Shown here piece after piece: positions 1-64,000 of a stretch of 64,000 nt of DNA. The translations under genes and the position numbers were made by a program. Each line of letters begins with the position of its first letter. Position 1 is the first letter of the stretch. This DNA is from Pusillimonas sp. T7-7 (GTDB lineage Bacteria > Pseudomonadota > Gammaproteobacteria > Burkholderiales > Burkholderiaceae_B). The notes below the pieces were generated by a model, which ran no database searches, was not told the DNA's origin, and saw only the letters and a list, made by a program, of their open reading frames with translations. Where the stretch lies: NCBI RefSeq assembly GCF_000209655.1, contig NC_015458.1:3410001-3474000 (forward strand), read 5' to 3'.

Positions 1-235
1 GATCGGCATTCAAGCCATAGTTTTGAATGGCGCGGTCATCGGTAAAGACAGCCTAGTGGGTGCGGGTGCTGTGGTTACCGAGGGCAAGGTGTTTCCTGAG
101 CGTTCCCTTATATTGGGGGCGCCGGCCAAAGTGGTGCGCACGCTCACCGACGAGCAGGTGGCCGGTTTGCGCAGTAATGCCGTCACCTACCGTGATCGCG
201 CGCAAGACTATAAAAAAAACCTGAAAGCCTTGTAG
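1..235 (+). CDS. Gamma-carbonic-anhydrase-like hexapeptide-repeat protein (C-terminal part)
   Basis: The reading frame is open from base 2 and enters from upstream, so only about the last 77 residues are present. The segment has the left-handed beta-helix (hexapeptide) pattern, with GIGIQAIVLNGAVIGKDSLV followed by a GAGAVV turn and an LGAPAKVVR motif, then a charged C-terminal helix. This is the typical end of the YrdA/PaaY/CaiE-type gamma-class carbonic anhydrase-like proteins, which form trimers and often bind zinc. The metal-binding histidines would lie upstream of the window, so enzyme activity cannot be judged. A strong terminator follows directly. Confidence 0.8.
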   Translation, partial: IGIQAIVLNGAVIGKDSLVGAGAVVTEGKVFPERSLILGAPAKVVRTLTDEQVAGLRSNAVTYRDRAQDYKKNLKAL

Positions 236-246
236 GCCGGGTTGCT

Positions 247-279
247 AACAAATTGAGCCGCTTTGCGGCTCAATTTGTT
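247..279. terminator. Bidirectional rho-independent terminator
   Basis: A perfect 15-bp inverted repeat (247-261 and 265-279) with a three-base TTT loop. The outer arms are AACAAATT/AATTTGTT, so a T-rich end is presented on both strands. It sits between the end of the hexapeptide protein on the plus strand and the end of the small minus-strand gene at 288, as expected for a shared terminator of convergent genes. Confidence 0.85.
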
Positions 280-287
280 TCTGTTGT

Positions 288-500
288 TCAAGTCAGATTT
301 TTACGCAGCCATTCTTCGCCTTCGACGGCCAAGTCCATCATGCGCTTGATGATGAGGGCATCGGCCTGGCCGCGTTCCCGCATGGCATCGGTAAAGGCTT
401 CCATGCTTGCCGTGGTGGGGAACCAGTCTTTTTCGGGCTGCAATTCCAGACCGTCTACGTGCTTGATGTTGCCGTTGGGCAATAGATACCAATTATTCAT
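288..500 (-). CDS. Small hypothetical protein (70 aa)
   Basis: A 70-residue soluble protein beginning MNNWYLLPNGNIKHVDGLEL, with a WFPTT segment in the middle and an amphipathic charged C-terminal half ending EEWLRKNL. There is no signal peptide, membrane segment or familiar motif. The ORF is convergent with the preceding gene across a shared terminator, and its composition is protein-like (Trp, Pro and charged residues well spread), which supports a real gene over a shadow frame. No clear Shine-Dalgarno sequence precedes the ATG. I do not recognise a function. Confidence 0.6.
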   Translation of the reverse strand: MNNWYLLPNGNIKHVDGLELQPEKDWFPTTASMEAFTDAMRERGQADALIIKRMMDLAVEGEEWLRKNLT

Positions 501-585
501 GCCGTAATGGTAAATGAATTATGATGTTCAGCCTTTGCTACTGCGGCTTTTTTGCTGTCGGGCATTATTTTTTTGACGGAGTTTC

Positions 586-1515
586 ATGATGGGTCGGGTC
601 AGCCCCGCGTCGGTTTCCACACCTGCCTACGGCGTTACACGCCCGGTGGCCGGTATTACCGTGCTGATTTTATCGACATGGGCCCTGTCTACGCTCGATG
701 CCAGCGGCAAATGGGTCATGAATGCCGGCGTGTCGTTGCTGATGCTGTGCTGGGTGCGCTATGTGCTGCATCTGGTGCTGGTGCTGGCCCTGGTGCTGCC
801 CTCGCGCGGGCTGTCGGTGCTGCGTACGATCAGGCCCTGGGCCCAGGTCGCGCGCGGCTCGGTCATGCTGCTGTCCACCATGTCTTTTTTTACGACCCTG
901 CATTATTTGCCGCAGGCCGAAGCGACCGCCATTAACTTCCTGGCGCCGCTGCTTGTGCTGGCTGTGGCGCCTTGGGTGTTGAAAGAGCCTGCACGCCTGT
1001 CGCGCTGGGTGGCGGCCGGGGTGGGGTTCTTGGGTGTGCTGGTCATTATCCGGCCCGATGCCGGCTTGCACACCGTCGGTACTCTGTTCGGCCTGTTGAC
1101 GGCTTGCCTGTTCGCCTGTCAGTTCATCGCCACGCGCCGTGTGGCGGTCGATGGTCCTTTTACTACGCTGATCTGGAGCGGCGCGGTGGGCAGTGTGGCG
1201 TTGACCGCGGCCTTGCCATTTGTGTTGCCGGCGGCTCTGCCGGTGCTGTCTTCCTTAAGTCCCTTGCAGTGGGTGGTGCTGGTGTCCACCGGCTTTTGGG
1301 GGGCGCTGGGGCATTTGCTGCAAATACAGGCGTATCGGAATGCGCCGGCGTCCATGCTGGCGCCTTTTGTGTACTTGCAGATTATCAGTGCGGCGGGCCT
1401 GGGCTGGCTGATATGGGGACAGTTCCCTGATCCGCTGACCTGGCTGGGTATTGCGGTGGTGTGCGCCAGCGGTATCACCATAGGTGTGGTGGAATGGCGC
1501 AGGCGTAAATTATAA
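586..1515 (+). CDS. DMT-family (EamA) inner-membrane transporter
   Basis: A 309-residue highly hydrophobic protein with about ten predicted membrane segments arranged as two EamA-like halves, the size and layout of the drug/metabolite transporter superfamily. Recognisable pieces are the early WVMNAGVSLLMLCWVRY helix, a LHYLPQAEATAINFLAPLL segment in the first repeat, and a GALGHLLQIQAYRNAPAS segment in the second. A positively charged tail (EWRRRKL) ends the protein. The start is the first ATG of an ATGATG pair after an ACGGAG ribosome-binding sequence. Only eight bases separate it from waaC, so the two are probably co-transcribed. The substrate cannot be told from sequence. Confidence 0.85.
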   Translation: MMGRVSPASVSTPAYGVTRPVAGITVLILSTWALSTLDASGKWVMNAGVSLLMLCWVRYVLHLVLVLALVLPSRGLSVLRTIRPWAQVARGSVMLLSTMSFFTTLHYLPQAEATAINFLAPLLVLAVAPWVLKEPARLSRWVAAGVGFLGVLVIIRPDAGLHTVGTLFGLLTACLFACQFIATRRVAVDGPFTTLIWSGAVGSVALTAALPFVLPAALPVLSSLSPLQWVVLVSTGFWGALGHLLQIQAYRNAPASMLAPFVYLQIISAAGLGWLIWGQFPDPLTWLGIAVVCASGITIGVVEWRRRKL

Positions 1516-1523
1516 TTAGCTTC

Positions 1524-2522
1524 ATGAGTAAAAAAATCCTGATAGTTCGCACGTCTTCACTGGGTGACCTGGTGCATATGCTGCCGGCTATTTCAGATAT
1601 TGCCAAGCACGTGCCCGGAGCGCAGATCGATTGGATCGTCGAAGAAGGCTTCGCCGAAATCCCCGCCTGGCATCCGGCTGTGCATGAAGTCATTCCCGTG
1701 GCGCACCGCCGCTGGCGCAAGCACTGGTGGTCGCCGCAAACGCGTGCCGAACGCGCAGAGCTGCATAAGAATCTGGATGCCCGTCAGTACGACGTGGTGC
1801 TCGATATGCAGGCCTTGATGAAGTCCGTATGGCTGGTACGGCAAACCCATGGCAAGCGTCATGGCCTGGATCGCAAGTCGGCGCGCGAACCGCTGGCTTC
1901 CTTTTTTTACGACGTCAAGCATACCGTCAATTTCTGGCAGCCGGCTGTTACGCGCCAGCGCGAACTGGCTGCGGCGGCATTTGGCTATACCTACGACAGC
2001 GAGCCCGACTTTGGGCTGGAAAGCATTACCGACGGCGTCGAGATTGAACCGTATGCGGTGATCATGCCTTCGGCCAGTCGCGACGACAAGCTCTGGCCGG
2101 AAGAAGATTGGCACAAGGTGTTCCAACGTCTGCACGAACACAATCTTGACCTGAAGCTGCTGTCTGGCAGCCCCTCCGAAACTGAAAGAGCCCGCCAACT
2201 GGTACAGGGCAATTCGCGTGCGCAGGTTTTGCCGCGCATGAGCTTGACGGATGTGGCCAAGGTACTGGCAGGTGCGCGCATTATGGTAGGGCTCGATAGC
2301 GGTCTGACCCACTTGTCGGCCGGACTGGGCCGACCCACCATAGGCCTGTACAAGGCTTCCACCCCCGTGCGCACGCCCCTGGAAGGGCCGGCCTACACGG
2401 CCAGCCTGGGTGAACGCGGCAGCGCCCCCTCGGCTGAAACCGTGCTTAGCGCCATTGACCAGGCGCTTGATTTTGACGACTCAGCGCACGCCGATTTAAC
2501 CGGCGGCAACGAGCCCGAGTAA
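1524..2522 (+). CDS. waaC: Lipopolysaccharide heptosyltransferase I
   Basis: A 332-residue GT-B glycosyltransferase of family 9. It would transfer the first L-glycero-D-manno-heptose from ADP-heptose onto the Kdo residues of lipid A at the inner face of the cytoplasmic membrane. The N-terminus ILIVRTSSLGDLVHMLPA is the characteristic heptosyltransferase I start, followed by IDWIVEEGFAEIP. The C-terminal nucleotide-sugar domain shows a VGLDSGLTHLSAGLGRPTIG motif with the conserved Asp-Ser-Gly. Its functional partner waaA lies about 2 kb downstream, separated by a transporter gene. Confidence 0.95.
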   Translation: MSKKILIVRTSSLGDLVHMLPAISDIAKHVPGAQIDWIVEEGFAEIPAWHPAVHEVIPVAHRRWRKHWWSPQTRAERAELHKNLDARQYDVVLDMQALMKSVWLVRQTHGKRHGLDRKSAREPLASFFYDVKHTVNFWQPAVTRQRELAAAAFGYTYDSEPDFGLESITDGVEIEPYAVIMPSASRDDKLWPEEDWHKVFQRLHEHNLDLKLLSGSPSETERARQLVQGNSRAQVLPRMSLTDVAKVLAGARIMVGLDSGLTHLSAGLGRPTIGLYKASTPVRTPLEGPAYTASLGERGSAPSAETVLSAIDQALDFDDSAHADLTGGNEPE

Positions 2523-2534
2523 TATCCCCGCGGG

Positions 2535-2563
2535 TTGACGCGCTTGGTTCACTGGCGTACTTT
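2535..2563 (+). promoter_or_regulatory. Candidate sigma-70 promoter for the BCCT transporter
   Basis: TTGACG at 2535-2540 and TACTTT at 2558-2563 are separated by exactly 17 bases. They lie in the short gap between waaC and the transporter, about 30 bases before its ATG. This would let the transporter be expressed separately from the LPS gene. It is a sequence match only, with a weak -10 element. Confidence 0.4.
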
Positions 2564-2594
2564 GCACGGTAGCAAAACAAAGGGGAAGCCATAA

Positions 2595-4580
2595 ATGCGA
2601 ACAACCTTACATCCGCCGGTATTCTTTACTTCTGCAATCTTCATACTGCTTATTGTTGTAGCGACGATTATTGCGCCCGAAGCCGCAGGCGATTTTTTCA
2701 GCGCAACACAGGCATGGATACTGACCAACGCCAGCTGGTTTTACATTCTGGTTGTAGCAATCATTTTGCTCGCCGTGGTGTTTCTGGCTATAAGCCGCTA
2801 TGGCGACATCAAGCTGGGGCCTGACCATAGCCAGCCCGATTATCGCGACGTCACCTGGTTCGCCATGCTGTTTTCGGCGGGCATGGGCATAGGGCTGATG
2901 TTCTTTGGCGTTGCCGAACCGGTCATGCACTTTGTCAGCCCGCCCGTGGGCGATGCCGAAACGGTGGCGGCTGCGCGCGAGGCCATGAACATTACGTTCT
3001 TTCACTGGGGGCTGCACGCCTGGGCCATATACGCCATTGTGGGGCTGACGCTGGCCTTTTTCAGCTATCGGCATGGCTTACCGCTTACGCTGCGCTCATC
3101 GCTATACCCGTTGATCGGCGACCGCATCTATGGCCCCATCGGACACGCGGTCGACATCTTTGCCATTATCGGTACGGTGTTTGGCATTGCAACTTCACTG
3201 GGCCTGGGTGTGTCGCAAATCAACAGCGGCCTGAACCATTTGTTCGGCATCCCGGTCAGCATAACGACTCAAATCATACTGATTGTTGTTGCCACTGGGC
3301 TGGCGACAATTTCTGTTGCCAGCGGACTGGATCGCGGCATACGAATCTTGTCCGAAACCAACCTTGGCCTGGCAGTGGTGTTGGTGCTATTTGTGCTGGT
3401 GCTCGGTCCCACCATATTCATACTGCAAACCTTTGTGCAGAACACAGGCGGATATATATCTGACCTGGTCAATAAAACCTTCAATTTGTATGCCTATGAG
3501 CCTAACGACTGGATAGGGGGCTGGACACTGTTTTACTGGGGGTGGTGGATAGCCTGGTCGCCCTTTGTAGGGCTTTTCATAGCGCGGATTTCCCGTGGCC
3601 GCAGCATACGTGAATTCGTGCGCGGCGTGCTGCTGGTTCCCACCGGTTTTACTTTGATGTGGATGACGGTGTTTGGCGATACGGCCATACACATGATTGT
3701 GGTCGATGGCATGACCGAGCTTGCCCAGGTTGTGGCGCAAGACAGCTCGCTGGCGTTGTTTGCCTTTCTGGAGCAACTGCCATTGGCCAGCATTACATCC
3801 ACGGTTGCCATCGCCATGGTGGTTGTCTTCTTTGTGACATCGGCCGACTCGGGTGCGCTGGTCGTAGACCTGCTGGCCTCCGGCGGCGCCGAAAACTCGC
3901 CGGTGTGGCAGCGCATTTTCTGGTCATCACTCATGGGGGTGGTGGCAATCGCCCTTTTGCTGGCTGATGGCCTGACGGCTTTGCAAACCGCCACCATTGC
4001 CAGCGCCTTGCCATTCTCGGTGATTTTATTGTTGGCCATGTGGGGGCTGTTCAAGGCGCTCAAGCTTGATGCAACCAAGCGGCGCATACGCTACCAGACC
4101 GTCACCCGTGCACAGCAGGGCAGCACTGGCCAGTCATGGCAAAGACGTTTGCGCAACATTGTGCTGATGCCCAAGCGCGACCATGTGCTGAGGTTTATCA
4201 CAGAGGTGGTGCGGCCAGCCATAAACTCGGTGGCGGAAGAGCTCAAGCAGCAGGGCTACGATGTGCAGGTCAATGAAGACACCGAAACCAACGCCGTCAG
4301 CCTTGAGGTGCGACACCACGGCGAATATCTGGACTTTTCCTACGCTGTATGGCCGTTGGAGCAAGAGCGCCCGGTACTGACGCCCGACGATGTACGCGAC
4401 GAGGAAGAACGCCGCTACTTCCGCGCCGAAGTATTCCTTCGCGAGGGCGGGCAAGACTACGACATTATGGGCTGGAGCAACGAGGCGGTAATCAGCGACA
4501 TTCTGGATCAATACGAACGGCACCGGCAGTATTTGCACATGGTGCATGGCAATCCAGTGGCGGAAGTGCAGCAGGGCTAA
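2595..4580 (+). CDS. BCCT-family choline/betaine/carnitine transporter (BetT-like)
   Basis: A 661-residue secondary transporter with about twelve membrane segments and a long hydrophilic C-terminal domain from roughly residue 500, the domain layout of proton-coupled BetT. Family signatures include GMGIGLMFFGVAEPVMHF near residue 100 and the Trp-rich GWWIAWSPFVGLFIARISRG segment with an adjoining SIREFVRG loop. The substrate is probably a quaternary ammonium compound such as choline or glycine betaine, used as osmoprotectant or its precursor; which one cannot be read from sequence. AAAGGGGAAG precedes the ATG. It has its own candidate promoter and a strong hairpin behind it, so it looks like an independent unit inserted between waaC and waaA. 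Confidence 0.9.
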   Translation: MRTTLHPPVFFTSAIFILLIVVATIIAPEAAGDFFSATQAWILTNASWFYILVVAIILLAVVFLAISRYGDIKLGPDHSQPDYRDVTWFAMLFSAGMGIGLMFFGVAEPVMHFVSPPVGDAETVAAAREAMNITFFHWGLHAWAIYAIVGLTLAFFSYRHGLPLTLRSSLYPLIGDRIYGPIGHAVDIFAIIGTVFGIATSLGLGVSQINSGLNHLFGIPVSITTQIILIVVATGLATISVASGLDRGIRILSETNLGLAVVLVLFVLVLGPTIFILQTFVQNTGGYISDLVNKTFNLYAYEPNDWIGGWTLFYWGWWIAWSPFVGLFIARISRGRSIREFVRGVLLVPTGFTLMWMTVFGDTAIHMIVVDGMTELAQVVAQDSSLALFAFLEQLPLASITSTVAIAMVVVFFVTSADSGALVVDLLASGGAENSPVWQRIFWSSLMGVVAIALLLADGLTALQTATIASALPFSVILLLAMWGLFKALKLDATKRRIRYQTVTRAQQGSTGQSWQRRLRNIVLMPKRDHVLRFITEVVRPAINSVAEELKQQGYDVQVNEDTETNAVSLEVRHHGEYLDFSYAVWPLEQERPVLTPDDVRDEEERRYFRAEVFLREGGQDYDIMGWSNEAVISDILDQYERHRQYLHMVHGNPVAEVQQG

Positions 4581-4581
4581 A

Positions 4582-4623
4582 CCAGATAGCGGCCCATGCG
4601 CAGATGCATGAGCCGCTATCTGG
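4582..4623 (+). terminator. Strong intergenic hairpin after the BCCT gene
   Basis: A perfect 12-bp inverted repeat CCAGATAGCGGC (4582-4593) and its complement (4612-4623). The 18-base loop itself folds through CATGC/GCATG, so the structure is a long nearly continuous stem. It begins two bases after the transporter stop codon. The downstream tract is only CTTAAAATAG, so it is a terminator or mRNA-stabilising element rather than a textbook U-run terminator. Confidence 0.65.
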
Positions 4624-4662
4624 CTTAAAATAGCCTATCTACTGCAGGCTACGGGCATATTC

Positions 4663-5997
4663 TTGAATCGTTTTTTTTATACCGCTCTGATCAGGGTCTT
4701 GACGCCAGGCTTGTTGGGCTGGATGGCATTGCGCGCGCGGCGTTCCGCTGGCAACTGGGGCGTGTGCTCGGGTGCGCGCTTTGGGCGTTACGGCAGCCCA
4801 AGCCCCTTGAAGAAGCCGGTATGGGTGCATGCGGTCAGCCTGGGTGAAATGCGCGCCGCGCAGCCGCTGGTGCAAGCCTTGCTTGATCAGGGTGAAACCG
4901 TGCTGCTTACGCACATGACCGTAACCGGCCGGGCCGAAGGCGCTCGCACTTTCGGGCAAGACATACGGCATGGCCGGTTGCTGCAGCAATGGCTGCCCTA
5001 CGATTTTCCGGGTGCAACCAGCCGCTTCATGGACCACTACCAGCCGTGTGCGGGCATTCTTATCGAGCGCGAAGTGTGGCCCAATCTGTTGGCGGCAGCC
5101 CGCCAGCATCAAGTGCCCACCATGTTGGCCAGTGCACGGTTTTCCGATCACGCTTTGCGTCAAAGCTTGCGCCTGGGCAGCGTCATGCGCCAGGCTTACG
5201 CCAGCTTCGATGCCGTCTATGCACAAACGCTGCACGATGCACAGCGCCTGGAGCAGGCGGGGGCGTCAGCCGTGCGGGTGTCTGGCAATTTCAAATTCGA
5301 TGTGGCGCTTGCAACCGACAAGATCAAACGAGGCAAGGGCTTTGCCAACGACCTGCCGCGTAAAGTCATTGCCATAGCCAGTACCCGTGAAGGCGAAGAT
5401 GAGCTTTTCATTCGCGCCATAGGCCGGCAGCTCAAGCGTGCCCGTGGCCAGGGCCGCAATCTGTCTGAAAAAGTCTTGTTCTGCCTGATACCGCGCCATC
5501 CGCAGCGTTTTGATGACGCGGCCGAGCAACTCAGCAAAGCGGGTTTGTCGTATGTGCGCCGCTCACAGCTGATTGCAGCAGGCGATTGCAGTTCGACCGC
5601 CTTGCAAGAATGCAGCCGGGCAGCCGTTTTGCTGGGCGACACCCTGGGTGAAATGCACTGGTATTACGCCCTTAGCCAAGTTGCCATCGTGGCAGGCAGC
5701 TTTCAACCCCTGGGCGGACAGAACCTGATCGAAGCCTGCGCAATAGGCGTGCCCGTGCTGGTGGGGCCGCATACCCGCAACTTTGAGCAAGCCGTGGTCG
5801 ATGCCATGGATGAAGGCGCCGCGCTGCGCACGTCCGACCCCGACGCCGCGCTGCATATGGCGCTACAGCTGCTGGAAGACCCTCAGCGCATGGCCCGCAT
5901 GGGCGAAGCCGGCGCGCATTGGGTGCAAAAACACACGGGCGCCGTGGCCCGCGTGGTGGTGGGCTTGAACGAGATCAAGCCCGCTCAACAACAATAA
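4663..5997 (+). CDS. waaA: 3-deoxy-D-manno-octulosonic acid (Kdo) transferase
   Basis: A 444-residue GT-B enzyme (family 30) that adds Kdo from CMP-Kdo to lipid IVA, the first step of LPS core assembly. An N-terminal hydrophobic anchor (FFYTALIRVLTPGLLGW) is followed by the highly conserved VWVHAVSLGEMRAAQPLV block; Glu62 in SLGE is the expected catalytic base. Later come YDFPGATSRF, a GNFKFD block and the CMP-sugar site GSFQPLGGQNLIEACAIGVP. The start is a TTG; no better ATG lies upstream. Whether it adds one or two Kdo residues cannot be read from sequence. Confidence 0.93.
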   Translation: MNRFFYTALIRVLTPGLLGWMALRARRSAGNWGVCSGARFGRYGSPSPLKKPVWVHAVSLGEMRAAQPLVQALLDQGETVLLTHMTVTGRAEGARTFGQDIRHGRLLQQWLPYDFPGATSRFMDHYQPCAGILIEREVWPNLLAAARQHQVPTMLASARFSDHALRQSLRLGSVMRQAYASFDAVYAQTLHDAQRLEQAGASAVRVSGNFKFDVALATDKIKRGKGFANDLPRKVIAIASTREGEDELFIRAIGRQLKRARGQGRNLSEKVLFCLIPRHPQRFDDAAEQLSKAGLSYVRRSQLIAAGDCSSTALQECSRAAVLLGDTLGEMHWYYALSQVAIVAGSFQPLGGQNLIEACAIGVPVLVGPHTRNFEQAVVDAMDEGAALRTSDPDAALHMALQLLEDPQRMARMGEAGAHWVQKHTGAVARVVVGLNEIKPAQQQ

Positions 5998-6011
5998 GTC
6001 GGGCATTCAAT

Positions 6012-6491
6012 TCAGCCGCGGCTGGCGGCTTCTATCTTGGCAATATCGATCTTGGTCATCTCCATCATGGCATCAAACGCGCGTTTGGCCGCTGCCCGAT
6101 CGGGGTCGATAATGGCTTCGGTCAGCGCACGAGGAGTAATTTGCCACGATATGCCCCATTTGTCTTTGCACCAGCCGCAGGCGCTTTCCGTTCCGTCGTG
6201 GCTCACAATCGCATTCCACAAACGGTCTGTTTCGGCCTGGTCTTCGGTGGCCACCTGAAATGAAAACGCCTCGTTGTGCTGAAAGGTCGGGCCGCCGTTG
6301 AGACCCAGGCAAGGTATGCCCATTACCGTGAATTCGACGGTCAATACATCGCCCTGTTTACCCGAGGGGTAATCGCCCGGGGCGTTATGTACCGCTATCA
6401 CTGCACTGTTCGGGAATGTTGCGGCATAGAAGGTTGCCGCGTCCAATGCCGTACCGTCGTACCAGAGGCAAACTGTGTTTTTGCTGATCAT
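6012..6491 (-). CDS. VOC-superfamily protein (PhnB / glyoxalase-like)
   Basis: A 159-residue protein of the vicinal-oxygen-chelate fold, in the PhnB/3-demethylubiquinone-methyltransferase-like subgroup. It shows FYAATFPNSAV near the N-terminus, LTVEFTVMGIPCLGLNGGPT in the first module, and ACGWCKDKWGISWQITP in the second, all typical of this subgroup. Two beta-alpha-beta-beta-beta modules fit the length. Members are mostly of unknown function despite the methyltransferase-derived name. It is convergent with waaA and separated from it by only 14 bases. Confidence 0.85.
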   Translation of the reverse strand: MISKNTVCLWYDGTALDAATFYAATFPNSAVIAVHNAPGDYPSGKQGDVLTVEFTVMGIPCLGLNGGPTFQHNEAFSFQVATEDQAETDRLWNAIVSHDGTESACGWCKDKWGISWQITPRALTEAIIDPDRAAAKRAFDAMMEMTKIDIAKIEAASRG

Positions 6492-6710
6492 GGGGGTTCT
6501 CCAGGGTAGGGGTGTGCTGCATTTGGAAACTGATTTAAAAAGTGTAGGCAGCTGGTTTTTGTTGGCAAGCGATTTGCGTCGCGGTGGTATGGCTCAGCTG
6601 CAAAAACATTGTGTATCAATGGTCACTTATGTTAGGGTTTTGCAAGGGGCAGTCCGTCGGTTGGTCTAGAGTCAATACAACCAGCCATACACGACCAAAG
6701 GAGAAGCGTC

Positions 6711-8216
6711 ATGGCTATCGGTGTCTGGATCAGTTTGACCCTGTACTTTTTGTTGATGCTTGCGATCGGGTTTTATGCGATGCGCCAGGCAACTTCGTCG
6801 TCGCAGCAGTACTTGCTGGCAGATCGTAATCTGCATCCCGCCGTAGCGGCGTTGTCGGCCGGTGCTTCCGACATGAGCGGCTGGCTGCTTTTGGGTTTGC
6901 CGGGGGCGATCTTCATTGCCGGCCTGCAAGAGGCCTGGATAGGCGTCGGCTTATGGGTTGGCGCCTTGATCAACTGGATCATCGTGGCGCCGCGGCTGCG
7001 CGAGCAAACCGAACGCTACGACAACGCCTTGACGATTCCGGCGTTCCTGGCCAATCGATTCCCCACCAAAGCCATGGCGCTGCGCATTGTGTCGGCCGTC
7101 ATTGTGGTGGTTTTCTTTGTGGTCTATACGGCATCCGGCCTGGTTGCGGGCGGCAAACTGTTCCAAATGGCCTTTAGCGGATTGTTTAACGTGGGCGGTT
7201 TCAGTGACTATCAAACCGGCGTTTGGCTCACTCTGATCGTCGTGCTGATCTACACGTCAGTGGGTGGTTTCCTGGCAGTCAGCCTGACTGACTTTGTACA
7301 GGGCTGCATCATGATGCTGGCGCTGGTCGTCATGCCTCTGGTCATCCTGTACGGGCAAGGCGGCGGCGGTTTGGCCCAGGCGGCGGAAACCTTATCCACC
7401 GTTACCGAACCTGCCGGCTATCTTTCCTGGACGCAGGGCGTAACGTTCGTGGCGTGGCTGTCTGCGGTTGCCTGGGGCCTGGGCTATTTTGGTCAGCCGC
7501 ATATTATTGTGCGTTTCATGGCGGTCCGGTCTGTCAAAGACGTGCCTGCCGCACGTAACGTTTGCATGATCTGGATGTTTATTTCCCTGTTTGGTGCGAT
7601 TGCCATGGCTATTTTCGGGCGAGCTTATGCCGTTCGCAATGGGCTGAACATCGAAGACCCTGAAACGCTCTTCATCGTTCTGTCCGACCTTCTGTTCCAC
7701 CCGCTGGTCACGGGCTTTTTGTACGCTGCGCTGTTGGCGGCCGTCATGAGTACGATCTCCAGTCAGCTGCTGGTATCGTCGTCGTCGTTGGTCGAAGACT
7801 GCTATCGCCTGTTCATGAACAAGCAAGCCACTGAAAGACAAAGCGTGAATGTGGGGCGCATCAGCGTCGTGGCCGTGGGCATTGTGGCCGCCATTATTGC
7901 GCGCAATCCTGATTCCCAGGTGCTGACGCTGGTCAGCAATGCATGGGCGGGCTTTGGCGCTGCTTTCGGTCCTTTGATGATTTTGTCCCTGACTTGGCGT
8001 CGCATGTCGGGCACGGGCGCCGTTGCCGGCCTGGTGGCTGGCGCCGTCACAGTCATGGTCTGGATCGCCATGGGCTGGAATGCCAGCTTTCTGGGGGGTG
8101 AAGGCGTTTACGAAATCATTCCGGGCTTTCTCGTGTCGTGGATTGCGATTTACGTAGTCAGCCTCATGACCCAAAACCAAAGCGAGTTCCGGGCGATAGA
8201 CGGCGCCAAAGCATGA
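6711..8216 (+). CDS. putP: Sodium/proline symporter
   Basis: A 501-residue sodium:solute symporter with about thirteen membrane segments, the usual PutP size. The N-terminal YLLADRNLHPAVAALSAGAS segment followed by DMSGWLLLGLPGAIF is diagnostic for PutP (sodium site and proline site in the second membrane segment). Further on are YTSVGGFLAVSLTDFVQG and the WGLGYFGQPHIIVRFMA signature of the family. The protein would import proline with sodium across the inner membrane. A GGAGAAG ribosome-binding sequence precedes the ATG. No putA or proline-responsive regulator is adjacent, so it stands alone. Confidence 0.93.
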   Translation: MAIGVWISLTLYFLLMLAIGFYAMRQATSSSQQYLLADRNLHPAVAALSAGASDMSGWLLLGLPGAIFIAGLQEAWIGVGLWVGALINWIIVAPRLREQTERYDNALTIPAFLANRFPTKAMALRIVSAVIVVVFFVVYTASGLVAGGKLFQMAFSGLFNVGGFSDYQTGVWLTLIVVLIYTSVGGFLAVSLTDFVQGCIMMLALVVMPLVILYGQGGGGLAQAAETLSTVTEPAGYLSWTQGVTFVAWLSAVAWGLGYFGQPHIIVRFMAVRSVKDVPAARNVCMIWMFISLFGAIAMAIFGRAYAVRNGLNIEDPETLFIVLSDLLFHPLVTGFLYAALLAAVMSTISSQLLVSSSSLVEDCYRLFMNKQATERQSVNVGRISVVAVGIVAAIIARNPDSQVLTLVSNAWAGFGAAFGPLMILSLTWRRMSGTGAVAGLVAGAVTVMVWIAMGWNASFLGGEGVYEIIPGFLVSWIAIYVVSLMTQNQSEFRAIDGAKA

Positions 8217-8239
8217 GCTTAGGTCCGAGCTTGTGGCTA

Positions 8240-9133
8240 CTATGTAAAGTCGTATAGGCGAGCGGGGTTATTGACAAGAATCCCATCGCGTACTGTTGGG
8301 TCTGGCGCCCATCGTGCCAATTGCTGCAACAGACGGCCGGTATTGGGCATGTCCTTGAGGTCGACATGAGGCCAGTCGCTGCCCCATAGCATTCGATCTG
8401 CTGCGGTGTCGATTAGGGTTTGGGCAAATATATCTACGTCTGAAAATTGGTCAAAGTCGGTGCTTAGGCGATAGGCGCCCGATAGCTTTACCCAGGTCTG
8501 ATGATTGCGCACCAAAGACAGTAATGCTTGGAAGCCATCATGGTCCACACCCAGTGACGCGGGCATATGCCCCATGTGGTCGATCACAATCGGGCAGGAC
8601 AGAGCGGTAAGTCTGGGCAGCAAGGTGGGCAGCTCGCGCGCATCCAGCAGGAGCTGCATGTGCCACCCGAGCTGCGCAATGCGCTTGGCGAGCGTCTCCA
8701 TTGCATCAAAGCCAACACCGCCGCCGAACAGTACATTTAAACGGACGCCGCGCACACCGGCTTGGTGCAATTTTTCAAGCTCTTGGTCAGAAACGGTTGG
8801 TGCGACTACGGCAACACCACGCAAGCGATCTGGATGGCGCTTCAAGATGCTAGTCATGTAACGGTTGTCAGTGCCATATACACTGACTTGCACCAGCACG
8901 CCTCTGGTCATTCCGGTTGCGTCTAGCATGTGAAGATAGGCCTCTTCTGGGGCTGGTGCAGGGGTATAAGAGCGTAACGGTGTCAACGGGTATGTGGCGG
9001 TATCACTGGCGATGACATGCGCATGTGTATCGCAAGCGTTGGCGGAGACTAGAAAGCCGGGTGGTTCGATGTTGGTCAGAGGAGCCAGGCAAGGCGAGGC
9101 CAGTTTTTCCTGCAAGGTGTTTTTATCCGTCAT
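8240..9133 (-). CDS. Amidohydrolase 2 family metal-dependent hydrolase (PDC-lactonase-like)
   Basis: A 297-residue TIM-barrel hydrolase of the amidohydrolase-2/COG3618 group, which includes 2-pyrone-4,6-dicarboxylate lactonase. It shows the metal-binding CDTHAHV strand near residue 34, the barrel signature GVRGVRLNVLFGG, the DHMGHMP strand and the terminal WGSDWPHVDL motif carrying the catalytic Asp. It is the last gene of a minus-strand trio with a CoA-transferase and an enoyl-CoA hydratase. I infer hydrolysis of a lactone or cyclic intermediate in the breakdown of an aromatic or cyclic acid; the exact substrate is unknown. Confidence 0.8.
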   Translation of the reverse strand: MTDKNTLQEKLASPCLAPLTNIEPPGFLVSANACDTHAHVIASDTATYPLTPLRSYTPAPAPEEAYLHMLDATGMTRGVLVQVSVYGTDNRYMTSILKRHPDRLRGVAVVAPTVSDQELEKLHQAGVRGVRLNVLFGGGVGFDAMETLAKRIAQLGWHMQLLLDARELPTLLPRLTALSCPIVIDHMGHMPASLGVDHDGFQALLSLVRNHQTWVKLSGAYRLSTDFDQFSDVDIFAQTLIDTAADRMLWGSDWPHVDLKDMPNTGRLLQQLARWAPDPTVRDGILVNNPARLYDFT

Positions 9134-9155
9134 GTCATGCCTCCGCTTGCGATTG

Positions 9156-10364
9156 TTATGGTTTCGGTTCTGCGACCACGCCCTGCGTCAATAGATCCTC
9201 AATCTGGCCGTCAGTGTAGTCATGCTCGCGTAGAATATCTCGTGTATGTTCGCCCAACAGTGGTGCCGGGCGTCGAACGTTGGCTGGCGTTTCAGAAAAT
9301 CTGATGGGCAGTGCCAGCGCGTGCCCCTTCCCAGCGACGGGGTGTTCGACGTCGACCACCATATGGCGAGCCTGTACCTGAGGGTGGTTAAGGGCTTGCT
9401 CAATATTGTTGACTGGGCCGACGGGGATTCCAGCCTTGTCAAATATTTTCAGCCATGTTTCAGTTGTTTGTGCTGAAAGCTCGGTGGAAATCAAGTCAGC
9501 CAGTTCGTCTTCATTGTTCTTGCGCTGTGCGTTGGTGTTGAAGCGGGTGTCGCTCTTCCATTCCGGGTGGCCAAGTGTGTCGGCAATGCGTTCCCAGTTG
9601 GCCTGATTGGCGCCACCGAGCACCAGCCAGCTGTTTTTGGTTCGAAAGGCCTGGTACGGGGCACTAAGCGGGTGTCCGGAACCAGAGGCGCTTAGCGATT
9701 GGCCTGTTTGAAAGTACATGGATGCGAACCAATACATTTGTTGCAACGACGCATCCAGCAGCGAGGTTTCAACAAATTGCCCGCGCCCGCTATTGGCGCG
9801 ATGTAGAAGTGCAGACAAGATACCCACAACAGCCAGTATTCCAGAGTTGATGTCGGCAACCGAATTGCCCGGCTTGAGCGGATTGCCCCCTTTTTCGCCA
9901 GTGACGCTCATGATGCCGCTGAACGCTTGGGCGATCAGATCGAATCCGCCTTTGTCGGCATAAGGGCCTGTGCGCCCGTAGCCGGAGATGGCGCAATAAA
10001 TCAGGCGTGGGTTGATTTTGGAAATATCTTCCCACCCCAGGCCCAGACGGTCCATGGCGCCCTTGCGATAGTTTTCAAGAAATACATCACTGCGCTCCGC
10101 CATGCGTTTGATGATCTCTTGACCCGCCGGAGTTTTCAAATTGATGGCCAGCCCACGCTTATTACGATTGAGCATGACGAATGGAGCAGGCAGCGCATTA
10201 GTTGAGTTGCCGGTATAAACGCGTGAGTCGTCACCGTGGGGAAACTTTTCCACCTTGATGACATCGGCGCCCAAGTCGGCAAGCATTAAGCCGCAGGTGG
10301 GGCCGGCCATGATCTGGGCGAGCTCCAGTACGCGTACTCCAGAAAGGGGAAGGGGACTAGACAT
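9156..10364 (-). CDS. CaiB/BaiF family (class III) CoA-transferase
   Basis: A 402-residue class III CoA-transferase, of the type that moves CoA from an acyl-CoA donor to a carboxylic acid. The start SGVRVLELAQIMAGPTCGLM and the following LGADVIKVEKFPHGD are diagnostic, and the catalytic aspartate is expected at Asp171 in the GNSVADINSG segment, matching Asp169 of formyl-CoA transferase. The C-terminal LGEHTRDIL motif is present. It lies between the amidohydrolase and an enoyl-CoA hydratase on the same strand, so it probably activates the acid imported by the divergent TRAP system. Confidence 0.88.
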   Translation of the reverse strand: MSSPLPLSGVRVLELAQIMAGPTCGLMLADLGADVIKVEKFPHGDDSRVYTGNSTNALPAPFVMLNRNKRGLAINLKTPAGQEIIKRMAERSDVFLENYRKGAMDRLGLGWEDISKINPRLIYCAISGYGRTGPYADKGGFDLIAQAFSGIMSVTGEKGGNPLKPGNSVADINSGILAVVGILSALLHRANSGRGQFVETSLLDASLQQMYWFASMYFQTGQSLSASGSGHPLSAPYQAFRTKNSWLVLGGANQANWERIADTLGHPEWKSDTRFNTNAQRKNNEDELADLISTELSAQTTETWLKIFDKAGIPVGPVNNIEQALNHPQVQARHMVVDVEHPVAGKGHALALPIRFSETPANVRRPAPLLGEHTRDILREHDYTDGQIEDLLTQGVVAEPKP

Positions 10365-10428
10365 GATGCTTATTCCAAGGAGATGTGTGTTTACTTTAAA
10401 AAGCTGTTTGCGATATACGCTGATTCAC

Positions 10429-11217
10429 TCAACGGCCTTTGAATCGAGCAGGTCGTTTTTCGTGCCAAGCGGTAACGCCTTCCTGAATGTCTTGCGATCG
10501 CAAGCAGGCGGTTTCGTTGCCGCTGAACAAGTCGACATCCAGGGCGTCCTGTGCCAACTGATTAAGTGCTTGCTTCATACCGTGTATGGCAAGTGGCGCC
10601 ATGTTTGCGGCAACTTGCGCTGATTTTTGCGCTTCATCTTCCAGCGATTCGGCGGGAACAATGCGGTCAAGAAATCCGGTTTGCAGCATTTGCTCTGCGT
10701 CCATGTTTTCAGCAAATAAAAATAGACGTTTCGCCGTGTTGAAACCAAGGCGGCTGACATAGCGCTTCATGCCGCTTAAGTAGTAGTGCAAGCCTAGTTT
10801 TGCGGCCGGCATGAACATCTTTGTATGGGGCACGCCCAGTCTAAGATCACAGGCGAGTGCCAGATCGGTGGCGCCGCCGTATATGCCGCCGTTCAAGGCG
10901 CAGATGACAGGCTGGGGAATGGCTTCAAACGCATCGACCATGGGTCCGAAAGGGTTGGCTGCCGTCGAGGCTGTCGGGTCTTCTTCCACGGTGGACAAAA
11001 TAGATGTCAGGTCGTAGCCCGAGCTGAAGTGTTTTCCGGTGCCGGTAAGGATCACGGCGCGTATATCTGGATTGGCAGCTATGCTTTTGGCGTGCTGCAG
11101 CAAAACGTCTAGGTCGCCATGCTCAATACGATTGGCACAACTGGGGCGATTCAAGCGGATGGTGGCGATTGCGCCTGCAATGCTAAGCAAGGGCGCACTG
11201 TCGGGAATAGGAGTCAT
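10429..11217 (-). CDS. Enoyl-CoA hydratase/isomerase family protein
   Basis: A 262-residue crotonase-fold enzyme. The first oxyanion strand is AVILTGTGKHFSSGYDLTSI and the second is CALNGGIYGGATDLALACDL. In the second, one of the two usual catalytic Glu positions is replaced by Gly/Ala (GIYGGATDL), so simple hydratase chemistry is not certain; isomerase, hydrolase or ring-cleaving activity are alternatives in this superfamily. It is the first gene of the minus-strand trio and faces a divergent promoter with a palindromic operator. Confidence 0.85.
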   Translation of the reverse strand: MTPIPDSAPLLSIAGAIATIRLNRPSCANRIEHGDLDVLLQHAKSIAANPDIRAVILTGTGKHFSSGYDLTSILSTVEEDPTASTAANPFGPMVDAFEAIPQPVICALNGGIYGGATDLALACDLRLGVPHTKMFMPAAKLGLHYYLSGMKRYVSRLGFNTAKRLFLFAENMDAEQMLQTGFLDRIVPAESLEDEAQKSAQVAANMAPLAIHGMKQALNQLAQDALDVDLFSGNETACLRSQDIQEGVTAWHEKRPARFKGR

Positions 11218-11273
11218 GCTATCGGTAGGTTAGAAAACAGGTTGATTTGATTTGTATGCAACCATAGCACTTC

Positions 11274-11283
11274 TGGTATACCA
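11274..11283. promoter_or_regulatory. Palindromic GntR/FCD-type operator
   Basis: TGGTATACCA is a perfect 10-bp palindrome in the AT-rich divergent promoter between the enoyl-CoA hydratase and the alpha/beta hydrolase. It fits the GT-N-AC core with flanking inverted bases typical of FadR/FCD-subfamily GntR repressors. Such a regulator is encoded about 3.8 kb downstream in the same cluster. I infer that it controls both arms. Confidence 0.6.
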
Positions 11284-11381
11284 CGTAAACATTAAAAAAT
11301 ACTAGGCTAACTACCAATACATAAACTTTGTATCTGCGAGTATATTTTTCTCTATCATTTTCACGAGACAGGTTTCGCTAT

Positions 11382-12200
11382 ATGCCTTTCGCAGCTGTTA
11401 ACGGTGTTGAGCTTTACTATGAAGAGGCCGGCGCCGGTGAACCGATTCTGTTCATTCACGAACTGGCGGGCGATTTTCGCAGTTGGGAACCGCAGTTGCG
11501 GGCTTTTTCACGCCACTACCGATGTATCACATACAGCGCCCGGGGCTATCTTCCTTCATCGGTGCCGGCTGATCCAGCCGTTTACTCGCAGCAGCAGGCG
11601 GCTGCTGATGCTTTGGGTTTGCTGGACCATCTTGGTGTAGATCGGGCACATATTGTTGGGTTGTCTATGGGCGGCTTTGCAAGCTTGCAGTTTGGTATTG
11701 ACTTCCCCGACCGCGTTTTATCTTTGACTGTTGCCAGCTGTGGCAGCGGGGCCGAGCCTGCCGTCTACAAGGAAAAGCAAGCGGGGTTTCTACGCCTGGC
11801 GCAACAGATTCGCGAGCAAGGCATGGACGCTTTTACCGAGATATGTAACGGCGATAGCACTCGAAACAGTTTTTTGCGTAAAGACCCGCGTGGCTGGTCG
11901 GAATTCATCACACAGTTGGCGTCGCATTCAGCGCAAGGAACGGCGCTGACCTTGCAATGCGTTCAAGGAGGGCGGCCTTCGCTGTGGGCTTATGAAGACA
12001 AGCTGGCTGCCATCGCCGCCCCGACGCTGATTGTGGCCGGCGACAGGGATACCCCTGTGTTGCAACCCAGTTTGTTCCTGGCGCAAATCATTCCGCAAGC
12101 CAGTTTGGCCGTTATGCCTGATTCGGGGCATGTACTGAATTTAGAAGAGCCCGATCTATTCAATCAATTATTACGACGTTTTTTATCAGGTATGCGCTGA
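11382..12200 (+). CDS. Alpha/beta hydrolase (enol-lactone-hydrolase-like)
   Basis: A 272-residue alpha/beta-hydrolase. The nucleophile elbow is GLSMGG, preceded by an oxyanion-hole segment in FIHELAGDFRSWEPQLRAF; the acid is in GDRDTPV and the catalytic His is in DSGHVLNLEEP. The pattern is like beta-ketoadipate enol-lactone hydrolases and ring-cleavage-product hydrolases. The oxyanion motif reads HELAGD where HGxGG is usual. I chose ATG 11382 because GAGACAGG precedes it and family homology begins there; an in-frame TTG at 11328 would add 18 unconvincing residues. It leads the plus arm of the cluster, ahead of the TRAP genes. Confidence 0.85.
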   Translation: MPFAAVNGVELYYEEAGAGEPILFIHELAGDFRSWEPQLRAFSRHYRCITYSARGYLPSSVPADPAVYSQQQAAADALGLLDHLGVDRAHIVGLSMGGFASLQFGIDFPDRVLSLTVASCGSGAEPAVYKEKQAGFLRLAQQIREQGMDAFTEICNGDSTRNSFLRKDPRGWSEFITQLASHSAQGTALTLQCVQGGRPSLWAYEDKLAAIAAPTLIVAGDRDTPVLQPSLFLAQIIPQASLAVMPDSGHVLNLEEPDLFNQLLRRFLSGMR

Positions 12201-12277
12201 TACCACGGTGCCTGAATAACATTGGCTAAAGCGACAACACGCTTGGCTTATATATCTTTATAAAGGGGAGACTCCTG

Positions 12278-13276
12278 ATGAAAATGACCAAGAAGCTGGT
12301 AGCCGGCTGCCTGTTTGCCTCAATCTCGGTACTTGCCGCGGTACCGTTCACCGCGTCGGCGGCCACTAAACTGAAGCTGGGTTGGACGACCACCGATAGT
12401 CCTAACGATCCGTACGCTGCCGGGGCGCATGCCTTTGGCGATGCCATCGCGAAAGCATCCAACGGCGAGATCACCGTGCAGTATTATCCCAACCGTCAAT
12501 TGGGTGATGAAAAGCAAATGCTGGAAGGCTTGCGTTTTGGCACGATTGACGCTGCGGTAATCACCAATGCGGTGGTGGCTCAAATGGAACCGGCGTTTCA
12601 GTTGAATGACCTGCCGTTCATGTTTGCCGACGAAGAGCACGCATACCAATTGCTGGATGGTGAGGTGGGGCAAGAACTAGCCGCGAAACTCGATGCCAAG
12701 GGCGTCAAAGTGCTGGGCTATATGGAAGGCGGATTCCGGCACATGCTTAATAACGCACGACCGGTCAACAGTCCCGCCGATGTGGAAGGCGTGAAATACC
12801 GGGTCATGCAGAACCCCGTGTTCATTGATATGTTCAATGCACTGGGCGGCTCGGCGGTTCCCATGGCCTGGGGCGAAACGTTCACGGCCGTGCAGCAAGG
12901 CACAATCGATGGGCTGGAGATTCCGCTTGCGGTGATCGTGGGCAATAAGTACTACGAGATCACAAAATACCTGTCGTTGACCGGTCATACTTATTCCGCG
13001 AATCTGCTGCTGATGTCCAAACGCGCCTTCAATAAACTGACACCCGAGCAACAGGCCCAGGTGACCGAGGCGGCCAAGATCGCGACGGCGGCGCAGCGCA
13101 AGGCGAACGTAGAGGCTGTGCAAATGCTTATTACGGAAGCCAAAGACAATGGCATGCAGGTTAACCGTCTAGAAAGCACGCAGGCGTTCCGTAAGGCGGT
13201 TGAGCCCATTTATGCCAAATATCGCGAGCAGATTGGTGCTGACCTGATGGACATGGCTCTGAAAACAGCGAAGTAA
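12278..13276 (+). CDS. TRAP transporter periplasmic substrate-binding protein (DctP family)
   Basis: A 332-residue exported protein with a cleavable signal peptide (KKLVAGCLFASISVLAAVPF, cut near the TASA-A site). It has DctP landmarks: QYYPNRQLGDEKQMLEGLR, LPFMFADEEHAYQLLDGEVG, and Arg175 in GVKYRVMQNP, the arginine expected to hold the substrate carboxylate. The QQGTIDGLEIPLAVI motif follows. It would capture an organic acid in the periplasm for the adjacent DctQ and DctM proteins. From its cluster I infer an aromatic or cyclic carboxylate, but the ligand is not readable. Confidence 0.9.
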   Translation: MKMTKKLVAGCLFASISVLAAVPFTASAATKLKLGWTTTDSPNDPYAAGAHAFGDAIAKASNGEITVQYYPNRQLGDEKQMLEGLRFGTIDAAVITNAVVAQMEPAFQLNDLPFMFADEEHAYQLLDGEVGQELAAKLDAKGVKVLGYMEGGFRHMLNNARPVNSPADVEGVKYRVMQNPVFIDMFNALGGSAVPMAWGETFTAVQQGTIDGLEIPLAVIVGNKYYEITKYLSLTGHTYSANLLLMSKRAFNKLTPEQQAQVTEAAKIATAAQRKANVEAVQMLITEAKDNGMQVNRLESTQAFRKAVEPIYAKYREQIGADLMDMALKTAK

Positions 13277-13287
13277 AGGTGTATGTC

Positions 13288-13761
13288 ATGCGAAAAATGT
13301 TCTCGCTTCTGGACAGGGCGCTCAGATATGTTGCGGTCATATTGGTTTTAGCCATGTTGGCCATACTCGCGCTGCAGGTTGCCATGCGTTATGTGGGCAA
13401 TATTGCATTGTCCTGGAGCGAGGAGCTGTCGCTTTTAGGTTTCGCATGGGTGATTGTGATTGCCGGTGCGGTGGGGATCCGGTCCGGGCTGCATTCACGC
13501 ATGGCTTTCCTGGTGGAAAATTTGTCCACAGGCCTGCAGCCCTGGTGTGAGCGCGTGATTGCCGCATTGGTGCTTTTTCTTGGTGTGGTGATGTTGTTCA
13601 GCGGGTGGAGCTACGTACAGGAAACGGAAGGCATGTACTCGGCAGCGATTCGCTATCCCATGATCTGGCTTTACGCCGCAGCGCCGGTGTTTGGTGCTCT
13701 GATTGCCATTTTTTCTCTTGAAAGCCTGATCTACGGCGGTCCACAGGAAGTCGATTCATGA
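13288..13761 (+). CDS. TRAP transporter small membrane subunit (DctQ family)
   Basis: A 157-residue protein with four membrane segments, as usual for DctQ. The typical ALQVAMRYVGNIALSWSEEL segment near residue 35 is present, followed by a GAVGIRSGLHSRM loop. I prefer ATG 13288 because AAAGG sits eight bases upstream; a GTG at 13279 is the alternative. It lies twelve bases after dctP and overlaps dctM by four bases (ATGA), which indicates translational coupling of the three TRAP subunits. Confidence 0.88.
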   Translation: MRKMFSLLDRALRYVAVILVLAMLAILALQVAMRYVGNIALSWSEELSLLGFAWVIVIAGAVGIRSGLHSRMAFLVENLSTGLQPWCERVIAALVLFLGVVMLFSGWSYVQETEGMYSAAIRYPMIWLYAAAPVFGALIAIFSLESLIYGGPQEVDS

Positions 13762-15023
13762 GCCTTGTGTCTTTGGTTTTATCCGCCGGCTTCGGCGGCC
13801 TGATTGTTTTTGGCATTCCCTTTGCGTTTGCAATCGGCCTGGTGATGATTGCCGGCCTGTATCTGGCCGACATTGATCTGATTGTTTTGCCACAAACTTT
13901 TATTGCAGGCACGCAATCGTTTTCGCTGCTGGCGATACCGTTCTTCATGCTGGCTGGCGAGCTGATGTCCGCTGGCGGACTTTCTGAGCGTCTGGTCAAA
14001 GTCGCCGAGGTGCTGGTGCGACATTTGCGCGGCGGGCTTGGCCATGTCACAGTTCTGGCGGCCCTGATTTTTGCCGCTATATCGGGGTCAGCGCCGGCAA
14101 CCACGGCTGCTATAGGGGTAGTGATGGTGCCGGCTATGGCAAGTCGCGGCTATAGCAAGGCGTTTGCTGTCGCCCTGGTAGTGTGCGCTGGAGTGCTGGC
14201 TCCCTTGGTGCCCCCGTCGATTGCATTTGTGATTTGGGGGGTTATCTCAGAGCAATCCATTGCACGTTTATTTGCCGCTGGTATTATTCCGGGCCTGCTT
14301 ATGGCGGCGGGCATGATGTGTATATGTTGGCTGCATGCCAGAAAGCAAAATATTCCAGTGCAGTCGCGTGCGTCTTTTACCGAGGTGATCTCGGCCTTTC
14401 GTGAGGGTTTCTGGGCCTTGCTGGCTCCGGTTATTGTCCTGGGCGGTATTTACGGGGGGATATTCACCCCGACCGAAGCGTCGGTGGTCAGTTGTGTTTA
14501 TGCCTTGTTCGTTGGCGCAGTCATCGAGCGTCGCCTGACATGGAAAACGATTCCCGATATTGTGTGGCGGGCGACCCGAGTGACGGCACTGATCATGGTC
14601 ATCATTGCCTTTTCCACCGGTTTTGGTGTGCTGGTGGCTCAAGAACAATTGGCCACTCGGCTTGCCTCGTGGCTATCGCAGAATATTCACGAGCGTTGGC
14701 AGATGCTGTTGGCGCTGAATGTGGCGTTCATGCTGCTGGCGTCGGTTATGGATGAAATCGCCATCATGGTGGTGCTGGGACCATTGTTGATCGAGATCGC
14801 CAATAGCTTTCAGATCAATCCAATTCATTTTGGCACTATCATTGTTACCAATGTGGCCATTGGTATGGCGGCTCCGCCTGTAGGCTATTGTTTGTTTATC
14901 GGTATGGCGATCAGCGGCCTGAAGCTGGGGCAGGTTGCCCGTGCTATTTGGCCGTTTATTCTGGCCATGCTGGTGGTGCTGATGGTTATTACCTATGTGC
15001 CTGCCGTTACCCTGACGTTCTAG
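13758..15023 (+). CDS. TRAP transporter large permease (DctM family)
   Basis: A 421-residue permease with about twelve membrane segments. DctM signatures include LLAIPFFMLAGELMSAGGLS, the glycine-rich AALIFAAISGSAPATTAAIG segment, the LVPPSIAFVIWG motif and GGIYGGIFTPTEASVVSCVY. It would use the sodium gradient to move the substrate delivered by the cluster's DctP. The DctQ start/stop overlap and absence of terminators support one dctPQM transcript. Confidence 0.92.
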   Translation: MSLVSLVLSAGFGGLIVFGIPFAFAIGLVMIAGLYLADIDLIVLPQTFIAGTQSFSLLAIPFFMLAGELMSAGGLSERLVKVAEVLVRHLRGGLGHVTVLAALIFAAISGSAPATTAAIGVVMVPAMASRGYSKAFAVALVVCAGVLAPLVPPSIAFVIWGVISEQSIARLFAAGIIPGLLMAAGMMCICWLHARKQNIPVQSRASFTEVISAFREGFWALLAPVIVLGGIYGGIFTPTEASVVSCVYALFVGAVIERRLTWKTIPDIVWRATRVTALIMVIIAFSTGFGVLVAQEQLATRLASWLSQNIHERWQMLLALNVAFMLLASVMDEIAIMVVLGPLLIEIANSFQINPIHFGTIIVTNVAIGMAAPPVGYCLFIGMAISGLKLGQVARAIWPFILAMLVVLMVITYVPAVTLTF

Positions 15024-15086
15024 GGCATAGTGCTGTGCGGCGGTTCGATGCCGTATGTTTATTGTGTGTTTGATAGTTTTGAGTTC

Positions 15087-15815
15087 ATGGCAACTGAGCG
15101 TAAAAAGAAAACCAATCTGGCAAGTGAAGTGCAGGCGGCGCTTCAGGCGGATATCGACAATGGAGTCTTGCTGCCGGGCGACGCGCTGGATGAAAGGCTG
15201 ACGGCCGAACGTTTTGGCGTGTCGCGCACGCCTATACGGGAGGCTATTCAGCAGTTGGCCGCCGAAGGGCAGGTGCAGATAGTGCCGCGCCAAGGGATTT
15301 TTGTGGCGCGCATGTCGATCACCGAGCTGCGCGCCATGTTTGAGCTGATGGCCGAGTTGGAAGGGGCATGCGCCAGCCTGGCGGCGCGACGCATGCTGGA
15401 TCCATGGCGTACACAGATGCAGGAGGCCGTGGCCGCCTGCCTGAAGCTGGCGCAAGAAGGCGATCTCGAGAACTATGGTCGCGCCAATGTTGACTTTCAC
15501 TACGCCTTGTACGAAGCCTGTTGCAATCATTTCCTGGTTGAGCAGGTGCTGCTGTGCAGACGCCGCACCCAAAGCTATCGACGCAATCCGTTTCAGTTAC
15601 CTGGGCGCATGCTGCAGTCGGCGCAAGATCACAAGCTGATCGCGGGAGCGATTTTGGCGGGTGATGAGTTGGGTGCACGGCAAGCCATGATCGACCATAT
15701 TGCGATAAGCGGAAAAGAGTTTTCGGAATTCGTCTCGACTTTGCCCAAGGAAATGCTCGATAGCCATGATGTCGCGTACCCAGTACCCCGCGGGCATATG
15801 AAACACGGCATCTAG
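15087..15815 (+). CDS. GntR-family transcriptional regulator (FCD subfamily)
   Basis: A 242-residue regulator with an N-terminal winged helix-turn-helix (ERLTAERFGVSRTPIREAIQ) and a C-terminal all-helical FCD ligand domain that often binds organic acids through a metal site. ATG 15087 is preferred; an in-frame start at 15030 would add a Cys-rich tail lacking family similarity. It lies 60 bases after dctM and before the thioesterase. The TGGTATACCA palindrome at 11274 is the best candidate binding site, which would make it the local repressor of the cluster. Confidence 0.88.
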   Translation: MATERKKKTNLASEVQAALQADIDNGVLLPGDALDERLTAERFGVSRTPIREAIQQLAAEGQVQIVPRQGIFVARMSITELRAMFELMAELEGACASLAARRMLDPWRTQMQEAVAACLKLAQEGDLENYGRANVDFHYALYEACCNHFLVEQVLLCRRRTQSYRRNPFQLPGRMLQSAQDHKLIAGAILAGDELGARQAMIDHIAISGKEFSEFVSTLPKEMLDSHDVAYPVPRGHMKHGI

Positions 15816-15861
15816 GCGTGACAAAACTACATTTTTTACGTACTGATAGAAGCTATTTGCC

Positions 15862-16296
15862 ATGAAAGAAAGAAAAATCGTCACCAGAGACGAGCTTGCC
15901 GTCTTCGTGCCCATCACAACGCGTTGGATGGATAACGATGTTTATGGGCATGTGAACAACGTCACCTATTATTCCTTCTTTGATACGGCAGTGAACCAGA
16001 ACCTGGTCGAAATGGGCATGCTCGATATTGCCAATAGCGATGCGGTCGGTTTGGTGGTTGAAACCGGCTGTACTTATTCTGCCTCGGTGTCATTTCCCGA
16101 CAAGCTGGAAGTCGGCTTCAAGGTGGCGCATCTGGGTACAAGCAGTGTTCGCTATGAGCTGGGCTTGTTCAAGCAGGGCGAGCCCGTTGCCGCAGCCCAG
16201 GGCCACTTTGTTCATGTTTATGTTGATCGCAAAACAAGAAAGCCCGTACCTATCCCAGCGAACCTTAAGGCTGAGCTGGCCAAGCTTGCCGTATAG
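15862..16296 (+). CDS. Acyl-CoA thioesterase (4HBT hot-dog fold)
   Basis: A 144-residue single hot-dog domain protein like 4-hydroxybenzoyl-CoA thioesterase, YbgC and FadM. The active-site block [20 protein letters not shown] near residue 22 carries the conserved Asp and His, and the [19 protein letters not shown] strand is typical. It would hydrolyse an acyl- or aryl-CoA, either as a pathway step or as a safety valve that releases CoA. It is the last gene of the catabolic cluster and is convergent with galU. Confidence 0.85.
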
Positions 16297-16314
16297 CCAC
16301 GGCTGCAAAGACGC

Positions 16315-17154
16315 TTATTTCACCTCTAGGCCGTGGTACTTGCGTCCCAGTTCAACAGTGGCCTGAAAGAAGCCGGCTTTGCTGCCGCAGTCGTAGCGCA
16401 GCCCTTCATATTGCAGGCCAAACACGCTGCGCGCGGTCAGCAGGCTGGCGATGCCGTCAGTAAGTTGGATCTCGCCGCCTACACCCGCCTGGGTCTGGCG
16501 CAAATGCTGGAAAATCTCGGGTTCCAGCACATAGCGGCCCACCACAGCCAAGGTGCTGGGTGCGTCGGCGGTGGCGGGTTTTTCGACAATGCCCGAAATA
16601 TGGGTTGTATTGGGGCTGACTTGCGTACCTGAAATAATGCCGTAGCGGTTGGTGTCTTCGGGCCGGACGTTTTGTATGGCCATGACGCTGCCTTCGTGCT
16701 TGTGAGCCGCGTCGATCAGCTGTTGTGTGACCGACGTGTTGGCATCGATCAGGTCGTCGGCCAGCAAAACCACAAAAGGCTCGTCGCCCACAATGGGTGC
16801 TGCGCACAGCACGGCATGGCCCAGGCCTAGCGGGGCCGGTTGGCGTGTATAAATGCAGTTAACGTTGGAAGGCAGCACGTTGCGAACAATTTGCAGCATT
16901 TCGTGTTTGTTCTTGGCTTCCAGCTCGGCTTCAAGCTCGGGCACGCTGTCGAAATGGTCTTCGATGGCGCGCTTGTTGCGGCCAGTGATGAAGATCAGTT
17001 CGGTAATGCCTGCGGCAATGGCTTCTTCGACGGCGTACTGAATCAGCGGCTTGTCGACGATGGGAAGCATCTCTTTGGGCATGGCCTTGGTGGCCGGCAA
17101 AAAGCGGGTGCCCAGGCCGGCAACGGGAAATACAGCTTTGCGAATTGGCTTCAT
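16315..17154 (-). CDS. galU: UTP-glucose-1-phosphate uridylyltransferase
   Basis: A 279-residue nucleotidyltransferase making UDP-glucose from UTP and glucose-1-phosphate, used for LPS, exopolysaccharide and sugar interconversion. The N-terminal [20 protein letters not shown], the [17 protein letters not shown] block and [10 protein letters not shown] are textbook GalU motifs. Length matches the family. It is a single minus-strand gene whose start faces a small plus-strand ORF across a 106-base gap. Confidence 0.95.
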
Positions 17155-17260
17155 AAACGGTAAAGGAAGTTGAGTTCTTGCTTAATGATACGCTAACAGT
17201 GTTGCGGCATCCGCTATACACTTCTGTCATTCACTACAGAATGGCAGTGCCACTAATTTT

Positions 17261-17425
17261 ATGCGTGTTTTGTTTCTTGTTGTCTTGCTGGCGAATCTGG
17301 GTGTACTGGCTTTTGGTCAGGGTTTTTTTGGGCCTACGCCCATTGAGCAAGGCCGTGAGGCGCGCCTTTTGTCTGAAAGAAACCAGCAGGCCGTGCAGCT
17401 TGGCGAACCCCGCGCCGATTACTGA
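17261..17425 (+). CDS. Small membrane-anchored protein (54 aa), possibly a truncated SPOR-type protein
   Basis: A 54-codon ORF from ATG 17261 to TGA 17423-17425. Residues 1-20 form one hydrophobic helix after a short positive start (MRVLFLVVLLANLGVLAFGQ), then a 34-residue polar tail GREARLLSERNQQAVQLGEP. This helix plus RxL-x-NQxxVxLG pattern looks like the N-terminus of the SPOR-domain proteins often coded beside coaX in Burkholderiales, but no SPOR domain follows. It overlaps the end of coaX by seven bases, tail to tail. No clear ribosome-binding site is visible. It may be a short functional protein or a remnant. Confidence 0.5.
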   Translation: MRVLFLVVLLANLGVLAFGQGFFGPTPIEQGREARLLSERNQQAVQLGEPRADY

Positions 17426-18276
17426 TCAGGTTCTTCCGCCAGCCGCGCCAAACCGTCCAGCACAGGGGTGGGCAGCCATTGTATAGGCTGTGGCGGCAAG
17501 CGCAGATCCGCTTGGGCACGGGCCAGTATACGTTGGGCTTCATCTTGTACCTCTGGCCAGCCGCCGCCCGAGCTGAACACCATGGGTGCGCGACCATAGC
17601 GTTCCAGGCCTTCACGCCATTGGCGCAGCAAGGCACCTGCTTGGGCAGCGGCAATACCGCTGCTGATCGCTTGCTGGGTATCTATGGGATAGGCGCGGGC
17701 AGGGCCATTGGCTTCTGGCAATCTGGCCGTGCCGTTCGCCAGTGAAGTACGCATCAGGGCCGGTCCGGGAAAAATCAAGCCCCCTTCAAACACAAAGCGT
17801 GCGCCGTCAGCGTTGCCGCCTGGGCCGCCATTGTCTGCTGCCATGGTCGGCAGCGGACACAGCGTGTCTATGGTGGTGGCCGTGCCAAAGCTGGCCAGCA
17901 TCAAGGGGCTGTTGTCGCTGTATTGGCTTAGGCCATGCTGGGCCAGGCCCAGCATGGAAACCCAGCGGTCGGCGCCCAGTTGTTCGTGCTGGTAGGCGTT
18001 GCGCACGCCCGCAGCCAGTGGCTGGCCCTGCACCCAGTTGGCCGCCAGGCCGTAGCGTTGTGTCAGCATGGCGTCCAGTGCGGTGCTTACTTCAGGCTTG
18101 GCCACGCTGACGCCCAGCACGGCGGTGGGGCGTTCGTCCAGTTGCGCCAGCCAGGCGGGGAATTGTCCGACGGCATTGTGTTCCAGCGTCAGGGGCAGCG
18201 TTTCACGCTGGCCGCCAGCGGGCTTGAGCCAGCCGATCTTGATGCGGGTATTGCCAATGTCGATCAATAGTTTCAT
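17419..18276 (-). CDS. coaX: Type III pantothenate kinase (Baf-like)
   Basis: A 285-residue ASKHA-fold kinase that phosphorylates pantothenate, the first step of CoA synthesis. N-terminal LLIDIGNTRIKIGW is the phosphate loop, with a GADRWVSMLG segment for pantothenate binding and a SFGTATTID strand. Type III enzymes are not inhibited by CoA. In Bordetella the homologue is known as Baf, the Bvg accessory factor. It follows birA by only three bases on the same strand, a linkage known in betaproteobacteria. Confidence 0.93.
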   Translation of the reverse strand: MKLLIDIGNTRIKIGWLKPAGGQRETLPLTLEHNAVGQFPAWLAQLDERPTAVLGVSVAKPEVSTALDAMLTQRYGLAANWVQGQPLAAGVRNAYQHEQLGADRWVSMLGLAQHGLSQYSDNSPLMLASFGTATTIDTLCPLPTMAADNGGPGGNADGARFVFEGGLIFPGPALMRTSLANGTARLPEANGPARAYPIDTQQAISSGIAAAQAGALLRQWREGLERYGRAPMVFSSGGGWPEVQDEAQRILARAQADLRLPPQPIQWLPTPVLDGLARLAEEPDQ

Positions 18277-18279
18277 GCT

Positions 18280-19155
18280 TTAAGTTACCTCACTTTGTGG
18301 CCGGACGGATACTTCGCCCACCGTAACGACTTGTTCGCCCTGCGGGCCGCGCAGCAGTAATTGTCCCAGGCGGTTTACGCCGCAGGCAATGCCGGCCTGA
18401 AGTATGCGACCGTCGTCCAGTATGTTTATATGTTGCCCCAGCAAGGCATCGACCTTGGCATAGCGTTCGGGCAGGAAGCCCAGGCCCTGGGCGGTGACAT
18501 GGTTCAGGCAGTCGTACCAGGACTGCGCAACGCGTGCCACCAGGCTGGCTGCCGATGTATTGGCCGCACTGCTGTCTTTAGCCGCGATTTCAGACCAGTC
18601 GGCCACTTTCCGGTTCAATGATGTACTCAGCGCGCGAGCGTCGTCCAGGTTCAGGCCCATGCCTATGATGGCTACGTAGTGATCGGGCGACATGCGTGCG
18701 GTACCGGCGCGGGTTACCTCGACCAGAATACCGGCCAGCTTGGCGGATTGCCATTGCAGGTCGTTAGGCCATTTCATGACCAGATGGTCGCGCCTGTCGG
18801 GGCCTATCAGTTCGCGCAGGGCTTCACAGGCGGCCAGTCCGGCCAGGGGCGACAGTGTTGGCAATTCCTGGGGTGGTAGGAATACGTCGAAAGCGCAGGA
18901 AAACATCAGATTGGCCCCAGGCCGGTTCTGCCAGTTACGGCCGGCGCGGCCACGGCCCCGTTCCTGCAGATGGGCGCCCAGCAGCCAGGGGCGGGCCAAC
19001 GGGCCGCTTTCCGCACGCGCCATGGCCAACAAGTCTGCATTGGTCGAGTGCGTGCTCTGCACCCACCGCACTTGCCTGAAATACGGCAGGGCGGCGGCTA
19101 CCTGGCTCATCATGTGCTCGGGATCGGGCAAATGCGGTGGTGTGTTGGTCGTCAT
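18280..19155 (-). CDS. birA: Biotin-[acetyl-CoA-carboxylase] ligase, lacking a DNA-binding domain
   Basis: A 291-residue biotin protein ligase. The catalytic domain starts almost at once (STHSTNADLLAMARAESG), followed by the biotinyl-AMP loop ERGRGRAGRNWQNRPGANL and HLVMKWPNDLQWQSAKLAGI. The N-terminal winged helix of E. coli BirA is absent, so this is a group I enzyme that attaches biotin to carboxyl carrier protein but should not repress transcription. A small C-terminal SH3-like domain ends the protein (LLLRGPQGEQVVTVGEV). It is probably co-transcribed with coaX. Confidence 0.93.
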   Translation of the reverse strand: MTTNTPPHLPDPEHMMSQVAAALPYFRQVRWVQSTHSTNADLLAMARAESGPLARPWLLGAHLQERGRGRAGRNWQNRPGANLMFSCAFDVFLPPQELPTLSPLAGLAACEALRELIGPDRRDHLVMKWPNDLQWQSAKLAGILVEVTRAGTARMSPDHYVAIIGMGLNLDDARALSTSLNRKVADWSEIAAKDSSAANTSAASLVARVAQSWYDCLNHVTAQGLGFLPERYAKVDALLGQHINILDDGRILQAGIACGVNRLGQLLLRGPQGEQVVTVGEVSVRPQSEVT

Positions 19156-19239
19156 GGCGGTGCCTGGCCCTGAAGGGTAGCGGTGTCCTGTGGTGGCGTA
19201 GAATAAGCGTGCTTGTGTTTATAACTCAAACTGGTAATT

Positions 19240-19884
19240 ATGCTTGCCCGTACCGAGAAAATAACTTTTCAAGGCCAGGCCGGGGCTATCGACTGCGCCC
19301 TGGACCTTCCCATGATCACGCCCATAGGCTGGGCCCTGGTGCTGCATCCGCATCCGCTGCATGGCGGCGCCCGCGATAATAAAATCGTCACGACTATTTC
19401 CCGGGCCTGCGTAGAGCGCGGCTTGGTTGCTGTGCGCCCTGATTTTCGCGGGGTAGGTGATTCGGCCGGCGAGTTCGATGCTGCCGTGGGTGAAACGGCC
19501 GATATGCAGCAACTGATTCCGCAGTTTACCCAAGCCTACCCGGAAGCAGCCGCCGGCAAGTGGGTATTGGCCGGATTCTCTTTTGGCACATCGGTGGCTG
19601 CGCAATTGTATTCGGCTCTGGCAGAGCAGTCGCAGCCCGTACCTGATGCGTTATTATTGTTTGGGCCTGCGGTGGAACGATTCAAGTTTCGAACTGTCTC
19701 TGTTCCTGACGATACTTTATTAGTCCATGGCGAGGCCGACGAAGTCGTGCCTTTGTCTGAAGCCATGAGCTTCGCCCAAGAGCACGACCTTCCTGTAACG
19801 GTCGTGCCTGGCGCCAGTCATTTCTTTCATGGCAAGCTCGTTGTGCTGAAGCGTTTATTGCAGCAGCGGCTGGGTTTGCTATGA
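19240..19884 (+). CDS. Alpha/beta hydrolase (COG2945-type, dienelactone-hydrolase-like)
   Basis: A 214-residue compact alpha/beta-hydrolase. The oxyanion strand is VLHPHPLHGGARDNKIV, the RPDFRGVGDSAGEFD motif is typical of the COG2945 group, and the nucleophile is the Ser of GFSFGTSVA. The catalytic Asp sits in HGEADEVVPLSEA and the His in GASHFFHGKL. The natural substrate of this group is unsettled. It diverges from birA and precedes dacC by 25 bases, so it may share its transcript. Confidence 0.85.
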   Translation: MLARTEKITFQGQAGAIDCALDLPMITPIGWALVLHPHPLHGGARDNKIVTTISRACVERGLVAVRPDFRGVGDSAGEFDAAVGETADMQQLIPQFTQAYPEAAAGKWVLAGFSFGTSVAAQLYSALAEQSQPVPDALLLFGPAVERFKFRTVSVPDDTLLVHGEADEVVPLSEAMSFAQEHDLPVTVVPGASHFFHGKLVVLKRLLQQRLGLL

Positions 19885-19909
19885 CGCTCCGTTCAAATTC
19901 ATTTACGAT

Positions 19910-21172
19910 ATGCCAATGACATTTCAACAAAAACCTCGTACCCATTCCCCCCGATACCTTGCTTATGCCGTCAGCCTGACGCTGGCCCTGGCATCGGCCT
20001 TTGTTCAGGCTCAAGATGCCGCTACTTCGGCAGACGCCACGCAAACGGCGGTCAACCCGGTCACGAGTCCGGCCAGCACGGCTGTTACCACGGTAGGCGA
20101 GCTGGCCACGGTGCCGGCACCCGCGCTTACCGCTCGGGCCTGGATGACGCTGGATGTAAACAGTGGCCAGATCATTGCGGCCCAGAATCTCGATGAGCCG
20201 GTCGAGCCTGCATCGCTGACCAAGCTGATGTCGGCCTATGTGGTTTTTGATGCCCTTGAAAACAACCGCCTGTCGCTCGAGCAGAAAGTGCCTGTGTCGG
20301 AAAAGGCCTGGAAGACCGAAGGCTCGCGCATGTTCATCAAGGTGAACAGCCAGGTGTCGGTCGACGACCTGCTTCAGGGCGTGATCGTGCAATCGGGTAA
20401 TGACGCCACGGTGGCACTGGCCGAGGCGGTGGCTGGCAGCGAAGACGCCTTTGTTACCATCATGAACGAAGAGGCTGCCCGGCAAGGCTTGCGCGATACC
20501 CATTTTGAAAATTCCACCGGTCTGCCCGGCCCTACGCACCTGACCACGGCGCGCGATCTGGGTACGCTGGCCAAGAATCTGGTGACGGATTTCCCGCAGT
20601 ATCTGCACTATTACAGCCAGAAAGAGTTCACCTACAACAACATCAAGCAAAATAACCGTAATCGCCTGCTCTGGTCCGATCCCACGGTCGATGGCCTGAA
20701 AACCGGGCATACGCAGTCGGCCGGCTACTGCCTGGTCACCACGGCCTTGCGTGATGGTCGTCGCGTCGTGTCGGTGATTGTGGGGGCGGCCAGTGATGCG
20801 GCCCGTACTGAAAACAGCCTGAAGCTGCTGAACTGGAGCTTCCAGAACTTTGACACCATCAAACTGTACGACAACACCAAGCCCGCCGTCACCGCCAGGG
20901 TGTGGGAAGGCGAAGTCGAAACGGTGGGCCTGGGGTCGACCACGCCCACATGGGTCACCGTCCCGCGCGACAAGGCCGAGCAGATCAAGCCGGTTGCCCA
21001 GTACACCCAGCCGCTGATCGCTCCGCTGAAGGCTGGCGTCAAGGTGGGCAAGGTCACGCTGTCGCTCGATGGCCGCGTGCTGCGCGAAGAACCGCTATAT
21101 GTATTGGCCGATGTCCCACAAGCGGGTTTCTTCAGCCGCATCGTCGATAAAGTTCGTTTGTTATTTCAGTAA
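19910..21172 (+). CDS. dacC: D-alanyl-D-alanine carboxypeptidase (PBP5/6 type)
   Basis: A 420-residue low-molecular-weight penicillin-binding protein that removes the terminal D-alanine from peptidoglycan pentapeptides in the periplasm. A signal peptide (to about residue 35) is followed by a spacer rich in Thr/Ala, then the three active-site motifs: SLTK at 102-105, SGN at 162-164 and KTG at 264-266. The C-terminal PBP5 domain ends in an amphipathic anchor (FFSRIVDKVRLLF). The second Met (19916) is an alternative start. The gene name follows family usage; dacA is equally possible. Confidence 0.93.
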   Translation: MPMTFQQKPRTHSPRYLAYAVSLTLALASAFVQAQDAATSADATQTAVNPVTSPASTAVTTVGELATVPAPALTARAWMTLDVNSGQIIAAQNLDEPVEPASLTKLMSAYVVFDALENNRLSLEQKVPVSEKAWKTEGSRMFIKVNSQVSVDDLLQGVIVQSGNDATVALAEAVAGSEDAFVTIMNEEAARQGLRDTHFENSTGLPGPTHLTTARDLGTLAKNLVTDFPQYLHYYSQKEFTYNNIKQNNRNRLLWSDPTVDGLKTGHTQSAGYCLVTTALRDGRRVVSVIVGAASDAARTENSLKLLNWSFQNFDTIKLYDNTKPAVTARVWEGEVETVGLGSTTPTWVTVPRDKAEQIKPVAQYTQPLIAPLKAGVKVGKVTLSLDGRVLREEPLYVLADVPQAGFFSRIVDKVRLLFQ

Positions 21173-21183
21173 GGCACGCCACC

Positions 21184-22047
21184 ATGATTCCGAATGTCGA
21201 TAACGACAGTATTGTTTACCTGAATGGCGACTACGTTCGCCTGGGCGACGCTAAAATTTCTGTGCTGGATCGCGGTTTTATTTTTGGCGATGGCATCTAC
21301 GATGTGGTGCCCGCCTATAAGGGCAAGCCGTTTCGCATGGATGGCCATCTGGCCCGCCTGGAGCGCAGCCTGGCCGCCATTGATATCAAGGTCGACCTTA
21401 AGCGCGCCGACTGGGAAGCGCTGGTGCTCGACTTGCTGAAGCATTCGGGCCTGGGCGACTGCATGGTTTATATACAGGTTACGCGCGGCGTGGCCAAGCG
21501 CGACCACGGCTTCCCGGCCAATACGCCCGCCACCATATTTTGCATGGTTTCCCCTTTCGCACGGCCAGGTGCGGCAGCGCGCGAGCAGGGCCTGTCTACC
21601 GTGGGCATCCCCGATGTGCGCTGGCTGCGTTGCGAGATCAAGTCGATTTCGCTGCTGGGTAATGTACTGGCCAAGCAGCATGCGGTTGATGCGGGCGTCG
21701 ACGAGGTGCTGCAGTTCCGTGACGGCTACTTGTCGGAAGGCTCGTCCTGCAATATCTGGATGGTTAAAGATGGCGAGCTGCTGGCTCCGCCGCGCAGTAA
21801 CCTCATTCTGGAAGGCATACGCTATGGCCTGATGGAAGAGCTGGCCGATACCGAGGGCATTCCCTTTTCGGCCCGGCCTATTTCGCAGCAAGAGGTCGAC
21901 GGGGCTGACGAGCTGATGTTGTCGTCGGCCACCAAAGAACTGTTGCCTATTACCACCTATAACGGCAAGCCTGTGGGTTCGGGCAAACCTGGCCCGGTCT
22001 ACACCCTTTTGCGTGCCGGCTACGATAAGGCGATCGAAGCGTTGTAG
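21184..22047 (+). CDS. dat: D-amino acid aminotransferase (class IV)
   Basis: A 287-residue fold-type IV PLP enzyme. It carries VLDRGFIFGDGIYDVVPAYK at the start, the PLP lysine in CEIKSISLLGNVLAKQ (Lys153), and EGSSCNIWMVKDGELLAPP, matching D-alanine aminotransferases rather than branched-chain ones. It would interconvert D-alanine and D-glutamate using 2-oxoacids. It lies eleven bases after dacC, which releases D-alanine, and before ybeD and lipB; the same order is common in beta-proteobacteria. Confidence 0.9.
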   Translation: MIPNVDNDSIVYLNGDYVRLGDAKISVLDRGFIFGDGIYDVVPAYKGKPFRMDGHLARLERSLAAIDIKVDLKRADWEALVLDLLKHSGLGDCMVYIQVTRGVAKRDHGFPANTPATIFCMVSPFARPGAAAREQGLSTVGIPDVRWLRCEIKSISLLGNVLAKQHAVDAGVDEVLQFRDGYLSEGSSCNIWMVKDGELLAPPRSNLILEGIRYGLMEELADTEGIPFSARPISQQEVDGADELMLSSATKELLPITTYNGKPVGSGKPGPVYTLLRAGYDKAIEAL

Positions 22048-22101
22048 GCCTTGTCGGCGCCGCCCAGTGTGTGGCGGCGCCGGTCTGTACAGCCACGATC
22101 A

Positions 22102-22386
22102 ATGATGACCATGCAAGATATTCCACCAGAAGAATCGCTCATCGAGTACCCCAGCGACTTCCCCATTAAAGTCATGGGCAAGGCGCATCCGGATTTTGCA
22201 CAGACGCTGACCGAGCTGGTGCGCGAATTCGATCCAGAGTTCGACCCAGCCATGGTCGAAATGCGGCCTAGCCGCAGCGGGAAGTATCTGGGGCTTACCT
22301 TTACTGTGCGCGCCACCTCGCGCGAGCAGCTCGACAATCTATATCGCGCCCTGCATGGTCACCATATGGTTTCCATAGTGCTGTAG
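22102..22386 (+). CDS. ybeD: YbeD/DUF493 family protein
   Basis: A roughly 94-residue ferredoxin-like (ACT-resembling) protein of the DUF493 family, with [13 protein letters not shown] at the start, [20 protein letters not shown] in the middle and a [15 protein letters not shown]-terminal helix-strand. ATG 22102 (or the in-frame ATGs at 22105 and 22111) is preferred; a TTG at 22051 would add residues coded in the spacer. Its position directly before lipB is conserved in many proteobacteria and suggests a role linked to lipoylation or its regulation, but none is proven. Confidence 0.88.
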
Positions 22387-22396
22387 CCATTTAGCC

Positions 22397-23074
22397 ATGA
22401 TCGATTGCAAGTGGCTGCCGGGGCCCGCTGAATACTTGCCGGTATGGCAAGCCATGCGCGACTTCACAGAGGGGCGAACCGCCGACACACCCGATGAAAT
22501 CTGGCTCACCGAACACCAGCCCGTGTATACACTGGGCCAGGCCGGCAAGCCTGAGCATGTGCTTAATAGCGGCAATGTGCCGGTGGTGCACTGCGATCGC
22601 GGCGGGCAGGTGACTTACCATGGGCCTGGCCAGGTCATGGCGTATTGCCTGGTCGATTTGCGTCGCATGAAGCTGTTCGTGAAAGAGTATGTGGCCTTGC
22701 TGGAAGATGTGATTATCCAGGTGCTGGGCGACCTTGACCTGGCAGGGGCGTGCCGCAAGGCAGGCGCGCCGGGCGTTTATGTACCGGTTTCCCATTTATT
22801 ACCGCAGTACCGCATGGCGCCCCGGCCCGACGATGACGGCCAGGCCAAGATTGCAGCGCTCGGCATCAAAATACGCAAAGGCTGCGCCTATCATGGCCTG
22901 GCCCTGAATGTAGATATGAACCTGGCTCCATTCCAGGGTATCAACCCCTGCGGCTACGAAGGCTTGCAGACGGTGGATTTGCGTTCTTGCGGCGTACAGG
23001 CTACGGTTGCCGAAGCAGGCGATTTGCTGGCCCGGCGCCTGATGCAGGCTTTTAATCAAGGAGACCCGGCATGA
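22397..23074 (+). CDS. lipB: Octanoyl-[ACP]:protein N-octanoyltransferase
   Basis: A 225-residue enzyme that moves octanoate from acyl carrier protein onto the lipoyl domains of 2-oxoacid dehydrogenases and the glycine cleavage H protein. Motifs are the [18 protein letters not shown] signature, the catalytic lysine in [12 protein letters not shown] (Lys151) and the catalytic cysteine in [10 protein letters not shown] (Cys185). The 34-residue Lys-to-Cys spacing matches E. coli (135 and 169). It overlaps the following enoyl-CoA hydratase gene by four bases. Confidence 0.95.
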
Positions 23075-23856
23075 CAACAGACAATACAGTTTTACTGACG
23101 GATACGGTTGATGGCGTGGTCACCCTGACGCTGAACCGCCCCGACCAATTCAATGCATTGTCTGAAGAATTGCTGAGTGCTTTACAGAGCGCCCTGGCTG
23201 CTGTTGCACAAGATGAGAGCGTGCGCTGTGTGGTGCTGGCGGCCAATGGCCGGGCATTTTGCGCCGGGCACGACCTGAAGCAAATGCGCGCCAATCCCGA
23301 ACAGCGCTATTACGAGCAACTGTTCGCACAGTGTGGCCGCGTCATGCAGAGCATCGTCAATTTACCTGTGCCGGTCGTCGCCAAGGTGCATGGCATGGCT
23401 ACGGCTGCGGGTTGCCAGTTGGTGGCCAGCTGCGATCTGGCCCTATCGGCCGATACGGCCAAGTTTGCGGTATCGGGCATTAATGTAGGGTTGTTCTGCT
23501 CGACGCCGGCAGTGGCCCTGACACGCAATGTGCAGCCCAAGAAAGCCTTTGAAATGCTGATCACCGGCGGGTTCATCAGCGCCGCTGATGCCGTGGCGCA
23601 TGGCTTGATCAACGATGCCGTGCCGCTGGACCAGCTGGACGCCCGGGTCAATGCGCTGGTGCAGTCCATTTGCGATAAAAGCCCGGTGGCGGTGCGCACC
23701 GGCAAGGGCATGTTCCAGCGTCAGCGCGGCATGAATCTGGCCGACGCCTACGACTACGCCGGCCAGGTCATGGCACAGAACATGATGGCCGAAGATGTGG
23801 CCGAAGGCATAGACGCCTTTATTCAGAAGCGCCAGCCTGTCTGGAGGGGCAGGTAA
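23071..23856 (+). CDS. Enoyl-CoA hydratase/isomerase family protein (ECHDC3-like)
   Basis: A 261-residue crotonase-fold protein with [17 protein letters not shown] at the start and [20 protein letters not shown] as the first oxyanion strand. The second strand reads [19 protein letters not shown], with Ala-Ala-Gly-Cys where hydratases have a catalytic Glu, so this is probably not a classical hydratase; the ECHDC3/DpgB-like subgroup shows this pattern. Its ATGA overlap with lipB places it in the lipoate operon, yet the functional link is unclear. A terminator follows. Confidence 0.88.
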
Positions 23857-23971
23857 TTTCTGATATGCCCGCAGGGCCATTAGGTAAGGCAGGGGGTGGC
23901 GCGCTAAAATGCCGGTTTACACCTGTATGCCCGATAGACGGAACTAAGCCGTCCATCGGCGTTCTTTCAAT

Positions 23972-24000
23972 AATGGCGCGTGAAGCACGCCGCCATTTTT
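23972..24000 (+). terminator. Rho-independent terminator before lipA
   Basis: AATGGC-GCGTG pairs with CACGC-(C)-GCCATT around an AAG loop, leaving a one-base bulge, and the hairpin runs into TTTTT. It ends the dacC-to-ech transcript 35 bases before lipA, so lipA either has its own promoter upstream of the hairpin region or depends on readthrough. Confidence 0.6.
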
Positions 24001-24034
24001 AGCGCACAAAGAGGTTTTGTGCGCAGGGAATCGT

Positions 24035-25027
24035 ATGACTACACCCGTTGACCAGTCTGCCGTCCGTAAACCTACCGTGCGTCCCGCCTACGACCCAACG
24101 CAAAAGCAGAAGTCGGGCGACAAGACCTCGCGCATCCCCATCAAAGTGGTTCAGGCCGAGCGCCTGAAAAAACCTGAATGGATACGTGTGAAGGCCGCCG
24201 CGCCGGGCTCACGGTTTTACGACATCAAGAAAATCCTGCGCGAGCATAATCTGCATACTGTGTGCGAAGAGGCCTCGTGCCCGAACATAGGCGAGTGCTT
24301 TGGCAAAGGCACGGCCACGTTCATGATCATGGGCGACAAGTGTACGCGTCGCTGCCCCTTCTGTGATGTGGGCCATGGCCGCCCCGATCCGCTCGACGTC
24401 AACGAACCTGTCAACCTGGCGCGTAGCATTGCCGCCATGAAGCTGTCGTATGTGGTCATTACCTCGGTTGATCGCGACGACTTGCGCGACGGGGGCGCCG
24501 GCCACTTCGTGGAATGCATACGCAAGGTGCGTGAACTTTCGCCCACCACCCGCATCGAAGTGCTGGTACCCGACTTCCGCGGCCGGCTCGACCGCGCCCT
24601 GGGCATTCTTAACGAAGGCCCGCCCGATGTCATGAACCACAATCTGGAAACCGTGCCTCGCCTGTACAAGCAGGCGCGTCCGGGGTCTGACTACCAGCAC
24701 TCGCTCAAGCTGTTGTCCGAATTCAAGATCTTGCATCCCGATGTGCCCACGAAATCGGGCTTGATGCTGGGCCTGGGCGAAACCGACGAGGAAATCCTGG
24801 AAGTGATGCGCGACATGCGTGCGCACAACGTCGATATGCTGACCATAGGCCAGTATTTGCAGCCGTCCGAGCATCACCTGCCGGTTTTGCGCTACGCGCA
24901 TCCCGACGTTTTCAAGATGCTCGAGCGCGAAGCCTACGCCATGGGCTTTACCCATGCCGCGGTGGGCGCCATGGTGCGCTCGTCCTATCATGCCGACGAA
25001 CAGGCGCACAGCGCCGGAGTGGCTTAA
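24035..25027 (+). CDS. lipA: Lipoyl synthase (radical SAM)
   Basis: A 330-residue radical SAM enzyme that inserts two sulfurs into octanoyl chains to make lipoyl groups. The auxiliary cluster cysteines are 77, 82 and 88 ([12 protein letters not shown]) and the radical SAM cluster cysteines are 103, 107 and 110 (CTRRCPFC). The C-terminal RSSYHAD serine, which ligates the auxiliary cluster, is present. I chose ATG 24035, behind an AGGGA sequence, over a GTG at 24017. The last 90 bases recur 8003 bases downstream (32941-33030), so the 3' end of this gene is one border of a likely inserted block. Confidence 0.96.
24938..25027 (+). repeat. 3' end of lipA, left copy of a 90-bp direct repeat
   Basis: These last 30 codons of lipA (including the stop) match 32941-33030 at 83 of 90 positions by my count. 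The final 57 bases, from ATGGTG to the TAA stop, are identical. All seven differences lie in the first 33 bases. Sequence after the stop is unrelated in the two places. Confidence 0.95.
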
Positions 25028-25059
25028 AGGTTTGCGCCCGGGGGCGTTTATAACGCTGC

Positions 25060-25980
25060 CTAAACCGGCGCTTCCAGCACTATCTCATTCATGCGCCGGA
25101 TCGTCACGCTCAGGAACTGCTCGATGACATCGGGCAGTATGCGTCCGCGCATGACCTGCACCTGCATGGTGCGTGCGTGCATTTCAGGGTTCTTTAGTGG
25201 AATCGCCACCAGGCGATTGACCTTGAGCTGCTGGAAAATCGAGCTGTAGCTGGCAAACAGAATCGCCTGGCTGTCGCGCACATAGGCATGTAGGGCTGCG
25301 GCGTAGTTGCTGTAGATCTTGGGCTCCACCCATGTTCCCACCATATTTGAGGCAAGCTGATACAGCTTGAAGGTGGACGTGTTTTCGTCGGTCAGGGCAA
25401 TGGGATAGAGGATCAGGTCGCGGATGTCCAGGCGCCTGTGACGCGCCAGGGGGTGATCCTGCGACATGATGGCCAGGGCGGGCGAGGCGCGCGCATACAA
25501 CACCTTTACCGATCCGGTGGACGGCGGGGGCGTAATGGTGAAGGTTAGTGCTACATCGGCTTCGCCGGTTTCCACCCTTTGCGTGGCTTGCTTGGCGCTG
25601 TCTACCCAGATGCGAAAGCGGATATCGGGATGCATGCGTTCAAAGTGCGCCAGCGTGCTGGGCAGGAAGTCGTTGGCCAGACCCTGTGTGCAGGCTATGC
25701 GCAAAACGCTGTGCCCGGTATTGCGCAGGGCGGCAATGGATGATCGCACAGCCTGGTCTTCAAGCGTGGCGCGGCGCACATGGCGCAGCAGCAGCTCGCC
25801 CGCTTCAGTCAGGAGCATGCCGCGCGCGCTGCGTAGAAACAAAGGACTGCCCAGGTCTTGTTCCAGGGTTGAAACCTGACGGCTTATCGCAGAAACCGCA
25901 ACATGTAAAGACTCGGACGCGGCGCTTAAGCTGCCTTTTTGGGCAACTTCATAAAAGTATCGGATAGCTAAACTTTCCAT
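25060..25980 (-). CDS. LysR-family transcriptional regulator
   Basis: A 306-residue LysR protein. The N-terminal winged helix-turn-helix runs from IRYFYEVAQKGSLSAASESL through AVSAISRQVSTLEQDLGSPL, followed by a linker helix and a two-lobed effector domain beginning near LRIACTQGLANDFLPS. It is divergent from the peptide-importer operon across a 226-base AT-rich gap, the standard layout for a LysR activator of its neighbour. Effector unknown; a peptide or amino acid derivative is the natural guess from context. It is the first gene inside the block bordered by the lipA repeat. Confidence 0.9.
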   Translation of the reverse strand: MESLAIRYFYEVAQKGSLSAASESLHVAVSAISRQVSTLEQDLGSPLFLRSARGMLLTEAGELLLRHVRRATLEDQAVRSSIAALRNTGHSVLRIACTQGLANDFLPSTLAHFERMHPDIRFRIWVDSAKQATQRVETGEADVALTFTITPPPSTGSVKVLYARASPALAIMSQDHPLARHRRLDIRDLILYPIALTDENTSTFKLYQLASNMVGTWVEPKIYSNYAAALHAYVRDSQAILFASYSSIFQQLKVNRLVAIPLKNPEMHARTMQVQVMRGRILPDVIEQFLSVTIRRMNEIVLEAPV

Positions 25981-26206
25981 TTTAACTATTTGTTTTAAAT
26001 GAGAATTTTGAGTATGTCATGAAACAGTAATATCGGGTAAACCCTAGTGTGTCTTTCTCTTTTTGATAAAGGATTTGCGATTTATTGAAATTGTATAGAA
26101 AGATAGCTGGGCATAGAATGTTTTTCTTTTGCGTAGACGCATCTGCTGAATGGCCAGGCGCGGACCACGCTTTTTCTTCCCAGAGACAAACCTAAGGAAC
26201 TCACGA

Positions 26207-27823
26207 ATGTCGACGGTATATCCCACGATTAAAAAAATCGCTGTCGTAGTGGCTTGTGCCTTTGCGGGCATCGCCCAGGCGCAGACTTTGAAAATAGGCC
26301 TGGCTTCCGAGCCTACGGCGGTTGACCCGCACTATCACCAGACTACGCCCAACGAGGCGCTGGTCTCGCATATTTTCCAGCCGCTGTTGGCCATGAGTCC
26401 CGACATGACGCTGATGCCCGCCCTGGCCAAGTCGTGGGAAGCCACCGAAGAGACTGTCTGGACCTTCAAGCTGGATGAGAACGCACGCTTTTCCAACGGC
26501 GAACCGTTCACAGCGCAAGACGTGATTTTCAGCTTCTGCCGCATTTTGAACAATGAAACCGGCATAGGCAGCGGTGCAGTCAATACGGTGCGCCGCATTG
26601 CCGCCATCGAAGCCCCGGACGAGCGCACCGTACTGCTCAAGACAACGGTGCCGCAACCCGTCTTGCCTAATGAACTGGCACGTATCCCCATGATCTGGAG
26701 CGGTATCGTCAAGCACGACAAGCTGACCTTCACCCCCAAAGAGGGCTGTGGTGTTACATCGCCCTGGCCGGTGGTGAACGATTTCAACAGCGGTAAAGCC
26801 GTGGTCGGCACCGGCCCCTACACGCTCAGGTCTTACGTCAAGGGCAGCGGCATTGTACTGGAGCGCAACGACAAGTATTGGGGCGAAGCGCCGGCTTGGA
26901 GCGAAGTGCACATGAGGGCCGTGCCCAGCGCTGGCCCGCGCCTGACAGGCTTGCTGGCAGGCGACTTCGACCTGATTGAAAACCCCGCCGCGCGTGATCT
27001 GAAGCGCATCAAGGAAAGTGGCTTCGAATACACCGTCAAGCCGTCGGTGCGTGTGATGTTCTTCCAGCTGGATGCCGGTCGCGAGCAAAGCCCCATGGTC
27101 AAATCGCCCAAGGGTGACAACCCCTTGCAGAACGCCAAGGTGCGCCAGGCCATGTCGTTGGCCATAGATCGCAAGACCATTGTTGCACGCATCATGGACG
27201 GCGTGGCCGAGCCCGCCAACCAGTACATTCCCCAGGGCATGTTTGGGGCCATCGAAGGCGCACCGGCGCTGGAGTACAACCCCAAGAAAGCCAAGGAACT
27301 GTTGGCCGAAGCCGGCTACCCCGACGGCTTCGAGCTGACACTGTCGGCCACCAATGACCGCTACATCAATGATGCACAGTTAACACAGGCTGTCGCCCAG
27401 TATCTGAGCCGCATAGGCATCAAGACCACTGTCGACACCATGACTCGTTCGGTTTACTTCCCCAAGCGCGCCAAACGTGAAATGAGCGCTGCTTTGGGCG
27501 GCTGGGGTTCGGAAACCGGTGAAGCGGGTAACTTCCTGCAGTACTGGACCACGACCTACAACAAGGAACTGGGCGTCGGCAGCAGCAACTATGGCCGCTA
27601 TTCCAACCCCGAACTGGACAAGGTTTACTTGCAGGCCATGCGCACGCTGGACGACGGCAAGCGCAGCGAACTGCTGCAGCAGGCCGTGAAGATGGCCTTG
27701 GCCGATATGCCCAATATTCCGCTGCATTTTGAAAGCGGTGTGTGGGCTTATCGCAAAGGCATCGCGTACGAAGGCCGCGCTGACCAGCGTACTTTGGCCA
27801 CCGGCGCGACGCTCGCCAAGTAA
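26207..27823 (+). CDS. ABC transporter peptide-binding protein (SBP family 5)
   Basis: A 538-residue exported solute-binding protein of the DppA/OppA family. A signal peptide (IKKIAVVVACAFAGIAQAQ) precedes a mature start LKIGLASEPTAVDPHYHQTT. Family landmarks are LAKSWEATEETVWTFKLDEN, VVGTGPYTLRSYV, and AMSLAIDRKTIVARIMDG. ATG 26207 has AAGGA ten bases upstream and is preferred over an upstream in-frame start at 26150 that would hide the signal peptide. It leads a five-gene importer operon with a peptidase at its end; ligand probably a peptide or N-acylated amino acid. Confidence 0.9.
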   Translation: MSTVYPTIKKIAVVVACAFAGIAQAQTLKIGLASEPTAVDPHYHQTTPNEALVSHIFQPLLAMSPDMTLMPALAKSWEATEETVWTFKLDENARFSNGEPFTAQDVIFSFCRILNNETGIGSGAVNTVRRIAAIEAPDERTVLLKTTVPQPVLPNELARIPMIWSGIVKHDKLTFTPKEGCGVTSPWPVVNDFNSGKAVVGTGPYTLRSYVKGSGIVLERNDKYWGEAPAWSEVHMRAVPSAGPRLTGLLAGDFDLIENPAARDLKRIKESGFEYTVKPSVRVMFFQLDAGREQSPMVKSPKGDNPLQNAKVRQAMSLAIDRKTIVARIMDGVAEPANQYIPQGMFGAIEGAPALEYNPKKAKELLAEAGYPDGFELTLSATNDRYINDAQLTQAVAQYLSRIGIKTTVDTMTRSVYFPKRAKREMSAALGGWGSETGEAGNFLQYWTTTYNKELGVGSSNYGRYSNPELDKVYLQAMRTLDDGKRSELLQQAVKMALADMPNIPLHFESGVWAYRKGIAYEGRADQRTLATGATLAK

Positions 27824-27854
27824 GGCGCTGCAAGGCTGACTAAGGAGTAAGGTT

Positions 27855-28832
27855 TTGGCTTTATTTATAGTACGCAGGCTGCTGCAAAGTCTGCTGGTCT
27901 TGTTGGCCGTATCGGTGGTGGTCTTCTGCGCCGTCTACGCGGTCGGAGACCCTATCGAGCTTCTTGTCAGCCCCGATGTGGCCCAAGCCGAACGTGATGC
28001 CCTGATTGCGCGGCTGGGCCTGGATTTGCCGCTATGGAAGCAATACGGCGTGTTCCTGTGGCGCGCGCTGCATGGCGACCTGGGCAATTCGTTTGTACAC
28101 GGCATACCGGCGGTGCAGCTGATACTGCAGCGCTTTCCAGCCACCCTGGAACTGGTTTTCGTGGCCATCACACTGACCTGTGTGCTGGGTATCTCGCTGG
28201 GTCTGGTGGCTGGCCTGTACCGTGATCGCTGGCTGGGTCGTGGCATCATGGCCGGCTCGATCTTCGGCTTTTCCGTGCCCAACTTCTGGCAGGGCATGGT
28301 CTTCATATTATTGTTTGCGGTCTGGCTAGGCTGGTTGCCAGCCTCGGGCCGTGGGCCGACCATAGACGTGCTGGGTGTGCCGCTCAGCGTCTTCAGCGCC
28401 GAAGGCTGGAGTCATATCGCCATGCCGGCCGTCAACCTGGCCATTGCCAATATTGCATTGGTGCTGCGCATGACGGCTTCGGGCGTCAGCGAGGCGCAAA
28501 GCCAGGACTACGTGCGATTCGCGCGCGCCAAAGGCATCAAGCCCGGCCGCATCGTGCGCCGACATATCCTGCGCAACATCCTGATTCCCGTCGTAACGGT
28601 CATCGGCATGGAGTTCGGCTCCCTGATCGCCTACTCCACCATCACGGAAACGGTGTTTTCCTGGCCGGGCATGGGCAAGCTGCTTATCGACAGCGTGTAT
28701 CAACTGGATCGCCCCGTAATCGTGGCTTACGTGATGCTGGTGACCTTGTTGTTTGTAATGATCAATCTGGTGGTGGACTTGCTGTACGCAGTGCTGGACC
28801 CACGTGTTCAATTGTTGGAGCCTACTGCCTGA
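27855..28832 (+). CDS. ABC transporter permease (DppB type)
   Basis: A 325-residue inner-membrane permease with six membrane segments. It has the DppB-type start FIVRRLLQSLLVLLAVSVVV, a periplasmic loop with DPIELLVSPDVAQAERDAL, and the cytoplasmic EAA loop DYVRFARAKGIKPGRIVRRH, which contacts the ATPases. Translation starts at a TTG, seven bases after AAGGAGTAAGG, a strong ribosome-binding site. The C-terminus DLLYAVLDPRVQL is typical for DppB. Confidence 0.92.
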   Translation: MALFIVRRLLQSLLVLLAVSVVVFCAVYAVGDPIELLVSPDVAQAERDALIARLGLDLPLWKQYGVFLWRALHGDLGNSFVHGIPAVQLILQRFPATLELVFVAITLTCVLGISLGLVAGLYRDRWLGRGIMAGSIFGFSVPNFWQGMVFILLFAVWLGWLPASGRGPTIDVLGVPLSVFSAEGWSHIAMPAVNLAIANIALVLRMTASGVSEAQSQDYVRFARAKGIKPGRIVRRHILRNILIPVVTVIGMEFGSLIAYSTITETVFSWPGMGKLLIDSVYQLDRPVIVAYVMLVTLLFVMINLVVDLLYAVLDPRVQLLEPTA

Positions 28833-28833
28833 T

Positions 28834-29781
28834 ATGCCTAGCATCATGACTAAATCTTCCAAGACGCAGGCGCCCGACACGGCTCCGGTGGCGCGTGTTG
28901 CGCCCCTGCAGCAAACGCCCGGGCGTGCGCGCATGCTGCGTAAGCTGCGCGGCAAGCCTTCCACCAAGCGTTCCTTGCTGGCCCTGGGCCTGCTGATTGT
29001 GCTGGTACTGCTGGCTCCACTGTTGGCCCCGCAAAACCCATACGATTTGCTGGCGCTGGACATCATGGACGGGCGCCTGGCTCCTGGCGCCACCAATTTC
29101 GATGGCTCCATGACGTACTGGCTGGGCACAGACTCGCAAGGCCGAGATATGTTCAGCGCCATTCTGTATGGCTTACGCATTAGCCTGTTCGTGGGCCTGG
29201 GCGCGGTGCTGATCTCGGTTGCCATAGGTGTGACCCTGGGCCTGCTGGCGGCCTATCGCGGCGGCTGGCTGGATACCGTGATCATGCGCGCCGTGGACTT
29301 CATCCTGGGTTTCCCCACCATGTTGGTTGCACTAGTGCTGCTGGCGGTGCTGGGCCGGGGTATAGACAAGGTGATCATCGCCCTGGTGGTGGTGCAGTGG
29401 GCGCATTATGCCCGCATCATGCGTGGCCGAGCCCTGCAGGAGCGGCGCAAGGAATACATAGAAGCTGCGCAGAACCTGGGCTTTCCCGCTTGGCGCGTGA
29501 TGCTGCTGCACCTCATGCCCAATTGTATCGGGCCGGTGATGGTGTTCGCCACCATACAGATAGCAACCGCCATTACGCTCGAGGCCACGCTCTCGTTCCT
29601 GGGTGTCGGTGTGCCGGTTACGCAGCCATCGCTGGGCTTGCTGATTGCCAGCGGCTTTGAATACCTGTTGTCGGGTGATTACTGGATCAGTATTTTTCCC
29701 GGTGTGGCGCTGTTGCTGCTGATTCTTTCCATCAATATCGCGGGCGATCGCCTGCGTGAAAGCCTGGATCCTCGACGCTAA
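28834..29781 (+). CDS. ABC transporter permease (DppC type)
   Basis: A 315-residue DppC-type permease whose ATG lies one base after the DppB stop (ATG 28846 is an alternative). After a polar N-terminal tail come six membrane segments. The DppC hallmark YWLGTDSQGRDMFSAILYG is present near residue 95, the coupling loop reads EYIEAAQNLGFPAWRVMLLH, and the protein ends GDRLRESLDPR. It would pair with the upstream DppB homologue to form the channel. Its stop overlaps the next start by one base. Confidence 0.92.
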   Translation: MPSIMTKSSKTQAPDTAPVARVAPLQQTPGRARMLRKLRGKPSTKRSLLALGLLIVLVLLAPLLAPQNPYDLLALDIMDGRLAPGATNFDGSMTYWLGTDSQGRDMFSAILYGLRISLFVGLGAVLISVAIGVTLGLLAAYRGGWLDTVIMRAVDFILGFPTMLVALVLLAVLGRGIDKVIIALVVVQWAHYARIMRGRALQERRKEYIEAAQNLGFPAWRVMLLHLMPNCIGPVMVFATIQIATAITLEATLSFLGVGVPVTQPSLGLLIASGFEYLLSGDYWISIFPGVALLLLILSINIAGDRLRESLDPRR

Positions 29782-30764
29782 TGACTACCTCTCCTGTTTT
29801 ATTGGATGTGCAGGGCCTGCAGACGGCCTTCCATACCGAGGCCGGCGCCTGGCTGGCTGTCGATGGTGTGGACCTGACCATCAAGTGCGGTGAAATCCTG
29901 GGCCTGGTCGGTGAATCGGGCTCGGGCAAATCGGTGACGGGTTTTTCGCTGCTGGGCCTGATCGATGCTCCGGGCGAAGTGGTGGCCGGTTCGGTGCGTT
30001 TCAAGGGCGACGAATTGCGCGGCCTGTCCGAAGAGCAGATGCGTGCCTTGCGCGGCGACCGCATTGCGATGATCTTTCAGGATCCCTTGATGACCCTGAA
30101 CCCGGTGCTCAGGGTGGGCGAACAGATGGCCGAAGCCATCTACACCCATTACCCACGCGTGTCCCGTGAAGAAATCCGCCTGCGTTGCATAGAAGCCTTG
30201 GGCCAGGTGGGTATACCATCGCCCGAAACCCGGTTGGACAACTATCCGCACGAGTTCTCGGGTGGCATGCGTCAGCGCGTGGCCATTGCCATCGCCATGC
30301 TGAACAAGCCCGAACTGATCATTGCCGACGAGCCGACCACGGCGCTGGATGTGACCATACAGGGGCAGATTTTGTTTGAAATGCAGAAGCTGTGTCGCGA
30401 GCAGAACACGGCCATGATCTGGATCACTCACGACCTGGGCGTGGTGGCCGAGCTGGCGGACCAGGTGGCGGTGATGTATGCCGGCCGCATCGTGGAATAC
30501 GGCAGCGTGGAACAGGTGCTTGGCAGTCCCTTGCATCCCTATACCAAGGGTTTGCTGGAATCCATGCCGGGCGCCACCACTCCTGGCGAGCGCCTGGCGC
30601 AGATAGAAGGCATGGCGCCCACGCTGATCAGTCGCGAAGCTGGCTGTCCGTTCCGCCCGCGCTGCACACGCAGCGATGTGGTGTGTGGGCAGCAGGCGCC
30701 CGAGGTCACCATACGTGGCGAGCGCCATTTCCGCTGCCATTTCCCGCTGGAGGTTCAGGCATGA
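29781..30764 (+). CDS. Oligopeptide ABC transporter ATP-binding protein (DppD type)
   Basis: A 327-residue ATPase. Walker A is GESGSGKS at residues 44-51, the Q loop lies in [16 protein letters not shown], the signature is [16 protein letters not shown] and Walker B is [12 protein letters not shown]. The C-terminal extension holds the Cys-containing [14 protein letters not shown] segment common to DppD/OppD, where it can bind an iron-sulfur cluster. It is coupled to DppC and DppF by stop/start overlaps. Confidence 0.93.
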
Positions 30765-31795
30765 GCGACGCACCCGTCATACAGCTGCAAGACCTGTACA
30801 AGCGTTTCAGCAAGAAGCCCGACCTGGCGCAACGCCTGATGGCATTGGCCGGCCGCCCCGTGAACAATCCCACCGTGCACGCCGTCAATGGCGTGGACCT
30901 GGCAATACGCAAGGGCGAGGTTCTGGGCCTGGTGGGTGAGTCGGGCTGCGGCAAGTCAACGCTAGGCCGCATCTTGGCGGGCTTGATCAAACCCAGCCAG
31001 GGCCAAGTGGTGTTCGACGGCCAGGACGCCGCCACGCTGCGGGGCAAGGAACAGCTGGACTACACGCTGGGTGTGCAGATGATCTTCCAGGATCCGCAGG
31101 CCTCGCTTAATCCCAAGCAGCGGCTGCATCAGATCCTGGCCGAGGCACTGCGCGTGCACAAGCTGGCGCCGCGCCGTGAAATGGCCGATCGTGTCGATCA
31201 GGCGCTGCTCGAGGTCGGGCTGGATCCCGAGTATCGCAATCGTCTGCCGCATGAAATTTCCGGTGGACAGCGCCAGCGCATAGGCATAGCCCGTGCCCTG
31301 ATGGTGCAGCCACGCTTTCTGGTGTGCGATGAACCTGTGGCGGCGCTGGACGTATCCATACAGGCGCAGGTCATCAACCTGTTCATGGATCTGCGCGACC
31401 GGCATGGCTTTACCTATTTGTTCATCAGCCACGATCTGAGCGTGGTGCGGCATATTTCTGATCGCGTGGCCATCATGTATTTGGGAAAAATCGTGGAGAT
31501 TGCGCCCACCAGCGAAGTGTATGGGCGTGCGGCGCATCCTTATACCCAGGCCTTACTGGTGGAAATGCCCGACGTATCGCGCCGCCAGCGCAAGTTCATT
31601 CCCATCAAGGGCGAAATTCCTTCGCCCCTGGCGCCGCCGCCGGGCTGTACTTTTCATCCCCGCTGCCCGCGCGCCACAGATATTTGCCGCCAACAGGCGC
31701 CCGCGCTGCGCACGATAGCGCCCGGCCATCAGGCCGCATGCCATCTGCTGCAGCATCCTGATCACGACAACACCCTATCCAACGGAAGCCTATGA
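30761..31795 (+). CDS. Oligopeptide ABC transporter ATP-binding protein (DppF type)
   Basis: A 344-residue ATPase starting at ATG 30761, which overlaps the DppD stop as ATGA. The same frame is open upstream to 30392, but that part is only an alternative reading of dppD. Walker A is GESGCGKST near residue 57, then [15 protein letters not shown], signature [15 protein letters not shown] and Walker [13 protein letters not shown]. The [15 protein letters not shown]-terminal segment is present. It completes a heterodimeric ATPase pair. Confidence 0.93.
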
Positions 31796-32925
31796 GCCAA
31801 CCTGACCACGACACAACGCCCTTGCTGGACATGATAGAGCGCTGGGTGCGCCTAGAGTCGCCCTCTTACAGCCAGGATGCCCTGCAGGCCATGGCGCAAT
31901 TGATCGTCGATGACGCGCAGCGCCTGCGCCTGAGCGCCGCCTTGCATGGCCTGGACAGCGCCGGTGCGCCGCTGGTGCATATTCATAACCGCAAGGCCGG
32001 CGATGACAGGCCGGGCATTCTGGTGCTGGGTCATTACGACACCGTGCACCCCGTGGGCATACTGGAAAAGAATCCGCTGCGTCGTGAAGGCGACAAGCTG
32101 TATGGGCCGGGCATTTACGATATGAAAGCGGGCATCTGCCTGGCGCTGATGGGCCTGGCGCAAGCGCAGCAGTCCGGTGGCACGGCTCTGCCGGTGGACC
32201 TGGTGATACTGCCCGATGAAGAAACCGGCAGCCACCGCTCGCGCAACGCCATCGAAGACTACGCGCGCAAATCGCGCTATGCCCTGGTGTGTGAGCCGGC
32301 GCGGGCTGATCAGGGGCGTTGTGTTACGGCGCGCAAGGGCACGGGCTTCATAACCGTGAAGGCCCAGGGTCGCCCCGCGCATGCGGGCATGCAGCATCAG
32401 AAAGGGCGCAACGCCATCGAAGAGATCGCGCATCAAGTGCTGGCCTTGCAGGCCATGACCGATTACGAGCGCGGCATTACGGTCAGCGTGGGCGTGGTCA
32501 AGGGCGGTACAACGCCCAATGTGGTGCCGGAATATTGCGAAATCCGGGCTGATTTCCGCTTGCCCGATCCGGCGGCGGCCGATGAGTTGCGCGCCAAGGT
32601 AGACGGCCTGCAAGCCCGCGTTCCCGACGTATTGCTGGACGTGGTGTTTGAGTTGAACCGGCCCCCAATGCCGCGCACCGAAGGCACGGCCGACTTGCTG
32701 CAGCGTTGCCAGGCCTACGCTGCAGCCGCCGGCCTGGCCCTGAACGAGGCACCCATGACCGGCGGGGCCAGCGATGCCAACTTCACCGCCGCCCTGGGTC
32801 TGCCCACACTGGATGGCTTGGGTGCCGACGGTGATGGCGCCCACACGCTCTACGAGCATATTCTGGTGTCCACGCTGGGCAGTCGCCAGCAATTCTGGAT
32901 GAACACTTTGCAGGCCTTGAGCTAG
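31792..32925 (+). CDS. M20-family metallopeptidase (carboxypeptidase G2-like)
   Basis: A 377-residue two-zinc peptidase. The first zinc ligands are in LVLGHYDTVHPVG, a shared Asp in GPGIYDMKAGI, and the catalytic Glu pair in PDEETGSHRSR. The dimerisation (lid) domain lies between about residues 190 and 300, with AGMQHQKGRNAIEE at its start, and the last ligand region GLGADGDGAHTLYEH is present. No signal peptide, so it would act in the cytoplasm on the imported compound, probably cleaving a C-terminal or N-acyl amino acid. Its start overlaps the DppF stop by four bases, which ties it to import. Confidence 0.88.
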   Translation: MSQPDHDTTPLLDMIERWVRLESPSYSQDALQAMAQLIVDDAQRLRLSAALHGLDSAGAPLVHIHNRKAGDDRPGILVLGHYDTVHPVGILEKNPLRREGDKLYGPGIYDMKAGICLALMGLAQAQQSGGTALPVDLVILPDEETGSHRSRNAIEDYARKSRYALVCEPARADQGRCVTARKGTGFITVKAQGRPAHAGMQHQKGRNAIEEIAHQVLALQAMTDYERGITVSVGVVKGGTTPNVVPEYCEIRADFRLPDPAAADELRAKVDGLQARVPDVLLDVVFELNRPPMPRTEGTADLLQRCQAYAAAAGLALNEAPMTGGASDANFTAALGLPTLDGLGADGDGAHTLYEHILVSTLGSRQQFWMNTLQALS

Positions 32926-32940
32926 TGACCTGTTTGGCGG

Positions 32941-33030
32941 GCCATGGGCTTCACCCGCACCGTCGTGGGCGCTATGGTGCGCTCGTCCTATCATGCCGAC
33001 GAACAGGCGCACAGCGCCGGAGTGGCTTAA
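32941..33030 (+). pseudogene. Orphan fragment of lipA (right copy of the 90-bp direct repeat)
   Basis: Thirty codons homologous to the lipA C-terminus, in frame through to TAA, but with no gene in front. It begins 15 bases after the M20 peptidase stop. The first 33 bases differ from lipA at seven sites and change the protein (FTRTVVG against FTHAAVG), while the last 57 bases are identical. This pattern fits a fragment of a related but distinct lipA allele, left when an 8-kb block was placed next to lipA. It has no start signal and should not be expressed as protein. Confidence 0.92.
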
Positions 33031-33079
33031 GTAGGCGGCGCCCCTGACGCAATGATCTTGACGCCTGAGTCCTTAAGGT

Positions 33080-34006
33080 TCAGGCGTCTGTTGCTTCGGG
33101 GCTGTCAAGCCTGCTGAAAGACTCATTCAACTGGTCGAAAAGCCAGTCTTTGAATGCCACCATTTTGGGTAGATGTGCTTTCGTCTGCAAATAAAGCAAG
33201 CGGTGATAAACCAGCATGGCGGGCTCCGACCCCAAGGGCAAGACCAGCTTGCCGCTTGCCACTTCCCGCTCTGTCTGCAGCCGGCTGTCCAGTATCACTC
33301 CCAATCCATCGACGGCCGCGCTGATTGCCATGAATGAACGATCAAACCGTGGGCCGTAGTGCATGTCTGAGTCGGCAACATGGTGCTGCTTGGCCCAGTC
33401 TCGCCAGGTAATCAGGTTGACTTCCGACTGAATGATTGTGTGATGCTGAAGATCTTTTGGACTTCGGATGGGTTTGCTTCCATTGGCCAGGCTTGGCGCG
33501 CACATGACCGCCAGGGGTTCTTTCGGAAAGGGCACGATGATAACGCCCGGTTCCGGGCTTACCGGGCCATACCGGACATCAAAATCTGCCGTTTCCGCCG
33601 TCAAGTCTATAGCGTTGGTCGAGGCATTGAGGCGTATGCCGATATCCGGATAAAGCATGCTGAAGTGCGACAGCTTGGGCATGAGCCATTGCGACGCCAG
33701 GGTCGGTGCACAGTGTACGGTGAGGATGTCCTGCTTCCCATAATTTCGCATATTCAAGGTGGCCGCGTCGATGATGCCCAGTCCGCGCGTAATCGCCTCG
33801 GCATAGTGACGCCCTGCGTCAGTCAACACAATTCCCCTATGAATGCGATGGAATAAGGCAATGCCCAATCTTTCTTCCAACAAGCGGATCTGATGGCTTA
33901 TGGCTGACGGGGTGAGGTTCAGCTCCGTAGCGGCTGCAGCAAAAGATCCCAGGCGCGCGGCGGCCTCGAATGCCTGGATGGACTTTAAAGAAAGAGAGGG
34001 TGGCAT
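33080..34006 (-). CDS. LysR-family transcriptional regulator (GcvA-like)
   Basis: A 308-residue LysR protein of the GcvA-like branch. The DNA-binding start SLKSIQAFEAAARLGSFAAA continues into LTPSAISHQIRLLEERLGIAL and FHRIHRGIVLTDAG, and the effector domain begins near LTVHCAPTLASQWLMP, the usual GcvA-subgroup signature. It diverges from the SDR gene across 139 bases, so it probably regulates the split-transketolase/TRAP cluster. Effector unknown. Confidence 0.9.
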   Translation of the reverse strand: MPPSLSLKSIQAFEAAARLGSFAAAATELNLTPSAISHQIRLLEERLGIALFHRIHRGIVLTDAGRHYAEAITRGLGIIDAATLNMRNYGKQDILTVHCAPTLASQWLMPKLSHFSMLYPDIGIRLNASTNAIDLTAETADFDVRYGPVSPEPGVIIVPFPKEPLAVMCAPSLANGSKPIRSPKDLQHHTIIQSEVNLITWRDWAKQHHVADSDMHYGPRFDRSFMAISAAVDGLGVILDSRLQTEREVASGKLVLPLGSEPAMLVYHRLLYLQTKAHLPKMVAFKDWLFDQLNESFSRLDSPEATDA

Positions 34007-34145
34007 GGTGAGTCTTTGTCTTTCGGGTGAATTGGTTTCATCTGTAGGGCTGTTTTATTCGTTTGCCCCGCAGGTAAAGGGTTACTAGAATCCATCAATA
34101 ATTAACGCGTCATCATGGCGCAACATAAAGCGACAGAGGCAAAAA

Positions 34146-34901
34146 ATGCAAGGACTATTAAGCAATAAAGTTGCAATTATCACCGGTGCGGCTTCGTTGA
34201 ACGGCATTGGCCGTCGTACAGCAAAACTCTTTGCCGAGCATGGCGCAACCGTGGTGATTGTCGATCTGGACGCAACAGCTGCAAGCGCCGCAGCGGAAAG
34301 TCTGGGATCGGGTCATCTGGGACTGGCCGGTAATGTAGCAAACCGGGATGATTGCCAGAAGGTGGTCGATACGGTTTTACAAAGCTATGGCAAGGTGGAT
34401 GTGTTAGTGAATAACGCCGGTATCACCCAGCCATCCAAAATCATGGAAATTACCGGCGAAGATTACCAGCGTATCACTGATGTGTCGTTGCGCGGCACAC
34501 TATACATGAGTCAAGCGGTTATTCCTTGCATGCGTCAAGCGGGCACAGGTTCGATTGTTTGCCTGTCTTCGGTATCGGCCCAGCGTGGCGGTGGAATCTT
34601 CGGCGGTCCTCATTACTCGGCGGCAAAAGCAGGCGTGCTGGGTTTGGCACGTGCCATGGCCCGGGAACTGGGTCCAGATGGCATACGCGTCAATTCCCTG
34701 ACGCCCGGGCTTATTCAAACCGACATCACTGCCGGCAAGCTGAGCCCAGAGATGAAGGCCGAAATTCTTAAAGGCATCCCTTTGAATCGCTTGGGCGCAG
34801 CGGTCGATGTGGCTAACTGCTGCCTGTTCCTGGCAAGTGATTTGTCAGGCTACCTAACGGGCGTCACGCTGGACGTTAACGGCGGCATGCTCATTCATTA
34901 A
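34146..34901 (+). CDS. Short-chain dehydrogenase/reductase
   Basis: A 251-residue classical SDR. The cofactor loop is TGAASLNGIGRR, with two extra residues compared with the common TGxxxGIG; Asp in VVIVDLDAT at the end of the second strand favours NAD over NADP. NNAG follows, then the catalytic Ser in VCLSSVSAQ and the YSAAK pair. The C-terminal GVTLDVNGGML is typical. It leads the plus-strand catabolic cluster, ten bases before the transketolase subunit, so I infer oxidation of an alcohol group of the imported substrate to a ketone usable by the transketolase. Confidence 0.9.
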   Translation: MQGLLSNKVAIITGAASLNGIGRRTAKLFAEHGATVVIVDLDATAASAAAESLGSGHLGLAGNVANRDDCQKVVDTVLQSYGKVDVLVNNAGITQPSKIMEITGEDYQRITDVSLRGTLYMSQAVIPCMRQAGTGSIVCLSSVSAQRGGGIFGGPHYSAAKAGVLGLARAMARELGPDGIRVNSLTPGLIQTDITAGKLSPEMKAEILKGIPLNRLGAAVDVANCCLFLASDLSGYLTGVTLDVNGGMLIH

Positions 34902-34911
34902 TGGACGAACT

Positions 34912-35760
34912 ATGACTACAGAACAACTGGCTGCGCTTGCGCACCGGGCATATCGAATCAGGCGCTACGCCCTGCAAATGGGCGAGGTTCAGGGGCAGGG
35001 CTATATTGGTCAGGCACTGGGCTACGCTGATGTACTGGCGGCCGCCTACTTATATGCCATGAACATCGACCCCGCCAACCCGGAATGGGAGGGGCGTGAC
35101 CGCTTCCTGCTTTCGCATGGCCATTACGCGATCGCTCTCTATGCCGCGCTGATAGAAGCCGGTGTCATTGATGTTGAGGAACTCGATAGCTATGGCTCGG
35201 ACGACAGCCGTTTGCCCATGTCAGGCATGGCCAGCTATACGCCCGGCATGGAGATGTCAGGCGGATCGCTGGGGCAGGGCCTGAGCATTGCCGTGGGCAT
35301 GGCCTTGGGGCTCAAACAAAAGGGCGGCAAGCAGTTCGTCTACAACTCGATGTCTGACGGCGAGCTTGATGAGGGAGCCACCTGGGAGGCTGCCATGTCG
35401 GCCAGTCACCACGGTCTGTCCAACCTGATCTGTCTTGTCGATATCAATAATCAGCAAGCTGACGATAACTCGAACAAGATATTGGGCTTTGAGCCGGTTG
35501 CCGATAAATGGGAGGCCTTTGGCTGGCATGTGCAGCGTGTCAATGGCAACGACCTGGCCGCTGTCGTAGCGGCTTTTGATGTCGCCAGAAATCTTGATGA
35601 AGCCAAACCCAGAGTCATTCTATTTGACACGCTTATGGGCAAAGGCGTTCCGTTTCTGGAGCAGCGAGACAAAACCCATTTCATCCGTGTGGAAGCCTCG
35701 GAGTGGCAGCAGGCCATTTCCATTCTGGATGCAGCCAACCTGGAAGAGTGTGAGTCATGA
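34912..35760 (+). CDS. Transketolase-like enzyme, N-terminal (TPP pyrophosphate-binding) subunit
   Basis: A 282-residue protein equal to the first half of transketolase. It has the LLSHGHYAIALYAAL segment, GSLGQGLSIAVGMALG and the TPP/metal motif from SDGELDEGATWEAAMSA to DINNQQ (about 148-181). The second half is encoded by the next gene, whose start overlaps this stop. Split transketolases occur in several specialised sugar pathways as well as in archaea. Together they would move a two-carbon ketol unit between sugars; the neighbours suggest a catabolic rather than pentose-phosphate role. Confidence 0.88.
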   Translation: MTTEQLAALAHRAYRIRRYALQMGEVQGQGYIGQALGYADVLAAAYLYAMNIDPANPEWEGRDRFLLSHGHYAIALYAALIEAGVIDVEELDSYGSDDSRLPMSGMASYTPGMEMSGGSLGQGLSIAVGMALGLKQKGGKQFVYNSMSDGELDEGATWEAAMSASHHGLSNLICLVDINNQQADDNSNKILGFEPVADKWEAFGWHVQRVNGNDLAAVVAAFDVARNLDEAKPRVILFDTLMGKGVPFLEQRDKTHFIRVEASEWQQAISILDAANLEECES

Positions 35761-36758
35761 ATACAGCAAGCCTTAAAAAACCGAAGTTGACGACTTCGGC
35801 CATGATCGCTTCGATTGCGGCCGAAGGACAGCAGGTCGAGTCGGCTCCGTTTGGCCATGCTCTGGCTGAGCTGGCCAAGCAGCGCCCCGAGATCGTCGGG
35901 ATGACCGCAGACCTGGCCAAATATACCGATTTACATATTTTTGCCCAGGCGCATCCCGATCGCTTCTTCCAAATGGGCATGGCCGAGCAGTTGCTCATGG
36001 GCGCGGCAGGCGGCATGGCAAAAGAAGGTTTTACGCCTTTCGTCACCACCTATGCGGTGTTTGGAACACGTCGCGCCTACGACTTCATTCACCAAATCAT
36101 TGCTGAAGAGCACCTTAACGTCAAAATCTGCTGCGCCTTGCCGGGCTTGACCACAGGTTATGGGCCCAGCCATCAGGCCACCGATGATATTGCCATGATG
36201 CGTGCTGTTCCTGGTTTGACCATTGTCGATCCGTGTGACGCGCTGGATATCAAACAGGCCGTGCCTGAAATTGCAGCGCACCCCGGGCCGGTCTATATGC
36301 GTCTTTTGCGCGGAAATGTGCCTGTTGTGCTTGACGAATACGACTACAAGTTCGAGTTGGGCAAGGCCAAGCGGCTGTGTGACGGCAATGATGTACTGAT
36401 TATTTCCAGTGGCCTGTTGACCATGCGCGCGCTAGAGGTGGCCAAGGCGCTCAAGAAAGAAAATGTGGGCGTGGCGGTGCTGCACGTACCTACCATCAAG
36501 CCCTTGGATCGCGCAACGATACTCAAAGAAGCCGGACGCTCTGGACGCCTGGTGGTTGTTGCCGAAAACCATTCCGTCATGGGTGGGTTGGGGGAAGCGG
36601 TCGCGGTATTGCTGCTGGAAAATGGCGTCACGCCAGCATTCCGTTTGGCAGGTTTGCCCGACGAGTTCCTGGATGCAGGGGCCTTGCCAACCTTGCACGA
36701 CCGCTATGGAATTTCAACCGAAGTATTAAGCCAACGCATCAAGCAGTGGCTGAAGTAG
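35757..36758 (+). CDS. Transketolase-like enzyme, C-terminal (pyrimidine-binding) subunit
   Basis: A 333-residue protein equal to the second half of transketolase. The catalytic Glu that activates TPP is expected at Glu77 in GMAEQLLMGAAGG. VTTYAVFGTRRAYDFIHQ and SHQATDDIAMMRAVPGLTIV are conserved landmarks. By eye, the usual ADLxxST phosphate-site segment reads ADLAKYTDL, and the usual HAGLxxGEDG(A/P)TH segment reads LPGLTTGYGPSH, so a phosphate-binding His and the Asp that reads the acceptor C2 hydroxyl appear to be missing. I infer unusual, perhaps unphosphorylated, substrates. Confidence 0.87.
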   Translation: MNTASLKKPKLTTSAMIASIAAEGQQVESAPFGHALAELAKQRPEIVGMTADLAKYTDLHIFAQAHPDRFFQMGMAEQLLMGAAGGMAKEGFTPFVTTYAVFGTRRAYDFIHQIIAEEHLNVKICCALPGLTTGYGPSHQATDDIAMMRAVPGLTIVDPCDALDIKQAVPEIAAHPGPVYMRLLRGNVPVVLDEYDYKFELGKAKRLCDGNDVLIISSGLLTMRALEVAKALKKENVGVAVLHVPTIKPLDRATILKEAGRSGRLVVVAENHSVMGGLGEAVAVLLLENGVTPAFRLAGLPDEFLDAGALPTLHDRYGISTEVLSQRIKQWLK

Positions 36759-36773
36759 CAAGTTGGATCAAAG

Positions 36774-36805
36774 GGGGAAGCCGCTTTATGCTTCCCCTCC
36801 TTTTT
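36774..36805 (+). terminator. Terminator or attenuator between transketolase and TRAP genes
   Basis: GGGGAAGC (36774-36781) pairs with GCTTCCCC (36790-36797) around an eight-base loop, followed by TCCTTTTT. It sits 32 bases before dctP. Since the genes on both sides look like one pathway, it may partly uncouple transporter from enzyme expression. Confidence 0.65.
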
Positions 36806-36836
36806 ATCAAAAATCAAGTGTCAGGAGACAAACTAA

Positions 36837-37805
36837 ATGAAAAAAACACTATTCGGTTTGCTGGTTGCGGCGTCGATGATGGCGCTTCCCGTTTCCGCTC
36901 AGCAAGTGTTGCGGCTTTCGCATAACGCATCCCCCGGAAATCCAAAGTCCGACGCGTCTTTGCTGTTTGCAAAGCTGGTCGAGGAAAAAACCGAAGGGCG
37001 TATCAAGGTCCACGTGGGTGGCGCGGCCCAATATGGTGAAGACGTTGAGTCGTTGACCAATATGCGTCTGGGTACGCTGGCGTTCAGTGCAAACTCCCAG
37101 GGGCCTACCTCGGGTGTTATTCCTGAGTTTTCAATATTGGGTCTGCCATTTCTGTTCAAAGATCTCGAGCATGCCTATAAAGTCATCGACGGGCCGGTTG
37201 GAGGTAAGCTGGGCGAACTGGCCGATGCAAAAGGTTTGGTGCTATTGGCCCTGTGGGATAACGGCATTCGACACGTCAGTAATAACGTGCGTCCTATAAA
37301 GACCCCCGAAGACCTTGCCGGGATCAAGCTGCGCACCCCACCCGACCCCATCACGATCGATATATTCACTGCGCTGGGCGCCAACCCCACACCGCTGGCC
37401 TTTTCCGAGCTATACATTGCGCTACAGCAGGGTGTTGTAGACGGGCAAGAGAACCCATTCATGAATATTCACTCAACTAAGCTGCATGAGGTGCAGAAAT
37501 ACATTTCATTGACTGCGCACAAGTATGAAACCACGCCATTCCTGGCCAGCAAAATAGTGTTCAACGGGTTTTCGAAGAAAGACCAGGCGCTGATCAAAGA
37601 AGCGGCAATCGAAGCGGGTAAATTCAACCGTGAGGAATCGCTGAAATCAGACGCAAAACTACGCCAGGTTTTCCTGGATGCGGGCCTTGAAATCAACGAA
37701 ATTGATTCAGCCCCCTTCATCGAGAAAACCAAGGGCGTTTACGACAAATGGCGTAAGGATTATCCCGAAATGGTCGACCTGGTTGTTAGCGAGGCGAGGA
37801 GCTAA
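36837..37805 (+). CDS. TRAP transporter periplasmic substrate-binding protein (DctP family)
   Basis: A 322-residue exported DctP protein. The signal peptide (KKTLFGLLVAASMMALPVSA) is followed by the mature start QQVLRLSHNASPGNPKS. The carboxylate-binding arginine is expected at Arg166 in GIKLRTPPDP, and LYIALQQGVVDGQENPF is the standard hinge motif. It would bind an acidic substrate for the DctQM pair behind it. In context the ligand is likely a sugar acid or other polar hydroxy acid, an inference only. GGAGACAAAC precedes the start. Confidence 0.9.
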   Translation: MKKTLFGLLVAASMMALPVSAQQVLRLSHNASPGNPKSDASLLFAKLVEEKTEGRIKVHVGGAAQYGEDVESLTNMRLGTLAFSANSQGPTSGVIPEFSILGLPFLFKDLEHAYKVIDGPVGGKLGELADAKGLVLLALWDNGIRHVSNNVRPIKTPEDLAGIKLRTPPDPITIDIFTALGANPTPLAFSELYIALQQGVVDGQENPFMNIHSTKLHEVQKYISLTAHKYETTPFLASKIVFNGFSKKDQALIKEAAIEAGKFNREESLKSDAKLRQVFLDAGLEINEIDSAPFIEKTKGVYDKWRKDYPEMVDLVVSEARS

Positions 37806-38341
37806 TGGGCGGCGACGGCTTGCCCTTAAGGGCGGCCACCGGACTGGATAAGTTCATTTATCTTGCCTCGGTGGTCATTGCGCTCGGCTCGCTTTTGACC
37901 ATGTTTGTTGCACTGTTGCTCGAGGTGGTTGTGCGCTACGCCACAAACAGCGGACTTGGCTGGCCCACCGAGCTGCCCAACCTGCTGTTCCCATGGCTGG
38001 TCATGAGCGGTGTCGTGCTGGCCGCGCAGCGCGGCCAGCATATTGCCGTCACTGCAATTCTGCATGTCTTGGGAAAGACCGGCACGCGTATCTTGCTTAT
38101 TGTTTTACAGCTGATATTGATTGCGGTGTTTGTCTACCTTGCCGAAGTGGGCCTCAGAGTGATCGAAGTGACCGGAACAGAAGTCTTTCCTGTGACACGC
38201 ATTACTGCCAAATGGGCTTATCTGTCCTTGATTGCGGGATTCATAGGCGTTGCGCTGACTGCCTTGACCACTATTGTGCAGCTGGTCTGCATACCCGAAC
38301 CCACTGCCGTGCGCGCACATAAGGCGGAGGAAGACATATGA
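37805..38341 (+). CDS. TRAP transporter small membrane subunit (DctQ family)
   Basis: A 178-residue protein with four membrane segments. The LLLEVVVRYATNSGLGWPTE segment and the FPWLVMSGVVLAAQRGQHIA segment are the DctQ hallmarks. Its ATG shares the last base of the dctP stop (TAATG), and its stop overlaps the dctM start, so all three subunits are translationally coupled. Confidence 0.88.
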   Translation: MGGDGLPLRAATGLDKFIYLASVVIALGSLLTMFVALLLEVVVRYATNSGLGWPTELPNLLFPWLVMSGVVLAAQRGQHIAVTAILHVLGKTGTRILLIVLQLILIAVFVYLAEVGLRVIEVTGTEVFPVTRITAKWAYLSLIAGFIGVALTALTTIVQLVCIPEPTAVRAHKAEEDI

Positions 38342-39597
38342 CTTTCCTGATGTTGGCCATATTCTTGGTGCTGCTGGTCTTGGCGATGCCTGTTGGTTTT
38401 GCATTGGTGATCAGCTCTGGCATCGCGGTGATCACGGCCGGTGGCATGCCTAGTGTGGTGGCGGTGGTCAAGCTGTTTCAGCCGACACAAAGCTTCCCGC
38501 TTTTGGCAATCCCCTTCTTCATACTATCCGGCAATCTGATGATGGGCGGTGTGCTGGGCAAGAAGCTGATCGAGTTTGCGACGGCATTGGTTGGCCGTTT
38601 CCATGGCGGCCTGGGCCAAGTAAGCGTGGTGGGTTGCACCATATTCGGCGGAGTGTCGGGCTCGGCGGTTGCCGAGGCGTCGGCATTGGGAAGCATGATC
38701 ATCCCCTGGCAAAAGCGGGTAGGTTATCCGCCGGCGTTTGGTGCAGCATCTATCGCCGCATCATCCGTTATTGCAGGGTTGATTCCGCCATCTATTCCGT
38801 TGATTTTATATGCCTCCGTCGCCAACGAATCCATCGCCGCATTATTTCTTGCAGGTGTTTTGCCGGGTTTGATGTTGTGCGTGGGTTTCATGCTTGTTTG
38901 CTATTTCAGCGGACGCTGGCGTAATTTCCCGAGGCTTGCGCAAGGGATGACCTTTAAAGGTATCTTGCGCACGACTGTAGCGGCTCTGCCTGCACTGATC
39001 ATGCCGATACTGATCCTTGTTTTGCTGAGAGGGGGGATCGCCACACCGACCGAGGTCAGTGTTGTAGCGGTTGCCTATGGTTTTATCGTCAGCGCACTGG
39101 TGTACCGGGACCTTAGCGTAAAGCGGGTATACGACGCACTGGTCGGCACGGCAGTGACGACGGGCGTAGTCATGCTGGTGATTGCGGCATCCAATTTGGT
39201 GGGCTATGTGCTGATCATGGAAGATGTCCCCAATATGGCGGCAAAGTGGACGATGGATGTTCTGAAGTCGCCCGAGCTGGTCATCTTGATGATGAACTTC
39301 ATTATGTTGTTTGTGGGCATGTTCCTGGACTTGCCGGCTGCAATTCTATTGCTGGGGCCGACCTTTGTGGCGATGGCTAACGAAATAGGTCTTGATACTG
39401 TCCAGCTCGGGGTTGTGATGGCAATTAATCTGAGCATTGGCTTGTTCACGCCACCTGTAGGAACGACTTTGTTTATTGCCGCGGCGATATCCAAAGAGCG
39501 GGTAGGAGCCATCGTTAAAGAACTATGGCCTTTCTACGCCGTTGCAATACTGGTCTTGGGCATGCTTTCCTATTTCCCGGTATTTACCTTGTACTGA
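38338..39597 (+). CDS. TRAP transporter large permease (DctM family)
   Basis: A 419-residue permease with about twelve membrane segments. It shows LLAIPFFILSGNLMMGG, the GCTIFGGVSGSAVAEASALG glycine-rich segment, AGLIPPSIPLILYASVANES and the terminal INLSIGLFTPPVGTTLFIAA motif. Sodium-driven uptake of the ligand from the DctP upstream is the expected role. The gene ends 82 bases before the hydroxyisobutyrate-type dehydrogenase with no terminator seen. Confidence 0.92.
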   Translation: MTFLMLAIFLVLLVLAMPVGFALVISSGIAVITAGGMPSVVAVVKLFQPTQSFPLLAIPFFILSGNLMMGGVLGKKLIEFATALVGRFHGGLGQVSVVGCTIFGGVSGSAVAEASALGSMIIPWQKRVGYPPAFGAASIAASSVIAGLIPPSIPLILYASVANESIAALFLAGVLPGLMLCVGFMLVCYFSGRWRNFPRLAQGMTFKGILRTTVAALPALIMPILILVLLRGGIATPTEVSVVAVAYGFIVSALVYRDLSVKRVYDALVGTAVTTGVVMLVIAASNLVGYVLIMEDVPNMAAKWTMDVLKSPELVILMMNFIMLFVGMFLDLPAAILLLGPTFVAMANEIGLDTVQLGVVMAINLSIGLFTPPVGTTLFIAAAISKERVGAIVKELWPFYAVAILVLGMLSYFPVFTLY

Positions 39598-39679
39598 TAG
39601 CGGCATCACCTGGTTTTACCCGTTGGCCGGCTGGCATTCGGCCGTGCCACGGGAGCCTTATTGTGTGGAGTATTTCGAA

Positions 39680-40564
39680 ATGAGTGTAGTGGCCTTTGTA
39701 GGATTGGGGGCAATGGGCTTGCCAATGGCCAAGAATCTGTTGGCCAAAGGGTTCGAAGTTCGTGGCGCCGATCTGAATGCTTTGGCGCTGGATGACTTGG
39801 TGGAAGCCGGCGGTATTCGCACGGGGTCGGTTGCCGAGGCTGCGCATAATGCCGATGTGCTTGTGCTGATGGTGGTCAACGCCAAGCAGGCTGAGCATAT
39901 TTTGATGCAAGCCAATGTGCTTGATGGGCTTGGGGTTAATGGGGTGGTTTGTTTGATGTCGACTTGTCCGTCGGCAGACGTGCAGCGCTTGCATAAACTG
40001 GTCGCCGAACAGAACCGGCGTTTTGTCGATGCTCCGGTATCTGGCGGGGTGGTTGGCGCCAAGGCAGGCTCGCTGACCATTATGGCCGCGGCAGATCAAG
40101 CCAGTTTTGATCTGGTCCAAGATGTGTTCCGCGCGCTTGGCGAGCGCATCTTCCATGTGGGCCTGGAGCCGGGGCAAGGGGCTATCGTTAAAACCGTGAA
40201 TCAATTGCTTTGCGGGGTTCATATTGCTGTCATGGCTGAAGCGTTCAGTCTGGCGAGCAAGGCCAATATCGATCTTGAGCTGCTGCTGGAAATCATGCGT
40301 GGATCATCGGCCTCGAGCTGGATGTTGAACGATCGGGGTCCGCGTATGTTGCAGGATGACCCTGAGGTAAGCAGCGCCGTTGATATCTTTGTGAAAGATC
40401 TGAATATCGTGCTTGAAACCGGTAGGGATGTGCGGGCGGCATTGCCTGTTGCCGCCGCCGCGCATCAGATGTTTTTGGCTACTTCTGGCCGTGGCGATGG
40501 CCAGGCAGACGATAGCCAGGTTATACGCAGCTACTATGCCTTGAACATGGCTGCCGCTCAATAG
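39680..40564 (+). CDS. 3-hydroxyisobutyrate dehydrogenase family NAD(P)-dependent oxidoreductase (LtnD-like)
   Basis: A 294-residue beta-hydroxyacid dehydrogenase. The Rossmann loop is FVGLGAMGLPMAKNLLAKGF, the substrate motif is DAPVSGGVVGAKAGSLTIM, and the catalytic lysine is in GAIVKTVNQLL. The frame is open upstream to 39542 but only ATG 39680 matches the family start. Homologues act on 3-hydroxyisobutyrate, tartronate semialdehyde or, as LtnD, on L-threonate. No threonate-type kinase is adjacent, so LtnD identity is not assured. Eleven bases separate it from the iron alcohol dehydrogenase. Confidence 0.87.
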   Translation: MSVVAFVGLGAMGLPMAKNLLAKGFEVRGADLNALALDDLVEAGGIRTGSVAEAAHNADVLVLMVVNAKQAEHILMQANVLDGLGVNGVVCLMSTCPSADVQRLHKLVAEQNRRFVDAPVSGGVVGAKAGSLTIMAAADQASFDLVQDVFRALGERIFHVGLEPGQGAIVKTVNQLLCGVHIAVMAEAFSLASKANIDLELLLEIMRGSSASSWMLNDRGPRMLQDDPEVSSAVDIFVKDLNIVLETGRDVRAALPVAAAAHQMFLATSGRGDGQADDSQVIRSYYALNMAAAQ

Positions 40565-40575
40565 GAGAAAGAAAT

Positions 40576-41748
40576 ATGTTGCAGCCTACATCGGTATTCC
40601 AGCCCATGCCACGAGTCGTGCAAGGGACGGGTGAACTCGCCCGCAATCTGCCTGCTGAAGTTGCACGCTTCAGTGCAAAGAAAATCTTGATCGTGACTGA
40701 TCCAGGCCTGATCGAAACGGGTATTCCCGCGATGGTCGGTGATCTGCTGAGCAATGAGTATCAGGTAAGCATCTACAGTGACGTTGAGTCGGACCCTAGT
40801 GTGGAAAGTGTTGATCTGTGCGCCGCTTTTGCCAAGCAAAATGGTTTCGATCTGATTGTGGGATTGGGCGGCGGCAGTCCGATCGATACCGCCAAATGCG
40901 CCTCCATACTGGTGACCAATCCTGGGAGAACCGAGGACTATCTGGGTATTGAAAAAGTAGCCAATCCCGGATTGCCCAAGATACTTATCCCTACTACTGC
41001 CGGCACGGGCAGCGAAGTCACCAATGTGGCGGTGCTTAGCCTTAAAGAGGCTCAGACCAAAAAAGGGATTGTGAGCCGATACCTTATGGCCGATTGCGCC
41101 ATTCTGGATGCGGCGCTAACCACCGGCTTGCCTGGCAAGATTACTGCTGCTACGGGTATGGATGCGCTTACCCATGCCATCGAGGCCTATGTATCGCGAT
41201 TTGCACAGCCGCTGACGGATTATTTTGCATTGGAAGCGATACGCCGTTTGGGCAGATCACTGCGTACAGCGGTGCACTATGGCCAAGACTTGCGTGCACG
41301 TGAAGACGTTTTGGTGGCCAGCCTTTATGCGGGGCTGGCATTTGGCAGCGCTGCCACGGGCATGGTGCACGGCTTGGCCATGCCGCTGGGTGGTCTGTAC
41401 AACATCCCGCATGGCATCGCCAATGCCGTCCTGTTGCCGCATGTGATGCGCTTCAATCTGGTTGCCGCGACGCAGCGGTTTGCCGATATCGCCCAGGCTC
41501 TCGGAGAGCCCATCGAGGGATTGTCGGCACGTGTTGCAGCCGATCGGGCGATTGCCGCGGTGGAGTCTTTGTCGCAAGATATTGGCATTCCACGTTACTT
41601 GGAAGAGCTGGACGTACCCCGATCCGGCATGGACGATATCGCTCGCGATGGCATGACGAACTCGCGGCAGGTGCTGCCTAATCCCAGGCATGTAACTTAT
41701 GAAGGCCTGATAGGTATTCTGGAGCACGCCTTTCGTACCCCGGCTTAG
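40576..41748 (+). CDS. Iron-containing alcohol dehydrogenase
   Basis: A 390-residue group III alcohol dehydrogenase. The NAD-binding GLGGGSPIDTAKCASIL motif and IPTTAGTGSEVTNVAVL are present. Metal ligands are in MDALTHAIEAYVSR (Asp and His) and in the GMVHGLAMPLGG and YNIPHGIANAVLLPH segments (two His). Relatives include lactaldehyde reductase, 4-hydroxybutyrate dehydrogenase and maleylacetate reductase. With an aldehyde dehydrogenase next to it, oxidation of an alcohol to an aldehyde and then an acid, or disposal of a short aldehyde, is the likely role. Confidence 0.88.
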   Translation: MLQPTSVFQPMPRVVQGTGELARNLPAEVARFSAKKILIVTDPGLIETGIPAMVGDLLSNEYQVSIYSDVESDPSVESVDLCAAFAKQNGFDLIVGLGGGSPIDTAKCASILVTNPGRTEDYLGIEKVANPGLPKILIPTTAGTGSEVTNVAVLSLKEAQTKKGIVSRYLMADCAILDAALTTGLPGKITAATGMDALTHAIEAYVSRFAQPLTDYFALEAIRRLGRSLRTAVHYGQDLRAREDVLVASLYAGLAFGSAATGMVHGLAMPLGGLYNIPHGIANAVLLPHVMRFNLVAATQRFADIAQALGEPIEGLSARVAADRAIAAVESLSQDIGIPRYLEELDVPRSGMDDIARDGMTNSRQVLPNPRHVTYEGLIGILEHAFRTPA

Positions 41749-41814
41749 CGCATTGCAAGATTTGCGTTGTGATGCCTGTTCTACGCAGTACGCGTACTTT
41801 TATCGGAGACAGTT

Positions 41815-43293
41815 TTGAAACAATACCGTATGTATATTGATGGCCGTTGGGAAGAGGCGGTCTCGGGTCGCAGCTTTGAGTCATTCAATCCCTACACCGG
41901 GCAGCCTTGGGCTCTGATTCCCAGCGGCGGCCAGGATGATGTTGACCGCGCTGTGGCGGCTGCTCACCGGGCTTTATACAGCCCGGAGTGGCGTGGGTTG
42001 ACGGCCAGTGCACGAGGCGCCTTGCTGCGCAAGCTTGGCGATGCCTTGGCCGAGTATGCCGATCATTTGGCTGAAATCGAGGTCCGCGACAACGGCAAGC
42101 TTTTTTCGGAAATGCGGGCCCAGACCAGCTATATGCGTGAATGGTTCTATTATTTCGGCGGACTGGCAGACAAAATAGAAGGCTCGGTCATTCCCAGCGA
42201 TAAGGCGGGGCATTTCAACTTTACCAAGCATGAGCCTGTTGGGGTCGTGGCGGCGATTATCCCGTGGAATTCGCCCTTGTTTCTAGCGGCCTGGAAGATG
42301 GCGCCAGCCCTTGCCGCCGGATGTACCTTGGTGTTCAAGCCATCCGAGTACACGAGCGCTTCCTTGCTTGAATTCGCCAGAATTCTTGATGGTGTCGGCT
42401 TTCCTCCTGGTGTGTTCAACGTGGTCACCGGTATGGGCCCGGATGTTGGCGCGCCCTTGTCCAGCCATCCCTTGGTGTCCAAGGTGGCGTTTACCGGCTC
42501 TGATGCGACGGGGCGCAAAATCTATGCTTCGGCCGCAGAAAGCATGAAGCGCGTTACGCTGGAGCTGGGCGGCAAATCCGCCAATATCGTGTTTGCGGAT
42601 GCCAACCAGGACAACGCCGTCAAAGGGGTCGTATCCGGCATTTTTGCGGCCAGTGGCCAAACCTGCGTTGCCGGCTCGCGTTTGTTGGTTCAACGATCCA
42701 TCCATGATCAATTCGTAGAACGTTTGGTTGATTTTGCTCGTACCGCAAAAATCGGCAACCCCATGAGCGGGGATACGCAGGTAGGGCCTGTAACCAATCT
42801 TCCGCAGTTGGAAAAAATCACTGGCTATATCGACATCGCAAAACGCGAAGGGGCAACCTGCTTGTTGGGTGGCAAGCGGCCCGAAGCTCCCGAGCTGGAA
42901 AATGGCTGGTTTGTAGAGCCAACGATTTTCTCTAATGTACAGAATTCGATGCGAGTGGCCCAAGAGGAAATTTTCGGTCCGGTTCTATCGATTATTCCGT
43001 TTGAGGATGAGGATGAGGCTGTGGCGATTGCCAACGATAGTATGTACGGGCTTGCCGCTGGTGTATGGACGGAAGATCTGCGTCGTGCATTGCTGCTGCC
43101 GGACCTCCTGGAAAGCGGTACGGTCTGGGTCAATACCTACCGCACCATGAGCTACTTGACGCCGTTTGGCGGCTTCAAGCAAAGCGGTCTGGGCAAAGAA
43201 AGCGGCCAGGCAGGCATTCGCGAATACCTGCGTACCAAATCGGTTTGGATATCGACAGCCACGGAAACCCCCAATCCGTTCATTCTCCGTTAA
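41815..43293 (+). CDS. NAD(P)-dependent aldehyde dehydrogenase
   Basis: A 492-residue aldehyde dehydrogenase of the betaine-aldehyde/short-chain type. The general base is Glu250 in TLELGGKSANIVF and the nucleophile is Cys284 in ASGQTCVAGSRLL; IIPWNSPLFLAAWKMAPALA and AFTGSDATGRKIY are typical. Translation starts at a TTG preceded by GGAGACAG. It would oxidise an aldehyde made by the transketolase or by the preceding alcohol dehydrogenase, for instance glycolaldehyde or a sulfonated or branched analogue (inference). It is the last gene of the cluster. Confidence 0.9.
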   Translation: MKQYRMYIDGRWEEAVSGRSFESFNPYTGQPWALIPSGGQDDVDRAVAAAHRALYSPEWRGLTASARGALLRKLGDALAEYADHLAEIEVRDNGKLFSEMRAQTSYMREWFYYFGGLADKIEGSVIPSDKAGHFNFTKHEPVGVVAAIIPWNSPLFLAAWKMAPALAAGCTLVFKPSEYTSASLLEFARILDGVGFPPGVFNVVTGMGPDVGAPLSSHPLVSKVAFTGSDATGRKIYASAAESMKRVTLELGGKSANIVFADANQDNAVKGVVSGIFAASGQTCVAGSRLLVQRSIHDQFVERLVDFARTAKIGNPMSGDTQVGPVTNLPQLEKITGYIDIAKREGATCLLGGKRPEAPELENGWFVEPTIFSNVQNSMRVAQEEIFGPVLSIIPFEDEDEAVAIANDSMYGLAAGVWTEDLRRALLLPDLLESGTVWVNTYRTMSYLTPFGGFKQSGLGKESGQAGIREYLRTKSVWISTATETPNPFILR

Positions 43294-43317
43294 TGCCCCT
43301 GGCGGCAGGCAAGGCGT

Positions 43318-43349
43318 ACGCCGTCTTTGCGCTGCCGCAAAGACGGCGT
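43318..43349 (+). terminator. Long perfect hairpin after the aldehyde dehydrogenase
   Basis: ACGCCGTCTTTGCG (43318-43331) and its exact complement (43336-43349) form a 14-bp stem with a CTGC loop. No T-run follows (the next bases are GGGGGAAG), so it is a rho-dependent boundary or 3'-end stabiliser rather than a classic terminator. It separates the catabolic cluster from nirV. Confidence 0.55.
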
Positions 43350-43414
43350 GGGGGAAGCAGCGTTCAATAGAGGTGTAGCGCCGGTGTTGCCGGCCAGCAG
43401 ACAAAGGTTTGAAC

Positions 43415-44296
43415 ATGCTTGCCCCTGTCCGTATTGCTTCCAGAGTCCTGATCCTTGCCGCGCTAGCGGCCCTGGCGACGGGCTGCGGCGCTGGCGGCGA
43501 CAATGCCGCCATCAATACAGCCGCCAGGGCTGACACCACTGGCCTGGAAGGCCTGGCGGTCATCAAGCCGGGCGAGCTGAGCTACTACCCGCCGGGGGAA
43601 TACCTGAAAGGCGGATACCCGGTTAACCCGCCGCTGACGCAGCTTGTCTTCAACACAAACCTGCACATCATGCAGCGCCAGGTCAGCCAGGCGGAGTTTG
43701 CGGCCTGCGTGCAGGCCAAGGCGTGCAAGCAACTGGATAAAGACCAGCGTGGCGCGGTGGCGCCCAATTTGCCGGTGGTGGGGGTCAGCTGGCGCGACGC
43801 TACCGACTATGCCGCCTGGCTGTCCAGGGAAACCGGCCATCACTACCGTTTACCCAGTTTTGCGGAATGGGTGCATGCGGCCGGCCCCGGTTACAAAGAA
43901 GATATTGTTCTTGAGGCCTTTGACCCGGCTGACCCGGCTCAGCGCTGGCTGGCCGAATACAAGCTTGAAACACAGCGCAGCACGGCGGTGGATGCACAGC
44001 TGCGGCCATTTGGCGGCTTCGGCCAGAACGAGGCCGGCATGCAGGACATGGTGGGTAATGTGTGGGACTGGACCGATACCTGCCATAGTCGCTACAACCT
44101 GGACATCAGCGATGTTTCAAGCAATAGCAAAGGCGGGCAGAACTGCGGTCTGCGTGTGGTGGCGGGGCCGCATCGCAGTGTGATCACCGACTTCATCCGC
44201 GACCCCAAGGGCGGGGCATGTTCGGTGGGCATACCGCCCAGCAATCTGGGTTTCAGGCTGGTGCGCGACGAGACGAGCCTTCGGCCAGCCGGATGA
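43415..44296 (+). CDS. nirV: Formylglycine-generating-enzyme-like lipoprotein, NirV-like
   Basis: A 293-residue protein of the FGE/sulfatase-modifying fold. A lipoprotein signal ends ALAALATGC, so it is probably anchored in the membrane facing the periplasm. The C-type-lectin-like core shows VGVSWRDATDYAAWLSRETG, YRLPSFAEWVHAA, then DMVGNVWDWTDTC and the closing SNLGFRLVRDE. FGE-like proteins called NirV are encoded beside copper nitrite reductases; their exact role is not established. I prefer ATG 43415 (AAAGG upstream) over TTG 43409. The 3' end overlaps the convergent regulator gene by 44 bases. Confidence 0.8.
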   Translation: MLAPVRIASRVLILAALAALATGCGAGGDNAAINTAARADTTGLEGLAVIKPGELSYYPPGEYLKGGYPVNPPLTQLVFNTNLHIMQRQVSQAEFAACVQAKACKQLDKDQRGAVAPNLPVVGVSWRDATDYAAWLSRETGHHYRLPSFAEWVHAAGPGYKEDIVLEAFDPADPAQRWLAEYKLETQRSTAVDAQLRPFGGFGQNEAGMQDMVGNVWDWTDTCHSRYNLDISDVSSNSKGGQNCGLRVVAGPHRSVITDFIRDPKGGACSVGIPPSNLGFRLVRDETSLRPAG

Positions 44297-44966
44297 GCTC
44301 GTTCAGGTCGCACACCACTATGCGCTTGCGCCCGCTGTTGACCAGCCCGCGATCTTTCCAGGCGCTAAGCAGGCGGCTGACGGTATGCAGCGTGGTGCCT
44401 GTCATTTCAGCGATGTCTTGCCGGGTGATGGGAAAGTTGATCAAGATGCCTTCATCGGTTTTTTCGCCGGATTCGTCGGTCAGCCGCAAGATGGCACGTG
44501 CCACGCGTTGTTCGACCTCTTCGGTGGATAGTTCGCGTATGCGCGAGTGGGCGTCTTGCAAGCGCTGGCCTACGGTTTGCAGGGCATTGACGGCGAAGTG
44601 GGGGTTGCTTGAAATGAACTGGTCCCATTCCGACGAGGGCCAGGCCAGGGCGATGCTTTCTTGTACGGCCACGGTAGTGGCCGGATAGTGGCTGCGCTGC
44701 ATGGCCCGCGCTATGCCGAAGACGTCGCCGGGGTTGACGTAGCGTACGACGACTTGCTCGCCTTCAGGCGTGACCTGCACGACTTTAAGATGGCCGTGCA
44801 GCAATACAAAAAACTGGGTAGCCGCTTCGCCTTGATGAAAGGCGGCATCCCCGTCGGCCAAACGGCATACTTGCGCGCTCTGCAGGGCGGCATCCAGCGC
44901 GGCATCGGGCATCGCCTTGAAAAGGTCAAGGTTCTTGATCAGCGACCGGCTTAACTGTGATGGCAT
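44253..44966 (-). CDS. CRP/FNR-family regulator, NnrR/Dnr-like
   Basis: A 237-residue CRP/FNR protein: N-terminal cyclic-nucleotide-type beta barrel (FHQGEAATQFFVLLHGHLKV), dimer helix, and C-terminal HTH with TRQDIAEMTGTTLHTVSRLL. The FNR cysteines for a 4Fe-4S cluster are lacking, as in NO-responsive NnrR/Dnr proteins. At the DNA-reading helix, FNR's Glu-x-x-Ser-Arg is His-x-x-Ser-Arg here, a form I associate with NnrR. The start ATG 44966 matches the family; an open frame continues upstream to 45152 but lacks similarity. It is divergent from nirK, so it probably switches on nitrite reduction. Confidence 0.87.
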   Translation of the reverse strand: MPSQLSRSLIKNLDLFKAMPDAALDAALQSAQVCRLADGDAAFHQGEAATQFFVLLHGHLKVVQVTPEGEQVVVRYVNPGDVFGIARAMQRSHYPATTVAVQESIALAWPSSEWDQFISSNPHFAVNALQTVGQRLQDAHSRIRELSTEEVEQRVARAILRLTDESGEKTDEGILINFPITRQDIAEMTGTTLHTVSRLLSAWKDRGLVNSGRKRIVVCDLNELIRLAEGSSRRAPA

Positions 44967-45045
44967 GTTGTTTTCCTGCGGCTGGTTATCGACGGGTGGC
45001 CTTTCGATTCTAGCATCGGGATCGCGTTCTCTGTAGTCTAAACCA

Positions 45046-45059
45046 TTGATTCTTCGCAA
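45046..45059. promoter_or_regulatory. FNR/NnrR-type binding box upstream of nirK
   Basis: TTGAT-TCTT-CGCAA: one half-site is of the FNR form and the other of the NnrR form (CGCAA is the complement of TTGCG), with the correct four-base spacer. It lies 141 bases before nirK and 79 before the divergent regulator, so it could serve both. It is the only such box I saw in this gap. Confidence 0.6.
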
Positions 45060-45143
45060 AAGTTTATCACTATCGTATCTACGTATAAACCCGAACTTTT
45101 GCTGTCCGAGTTTGTGCTGCAACAAAGAAGCAATCCTCTCCAG

Positions 45144-45168
45144 AAGGTCCAATAGAGCTGTGGACCTT
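45144..45168. promoter_or_regulatory. Inverted repeat in the nirK leader
   Basis: AAGGTCCA (45144-45151) and TGGACCTT (45161-45168) form perfect 8-bp arms with a nine-base spacer. It lies 32 bases before the nirK ATG, upstream of the GGAAGGGAG ribosome-binding site. It could be an operator or an mRNA hairpin. No T-run follows, so it is not a classic terminator. Confidence 0.5.
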
Positions 45169-45200
45169 AATGAAGTAAATGACTGGAAGGGAGATGCAAA

Positions 45201-46673
45201 ATGAAAGCGTTCCGTACAACCCTGTTAGCTGCGATGATGACCGCCCTGATGGTGGGCGGCCCTGCCTGGGCTGCGGACCTGGCCGATAAGCTGGATCGCG
45301 TGAAGGTGGATCTGGTGGCGCCGCCCCTGGTGCACCCGCATGAACAAAAAGCGGTGTCAGGCCCCAAGGTGATCGAGTTCACGATGGTGATAGAAGAGAA
45401 GAAAATCGTGATCGACGACAAGGGCACGACCATGCAGGCCATGACCTTCAATGGATCGATGCCAGGTCCCACCATGGTGGTGCACGAGGGCGACTACGTC
45501 GAGATCACCTTGGTCAACCCTGCCAGTAATGCCATGCCGCACAACGTGGATTTCCACGCTGCGACGGGCGCGCTGGGCGGCGCCAAGCTGACTGATGTGG
45601 CGCCTGGCGAACAGGCCACCATGCGTTTCAAGGCGGACCGCAGCGGTGTGTTCGTGTATCACTGCGCGCCCGAGGGCATGGTGCCCTGGCACGTTGTTGC
45701 GGGGATGAGCGGCACGATCATGGTGTTGCCGCGCGAAGGTCTGAAGGACCCCGAAGGCAGGGAGCTGAAGTATGACCGGGCCTATACGATAGGCGAGTTC
45801 GATCTGTATATTCCCAAGGACGAAAATGGTCAATACAAAGACTACGCTTCTTTGGCCGACAGCTACTCCGATACGGTAGAGGTGATGCGCAAGCTGATTC
45901 CCACGCATGTGGTCTTCAATGGCAAAGTCGGCGCCTTGACGGGCGAGGGCGCCATGAAAGCCAATGTAGGCGAGACCGTGTTGATGATTCACTCGCAGGC
46001 CAACCGCGATACACGTCCGCACCTTATCGGCGGGCATGGTGACTGGGTCTGGGAAACGGGCAAGTTTGCCAACGCGCCTGAAAAGAATCTGGAAACCTGG
46101 TTCATACGCGGCGGTTCGGCGGGCGCTGCGCTCTACACGTTCAAGCAGCCTGGCGTCTATGCCTACGTCAATCACAACTTGATCGAGGCGTTTGAGCTGG
46201 GCGCGGCCGGACACTTTGTGGTCGAGGGCAAATGGAACGACGACTTGATGAAACAGGTCAAGGCAACCGGCCCCATCACCAGGGAAACCGCTGCCATGCT
46301 GGAAGCGCGGACCGCCAAGCTGGCCGGGGTCAGGCCCGCACTGACACCGGCGCCTGCAAAGGTCGCTGTCGCGCCCGCCGCCCCGGTCAAGCAGGCCGCT
46401 GTCAAACCTGAAGCGAAAAAAGTTGCTTCGACTCATCCTGACGGCGAGAAGTTGTACAAGACGTCTTGCGTAGCCTGCCACAGCACGGGTGTGGCCAATG
46501 CGCCCAAGCTGGGTGATAAGACCGCCTGGGCTCCGTTGGTGGAAAAAGGCTTGGACTCTGTGCTCGAGGTGGCCATCAAAGGCAAGGGGGCCATGCCACC
46601 GCGCGGCGCTTCATCGGCCGACGATGCGACTTTGCGCGCCGCCGTGGAATATATGATGAGCCGCGTGCAATAA
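45201..46673 (+). CDS. nirK: Copper nitrite reductase with fused C-terminal cytochrome c
   Basis: A 490-residue periplasmic enzyme reducing nitrite to nitric oxide. After a signal peptide (cut near AWA-A, residue 25) come two cupredoxin domains. Type 1 copper ligands are His114, Cys155, His164 and Met169; type 2 ligands are His119, His154 and His325; the catalytic His is expected at 279 in the GGHGD loop and the Asp in NVDF (117). A Pro/Ala/Lys linker (about 375-410) joins a cytochrome c domain with CVACH at 423-427 and a distal Met in GAMPPRG. This three-domain form is known, for example from Ralstonia pickettii, and passes electrons internally to copper. Confidence 0.96.
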
Positions 46674-46745
46674 CACTCCGGGAAATACCCCATTACTTTT
46701 CATGGGGAAAATACCGATCATGTAAAACGACGTAGGTCGCTACAC

Positions 46746-46788
46746 TCGCTCCATGTCTCTTTGGCACGGAGCGATTTTCTTTTTTTTA
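46746..46788 (+). terminator. Terminator after nirK
   Basis: TCGCTCC (46746-46752) pairs with GGAGCGA (46768-46774) around a 15-base loop and is followed by TTTTCTTTTTTTT. A second small inverted repeat (CCCCAT/ATGGGG at 46688-46707) lies between it and the nirK stop. It separates nirK from the peptide-importer operon. Confidence 0.7.
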
Positions 46789-46858
46789 TCGTCGTATTGC
46801 AGCTTTCCGTAGTGTTTGGCTTACCCAGTTAATTACATCGTATAAAGGGCAGCACACC

Positions 46859-48442
46859 ATGAAACTCATTCGCAAGACCATACTTTTGTCGGTAATGGCC
46901 GCCTGCTTCCTGGGCGCTGTCGGCATGGCGCAAGCGCGAGACCTGACCATCGCCTTGCGCTCCGAGCCCAGCTCGATGGACCCGCAGTTCCACTCCCTTA
47001 CCCCCAATACGCAGCTGTCGGAAACCTTGTTCGACCCGCTGGTGCGCACCGATGGCAATGCCAAGCCGGTTCCTTCATTGGCCGAGTCCTGGACGGTGGA
47101 CGGCAACGTATGGACGTTCAAGCTGCGCACCGATGTGAAGTTCTCTGACGGCTCGCCGTTTACCGCCGAAGACGTCCTGTTCACATACGATCGCGTACCC
47201 AAGGTGCCCAACAGCCCGTCGTCGTATTCCCTGTATTTAAGCAGCATCGACAAGGTCGAGGCTCCCGATCCGCACACCATCAAGATCACCACCAAAGGTC
47301 CTTCACCCGTCCTTCTGGCCAACCTGTCCATGGTGCCCATCATGTCGCACAAGGCAGCGGCCGGGCCAGCGCCCGAGGGTAAGACCACTGTTGAACTGAA
47401 CCGCGGAGACGGCCTGGTGGGCACAGGGCCTTATAAGTTCGTGTCCTGGAAGCGTGGCGCCGAAATCGTGTTCGAGCGCAATGAGCATTACTGGGGCGAT
47501 AAACCCGATTGGGACAAGGTCACGTACAGGCCTATTTCCAACTCGGCTGCACGCGTGGCTGCGTTGCTGGCCGGTGATGTCGACGTCATCGAAGACCCGC
47601 CCACCGACGATCTGCCCAAGCTTAAGAAAGACAAAAACCTGTACATACAGGAAACGCCTTCGGTTCGCGTGATTTATCTGGCCATGAACCAGGGCCAGGA
47701 ACCCCCTCCCGGCATGGAGGGCACAGATGGCAAGAACCCCCTGGCCGACAAGCGTGTGCGACAGGCGCTGTCGCTGGCCATCGATCGCAAAGCCATCGTA
47801 GAGCGCATCATGGATGGTGTGGGCCTGCCTGCGGGCAACCTGCTGGCCTATCCGGCCTTTGGCACCTCTGAAAAACACTCCAAGGCCGAGGTGGTCAATA
47901 CCGAGCAGGCCAAGAAGCTGATGGCTGAAGCAGGTTACCCGGATGGCTTTACGTTATCGCTGGGTTCGCCCGACGGCCGCTACACCAACGACAAGCGCAT
48001 TGCCCAGGCAGTGGCTGCCATGTGGGCGCGCATAGGTGTGAAGACCAATGTGGAGACCATGGCGCCGCCCGTGTTCTTCAAGCAGCGCAATGCTTATGCC
48101 TTCAGTACCTACTTGGCCGGATGGGCTGCAAGCTCGGGCGAAATGCTCAATCCGCTTAAGTCGCTGGTGGTCACCAAAAACAAAGAGAAAGGCCTGGGCA
48201 CCACCAACTGGAGCAAATACTCCAATCCCGAGATGGATAAGCTCGTGGCTGAAGCCTCGGTAACGCTGGACGACGACAAGCGCTCCAAGCTGTTGCAGCA
48301 GGCTGGCGACATGGTCATGGAAGACTATGGCATTTTGCCGTTGCAGTTCGAGCTGTCTGTCTGGGCCATGAAGAAAGACATCCGCTACGGAGGTCGTGCC
48401 GACCAAATGACTCTGGCACAAGACATGACGCTCGCCAAGTAA
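46859..48442 (+). CDS. ABC transporter peptide-binding protein (SBP family 5)
   Basis: A 527-residue exported DppA/OppA-family binding protein. The signal peptide (IRKTILLSVMAACFLGAVGM) is followed by mature RDLTIALRSEPSSMDPQFHS. Landmarks are LAESWTVDGNVWTFKLRTDV, GTGPYKFVSWKRGAEIVFE and ALSLAIDRKAIVERIMDGVG. It is a paralogue of the binding protein at 26207, with the same ending (TLAK) and overall plan. It leads the second Dpp-type importer, which is followed by amide-cleaving enzymes, so its ligand may be an acylated amino acid or small peptide. Confidence 0.9.
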   Translation: MKLIRKTILLSVMAACFLGAVGMAQARDLTIALRSEPSSMDPQFHSLTPNTQLSETLFDPLVRTDGNAKPVPSLAESWTVDGNVWTFKLRTDVKFSDGSPFTAEDVLFTYDRVPKVPNSPSSYSLYLSSIDKVEAPDPHTIKITTKGPSPVLLANLSMVPIMSHKAAAGPAPEGKTTVELNRGDGLVGTGPYKFVSWKRGAEIVFERNEHYWGDKPDWDKVTYRPISNSAARVAALLAGDVDVIEDPPTDDLPKLKKDKNLYIQETPSVRVIYLAMNQGQEPPPGMEGTDGKNPLADKRVRQALSLAIDRKAIVERIMDGVGLPAGNLLAYPAFGTSEKHSKAEVVNTEQAKKLMAEAGYPDGFTLSLGSPDGRYTNDKRIAQAVAAMWARIGVKTNVETMAPPVFFKQRNAYAFSTYLAGWAASSGEMLNPLKSLVVTKNKEKGLGTTNWSKYSNPEMDKLVAEASVTLDDDKRSKLLQQAGDMVMEDYGILPLQFELSVWAMKKDIRYGGRADQMTLAQDMTLAK

Positions 48443-48454
48443 GCCCAAGTCACA

Positions 48455-49435
48455 GTGCTAGCGACTATTGTTCGTCGTTTACTGCAGACGCTGCTTGTAG
48501 TCCTGATTATGTCGGCCCTGGTGTTTGGGGGGCTGTACCTGGTGGGCGACCCAGTCGATATGCTGGCCAGCCCCGAAGCGACTGAGGCTCAGCGCGAGCT
48601 GATCCGTCAGTCATTCGGGCTTGATCAGCCCTTGTGGCGGCAGTACGGCATATTCCTGAGCAAGGCGCTGCAGCTCGATTTCGGCGCCAGCTTCCTGACC
48701 GGCGAATCCGCCATGCATCTGATTCTGGAGCGCATGCCGGCTACGCTGGAACTGGCCACCCTGGCCATGTTTTTGTCGCTGGTCATAGGGGTGCCGCTGG
48801 GGGTGTATGCCGGGCTCAAGCCCAATAGCAAGGGTGCGCGCGGTGTTATGGCGGGCTCGGTGCTGGGTTTTTCGTTGCCCAATTTTTGGGTGGGCCTGAT
48901 GCTGATCATGCTTTTTGCGGTCATGCTGGGTTGGCTGCCGGCGGGCGGGCGTGGCGCAGTCGAAAGCTTCGGCCCCATCAAGCTGAGTATTTTCAACTGG
49001 GATGGTTTCAAGAACCTGATCCTGCCGGCTTCGACCATTGCGGTGGCCAAGTGCGCGCTCATCATACGGGTAACGCGCGCCGCCACGCGTGAGTGCCTGC
49101 CGCAAGACTACATCAAGTTTGCCCGCGCCAAGGGCCTGCGTGAACGCCGCGTGCTGGGCGTGCATTTGATGAAGAATATTTTGATTCCCATCGTGACCAT
49201 AGGCGGGCTGGAATATGGCCAGGTATTTGCTTTTGCCGTCGTGACTGAAACCGTGTTTTCGTGGCCGGGCATGGGCAAGCTGCTGATCGATTCCATCATT
49301 ACGCTCGACAGGCCGGTGGTAGTCGCCTATTTGATGCTGACCGTGGTGTTTCTGGCCACGCTCAATCTGTTGGTGGATATTGCCTACACCGTGCTGGATC
49401 CGCGTGTTCGCCTTGGTGGCGGGAGCGCAACATGA
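48455..49435 (+). CDS. ABC transporter permease (DppB type)
   Basis: A 326-residue permease with six membrane segments: start IVRRLLQTLLVVLIMSALVF, periplasmic DPVDMLASPEATEAQRELI, coupling loop DYIKFARAKGLRERRVLGVH and end VDIAYTVLDPRVRLGG. Translation starts at GTG 48455, twelve bases after the binding-protein stop; no in-frame ATG lies near. Its stop overlaps the DppC start (ATGA). It is a paralogue of the permease at 27855. Confidence 0.92.
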   Translation: MLATIVRRLLQTLLVVLIMSALVFGGLYLVGDPVDMLASPEATEAQRELIRQSFGLDQPLWRQYGIFLSKALQLDFGASFLTGESAMHLILERMPATLELATLAMFLSLVIGVPLGVYAGLKPNSKGARGVMAGSVLGFSLPNFWVGLMLIMLFAVMLGWLPAGGRGAVESFGPIKLSIFNWDGFKNLILPASTIAVAKCALIIRVTRAATRECLPQDYIKFARAKGLRERRVLGVHLMKNILIPIVTIGGLEYGQVFAFAVVTETVFSWPGMGKLLIDSIITLDRPVVVAYLMLTVVFLATLNLLVDIAYTVLDPRVRLGGGSAT

Positions 49436-50298
49436 GCAGAGTCTTCGTGTCGCAGTTCTGTTCCAGCAAACTGGCGGTGCTGGGCTTGATACTGCTGGTG
49501 GTGTGCCTGCTCATGGCTATTTTCGCGCCATGGATCGCACCGCAGAATCCCTTCGATATTGCCACACTCGATATCTTCGATTCCAAGATGCCGCCAGGTA
49601 GCACCAATATGGATGGCAGCCTGACCTATTGGCTGGGTACCGACGGGCAGGCGCGCGATGTGTTCTCGGCCATTTTGTATGGCTTGCGCATCAGTCTGTT
49701 CGTGGGTTTTGTGTCAGTGTCGGTGGCCTTTCTGATTGGTGCGGCGGTCGGGCTGATTTCGGCCTATTTCGGCGGCCGCATCGATGCGCTGCTGATGCGC
49801 ATCGTCGACATTCAGCTGTCGTTTCCATCCATCTTGCTGGCGCTGGTCTTGCTGGCGGTGCTGGGCAAGGGGGTGGACAAGGTCATCTATGCATTGATTG
49901 CGGTGCAGTGGGCCTATTTTGCGCGCGCTGCGCGCGGCGCGGCCATTGTTGAACGCAACAAAGAGTACGTGGAAGCGGCGCGCTGCATGTCGCTATCGTG
50001 GCATCGAATTTTGTGGCGCCATGTTTTTCCCAACTGTATTCCACCGCTCATGGTGATTGCGACCATAGACCTGGCCCATGCCATTGCGCTGGAAGCCACC
50101 TTGTCCTTTCTGGGAGTGGGTGTGCCGGTGACCGAACCGTCGCTGGGTATGCTGATTTCCAATGGCTTTGAATTCATGATGTCGGGCAATTACTGGATTT
50201 CCTTCTTTCCAGGGATGGCGCTGGCGTTGGTGGTGATAGCCATCAACCTGGTCGGCGACCATCTGCGCGACATTCTTAACCCGCGCAACGAGATCTAG
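49432..50298 (+). CDS. ABC transporter permease (DppC type)
   Basis: A 288-residue DppC permease starting at ATG 49432, coupled to DppB by ATGA. The frame is open upstream, but that part only re-reads dppB. Compared with the paralogue at 28834 it lacks the long polar N-terminal tail. YWLGTDGQARDVFSAILYGL is the family hallmark and EYVEAARCMSLSWHRILWRH is the coupling loop. It ends GDHLRDILNPR. Confidence 0.92.
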   Translation: MSRVFVSQFCSSKLAVLGLILLVVCLLMAIFAPWIAPQNPFDIATLDIFDSKMPPGSTNMDGSLTYWLGTDGQARDVFSAILYGLRISLFVGFVSVSVAFLIGAAVGLISAYFGGRIDALLMRIVDIQLSFPSILLALVLLAVLGKGVDKVIYALIAVQWAYFARAARGAAIVERNKEYVEAARCMSLSWHRILWRHVFPNCIPPLMVIATIDLAHAIALEATLSFLGVGVPVTEPSLGMLISNGFEFMMSGNYWISFFPGMALALVVIAINLVGDHLRDILNPRNEI

Positions 50299-50307
50299 GA
50301 CCTGCTC

Positions 50308-51291
50308 ATGACGACGGCGACTTCTTCTCTTTTGCTGGATGTGCAGGGCCTGAAAACCTGGTTCCACACGCGCGAGGGCATCATCAAGGCAGTTGATGGC
50401 GTATCGCTGCAGTTGCGGCACGGGGAAATATTGGGCCTGGTGGGCGAGTCGGGTTCGGGCAAGAGTATTACCGGTTTTTCTCTGATGAAGCTGGTGGATG
50501 AGCCGGGGCGCATGCAGGCTGACCGCCTTTACTTCAACGGGCAGGACTTGCTGACTTTGCCGGCCGAGGCATACAGGCAATTGCGCGGGCGTGATATGGC
50601 CATGATCTTCCAGGACCCGATGATGACGCTGAATCCCATCTTGCGTGTGGATACCCAGATGATAGAAGCCATACAGGCGCATAACCGGGTGTCGCGCAAG
50701 GCGGCGCGCGAGCGCGCAATACAGGTGCTGGGCATGGTGGGCATACCGTCGCCGGCTGACCGGCTGCTGGTGTATCCGCATCAGCTGTCGGGCGGCATGC
50801 GTCAGCGCATTGCCATTGCCATCGCCTTGCTGAATGCGCCCAAGCTGATTATTGCCGACGAGCCCACCACGGCGTTGGACGTGACCATACAAGGACAGAT
50901 TCTGTACGAGGTGCAAAAGTTGTGCCGCGAGATGGGTACGGCGCTGATCTGGATCACTCACGATCTGGCCATTGTGTCGGGGCTGGCCGACCGGCTGGCA
51001 GTGATGTATGCCGGGCGCATAGTTGAAACCGGGCTTACGGGCCAAGTGATAGGCGCCGCCCAGCATCCTTATACGCACGGACTGATCTCGTCCATACCTT
51101 CAACGTCTACACGCGGGCAGGCGCTGTTCCAGATACCGGGGTCCACGCCGTCCCTGCTTGATCTGCCACCGGGCTGTCCGTTCCAGGCGCGCTGCTATCG
51201 CGCCACAGAGCAATGCGTGAACACGCCGGTGCTTGAGGAAACGACACCCGGGCACTGGGCCAGTTGCTGGCATAAGGGGGAGCAGGCATGA
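50308..51291 (+). CDS. Oligopeptide ABC transporter ATP-binding protein (DppD type)
   Basis: A 327-residue ATPase. Walker A is GESGSGKS, the Q loop lies in MIFQDPMMTLNPILRV, the signature is LSGGMRQRIAIAIALL and Walker B is [12 protein letters not shown]. The CPFQARCYRATEQC segment of DppD/OppD proteins is present near the C-terminus. Its stop overlaps the DppF start by four bases. Confidence 0.93.
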   Translation: MTTATSSLLLDVQGLKTWFHTREGIIKAVDGVSLQLRHGEILGLVGESGSGKSITGFSLMKLVDEPGRMQADRLYFNGQDLLTLPAEAYRQLRGRDMAMIFQDPMMTLNPILRVDTQMIEAIQAHNRVSRKAARERAIQVLGMVGIPSPADRLLVYPHQLSGGMRQRIAIAIALLNAPKLIIADEPTTALDVTIQGQILYEVQKLCREMGTALIWITHDLAIVSGLADRLAVMYAGRIVETGLTGQVIGAAQHPYTHGLISSIPSTSTRGQALFQIPGSTPSLLDLPPGCPFQARCYRATEQCVNTPVLEETTPGHWASCWHKGEQA

Positions 51292-52304
51292 GCGGCCCCG
51301 ATACGATACTGAGCTTGCAGGATGTGCAGCGTCGCTATAGTCAGCCGGTGGATATGGTGGAACGCCTGGGGCGCATGCTCAAGGGGGGCGGCCCGCCGCG
51401 TTCGGTGCTGGCCGTGGCAGGGGTGGACCTGGATGTGCGCGCAGGCGAGGTCATCGGGCTGGTGGGCGAATCGGGTTGTGGCAAGTCCACCCTGGGCCGC
51501 ATGTTGACGGGCATATTGCCGCCCAGCAGCGGCCGGATTCTGTACAAGGGCACGCCCACAGGCAAGTTGTCGACCGCCCAGCGGCGCGAGTACGAGTTGG
51601 GCGTGCAGATGATCTTCCAGGACCCCTTTTCGTCGCTGAATCCGCGCATGCGGGTGCTGGATATTATCGGTGAAGGGCCGGTGGTGCATGGCCTGGTCAA
51701 AAGGGCGGCCAAAGAAGCTTATGTGTCCGAACTCATGCAAAAGGTCGGGCTGGATCCGGCCTATCGCTCTCGTTATCCGCATCAGTTTTCGGGCGGCCAG
51801 CGTCAGCGCATAGGCGTGGCGCGTGCCCTGGCCCTGAAACCGTCGGTGCTGGTGTGCGACGAAGCCGTGGCGGCGCTCGATGTATCGATTCAGGCGCAGG
51901 TGCTGAATCTATTCATACAGCTTCGCCATGAGTTTGCGCTGACCTATATCTTCATCAGTCATAACCTGGGCGTGGTCAGCCATATTTCCGATCGGGTGGC
52001 CATTATGTATTTGGGCCGCATCGTAGAGCTGGCCGACACCGATACCATTTTCAGCCGTGCCAACCATCCGTATACACAGGCCTTGATCAAGGAGCTGCCC
52101 GTGATCCGCACGGGCCGGCGCCAGTTCGATCCGATCAAGGGCGAACTGCCTTCGCCCATTGATCCGCCGCCCGGGTGCCCCTTTCATCCGCGGTGCCCGC
52201 AGGCCATGGATCGATGCAAGGTGGAACGCCCTTTGCTAAGAGACATCAATATTGGGGGCGCACAGCATTTGAGCGCCTGTCATTTGAATCAGGAGACCTC
52301 ATGA
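51288..52304 (+). CDS. Oligopeptide ABC transporter ATP-binding protein (DppF type)
   Basis: A 338-residue ATPase pairing with DppD. Walker A is GESGCGKST, then MIFQDPFSSLNPRMRV, signature [15 protein letters not shown] and Walker B VLVCDEAVAALD, where the usual DEP reads DEA, a small deviation that keeps the acidic pair. The C-terminal CPFHPRCPQAMDRC segment is present. ATGA overlaps link it to DppD before and to the amidohydrolase gene behind. Confidence 0.93.
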   Translation: MSGPDTILSLQDVQRRYSQPVDMVERLGRMLKGGGPPRSVLAVAGVDLDVRAGEVIGLVGESGCGKSTLGRMLTGILPPSSGRILYKGTPTGKLSTAQRREYELGVQMIFQDPFSSLNPRMRVLDIIGEGPVVHGLVKRAAKEAYVSELMQKVGLDPAYRSRYPHQFSGGQRQRIGVARALALKPSVLVCDEAVAALDVSIQAQVLNLFIQLRHEFALTYIFISHNLGVVSHISDRVAIMYLGRIVELADTDTIFSRANHPYTQALIKELPVIRTGRRQFDPIKGELPSPIDPPPGCPFHPRCPQAMDRCKVERPLLRDINIGGAQHLSACHLNQETS

Positions 52305-53161
52305 AATTTGCCGACGCCGACTTCGATCCGTATGAATTGCTGCTGCCAACCAGCAGCGCCATACCCCTGGTGTGCGACTCGCCGCATAGCGGCACGACTT
52401 ATCCGGCCGATTTCCTATACAGCATAGCGGTATCGGAACTGCGCTCGGCTGAAGACACTTATGTGCATGAGTTGTGGCAGGCGATTCCTTCGGTGGGCGG
52501 CAGTTTGCTGGCGGCCAATTTCCCGCGCTCGTATATCGACCCCAACCGCGATGTGGACGATATCGATGCCAAGCTGTTGGCCGAGCCCTGGCCATCAGCG
52601 CTGCATCCCACAGAGAAATCCAGGCTGGGTCATGGGCTGATCTGGAGCAAGGGCCGTACCCAGCCCATATATGACCGCAAGTTGTGGGTGGCCGAGGTCG
52701 AGAACCGCATAGCCAGCTATCACCAGCCCTATCACGAAGCCCTGGCGCGGCAAGTCGAAGCCGCGCATGAGCGCTTTGGCGTGGTGTGGCACTTGAACCT
52801 GCATTCCATGCCCTCCAATTCCTACGAGGTGCTGGAGATCGAGACAGACAAACCTTTGGCGGACTTTGTGCTGGGCGACCGTGACGGCACGACGTGCGAT
52901 CCCACGCTGATCGGTATTATTGAAGACTTTCTGCTTGAGCGCGGCTACACCGTGGCCCGAAACGATCCCTTCAAAGGGGTGGCGCTGATCGCCCGCATGG
53001 GGCGGCCCGACGACAACCGGCACAGCCTGCAGATAGAGGTGAACCGGGCTTTGTATATGGACGAGGGCAGCTACGAAAAAAGCGCCAACTTTGCAGTGCT
53101 GCAAACCGACCTGACACTACTGAGCGCCAGAGTGGCCGAGTTCGTGAAGTCGCTACTGTAA
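52301..53161 (+). CDS. N-formylglutamate amidohydrolase family protein (HutG-like)
   Basis: A 286-residue zinc hydrolase of the N-formylglutamate amidohydrolase family. IPLVCDSPHSGTTYPADF near the N-terminus and VVWHLNLHSMPSNSYEV in the middle carry the expected metal ligands, and LQIEVNRALYMDEGSYEK is the conserved late segment. ATG 52301 overlaps the DppF stop, so the enzyme is coupled to import. N-formylglutamate is the classic substrate in histidine breakdown, but no other hut genes are here, so another N-acyl amino acid is likely. It is tail to tail with the next gene, overlapping by nine bases. Confidence 0.85.
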   Translation: MKFADADFDPYELLLPTSSAIPLVCDSPHSGTTYPADFLYSIAVSELRSAEDTYVHELWQAIPSVGGSLLAANFPRSYIDPNRDVDDIDAKLLAEPWPSALHPTEKSRLGHGLIWSKGRTQPIYDRKLWVAEVENRIASYHQPYHEALARQVEAAHERFGVVWHLNLHSMPSNSYEVLEIETDKPLADFVLGDRDGTTCDPTLIGIIEDFLLERGYTVARNDPFKGVALIARMGRPDDNRHSLQIEVNRALYMDEGSYEKSANFAVLQTDLTLLSARVAEFVKSLL

Positions 53162-54169
53162 GCGCGCGTCGGTCAGTTTGTAGCGGGCAGCCTGGCCGGG
53201 ATGCTCGTATACAGACCATTCGATCTGGTCGGCGCCGACGTGGATGTCGGCGGTGGCCATGGTGTTTTCGTTGTCGCTGTCGTCGGGTGCGTTGCGGTAA
53301 ATGGGAAATGTCTGATTGGCCTGGTCGGCCAGAATGACCAGAGGGTCATGCTGGCCCTGGGCCAGCATGGCATCGCCGCGTTCTTGCCGATAGCATGATG
53401 AATCGGTAACAAGCTGCGGATGATCCTTTAGAGCGGGGTGAATCAAGTGATTGGCATGCAGGGCAGGCGCGGTAATGGTGTGCGCCGATACGCCCAGGGT
53501 GTTGAATTCCACGCTGTATAAGTCAGCTTGACCGCGTTGCGCCAGGCTCAGGTGAAAGCCGCCGGATTTTGTTGCCCTGCGCAGCAAGGTCAGGGCGTCG
53601 TCAAGATGGGTTTGATTCAGTATTGCGCGTGTCAGCACCATGCGGGGCACACCTGCCGTGATCTGGCGTGAACGCAGGTTGTTGACCGTCATGACCAGGC
53701 CGTGCGCAGTCACGGCAAAGGTATGCCCCGGAATCGATGCCGGATACACGAAGGAAGCGAAGGCAGGGCCGTTGTCGGGCGTGAACAGGCCTATGCCGCA
53801 ATGCCCGGCAAAGCCCGGATCGCCGTCTTCGTTGTGGGTGATGCGTGGCTGCCCGTTGCCTGGCAACTGTACCGTGGTGCAGCCATCTGGCGGCATGGAC
53901 CATAGGTCGCCGCGGCAATTCCATAGAAAGACGTCTTCAAAGGGTAGCTCCAGGCCGCTGGCCAGGCCTTCCAGTTCTTGCCGTATTTGCGGAAAGTGGG
54001 CGTCGACCAGGGCCAGCATGGATGCTGCGGCTTCGCTGCCGCGCCAGGCCATGACGCTGTCCCACGACGGCGACTGGATCAGGTAGCTGTGGGCTGCTTG
54101 CGCCCCAAACTTTCCCAGGGCGGCGCCTACGCTGAAGGGCGATCCGGTGGGTTCGATCAGTGACAACAT
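53153..54169 (-). CDS. C45-family peptidase / acyltransferase (Ntn hydrolase)
   Basis: A 338-residue protein of the C45 family (acyl-CoA:6-aminopenicillanate acyltransferase-like Ntn hydrolases). Autocleavage would occur before the Cys of DGCTTV (Cys97), giving a beta subunit with that Cys as N-terminal nucleophile; ITHNEDGDPGF and VMTVNNLRSR downstream are family segments. No signal peptide is evident. ATG 54169 has AAGGAAA seven bases upstream and is preferred over ATG 54193. It lies behind the RpiR regulator on the same strand and next to a peptide importer, so it may cleave or make an N-acyl amide bond in the imported compound. Confidence 0.82.
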   Translation of the reverse strand: MLSLIEPTGSPFSVGAALGKFGAQAAHSYLIQSPSWDSVMAWRGSEAAASMLALVDAHFPQIRQELEGLASGLELPFEDVFLWNCRGDLWSMPPDGCTTVQLPGNGQPRITHNEDGDPGFAGHCGIGLFTPDNGPAFASFVYPASIPGHTFAVTAHGLVMTVNNLRSRQITAGVPRMVLTRAILNQTHLDDALTLLRRATKSGGFHLSLAQRGQADLYSVEFNTLGVSAHTITAPALHANHLIHPALKDHPQLVTDSSCYRQERGDAMLAQGQHDPLVILADQANQTFPIYRNAPDDSDNENTMATADIHVGADQIEWSVYEHPGQAARYKLTDARLQ

Positions 54170-54197
54170 GCTGTTTCCTTGGTGCGATTCCATGACG

Positions 54198-55091
54198 TTA
54201 CAGGTAGGCGCCGGTTTGGTGCAGCTGGTCTTCGGCGTCTTCGATGCGGGTGATGGCCTGCTTGCCTGCCTTGGCCAGCAACTGCTCTATCAGCAGCTCG
54301 ACCAGCGCGGATGCTGCGGCGCTGGACGGAAAGAAAGAGGGCGTTTCGGTGGAAAACAGCAGCACGCAGTCGGCATCAAGGGCAATGGGCGCCACGGCGC
54401 TGTCGCAGATGGCCAGTACGCGGCTGCCCGCCCGCTGCGCGGCGTGAGCCACCCGCAAGGCTTCGTTGGAGTAGGGCGCAAAACCGATAATCACCACAGT
54501 ATCGTTTTTGGACAAGGCGCGCAATTCCATTTCAAGCGCGCCTGCGTCACCACGCAAGAGGGTGACGGAAGGGCGGAACAGGCGGTATTGATATTGAAAC
54601 AGAAAGGCCGGTGCGTGCGAGGCCCGAAAGCCTGCCACATAGACCTGACGGGCTTTGGACAGCAGCTGGACTGCCGACGGAAAACTTTGGGTGTTGCTGG
54701 TTTCAATCAGGCGGATATTGTCGGCCTGTGCCGCCACAGCCCGTGCCAGGGCGTTGGCCGGATTTTTGTCGTGCAGCAGTTCGCGGGCGCGGTCGGCGTA
54801 GCGCTTGGGGCTTTGTTGCATGGACTGCACAAACACGGCTTTCAGTTCCGGCCAGCCGGCATAGCCCAAGGCCTTGGCCAGCCGCAAGAGAGTGGCTGGT
54901 TGCACGCCCGCCTGTTCGGCAATTTTCCGCATGGAGGCCACAGGGATGTCGAGCGGAAAGTCCAGCAAATGGCGGGCGCCCACCTGGAATTGCGGCGTCA
55001 TGTCCGTGAAATCGCGCTGGATGCGGGCCGTAAGGGCCTCCAGACTGGCGGGGGCGGCGTCTTGATTGAGCCGGGGTGAAGACTTGGACAT
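54198..55091 (-). CDS. MurR/RpiR-family transcriptional regulator
   Basis: A 297-residue regulator with an N-terminal RpiR helix-turn-helix (MRKIAEQAGVQPATLLRLAK) and a C-terminal SIS (sugar isomerase) domain from about residue 130 (VYVAGFRASHAPAFLF; VIIGFAPYSNEALRVA). SIS domains usually bind phosphosugars, but RpiR members also occur beside amino acid and peptide genes. It is divergent from the aminotransferase and heads a two-gene minus-strand unit with the C45 hydrolase. A dyad at 55240 is a possible target. Confidence 0.88.
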   Translation of the reverse strand: MSKSSPRLNQDAAPASLEALTARIQRDFTDMTPQFQVGARHLLDFPLDIPVASMRKIAEQAGVQPATLLRLAKALGYAGWPELKAVFVQSMQQSPKRYADRARELLHDKNPANALARAVAAQADNIRLIETSNTQSFPSAVQLLSKARQVYVAGFRASHAPAFLFQYQYRLFRPSVTLLRGDAGALEMELRALSKNDTVVIIGFAPYSNEALRVAHAAQRAGSRVLAICDSAVAPIALDADCVLLFSTETPSFFPSSAAASALVELLIEQLLAKAGKQAITRIEDAEDQLHQTGAYL

Positions 55092-55239
55092 GGCTGAGGC
55101 CTGTGCGATTGGGTATTGTTGGGGCGTGCCGTTTACGTTCTGATGTCAGTAAAGCACAACGCGCGCACGCAATGTATGTGGCGGATATGCGGATTATATT
55201 GATTTATTTGTTGAGAAGATTATTATTTAAGAAACAAGT

Positions 55240-55256
55240 GTTGAAATTTTATCAAC
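55240..55256. promoter_or_regulatory. Candidate operator for the RpiR regulator
   Basis: GTTGA-N7-TCAAC (with an AATTTTA spacer) is an inverted repeat in the AT-rich divergent gap between the RpiR regulator and the aminotransferase, 28 bases before the latter's start. A related half-site TTGTTGAGAA lies about 30 bases upstream. Assignment to RpiR rests on position alone. Confidence 0.4.
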
Positions 55257-55283
55257 TAACCCATACACATTGAACAGAACGCC

Positions 55284-56609
55284 ATGACCCACGTATTTCA
55301 TCGCAGCCCAAAGCAGCAGCTTGCCTATGCCGTGCGCGGCCAGGGAATTGAGCTGTTCGACCAGGACGACAAGTCGTATATAGACGCTTCGGGCGGTGCA
55401 GCCGTATCTTGCCTGGGGCATGGTCACCCGGTCGTCATTCAGGCCATCAAAGATCAGCTTGACCGCATTGCCTATGCCCACTCGTCGTTCTTTACCACGC
55501 AGGCGGCCGAAGAACTGGCCGATTTCCTGGCCGAGCGCTCGCCTGGCGATTTGAATCATATTTACTTTCTGTCGGGGGGCTCTGAAGCCGTTGAGGCCGC
55601 CATGAAGCTGGCGCGCCAGTATTTTGTTGAAATCGGCCAGCCTACGCGTCGCCATTTCATTGCGCGCCGCCAAAGCTACCACGGCAACACCCTGGGGGCG
55701 CTGGCCATAGGCGGCAACGCCTGGCGCCGCGAACCTTTTCTGCCGCTGTTGGTGCCCGCCCACCATGTGTCGCCCTGCTATGCCTACCGCGACCAGCGCG
55801 CCGATGAAACCGAAGAGCAATACGCCGAGCGGCTGGCGCAGGAACTGGACCAGCAGATTCTGGCGCTGGGCGCCGAGAACGTGGCGGCCTTCGTGGCCGA
55901 AACCGTCGTGGGCGCTACGGCGGGTGCGCTGGCGCCGGTCAAGACGTATCTGAAGCGCATGCGCGAAGTATGTGATCGCCATGGCGTCTTGCTGATTCTG
56001 GACGAGGTCATGTCGGGCATGGGACGCACCGGCCATTTGTTTGCCTGCGCCGAAGACGGTGTAGTGCCCGACATCATCACCATCGCCAAGGGCCTGGGGG
56101 CGGGTTACCAGCCCATAGGCGCCATGGTGGCCAGCGACCGGATTTACGATACCGTTGTGGCGGGCAGCGGCTTCTTCCAGCATGGGCATACTTATATGGG
56201 GCATGCCACTGCATGTGCGGCGGCGCTGGCGGTGCAGCGCGTCATCGAGCAGGAAGGGCTGCTGGGCAATGTGCTGCAGCGTGGCGAGCAATTGCGTACT
56301 GAATTGCGCAGTGTGCTGGGCGATCATCCCAATGTGGGCGATGTGCGCGGCCGTGGTTTGTTTGTGGGTGTGGAGTTCGTGCAAGACAAGGCCAGCAAGG
56401 CCACGCTGGATCCCGCGCAAAAGACGCATGCCAAGCTGAAGAAGCAAGCCATGCAAAACGGGTTGATGATGTACCCTATGGGCGGCACGATCGATGGTGT
56501 ACACGGCGACCATGTACTGCTGGCTCCGCCCTTTATTTGCAAGCCGGACGACATCACTGAGATCGTGTCGCGCTTTGCACGCACTGTAAACCAGGTGCTG
56601 CCTGCCTGA
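55284..56609 (+). CDS. Class III aminotransferase
   Basis: A 441-residue fold-type I PLP enzyme. YIDASGGAAVSCLGHGHPVV and IYFLSGGSEAVEAAMKLARQ are class III landmarks, the cofactor Asp is in LLILDEVMSGMGRTG and the Schiff-base lysine is Lys269 in ITIAKGLGAGYQPIGAM. The family covers omega-amino acid, beta-alanine, 4-aminobutyrate and diamine transaminases; the substrate is not readable. It is divergent from the RpiR regulator and sits by the amide-hydrolysing genes, so it probably deaminates a released amine or omega-amino acid. Confidence 0.9.
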   Translation: MTHVFHRSPKQQLAYAVRGQGIELFDQDDKSYIDASGGAAVSCLGHGHPVVIQAIKDQLDRIAYAHSSFFTTQAAEELADFLAERSPGDLNHIYFLSGGSEAVEAAMKLARQYFVEIGQPTRRHFIARRQSYHGNTLGALAIGGNAWRREPFLPLLVPAHHVSPCYAYRDQRADETEEQYAERLAQELDQQILALGAENVAAFVAETVVGATAGALAPVKTYLKRMREVCDRHGVLLILDEVMSGMGRTGHLFACAEDGVVPDIITIAKGLGAGYQPIGAMVASDRIYDTVVAGSGFFQHGHTYMGHATACAAALAVQRVIEQEGLLGNVLQRGEQLRTELRSVLGDHPNVGDVRGRGLFVGVEFVQDKASKATLDPAQKTHAKLKKQAMQNGLMMYPMGGTIDGVHGDHVLLAPPFICKPDDITEIVSRFARTVNQVLPA

Positions 56610-56686
56610 TTGCCTGTATGTGCTGCTGGTGGTTGTTTGCTGCCAGCGCTTTTGTCTTTTAATGGCTTGTTCAAGGAAACCCGCCC

Positions 56687-57211
56687 ATGGCCCGTTTACC
56701 CTATGCCGACCTGACGCATCCTGAAGTCAGTCCGCTGGTCGAGCAGATTGTCGCCGAGCGCGGCAGTGTGCTGCATCTTTATCAAATGCTGTTGCAAAGT
56801 CCGCCTATTGCGCGTGGCTGGCTGAATCACCTTACGGGCATTCGGCACCATAATTCGTTAAGTGGCGCTTTGCGTGAGATGGTGATTATGCGGATTGCGC
56901 ATTTGAATGGCGCGCCTTACGAAGCTGATCAGCATGCGCCGATTGCCTTGAAGGAAGGTATGACGCAGGCGCAGCTTGATGCTTTGCCGCAGTGGGAAGG
57001 GTCTGAGTTGTTCAGCGAGCAGGAAAGGGCGGTGTTGGCGTATACCGATAGCATGACGCGTGAGGTGCAGGTGCCTGATGCGGTGTTTGACGCGGTACGG
57101 CCTTTTTTCGAGCCTCGGCAGTTGGTTGAGTTGACGGCGACGGTTGCTACTTACAATATGGTGTCGCGGTTTTTAGAGGCGCTGCAGATTCATTCGCATG
57201 ACGAGCGTTGA
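56687..57211 (+). CDS. Carboxymuconolactone decarboxylase family protein without the CxxC motif
   Basis: A 174-residue all-helical protein of the AhpD/carboxymuconolactone decarboxylase fold. The core helix reads REMVIMRIAHLNGAPYEADQH, where redox-active members have Cys-x-x-Cys before the His; both Cys are absent (Ala and Glu), so a peroxidase role is excluded on sequence and a decarboxylase or other function is possible. It follows the aminotransferase by 77 bases with no clear terminator between them. The role is unknown. Confidence 0.85.
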   Translation: MARLPYADLTHPEVSPLVEQIVAERGSVLHLYQMLLQSPPIARGWLNHLTGIRHHNSLSGALREMVIMRIAHLNGAPYEADQHAPIALKEGMTQAQLDALPQWEGSELFSEQERAVLAYTDSMTREVQVPDAVFDAVRPFFEPRQLVELTATVATYNMVSRFLEALQIHSHDER

Positions 57212-57290
57212 TATTTCGAGATCTTAAGCAAGGCGGTTTTGTTCAATTGGTTTTGCCAATTTAATTACGCATCTTTGCTGGTAACTTGTA

Positions 57291-57699
57291 TCACTTCCCT
57301 GTCAGACCTGAGGACGCCAGGCGCTGGAGAGCCGGGCCGGTGACGCGGACGATGCGCCATTCGGGCAGGATGTCGGCGCCCAGGTGTTTGTAGAAATCGA
57401 TGGCGTTCTGGTTCCAGTCCAGGACGACCCATTCAAAACGCCCGCAGTCCTGTTCGACGGCCAGCTTGGCCAAGTGCTGCAGGGCCATTTTACCCAGGCC
57501 CTGGCTGCGGTGTGCGGGCTGTATGTATAGGTCTTCCAGGTACAAGCCGCGTTTATCCAGGAAGCTGGAGTAATTGTGAAACCACAAAAATATCGGTAAG
57601 TTGTTCGAATTCAGCCATTTCCCGCATCAAGCCCAGTATGTGGGGAATGTCGTCAGGGCGGGCCGGCCTTAGCCGGTAACGTTCTGTTGCGCGGGACAA
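57291..57699 (-). pseudogene. GNAT-family acetyltransferase, broken by an internal deletion
   Basis: The 5' part starts at TTG 57697-57699 behind AAGGAG and encodes an intact GNAT beginning (RYRLRPARPDDIPHILGLMR, then EMAEFEQLTDIF). Near 57588 the frame shifts, and the rest (LWFHNYSSFLDKRGLYLEDL, QPAHRSQGLGKMAL and the C-terminal DFYKHLGA) is in another frame. In intact relatives about 30-35 residues lie between these parts, so roughly 100 bases seem to be lost. The acetyl-CoA loop (QPAHRSQGLGK) survives, but the first frame stops at once after the junction. A 98-residue downstream ORF alone would lack the N-terminal strands. Confidence 0.82.
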
Positions 57700-57755
57700 G
57701 CAGGCTCCTTGTTTTGGCGTTATGCTGAAGTGGTGTATTTACAGGAGTTTAGCTT

Positions 57756-58058
57756 ATGCCTTCAGGGAATCAGCGCGTAGTGCAAGCACTGGCGGCCGCA
57801 CTGGCCTCGACGTCTTTTTACGCTGTCAACGCTGTGGCGCAGGAAGCCACAGCTTCGGGCGAAGTGCGCCGCATTGACGCGGCAGCGGGCAAAATCACCA
57901 TCAAGCATGGCGCCATTGCCGATCTTGAATTGCCGGCCATGACGCTGGTGTATCACATTGACGCTGCGCTGCTGGCCGACATCAAGCCGGGCGATAAGGT
58001 CAAGTTCACGGCCAAGCGTGAGAACAGTCAGTACGTGATCACCAAGATCTCGAAGTAG
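57756..58058 (+). CDS. CusF-like periplasmic protein with incomplete copper site
   Basis: A 100-residue secreted small beta-barrel of the copper-binding CusF family. A signal peptide (to about residue 29, NAVAQ) is followed by SGEVRRIDAAAGKITIKHG, then DLELPAMTLVYHI and KPGDKVKFTAKRENSQYVIT. In CusF, copper is held by a His, a Trp and two Met; here PAMT keeps one Met and KHG a His, while the Trp and second Met are missing. Copper binding is therefore uncertain. No cus or cop genes adjoin, and a terminator follows. Confidence 0.85.
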   Translation: MPSGNQRVVQALAAALASTSFYAVNAVAQEATASGEVRRIDAAAGKITIKHGAIADLELPAMTLVYHIDAALLADIKPGDKVKFTAKRENSQYVITKISK

Positions 58059-58075
58059 TTCTGCGACCTACAAAA

Positions 58076-58100
58076 AAAGCGGCCCGCTAGGGGCCGCTTT
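58076..58100. terminator. Bidirectional terminator between the CusF-like gene and hslU
   Basis: AAAGCGGCCC (58076-58085) and GGGCCGCTTT (58091-58100) form a perfect 10-bp stem with a GCTAG loop. A run of seven A's lies on the left and TTT on the right, so it works best for the minus-strand hslVU transcript and can also end the plus-strand gene. Confidence 0.85.
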
Positions 58101-58127
58101 CACCATACCAGCAACGCCGGCTTTGCT

Positions 58128-59459
58128 TTACAAGACGTAGCGCGCCAGGTCCTGGCTGCTGGCGGTTTCTTCCAGCTTGTCGTTCACGTAGGCGGCGTCC
58201 ACGGTGACTGTGGTGCCGCTGCTTGAGGTGGCATCGAAGGACAGGTCTTCAAGCAGTTTTTCCATGACGGTATAAAGGCGACGTGCGCCGATGTTTTCGG
58301 TGCGTTCGTTGACTTCGAAGGCAAGCTCGGCCAGACGCTCTATGCCTTCGTCGGTGAAGTGCAGTGCGACGTCTTCGGTGGCCATCAAGGCATGGTATTG
58401 CTTGGTCAGCGAAGAATCGGTGTCGCATAGAATGCGCACGAAATCTTGCGCGGTCAACGAATCGAGTTCAACCCGGATGGGGAAGCGGCCCTGCAGTTCA
58501 GGGATCAGGTCGGATGGCCGCGACATCTGGAATGCGCCCGAGGCGATGAACAGGATGTGGTCGGTTTTTACCACGCCGTATTTAGTATTGACGGTCGTAC
58601 CTTCGACCAGGGGCAGCAGGTCGCGCTGTACGCCCTGGCGCGATACGTCGCCGCCTGAGTGTTCCTGGCGGGTGGCGATTTTGTCGATTTCGTCAAGGAA
58701 CACTATACCGTTCTGCTCGGCGTTGGAAACGGCGCTGGTGCGCAGTTCGTCTTCGTTGACGCGGCGACCGGCTTCTTCTTCCGTCAAGAGCTTGAAGGCT
58801 TCCTTGACGGTCATTTTCTTGGGTTTTTTCTTGTCGCGGCCCAAGCCGGCAAACATGCCCTTGAGCTGCTCGGTCATTTCTTCCATGCCGGGGGGCGCCA
58901 TGATTTCCATCTGTGGCGCCAACTGAGCCACTTCGATTTCAATTTCCATGTCGTCCAGCTTGCCTTCGCGCAGGCGTTTGCGGAAGGTCTGGCGTGCGTT
59001 GTTTTCTTCGCGCACGGGCTCGCCCTGGGCGTCGCGTGCAGGAGAGATCAGAACGTCGAGAATGCGGTCCTCGGCGGCGTCTTCCGCCTGGGTGCGTACG
59101 CGGCGCATCTGGACATCGCGGGACTGTTTGACCGAAATTTCGACCAGGTCGCGAATAATGGTGTCGACATCGCGACCCACGTAGCCGACTTCAGTGAACT
59201 TGGTGGCTTCGATCTTGATGAAGGGGGCATTGGCCAGCTTGGCCAGACGGCGGGCGATTTCGGTCTTGCCTACGCCGGTGGGCCCTATCATCAGGATATT
59301 CTTGGGCACGATTTCGTTGCGCAGCGGCTCGGGCACTTGCTGGCGGCGCCAGCGATTGCGCAGTGCGACGGCAACCGAGCGTTTGGCACGGTCCTGGCCG
59401 ACAATATTCTTGTCGAGTTCGGAGACGATTTCTCCGGGAGTCATATTGGTAGCGGACAT
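58128..59459 (-). CDS. hslU: ATP-dependent protease ATPase subunit HslU
   Basis: A 443-residue AAA+ unfoldase that feeds proteins to HslV. Walker A is GPTGVGKT (59-66), the pore loop is GYVGRD (92-97), Walker B is IVFLDEID (252-259), the inserted I domain spans about 110-240, and sensor residues follow in [10 protein letters not shown]. The C-terminus LARYVL is the tail that inserts between HslV subunits. It follows hslV by 21 bases in the usual order. Confidence 0.97.
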
Positions 59460-59480
59460 AATAAGTGGCGCTTTAAACGC

Positions 59481-60014
59481 TTAAAGTGTTTCGACGATAT
59501 GGTTTTGATTTGTATAAATGCACAAATCGCCCGCGATCTCCAGTGATTTCTTGACGATATCGGCGGGGGCCATGTCGGTGCTTTGCAAAAGGGCCAATGC
59601 GGCGGATTGTGCATAGGCGCCGCCCGAACCGATGGCCGCCAGGCCGTTTTCGGGTTCCAGTACGTCGCCGTTGCCGGTCAGTACCAGGGTGTGTTCCTTG
59701 TCGGCCACGATCAGCATGGCCTCAAGACGGCGCAGCACGCGGTCGGTACGCCAGTCTTTGGTCAGCTCGACCGCGGAGCGCATCAGGTTGCCCTGATGTT
59801 TTTCCAGCTTGGCTTCGAAGCGTTCCTGCAGGGTGAAGGCATCAGCGGTGGCGCCGGCAAAGCCGGCAAGAATCTTGTCGTTATACAGGCGGCGTATTTT
59901 GCGCGCTGTGCCTTTGATGACGATATTGCCCAGGGTGACCTGGCCGTCGCCGCCCAGGGCGACGTGTTCGCCGCGGCGAACGCAAATAATGGTGGTGGCG
60001 TGAAATTGTTCCAT
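59481..60014 (-). CDS. hslV: ATP-dependent protease proteolytic subunit HslV
   Basis: A 177-residue N-terminal-threonine peptidase related to the proteasome beta subunit. A six-residue propeptide MEQFHA is expected to be removed to expose Thr7 as the nucleophile ([19 protein letters not shown]). [20 protein letters not shown] and [14 protein letters not shown] are conserved. Twelve HslV subunits pair with HslU hexamers to degrade misfolded and regulatory proteins after heat stress. A sigma-32-type promoter lies directly upstream. Confidence 0.97.
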
Positions 60015-60034
60015 GTATCTTCCTTTGAGCTGTA

Positions 60035-60064
60035 TAGCTGGGGACGGCGGCGGGGAATTTCAAG
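60035..60064 (-). promoter_or_regulatory. Candidate heat-shock (sigma-32) promoter of hslVU
   Basis: Read on the minus strand: CTTGAAA at 60064-60058, a 14-base spacer, and CCCCAGCTA at 60043-60035. This is very close to the RpoH consensus CTTGAAA-N(11-15)-CCCCATNTA. Transcription would start near 60027, giving a leader of about 15 bases that holds the AAAGGAAG ribosome-binding site of hslV. HslVU is a classic RpoH regulon member. Confidence 0.75.
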
Positions 60065-60149
60065 ACGATAGTAGCTTTTAATCAGGACTCATCATGTGAA
60101 ACCAGGTGAGCAAGAAATTTCCAATAAAGAAATAAATAGATACATTATT

Positions 60150-60167
60150 GTTAACGAAATGGTTAAC
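60150..60167. promoter_or_regulatory. Repeated GTTAAC operator-like element
   Basis: GTTAAC occurs twice with a six-base spacer (60150-60155 and 60162-60167). As each unit is itself palindromic, the element is both a direct and an inverted repeat. It lies in a very AT-rich stretch 43 bases before the third TRAP dctP. It may bind the regulator whose gene seems to start at 63944; this is inference. Confidence 0.45.
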
Positions 60168-60209
60168 TAATAAGTTATCATTTATGTCAACTATTGTTAG
60201 GAGACAAAA

Positions 60210-61205
60210 ATGTTGAGCAAATTAATGGCATCTATAGCCGCTGTCACCACGGTATTAATCCTCGCCGCTACTTCACCCGTGCATGCAGAAAAAACCATAA
60301 AAATAAACCTTGCTCATGGAGGTGACCCTGTACATCCTTGGAACACAGCAGCTAAGCAATTTGCGAAAGAAGTACAAGAGAAATCCAATGGCGCTTTGAC
60401 GGTCCGGATATATACCGCAGGCCAAATGGGTAGTGATCGGGAAATGCTTGAGTCGACTCAGTCTGGAGCCTTACAGATGAGTGCTATTAGCACCATGGCG
60501 ATGTCGGGATTCGAGCCATCCCTTCAGATATTTGATCTTCCCTATCTCATGCCGAGCTATGAACTGGCTTATAAGGTTTTGGACGGTGAGATAGGTCAAG
60601 AGGTTGCTGAAAAACTAAAGAAGAAGGGTGTGCGTAACCTCGCCTACTGGGAAAACGATTACCGACAGTTGAGTAATAGTAAAAAGCCTATCGTAACTGT
60701 AGAAGATGTCGCAGGCCTAAAGATCAGAGTTCCTGAAACTCCAATCCTAATTAGTTGGTTGGAAGCGTTGAAAGCCATTCCCACTCCCATCGCCTACACG
60801 GAGCTGTATACCTCTTTACAACAAGGTGTGGTCGACGGCCAGGATAACGGGATATTTCTTATGCATTCGGCAAAGTATTATGAAGTGCAAAAGTACTACA
60901 CCCTAACCAATCACATCTATGCTCCGGTTGCCTTCCTGATCAATGAGCGTTTTTTTAACAAACTGTCTGGTGAGCAGCAGCAAATTATTCAGGAGGCGGC
61001 TGAGCATGCTCGCGACTATCAGCGTTCATTAAGCAAGGATTTACGTAATGAGCGTCTGAGTGAAATGAAACAGGCCGGGCTCGAAGTCACAGAGCTCTCT
61101 CCCGAGGCGCTGCAGCAATTTCGCGAAAGCGCACAGCCAGTCTACGAGAAAATGAAATCCGTCGTGGATGAGAGATTGCTCCAGAAAATTCTTGATCTGA
61201 AATGA
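60210..61205 (+). CDS. TRAP transporter periplasmic substrate-binding protein (DctP family)
   Basis: A 331-residue exported DctP protein. The signal peptide (to about residue 26, SPVHA) is followed by EKTIKINLAHGGDPVHPWN. LPYLMPSYELAYKVLDGEIG is conserved; the substrate-carboxylate arginine is expected at Arg173 in GLKIRVPETP, and LYTSLQQGVVDGQDNGIFLM is the hinge motif. AGGAGACAA precedes the ATG. Codon use is less GC-rich than in the housekeeping genes, which hints at acquisition. The ligand is probably a carboxylate processed by the lyase at the end of the operon. Confidence 0.9.
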   Translation: MLSKLMASIAAVTTVLILAATSPVHAEKTIKINLAHGGDPVHPWNTAAKQFAKEVQEKSNGALTVRIYTAGQMGSDREMLESTQSGALQMSAISTMAMSGFEPSLQIFDLPYLMPSYELAYKVLDGEIGQEVAEKLKKKGVRNLAYWENDYRQLSNSKKPIVTVEDVAGLKIRVPETPILISWLEALKAIPTPIAYTELYTSLQQGVVDGQDNGIFLMHSAKYYEVQKYYTLTNHIYAPVAFLINERFFNKLSGEQQQIIQEAAEHARDYQRSLSKDLRNERLSEMKQAGLEVTELSPEALQQFRESAQPVYEKMKSVVDERLLQKILDLK

Positions 61206-61762
61206 ATATGCGTAAGCCACGGCAGCGCGATATCTCATCAGGAAGCTCTACCATGCTCAGAAAGGTACTCGAAGGATTATGGCGCTTGGAGACGGGTTTA
61301 GTAGCCGGGCTCATGCTGGCGACATCTGTTCTTGTCTTCGCTCAAGTGCTCACTCGCTACATATTCCTTTACTCGGTGCCTTGGATGGAGGAGCTAACGC
61401 GTTTCCTCATGATATGGATGGTGCTGCTTGGCACCTCGGTCGCTGTCAAGCAGAAGCAACACATAGTGATCGACTTAGTTGACATCATTGTAAAAAACCC
61501 GCGACTGCTTGCTTATTACCGAATCGGGTTATGCCTTGCCGGCGTTGTCTTTTCGATAACATTGGCGGTGCTTAGCTACACCGTTGTGGAGCGTACAGCC
61601 TCTTATGGGCAGCTTTCAGGAGCAATGCGGATACCTATGTACTTGGCAAACGGCAGCTTTCTAATCGCTAGCCTATTAATGATCGTGCACTATTTGGAAG
61701 CGCTTTTCACCAACCCATATTCCCGAGAGGCTGAAGAAGCACTCCAGGCCAGCCGGAGCTAA
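61202..61762 (+). CDS. TRAP transporter small membrane subunit (DctQ family)
   Basis: A 186-residue protein with four membrane segments; SVLVFAQVLTRYIFLYSVPW and MEELTRFLMIWMVLLGTSVA are the DctQ hallmarks, followed by KQKQHIVID. The first ATG overlaps the dctP stop (ATGA). A second ATG at 61253, with GGAAG seven bases upstream, would give a 169-residue protein that starts more like other DctQs, so either start is possible. Confidence 0.88.
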   Translation: MNMRKPRQRDISSGSSTMLRKVLEGLWRLETGLVAGLMLATSVLVFAQVLTRYIFLYSVPWMEELTRFLMIWMVLLGTSVAVKQKQHIVIDLVDIIVKNPRLLAYYRIGLCLAGVVFSITLAVLSYTVVERTASYGQLSGAMRIPMYLANGSFLIASLLMIVHYLEALFTNPYSREAEEALQASRS

Positions 61763-61767
61763 GCGTC

Positions 61768-63051
61768 ATGGCACTTTTTTCATCCTTTCTATTGGTCATT
61801 GCACTGGGCATACCCATCGCGTTTGCCTTTGCCATTTCCGGAATGTTGTATTTGGTTGTCGGGGATTCTCTTTCTCTGGATTTGGATAATGTAGTCACGA
61901 TAGCCTTCAGCGGTCTGGACTCTTTTGTGCTTATGTCCATTCCGTTCTTCATCTTTGCGGGTGACCTCATGAATCAGGGAGGCATCATAGACCGGCTCAT
62001 CAGACTATCCGGGCTGATTCTGGGCAGTAGCCGCAGTGCCATGGGGGGCATTAGCGTATTGACGTCCACATTTTTCGGCGCCATCTCTGGGTCATCAGCC
62101 GCCTCCGTAGCGGCGATAGGGTCGATCATGGTGCCGGAAATGGAGAAGCAAGGCTATAGAAAGCCTGCGGCAGCCAGTCTGGTCGCAGCTGCGGGCTTTA
62201 TCGGGATACTGATTCCGCCAAGTATCCCTTTGATTCTCTACGGGCTGGCCTCGGGCACGTCAATTGGTGCGCTGTTCCTGGCGGGCATAGGGCCTGGCCT
62301 TCTCATCATGCTAGCCTTCATGTTGTTGAATGCCTATCTGGCGAGAAAAAACCCCCTCCCCAGCGGGACGGGGCAAAGCACTGTCACTGCTAAAGAAGCA
62401 TTCAGCATCATTATCGACGCGCTACCAGGATTGTTCCTGCCAGTATTGATCCTGGGAGGCATCTATTCGGGCATGTTCACGCCCACGGAAGCAGCGGCCG
62501 TCGCTGTTTTCTACGCGATATTGGTAGGCAAGTTCGTTTATAAAAGTTTTAGTTTCTCGGCACTTCCACGTATCGCTCTCGGATCGGCGGTCACCTCGGC
62601 GACCATTATGATCATCATCGGTTTTTCCGCCTTTTTTGGCCGCCTGATGACGCTGGATCAGATACCCGCCTCCATCTCAGAGATGCTACTCAGCCTGACT
62701 TCAAATCCGTTCTGGTTGACGTTATTGATGAACGGATTCCTGTTGTTTCTAGGCATGTTTGTGGAAACCGCTACGATCATTATGATTGCCACGCCCATAC
62801 TCCTGCCCCTTGCCGTTCAGTTGGGTATCGACCCGGTGCATTTCGGTGTCATCATGATCATGAACCTTTCGGTGGGCCTTATTACGCCTCCGATGGCGTT
62901 GAACCTCTTTGTGGCAGCCCGCATCTCCGGGCTTGAATTGCGGCATCTGGCGAGACCCATTCTTCCTTATGTCGTTACCTCACTAATCTTGTTATTGATC
63001 ATCAGCTACGTGCCTCAACTCAGCATGTATTTGCCAACAGCCTTTAAGTAG
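61768..63051 (+). CDS. TRAP transporter large permease (DctM family)
   Basis: A 427-residue permease. MSIPFFIFAGDLMNQGGIID, the TSTFFGAISGSSAASVAAIG segment, GILIPPSIPLILYGLASGTS and GGIYSGMFTPTEAAAVAVFY are DctM signatures. NLSVGLITPPMALNLFVAAR closes the conserved core. It is the third TRAP permease in this window. Five bases separate it from dctQ and sixteen from the lyase gene, so all four genes should form one operon. Confidence 0.92.
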   Translation: MALFSSFLLVIALGIPIAFAFAISGMLYLVVGDSLSLDLDNVVTIAFSGLDSFVLMSIPFFIFAGDLMNQGGIIDRLIRLSGLILGSSRSAMGGISVLTSTFFGAISGSSAASVAAIGSIMVPEMEKQGYRKPAAASLVAAAGFIGILIPPSIPLILYGLASGTSIGALFLAGIGPGLLIMLAFMLLNAYLARKNPLPSGTGQSTVTAKEAFSIIIDALPGLFLPVLILGGIYSGMFTPTEAAAVAVFYAILVGKFVYKSFSFSALPRIALGSAVTSATIMIIIGFSAFFGRLMTLDQIPASISEMLLSLTSNPFWLTLLMNGFLLFLGMFVETATIIMIATPILLPLAVQLGIDPVHFGVIMIMNLSVGLITPPMALNLFVAARISGLELRHLARPILPYVVTSLILLLIISYVPQLSMYLPTAFK

Positions 63052-63067
63052 TATTCAGGATATACGA

Positions 63068-63931
63068 ATGAACAAGCGAATGAAGTTCCGACAACTTTTG
63101 CAACGGGATGGCATTATCGTGGCGCCGGGCGCCCCCGACGCCATTACTGCCAGAATCATCCAGGAAGCGGGTTTCGAGGTCTGCTATATGGGTGGCAATG
63201 CCGCGGTGGCCAGCGCGCTTGGTGTGCCAGACGTGGGTCTGGCCACCTTTTCGGACATGGTTTCCCGTGCGCGGAGTATAGACAGCTGCATCAATATACC
63301 CTTGTTCTGTGATGCGGACACCGGCTATGGAAATGTGAATAATGTGATGCGGACCGTGCGTGAATTCGAGAAAGCAGGGGTGGTGGGTATTCATCTTGAA
63401 GATCAAGTAACGCCCAAGAAATGTGGTGCGATGAATAACCTCAAGCTTATTTCTGTGGATGAAAGCGCACAAAAAATTCGTGCTGCGATACATGCGAGAA
63501 CCGATCCCGATTTTGTGATTCTCGCCCGCACGGACGCGCGTACGCCATTGGGCTTGGAAGAGGCCATTCGACGTATTCAAGCCTTCGAGAAGGCTGGTGC
63601 AGATATGGTTTATGTTGAAATGTTACAATCTGAAGACGAGGTGAGGCAGGTTGTGCAGAGTGTCAGCGTACCGGTCTTGTATGATGCCTTGGAGTCTACG
63701 TCGGGTTATGCGCCCACGGCTCAAGAATTGCAAGATATTGGTATAAAGATGGTAATTTATCCCATGTCTGCCATTCTATATACCGCTAAAATATTGAGCC
63801 AATTCATGGCCGATCTAAAAATGAACGGCACTACGCAGCCGCATCACGCCAATATGATGGCATTGCATGATTACGAAAAATTGCTCGGCATCGATGAACA
63901 ACTTGCCTATCAGAATCGCTTCGACGTCTAA
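63068..63931 (+). CDS. Isocitrate lyase / PEP mutase superfamily lyase
   Basis: A 287-residue TIM-barrel enzyme of the ICL/PEPM superfamily. CDADTGYGNVNNVMRTVREF (from residue 81) binds the metal, EDQ (111-113) is a further ligand site, and the active-site loop reads KKCGA at 117-121. Isocitrate, methylisocitrate and dimethylmalate lyases have KKCGH or KRCGH, so the Cys base is present but the His is Ala. This favours a C-C lyase over a phosphonate mutase, with altered substrate. It is coupled to a TRAP importer, suggesting cleavage of an imported malate- or citrate-like acid. Confidence 0.87.
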   Translation: MNKRMKFRQLLQRDGIIVAPGAPDAITARIIQEAGFEVCYMGGNAAVASALGVPDVGLATFSDMVSRARSIDSCINIPLFCDADTGYGNVNNVMRTVREFEKAGVVGIHLEDQVTPKKCGAMNNLKLISVDESAQKIRAAIHARTDPDFVILARTDARTPLGLEEAIRRIQAFEKAGADMVYVEMLQSEDEVRQVVQSVSVPVLYDALESTSGYAPTAQELQDIGIKMVIYPMSAILYTAKILSQFMADLKMNGTTQPHHANMMALHDYEKLLGIDEQLAYQNRFDV

Positions 63932-63943
63932 AGTACGCAATCC

Positions 63944-64000
63944 ATGAAGAAGTCCGCTGTCGTCGACGTAGAGGCGATCCTCCGCGACCGAATTAGCCGC
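63944..64000 (+). CDS. Start of a further gene, possibly a GntR-type regulator (partial)
   Basis: An open frame from ATG 63944 to the window edge, nineteen codons (MKKSAVVDVEAILRDRISR). The short helix ending LRDRIS resembles the segment just before the HTH of GntR regulators, and such regulators often follow TRAP operons, but the visible part is too short for a firm call. It lies twelve bases after the lyase gene. Confidence 0.4.
   Translation, partial: MKKSAVVDVEAILRDRISR

What the first reader, a model, noticed from the sequence alone, without database searches (positions are those of the whole stretch)
24938..33030. An 8-kb peptide-import module is bracketed by two copies of the 3' end of lipA
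The last 90 bases of lipA (24938-25027) recur at 32941-33030, exactly 8003 bases away, right behind the M20 peptidase stop. By my count 83 of 90 bases agree, the last 57 are identical including the stop, and all seven changes lie upstream and alter the protein. Between them lie a LysR regulator, a five-gene Dpp-type importer and an M20 peptidase, all coupled. This looks like a DNA block joined to the 3' end of a housekeeping gene, with the right copy a displaced or imported lipA allele. No integrase is in the window, so homologous recombination of donor DNA carrying its own lipA end is as likely as site-specific integration.
Basis: partly seen in the sequence, partly recalled or inferred. Interest (0 to 1): 0.85.

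Follow-up and report, generated by a model that had tools for sequence, protein, structure and literature searches.

The report
Recombination scar beside lipA
A second copy of the end of the lipoate gene lipA most likely marks the seam where blocks of transport genes were exchanged between related bacteria by ordinary DNA recombination rather than by a mobile element.

Summary
The repeat is real: 24938-25027 recurs at 32941-33030, 83 of 90 bases, last 57 identical. It reads best as a recombination scar, not an integrase footprint. Block A (LysR, SBP, dppBCDF, M20; 25060-32925) and block B (LysR, SDR, transketolase halves, TRAP, dehydrogenases; 33080-43293) are alternative cargo between lipA and a conserved flank X (from about 43324): two congeners have lipA-A-X, one has lipA-B-X, and only the window has both, with the lipA end at the A/B seam. 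The apparent empty site in G001 is a deletion that keeps the LysR tail. A pairs with G002 while the flanks do not, so A was exchanged between species. The right copy starts on a 12-base near-match that G002 carries 15 bases after its M20 stop. G291, of another genus, shows the same layout with toxin-antitoxin-like cargo and congeners with an empty site. Which block arrived last is unresolved. The right copy has drifted except for its last 57 bases, which look recently homogenised with lipA. Known kind of mechanism; new, well-resolved case.

The parts
24017..25027 (+). lipA, intact, 336 aa; its last 90 bases (24938-25027) are the left copy of the repeat
   Evidence: 98% identical to G001 and G003 lipA
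25060..32925 (.). Block A: LysR 25060-25980 (-), SBP 26150-27823, dppB 27855-28832, dppC 28804-29781, dppD 29781-30764, dppF about 30761-31795, M20 peptidase 31792-32925 (+)
   Evidence: tree
25110..25114 (.). TCAGG, left side of the deletion junction seen in G001 (partner TCAGG at 33080-33084)
32941..32952 (+). GCCATGGGCTTC: first 12 bases of the right copy, near-identical (11 of 12) to G002's DNA 15 bases after its M20 stop; probable seam
32941..33030 (+). Right copy of the lipA 3' end, non-functional orphan
32974..33030 (+). 57 bases identical to the end of lipA, probably homogenised recently
33060..33088 (+). Hairpin with T-rich tail between block A and the block B LysR; cut in G001 by the deletion
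33080..43293 (.). Block B: LysR (-), SDR, two transketolase halves, TRAP DctP-DctQ-DctM, 3-hydroxyisobutyrate-type dehydrogenase, Fe-ADH, aldehyde dehydrogenase
43324..53000 (.). Flank X (right end approximate), conserved behind lipA or behind the cargo in relatives

Best explanation
The right copy is the scar of an additive recombination event at a gene-exchange site between lipA and flank X. Blocks A and B are alternative cargo of this site. SHOWN: the arrangements in the four genomes of the genus; the tree conflict that makes the window's A a close relative of G002's A inside a G001-like left flank; the deletion origin of G001's junction; the near-match at the left edge of the right copy; the same layout in a second genus. 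INFERRED: incoming DNA paired by long homology at one end and was joined at the other through the short match GCCATGGnCTT between the right flank of block A and the 3' end of a lipA copy, which stranded that lipA end between A and B. PREFERRED ORDER (my probability 0.4): A came from a G002-like lineage and stranded the recipient's own lipA end, perhaps through a transient tandem arrangement with loss of an older A. ALTERNATIVE ORDER (0.25): B came in behind A together with the lipA end of its donor. Afterwards the orphan drifted, and its last 57 bases were recently made identical to lipA by gene conversion.
For: G002, G003: lipA-A-X; G001: lipA-B-X; window: lipA-A-lipA'-B-X; G021: lipA then X, with an A block at about 2.44 Mb while lipA is at 0.35 Mb. 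Tree of A: window+G002 100/100, G002+G003 rejected (p-AU 7e-6 with one outgroup; 1.9e-14 with two). Left flank: window+G001 and G002+G003 both starred, window+G002 rejected (6e-43); right flank, without a G001 row: G002+G003 starred, window+G002 rejected (1e-12). G001's 81-base spacer matches the window's DNA behind lipA into the LysR with score 82 against a maximum of 36 in 500 shuffles. The seam: 11 of 12 bases at the same offset as in G002. Parallel case G291, with lipA directly before the CoA transferase in 4 of 6 congener stretches. A ComEC-type competence domain is present.
Against: No genome with lipA directly before B, the expected recipient or donor, was found. The left lipA end and spacer look G001-like (24868-25117: 9 sites for G001, 1 for G002, 4 for G003), so A did not come by simple replacement running across the lipA end. 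lipA alone gives an unresolved tree. G001's LysR tail shows that an A block stood before B there, so the preferred order needs an extra loss of the older A. ComEC alone does not show competence; the domain rings in 10 of 14 control genomes. Second lipA ends near lipA are rare (2 of 268 family genomes) and the lipB control gave 0 of 268, so nothing shows that lipA is a special target.
Confidence: 0.65

Rival explanations
1. Site-specific integration: A (or A with more) entered as an element whose attachment site copies the lipA 3' end, so that lipA stays intact and the old end is displaced to the far side; the integrase was lost since.
For: A repeat that ends at the lipA stop with an identical 57-base block and an intact lipA is the classical layout.
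Against: No PF00589 integrase in the window and no mobility gene among the A and B genes scanned by Pfam; no clean empty site in the genus; cargo on both sides of the orphan; A of the window exchanged from a G002-like lineage where A has no second lipA end.
Confidence: 0.06
2. Local duplication only: unequal recombination at the GCCATGG match duplicated the unit 'lipA end plus A' in tandem; the second A was later lost up to the orphan's stop and B lies behind it. No imported DNA was involved in making the orphan.
For: The match that would drive it exists in G002's arrangement; G420 shows a tandem duplication of the lipA end without cargo.
Against: The second A would have to end exactly at the orphan's stop; the window's DNA at 33031-33066 has no clear match to DNA behind lipA in the window, G001, G002 or G003 (248, 143, 70 and 19 of 500 shuffles reached the score); A's origin by exchange still needs a separate event.
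Confidence: 0.13
3. The orphan is older and travelled with A: G002's GCCATGGACTTC is itself the remnant of a lipA end that G002 lost by deletion, and G003 lost it too.
For: Window right copy and G002 share TTC where lipA of all four congeners has TTT; 11-12 bases is long for a chance seam.
Against: Needs losses in G002 and G003; in G002 part of the 12-mer also forms the arm of the hairpin that opens X (my reading), which gives it another reason to exist.
Confidence: 0.12
4. Assembly error.
For: None found.
Against: The copies differ at seven positions and have different flanks; the genome is in 2 contigs with 100 completeness and 0.15 contamination; G291 shows the same layout. Reads were not available.
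Confidence: 0.02

Closest known systems
[quoted passage not shown] minimal mobile elements of Neisseria (named in PMC3388099, passages seen; their definition is recalled)
   Same: Conserved genes on both sides, different cargo in relatives, no mobility genes found in the cargo scanned, tree conflict for cargo A
   Different: Two cargo blocks stand side by side with a gene-end scar at their seam; compared between species of a genus, not within one species
Homology-facilitated illegitimate recombination (PMC3240628, abstract and passages seen)
   Same: Homology at one end, an illegitimate join at the other; in that E. coli study 56 of 60 clones gave a duplication product of the target gene, sized 109 to 950 bp in 14 sequenced, explained there by a single crossing-over of a circular molecule
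   Different: Inferred here from anatomy; donor unknown. The paper finds true such events very rare in E. coli, and the word microhomology does not occur in it; a short match at the illegitimate end is recalled from other work
Merodiploids made by natural transformation in Streptococcus pneumoniae (PMC3784515, abstract seen)
   Same: Incoming DNA with alternative pairing leaves tandem duplications
   Different: Duplications of about 100 to 900 kb, driven by repeats; here only a 90-base remnant is left
Genomic islands at 3' ends of housekeeping genes, such as SGI1 at trmE (start of abstract in a search listing, PMC8409611)
   Same: Gene-end repeat with the gene kept intact
   Different: No integrase found, no clean empty site in the genus, decayed orphan, cargo on both sides of it

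Membership tests
Integrative element at a gene 3' end | Direct repeat made of the gene's 3' end | tested here: met
Integrative element at a gene 3' end | Integrase inside or beside the element | tested here: not met
   14 PF00589 matches in the genome, none in the window; serine recombinases not searched
Integrative element at a gene 3' end | Clean empty site in close relatives | tested here: not met
   G001's junction keeps the LysR tail; G002 and G003 hold A; only three congeners are available
Recombination-driven cargo hotspot | Same flanking genes, different cargo in relatives | tested here: met
Recombination-driven cargo hotspot | No mobility genes in the cargo | tested here: met
   Pfam for 3 of 7 genes of A and 10 of 10 of B; no PF00589 in the window
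Recombination-driven cargo hotspot | Tree of the cargo conflicts with the tree of the flanks | tested here: met
   for A; not tested for B, present at this site in only two genomes
Recombination-driven cargo hotspot | DNA uptake by natural transformation | tested here: inconclusive
   ComEC domain present, one marker only
Homology-facilitated illegitimate recombination | Short match at the illegitimate end (feature recalled) | tested here: met
   11 of 12 bases; in G291 GTTACGTGCATC stands in lipA and at the junction, but the uncut cargo is not at hand there
Homology-facilitated illegitimate recombination | Donor and recipient known, event observed | not testable with these tools
   needs a transformation experiment or more strains

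The most novel reading that the evidence does not exclude
Orphan housekeeping-gene ends at the seams between cargo blocks are a general, readable trace of additive recombination at integrase-free hotspots; and the 57 identical bases leave block A excisable, since recombination within them would release an 8003-base circle and restore a lipA that encodes the same protein.
Probability: 0.2. Interest if true: 0.55.

Novelty: new member of a known kind. Interest (0 to 1): 0.37.

Why it matters
It shows at base resolution how two blocks of transport and catabolic genes came to lie side by side behind a housekeeping gene without a recognisable mobile element, and offers a signature (orphan gene end, short match at the seam, tree conflict) that separates recombination-driven stacking from integrase islands. 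It also warns that an apparent empty site can be a later deletion.

Tried and rejected
Site-specific integration: not favoured, for lack of an integrase and of a clean empty site. G001 as ancestral empty site: rejected by the LysR tail. Import of A by simple replacement across the lipA end: not favoured, because the left lipA end and spacer look G001-like. Origin of 33031-33066 from DNA behind a lipA gene: no convincing match. Plasmid records: 22 of 72,556 matched, none over most of the query; the 20 of 22 listed show short matches, mostly named as ABC-transporter ATP-binding genes. Rfam at gathering cut-offs over 23800-44500: no match. tRNA genes: none in the window. lipA as a preferred target: not shown, 2 of 268 against 0 of 268 for lipB; the two searches used E limits of 0.01 and 0.001. 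Papers: one search (lipA, integration site, genomic island, attB) found 82 papers, 10 listed, none of those ten with the word lipA; searches (8 of 38 listed; 10 of 10) listed no title on a duplicated lipA end. That is no proof of absence from print. Other searches for background: 36, 50, 51.

Order-level screen: 399 genomes. Besides the window's, I picked out by eye 25 genomes with two matches and searched them again: only G420 has the second match beside the first; G338 and G406 have a match near a contig end and stay open; the others lie on other contigs or far away. In the searches for the block B LysR only 5 to 8 candidates per genome were scored, so a weak relative could be missed.
Full report
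OBSERVATION. The direct repeat is as stated: 24938-25027 and 32941-33030, spacing 8003, 83 of 90 bases, last 57 identical. The seven differences sit at positions 12, 17, 18, 19, 23, 24 and 33; under an even spread all seven in the first 33 has P = 5.7e-4, and, leaving out the first 12 bases, six of six within positions 13-33 has P = 2.1e-4. They touch five codons; three change the residue (H to R, A to T, A to V, at residues kept in all nine relatives) and two are silent. A whole-genome search finds one full lipA and this one fragment in the window's genome.

THE GENUS. Three congeners are held, each with one lipA end. G002 and G003 read lipA, block A, then X: the M20 end is joined to DNA that matches the window from about 43319-43324 on. 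G001 reads lipA, block B, X. The window alone has lipA, A, lipA end, B, X. In six other genera (G021, G023, G030, G005, G016, G027) neither block was found behind lipA in the stretches fetched: X-like DNA follows lipA after 568 bases in G021, about 2.3 kb in G023 and 1.0 kb in G030; G005, G016 and G027 have other DNA or other parts of the region there. Block A exists in G021 at another locus and in G023, whose contig has the length of the UBA6240 record, there too without a lipA match in the stretch. A relative of the block B LysR occurs in 6 of 268 family genomes at 1e-80 and in 2 of 399 order genomes at 1e-90, the window's included; in the stretches of G115 and G262 B lies without a lipA match.

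G001 IS A DELETION, NOT AN EMPTY SITE. The 81 bases between lipA and the block B LysR in G001 align with the window's DNA behind the left lipA and into the A-block LysR (score 82; maximum of 500 shuffles 36). On the minus strand they read RRIEEIALVAPVQ against RRMNEIVLEAPV-stop. The next bases in G001, TCAGG, stand at 25110-25114 in the window's LysR of block A and at 33080-33084 at the end of the LysR of block B, inside the hairpin 33060-33088. G001's line therefore had A before B and lost it. G001 has no M20 match at 1e-60 in its whole genome.

A WAS EXCHANGED BETWEEN SPECIES. Over A the window and G002 are sisters (100/100) and G002+G003 is rejected (p-AU 7e-6; 1.9e-14 with G021's A added). 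All five segments of A give the same pair (94/95, 100/99, 100/100, 96/98 and, for the last 0.6 kb, only 76/77). On the left flank the window pairs with G001 and G002 with G003; the right-flank tree has no G001 row and gives G002+G003. Sites with a shared derived state for window+G002, window+G003 and G002+G003: 188, 86, 79 in A; 55, 38, 97 on the left (21184-24016); 107, 80, 215 on the right. Third-codon identity between window and G002 is 75-83% in the seven genes of A against 64-67% in the four genes upstream of lipA (75.5% in lipA itself). The window-G002 path in A (0.12) is shorter than the window-G001 path on the left flank (0.17), so the exchange is probably younger than the split from G001 if rates are alike (inference). 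Against a simple import across lipA: from 24868 to 25117 nine informative sites unite the window with G001, one with G002, four with G003. lipA as a whole is mixed: its tree is unresolved.

THE SEAM. Fifteen bases after the M20 stop the window reads GCCATGGGCTTC, the first 12 bases of the right copy; G002 reads GCCATGGACTTC at the same distance. On the + strand of the two congener stretches there are 3 matches of 11 of 12 or better in 39,802 positions; since lipA itself reads GCCATGGGCTTT there, two of the three should be the lipA genes. G003 lacks the sequence. The right copy has TTC where lipA of the window and the three congeners has TTT, as expected if these 12 bases came from the A side. 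In G002 part of the 12-mer doubles as an arm of the hairpin that opens X (my reading).

AGE AND HOMOGENISATION. In the last 57 bases both copies have TAT and GAA where G001, G002 and G003 all have TAC and GAG; some outgroups also have TAT or GAA, so these are probable, not certain, new states of this line. The first part has drifted while the last 57 bases are identical, so the copies were probably made identical there recently, by conversion in either direction (inference).

A PARALLEL CASE. In 268 family genomes searched with the last 59 residues of lipA, six have more than one match (read by eye). A second match beside lipA is present in the window and in G291 of another genus; G163, G019 and G174 have weak second matches elsewhere, and the three matches of G194 overlap within one lipA region. 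G291 reads lipA, an HTH gene and a partner ORF, a lipA end (120 bases against 156 of lipA, with a 36-base gap), ParD-like and ParE-like genes, and a CoA transferase. The partner ORF gave no Pfam match; calling it a toxin gene cut by the junction is my recall and inference. In 4 of 6 congener stretches examined (G262, G286, G263, G266) lipA is followed directly by the CoA transferase; in G289 and G028 no CoA transferase was found in the stretch held, and G028 has homologs of the HTH gene and partner about 0.5 kb from lipA on the other strand. G263 aligns with G291 on both sides of the extra DNA. The layout lipA, cargo, lipA end, cargo, conserved gene thus occurs in two genera. In the order, G420 has a tandem duplication of the lipA end (82% over 185 aligned positions) without cargo. 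A control with the lipB C-terminus gave no genome with a second match among 268: too few events to say that lipA is special.

MECHANISM. Shown: alternative cargo, exchange of A, a seam at a short match, the deletion in G001, the parallel layout. Inferred: incoming DNA was joined by homology at one end and through a short match at the other, stranding one lipA end; uptake by transformation is possible (ComEC) but not shown. Whether A came in over lipA-B or B came in behind A is undecided; I put 0.4 and 0.25 on these. Homology at one end with an illegitimate join at the other is described in competent bacteria (PMC3240628), and hotspots without mobility genes whose flanking core genes recombine often in PMC5635113.

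VERDICT. The finding is real and more than a chance repeat, but its mechanism is of a known kind. The orphan could encode at most a 28-residue peptide in the lipA frame from the ATG at 32944; no function is expected of it.

Noticed in passing
window 46859-52304: A second Dpp-type importer lies in flank X; its counterparts in relatives are about 40-64% identical in protein to block A's genes, so two paralogous importers stand about 15 kb apart.
   Followed up: no
window 43324-43400: X opens with a TTTGCGCTGCAACAAAGA-like hairpin whose arms seem to change together between congeners, followed by GGTTCAATAGAGGTGTAGCGCCGG-like DNA; no Rfam match at gathering cut-off.
   Followed up: partly
window 8196-15856: About 7.7 kb present here but missing in G001, where the two sides lie about 30 bases apart.
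   Followed up: no
window 57586-57587: 110 bases present in both G001 and G002 are missing here at the same place.
   Followed up: no
L099 2333-3641: G291: two toxin-antitoxin-like pairs stacked behind lipA with a lipA end between them.
   Followed up: yes
L102 (G420:C145:1-3000): Tandem duplication of the lipA 3' end with hairpin-rich spacer and no cargo.
   Followed up: partly
L034 about 5340-5440: G021: short tandem repeats (GTAAGAATGCAGTCATTTTC-like) shortly behind lipA.
   Followed up: no
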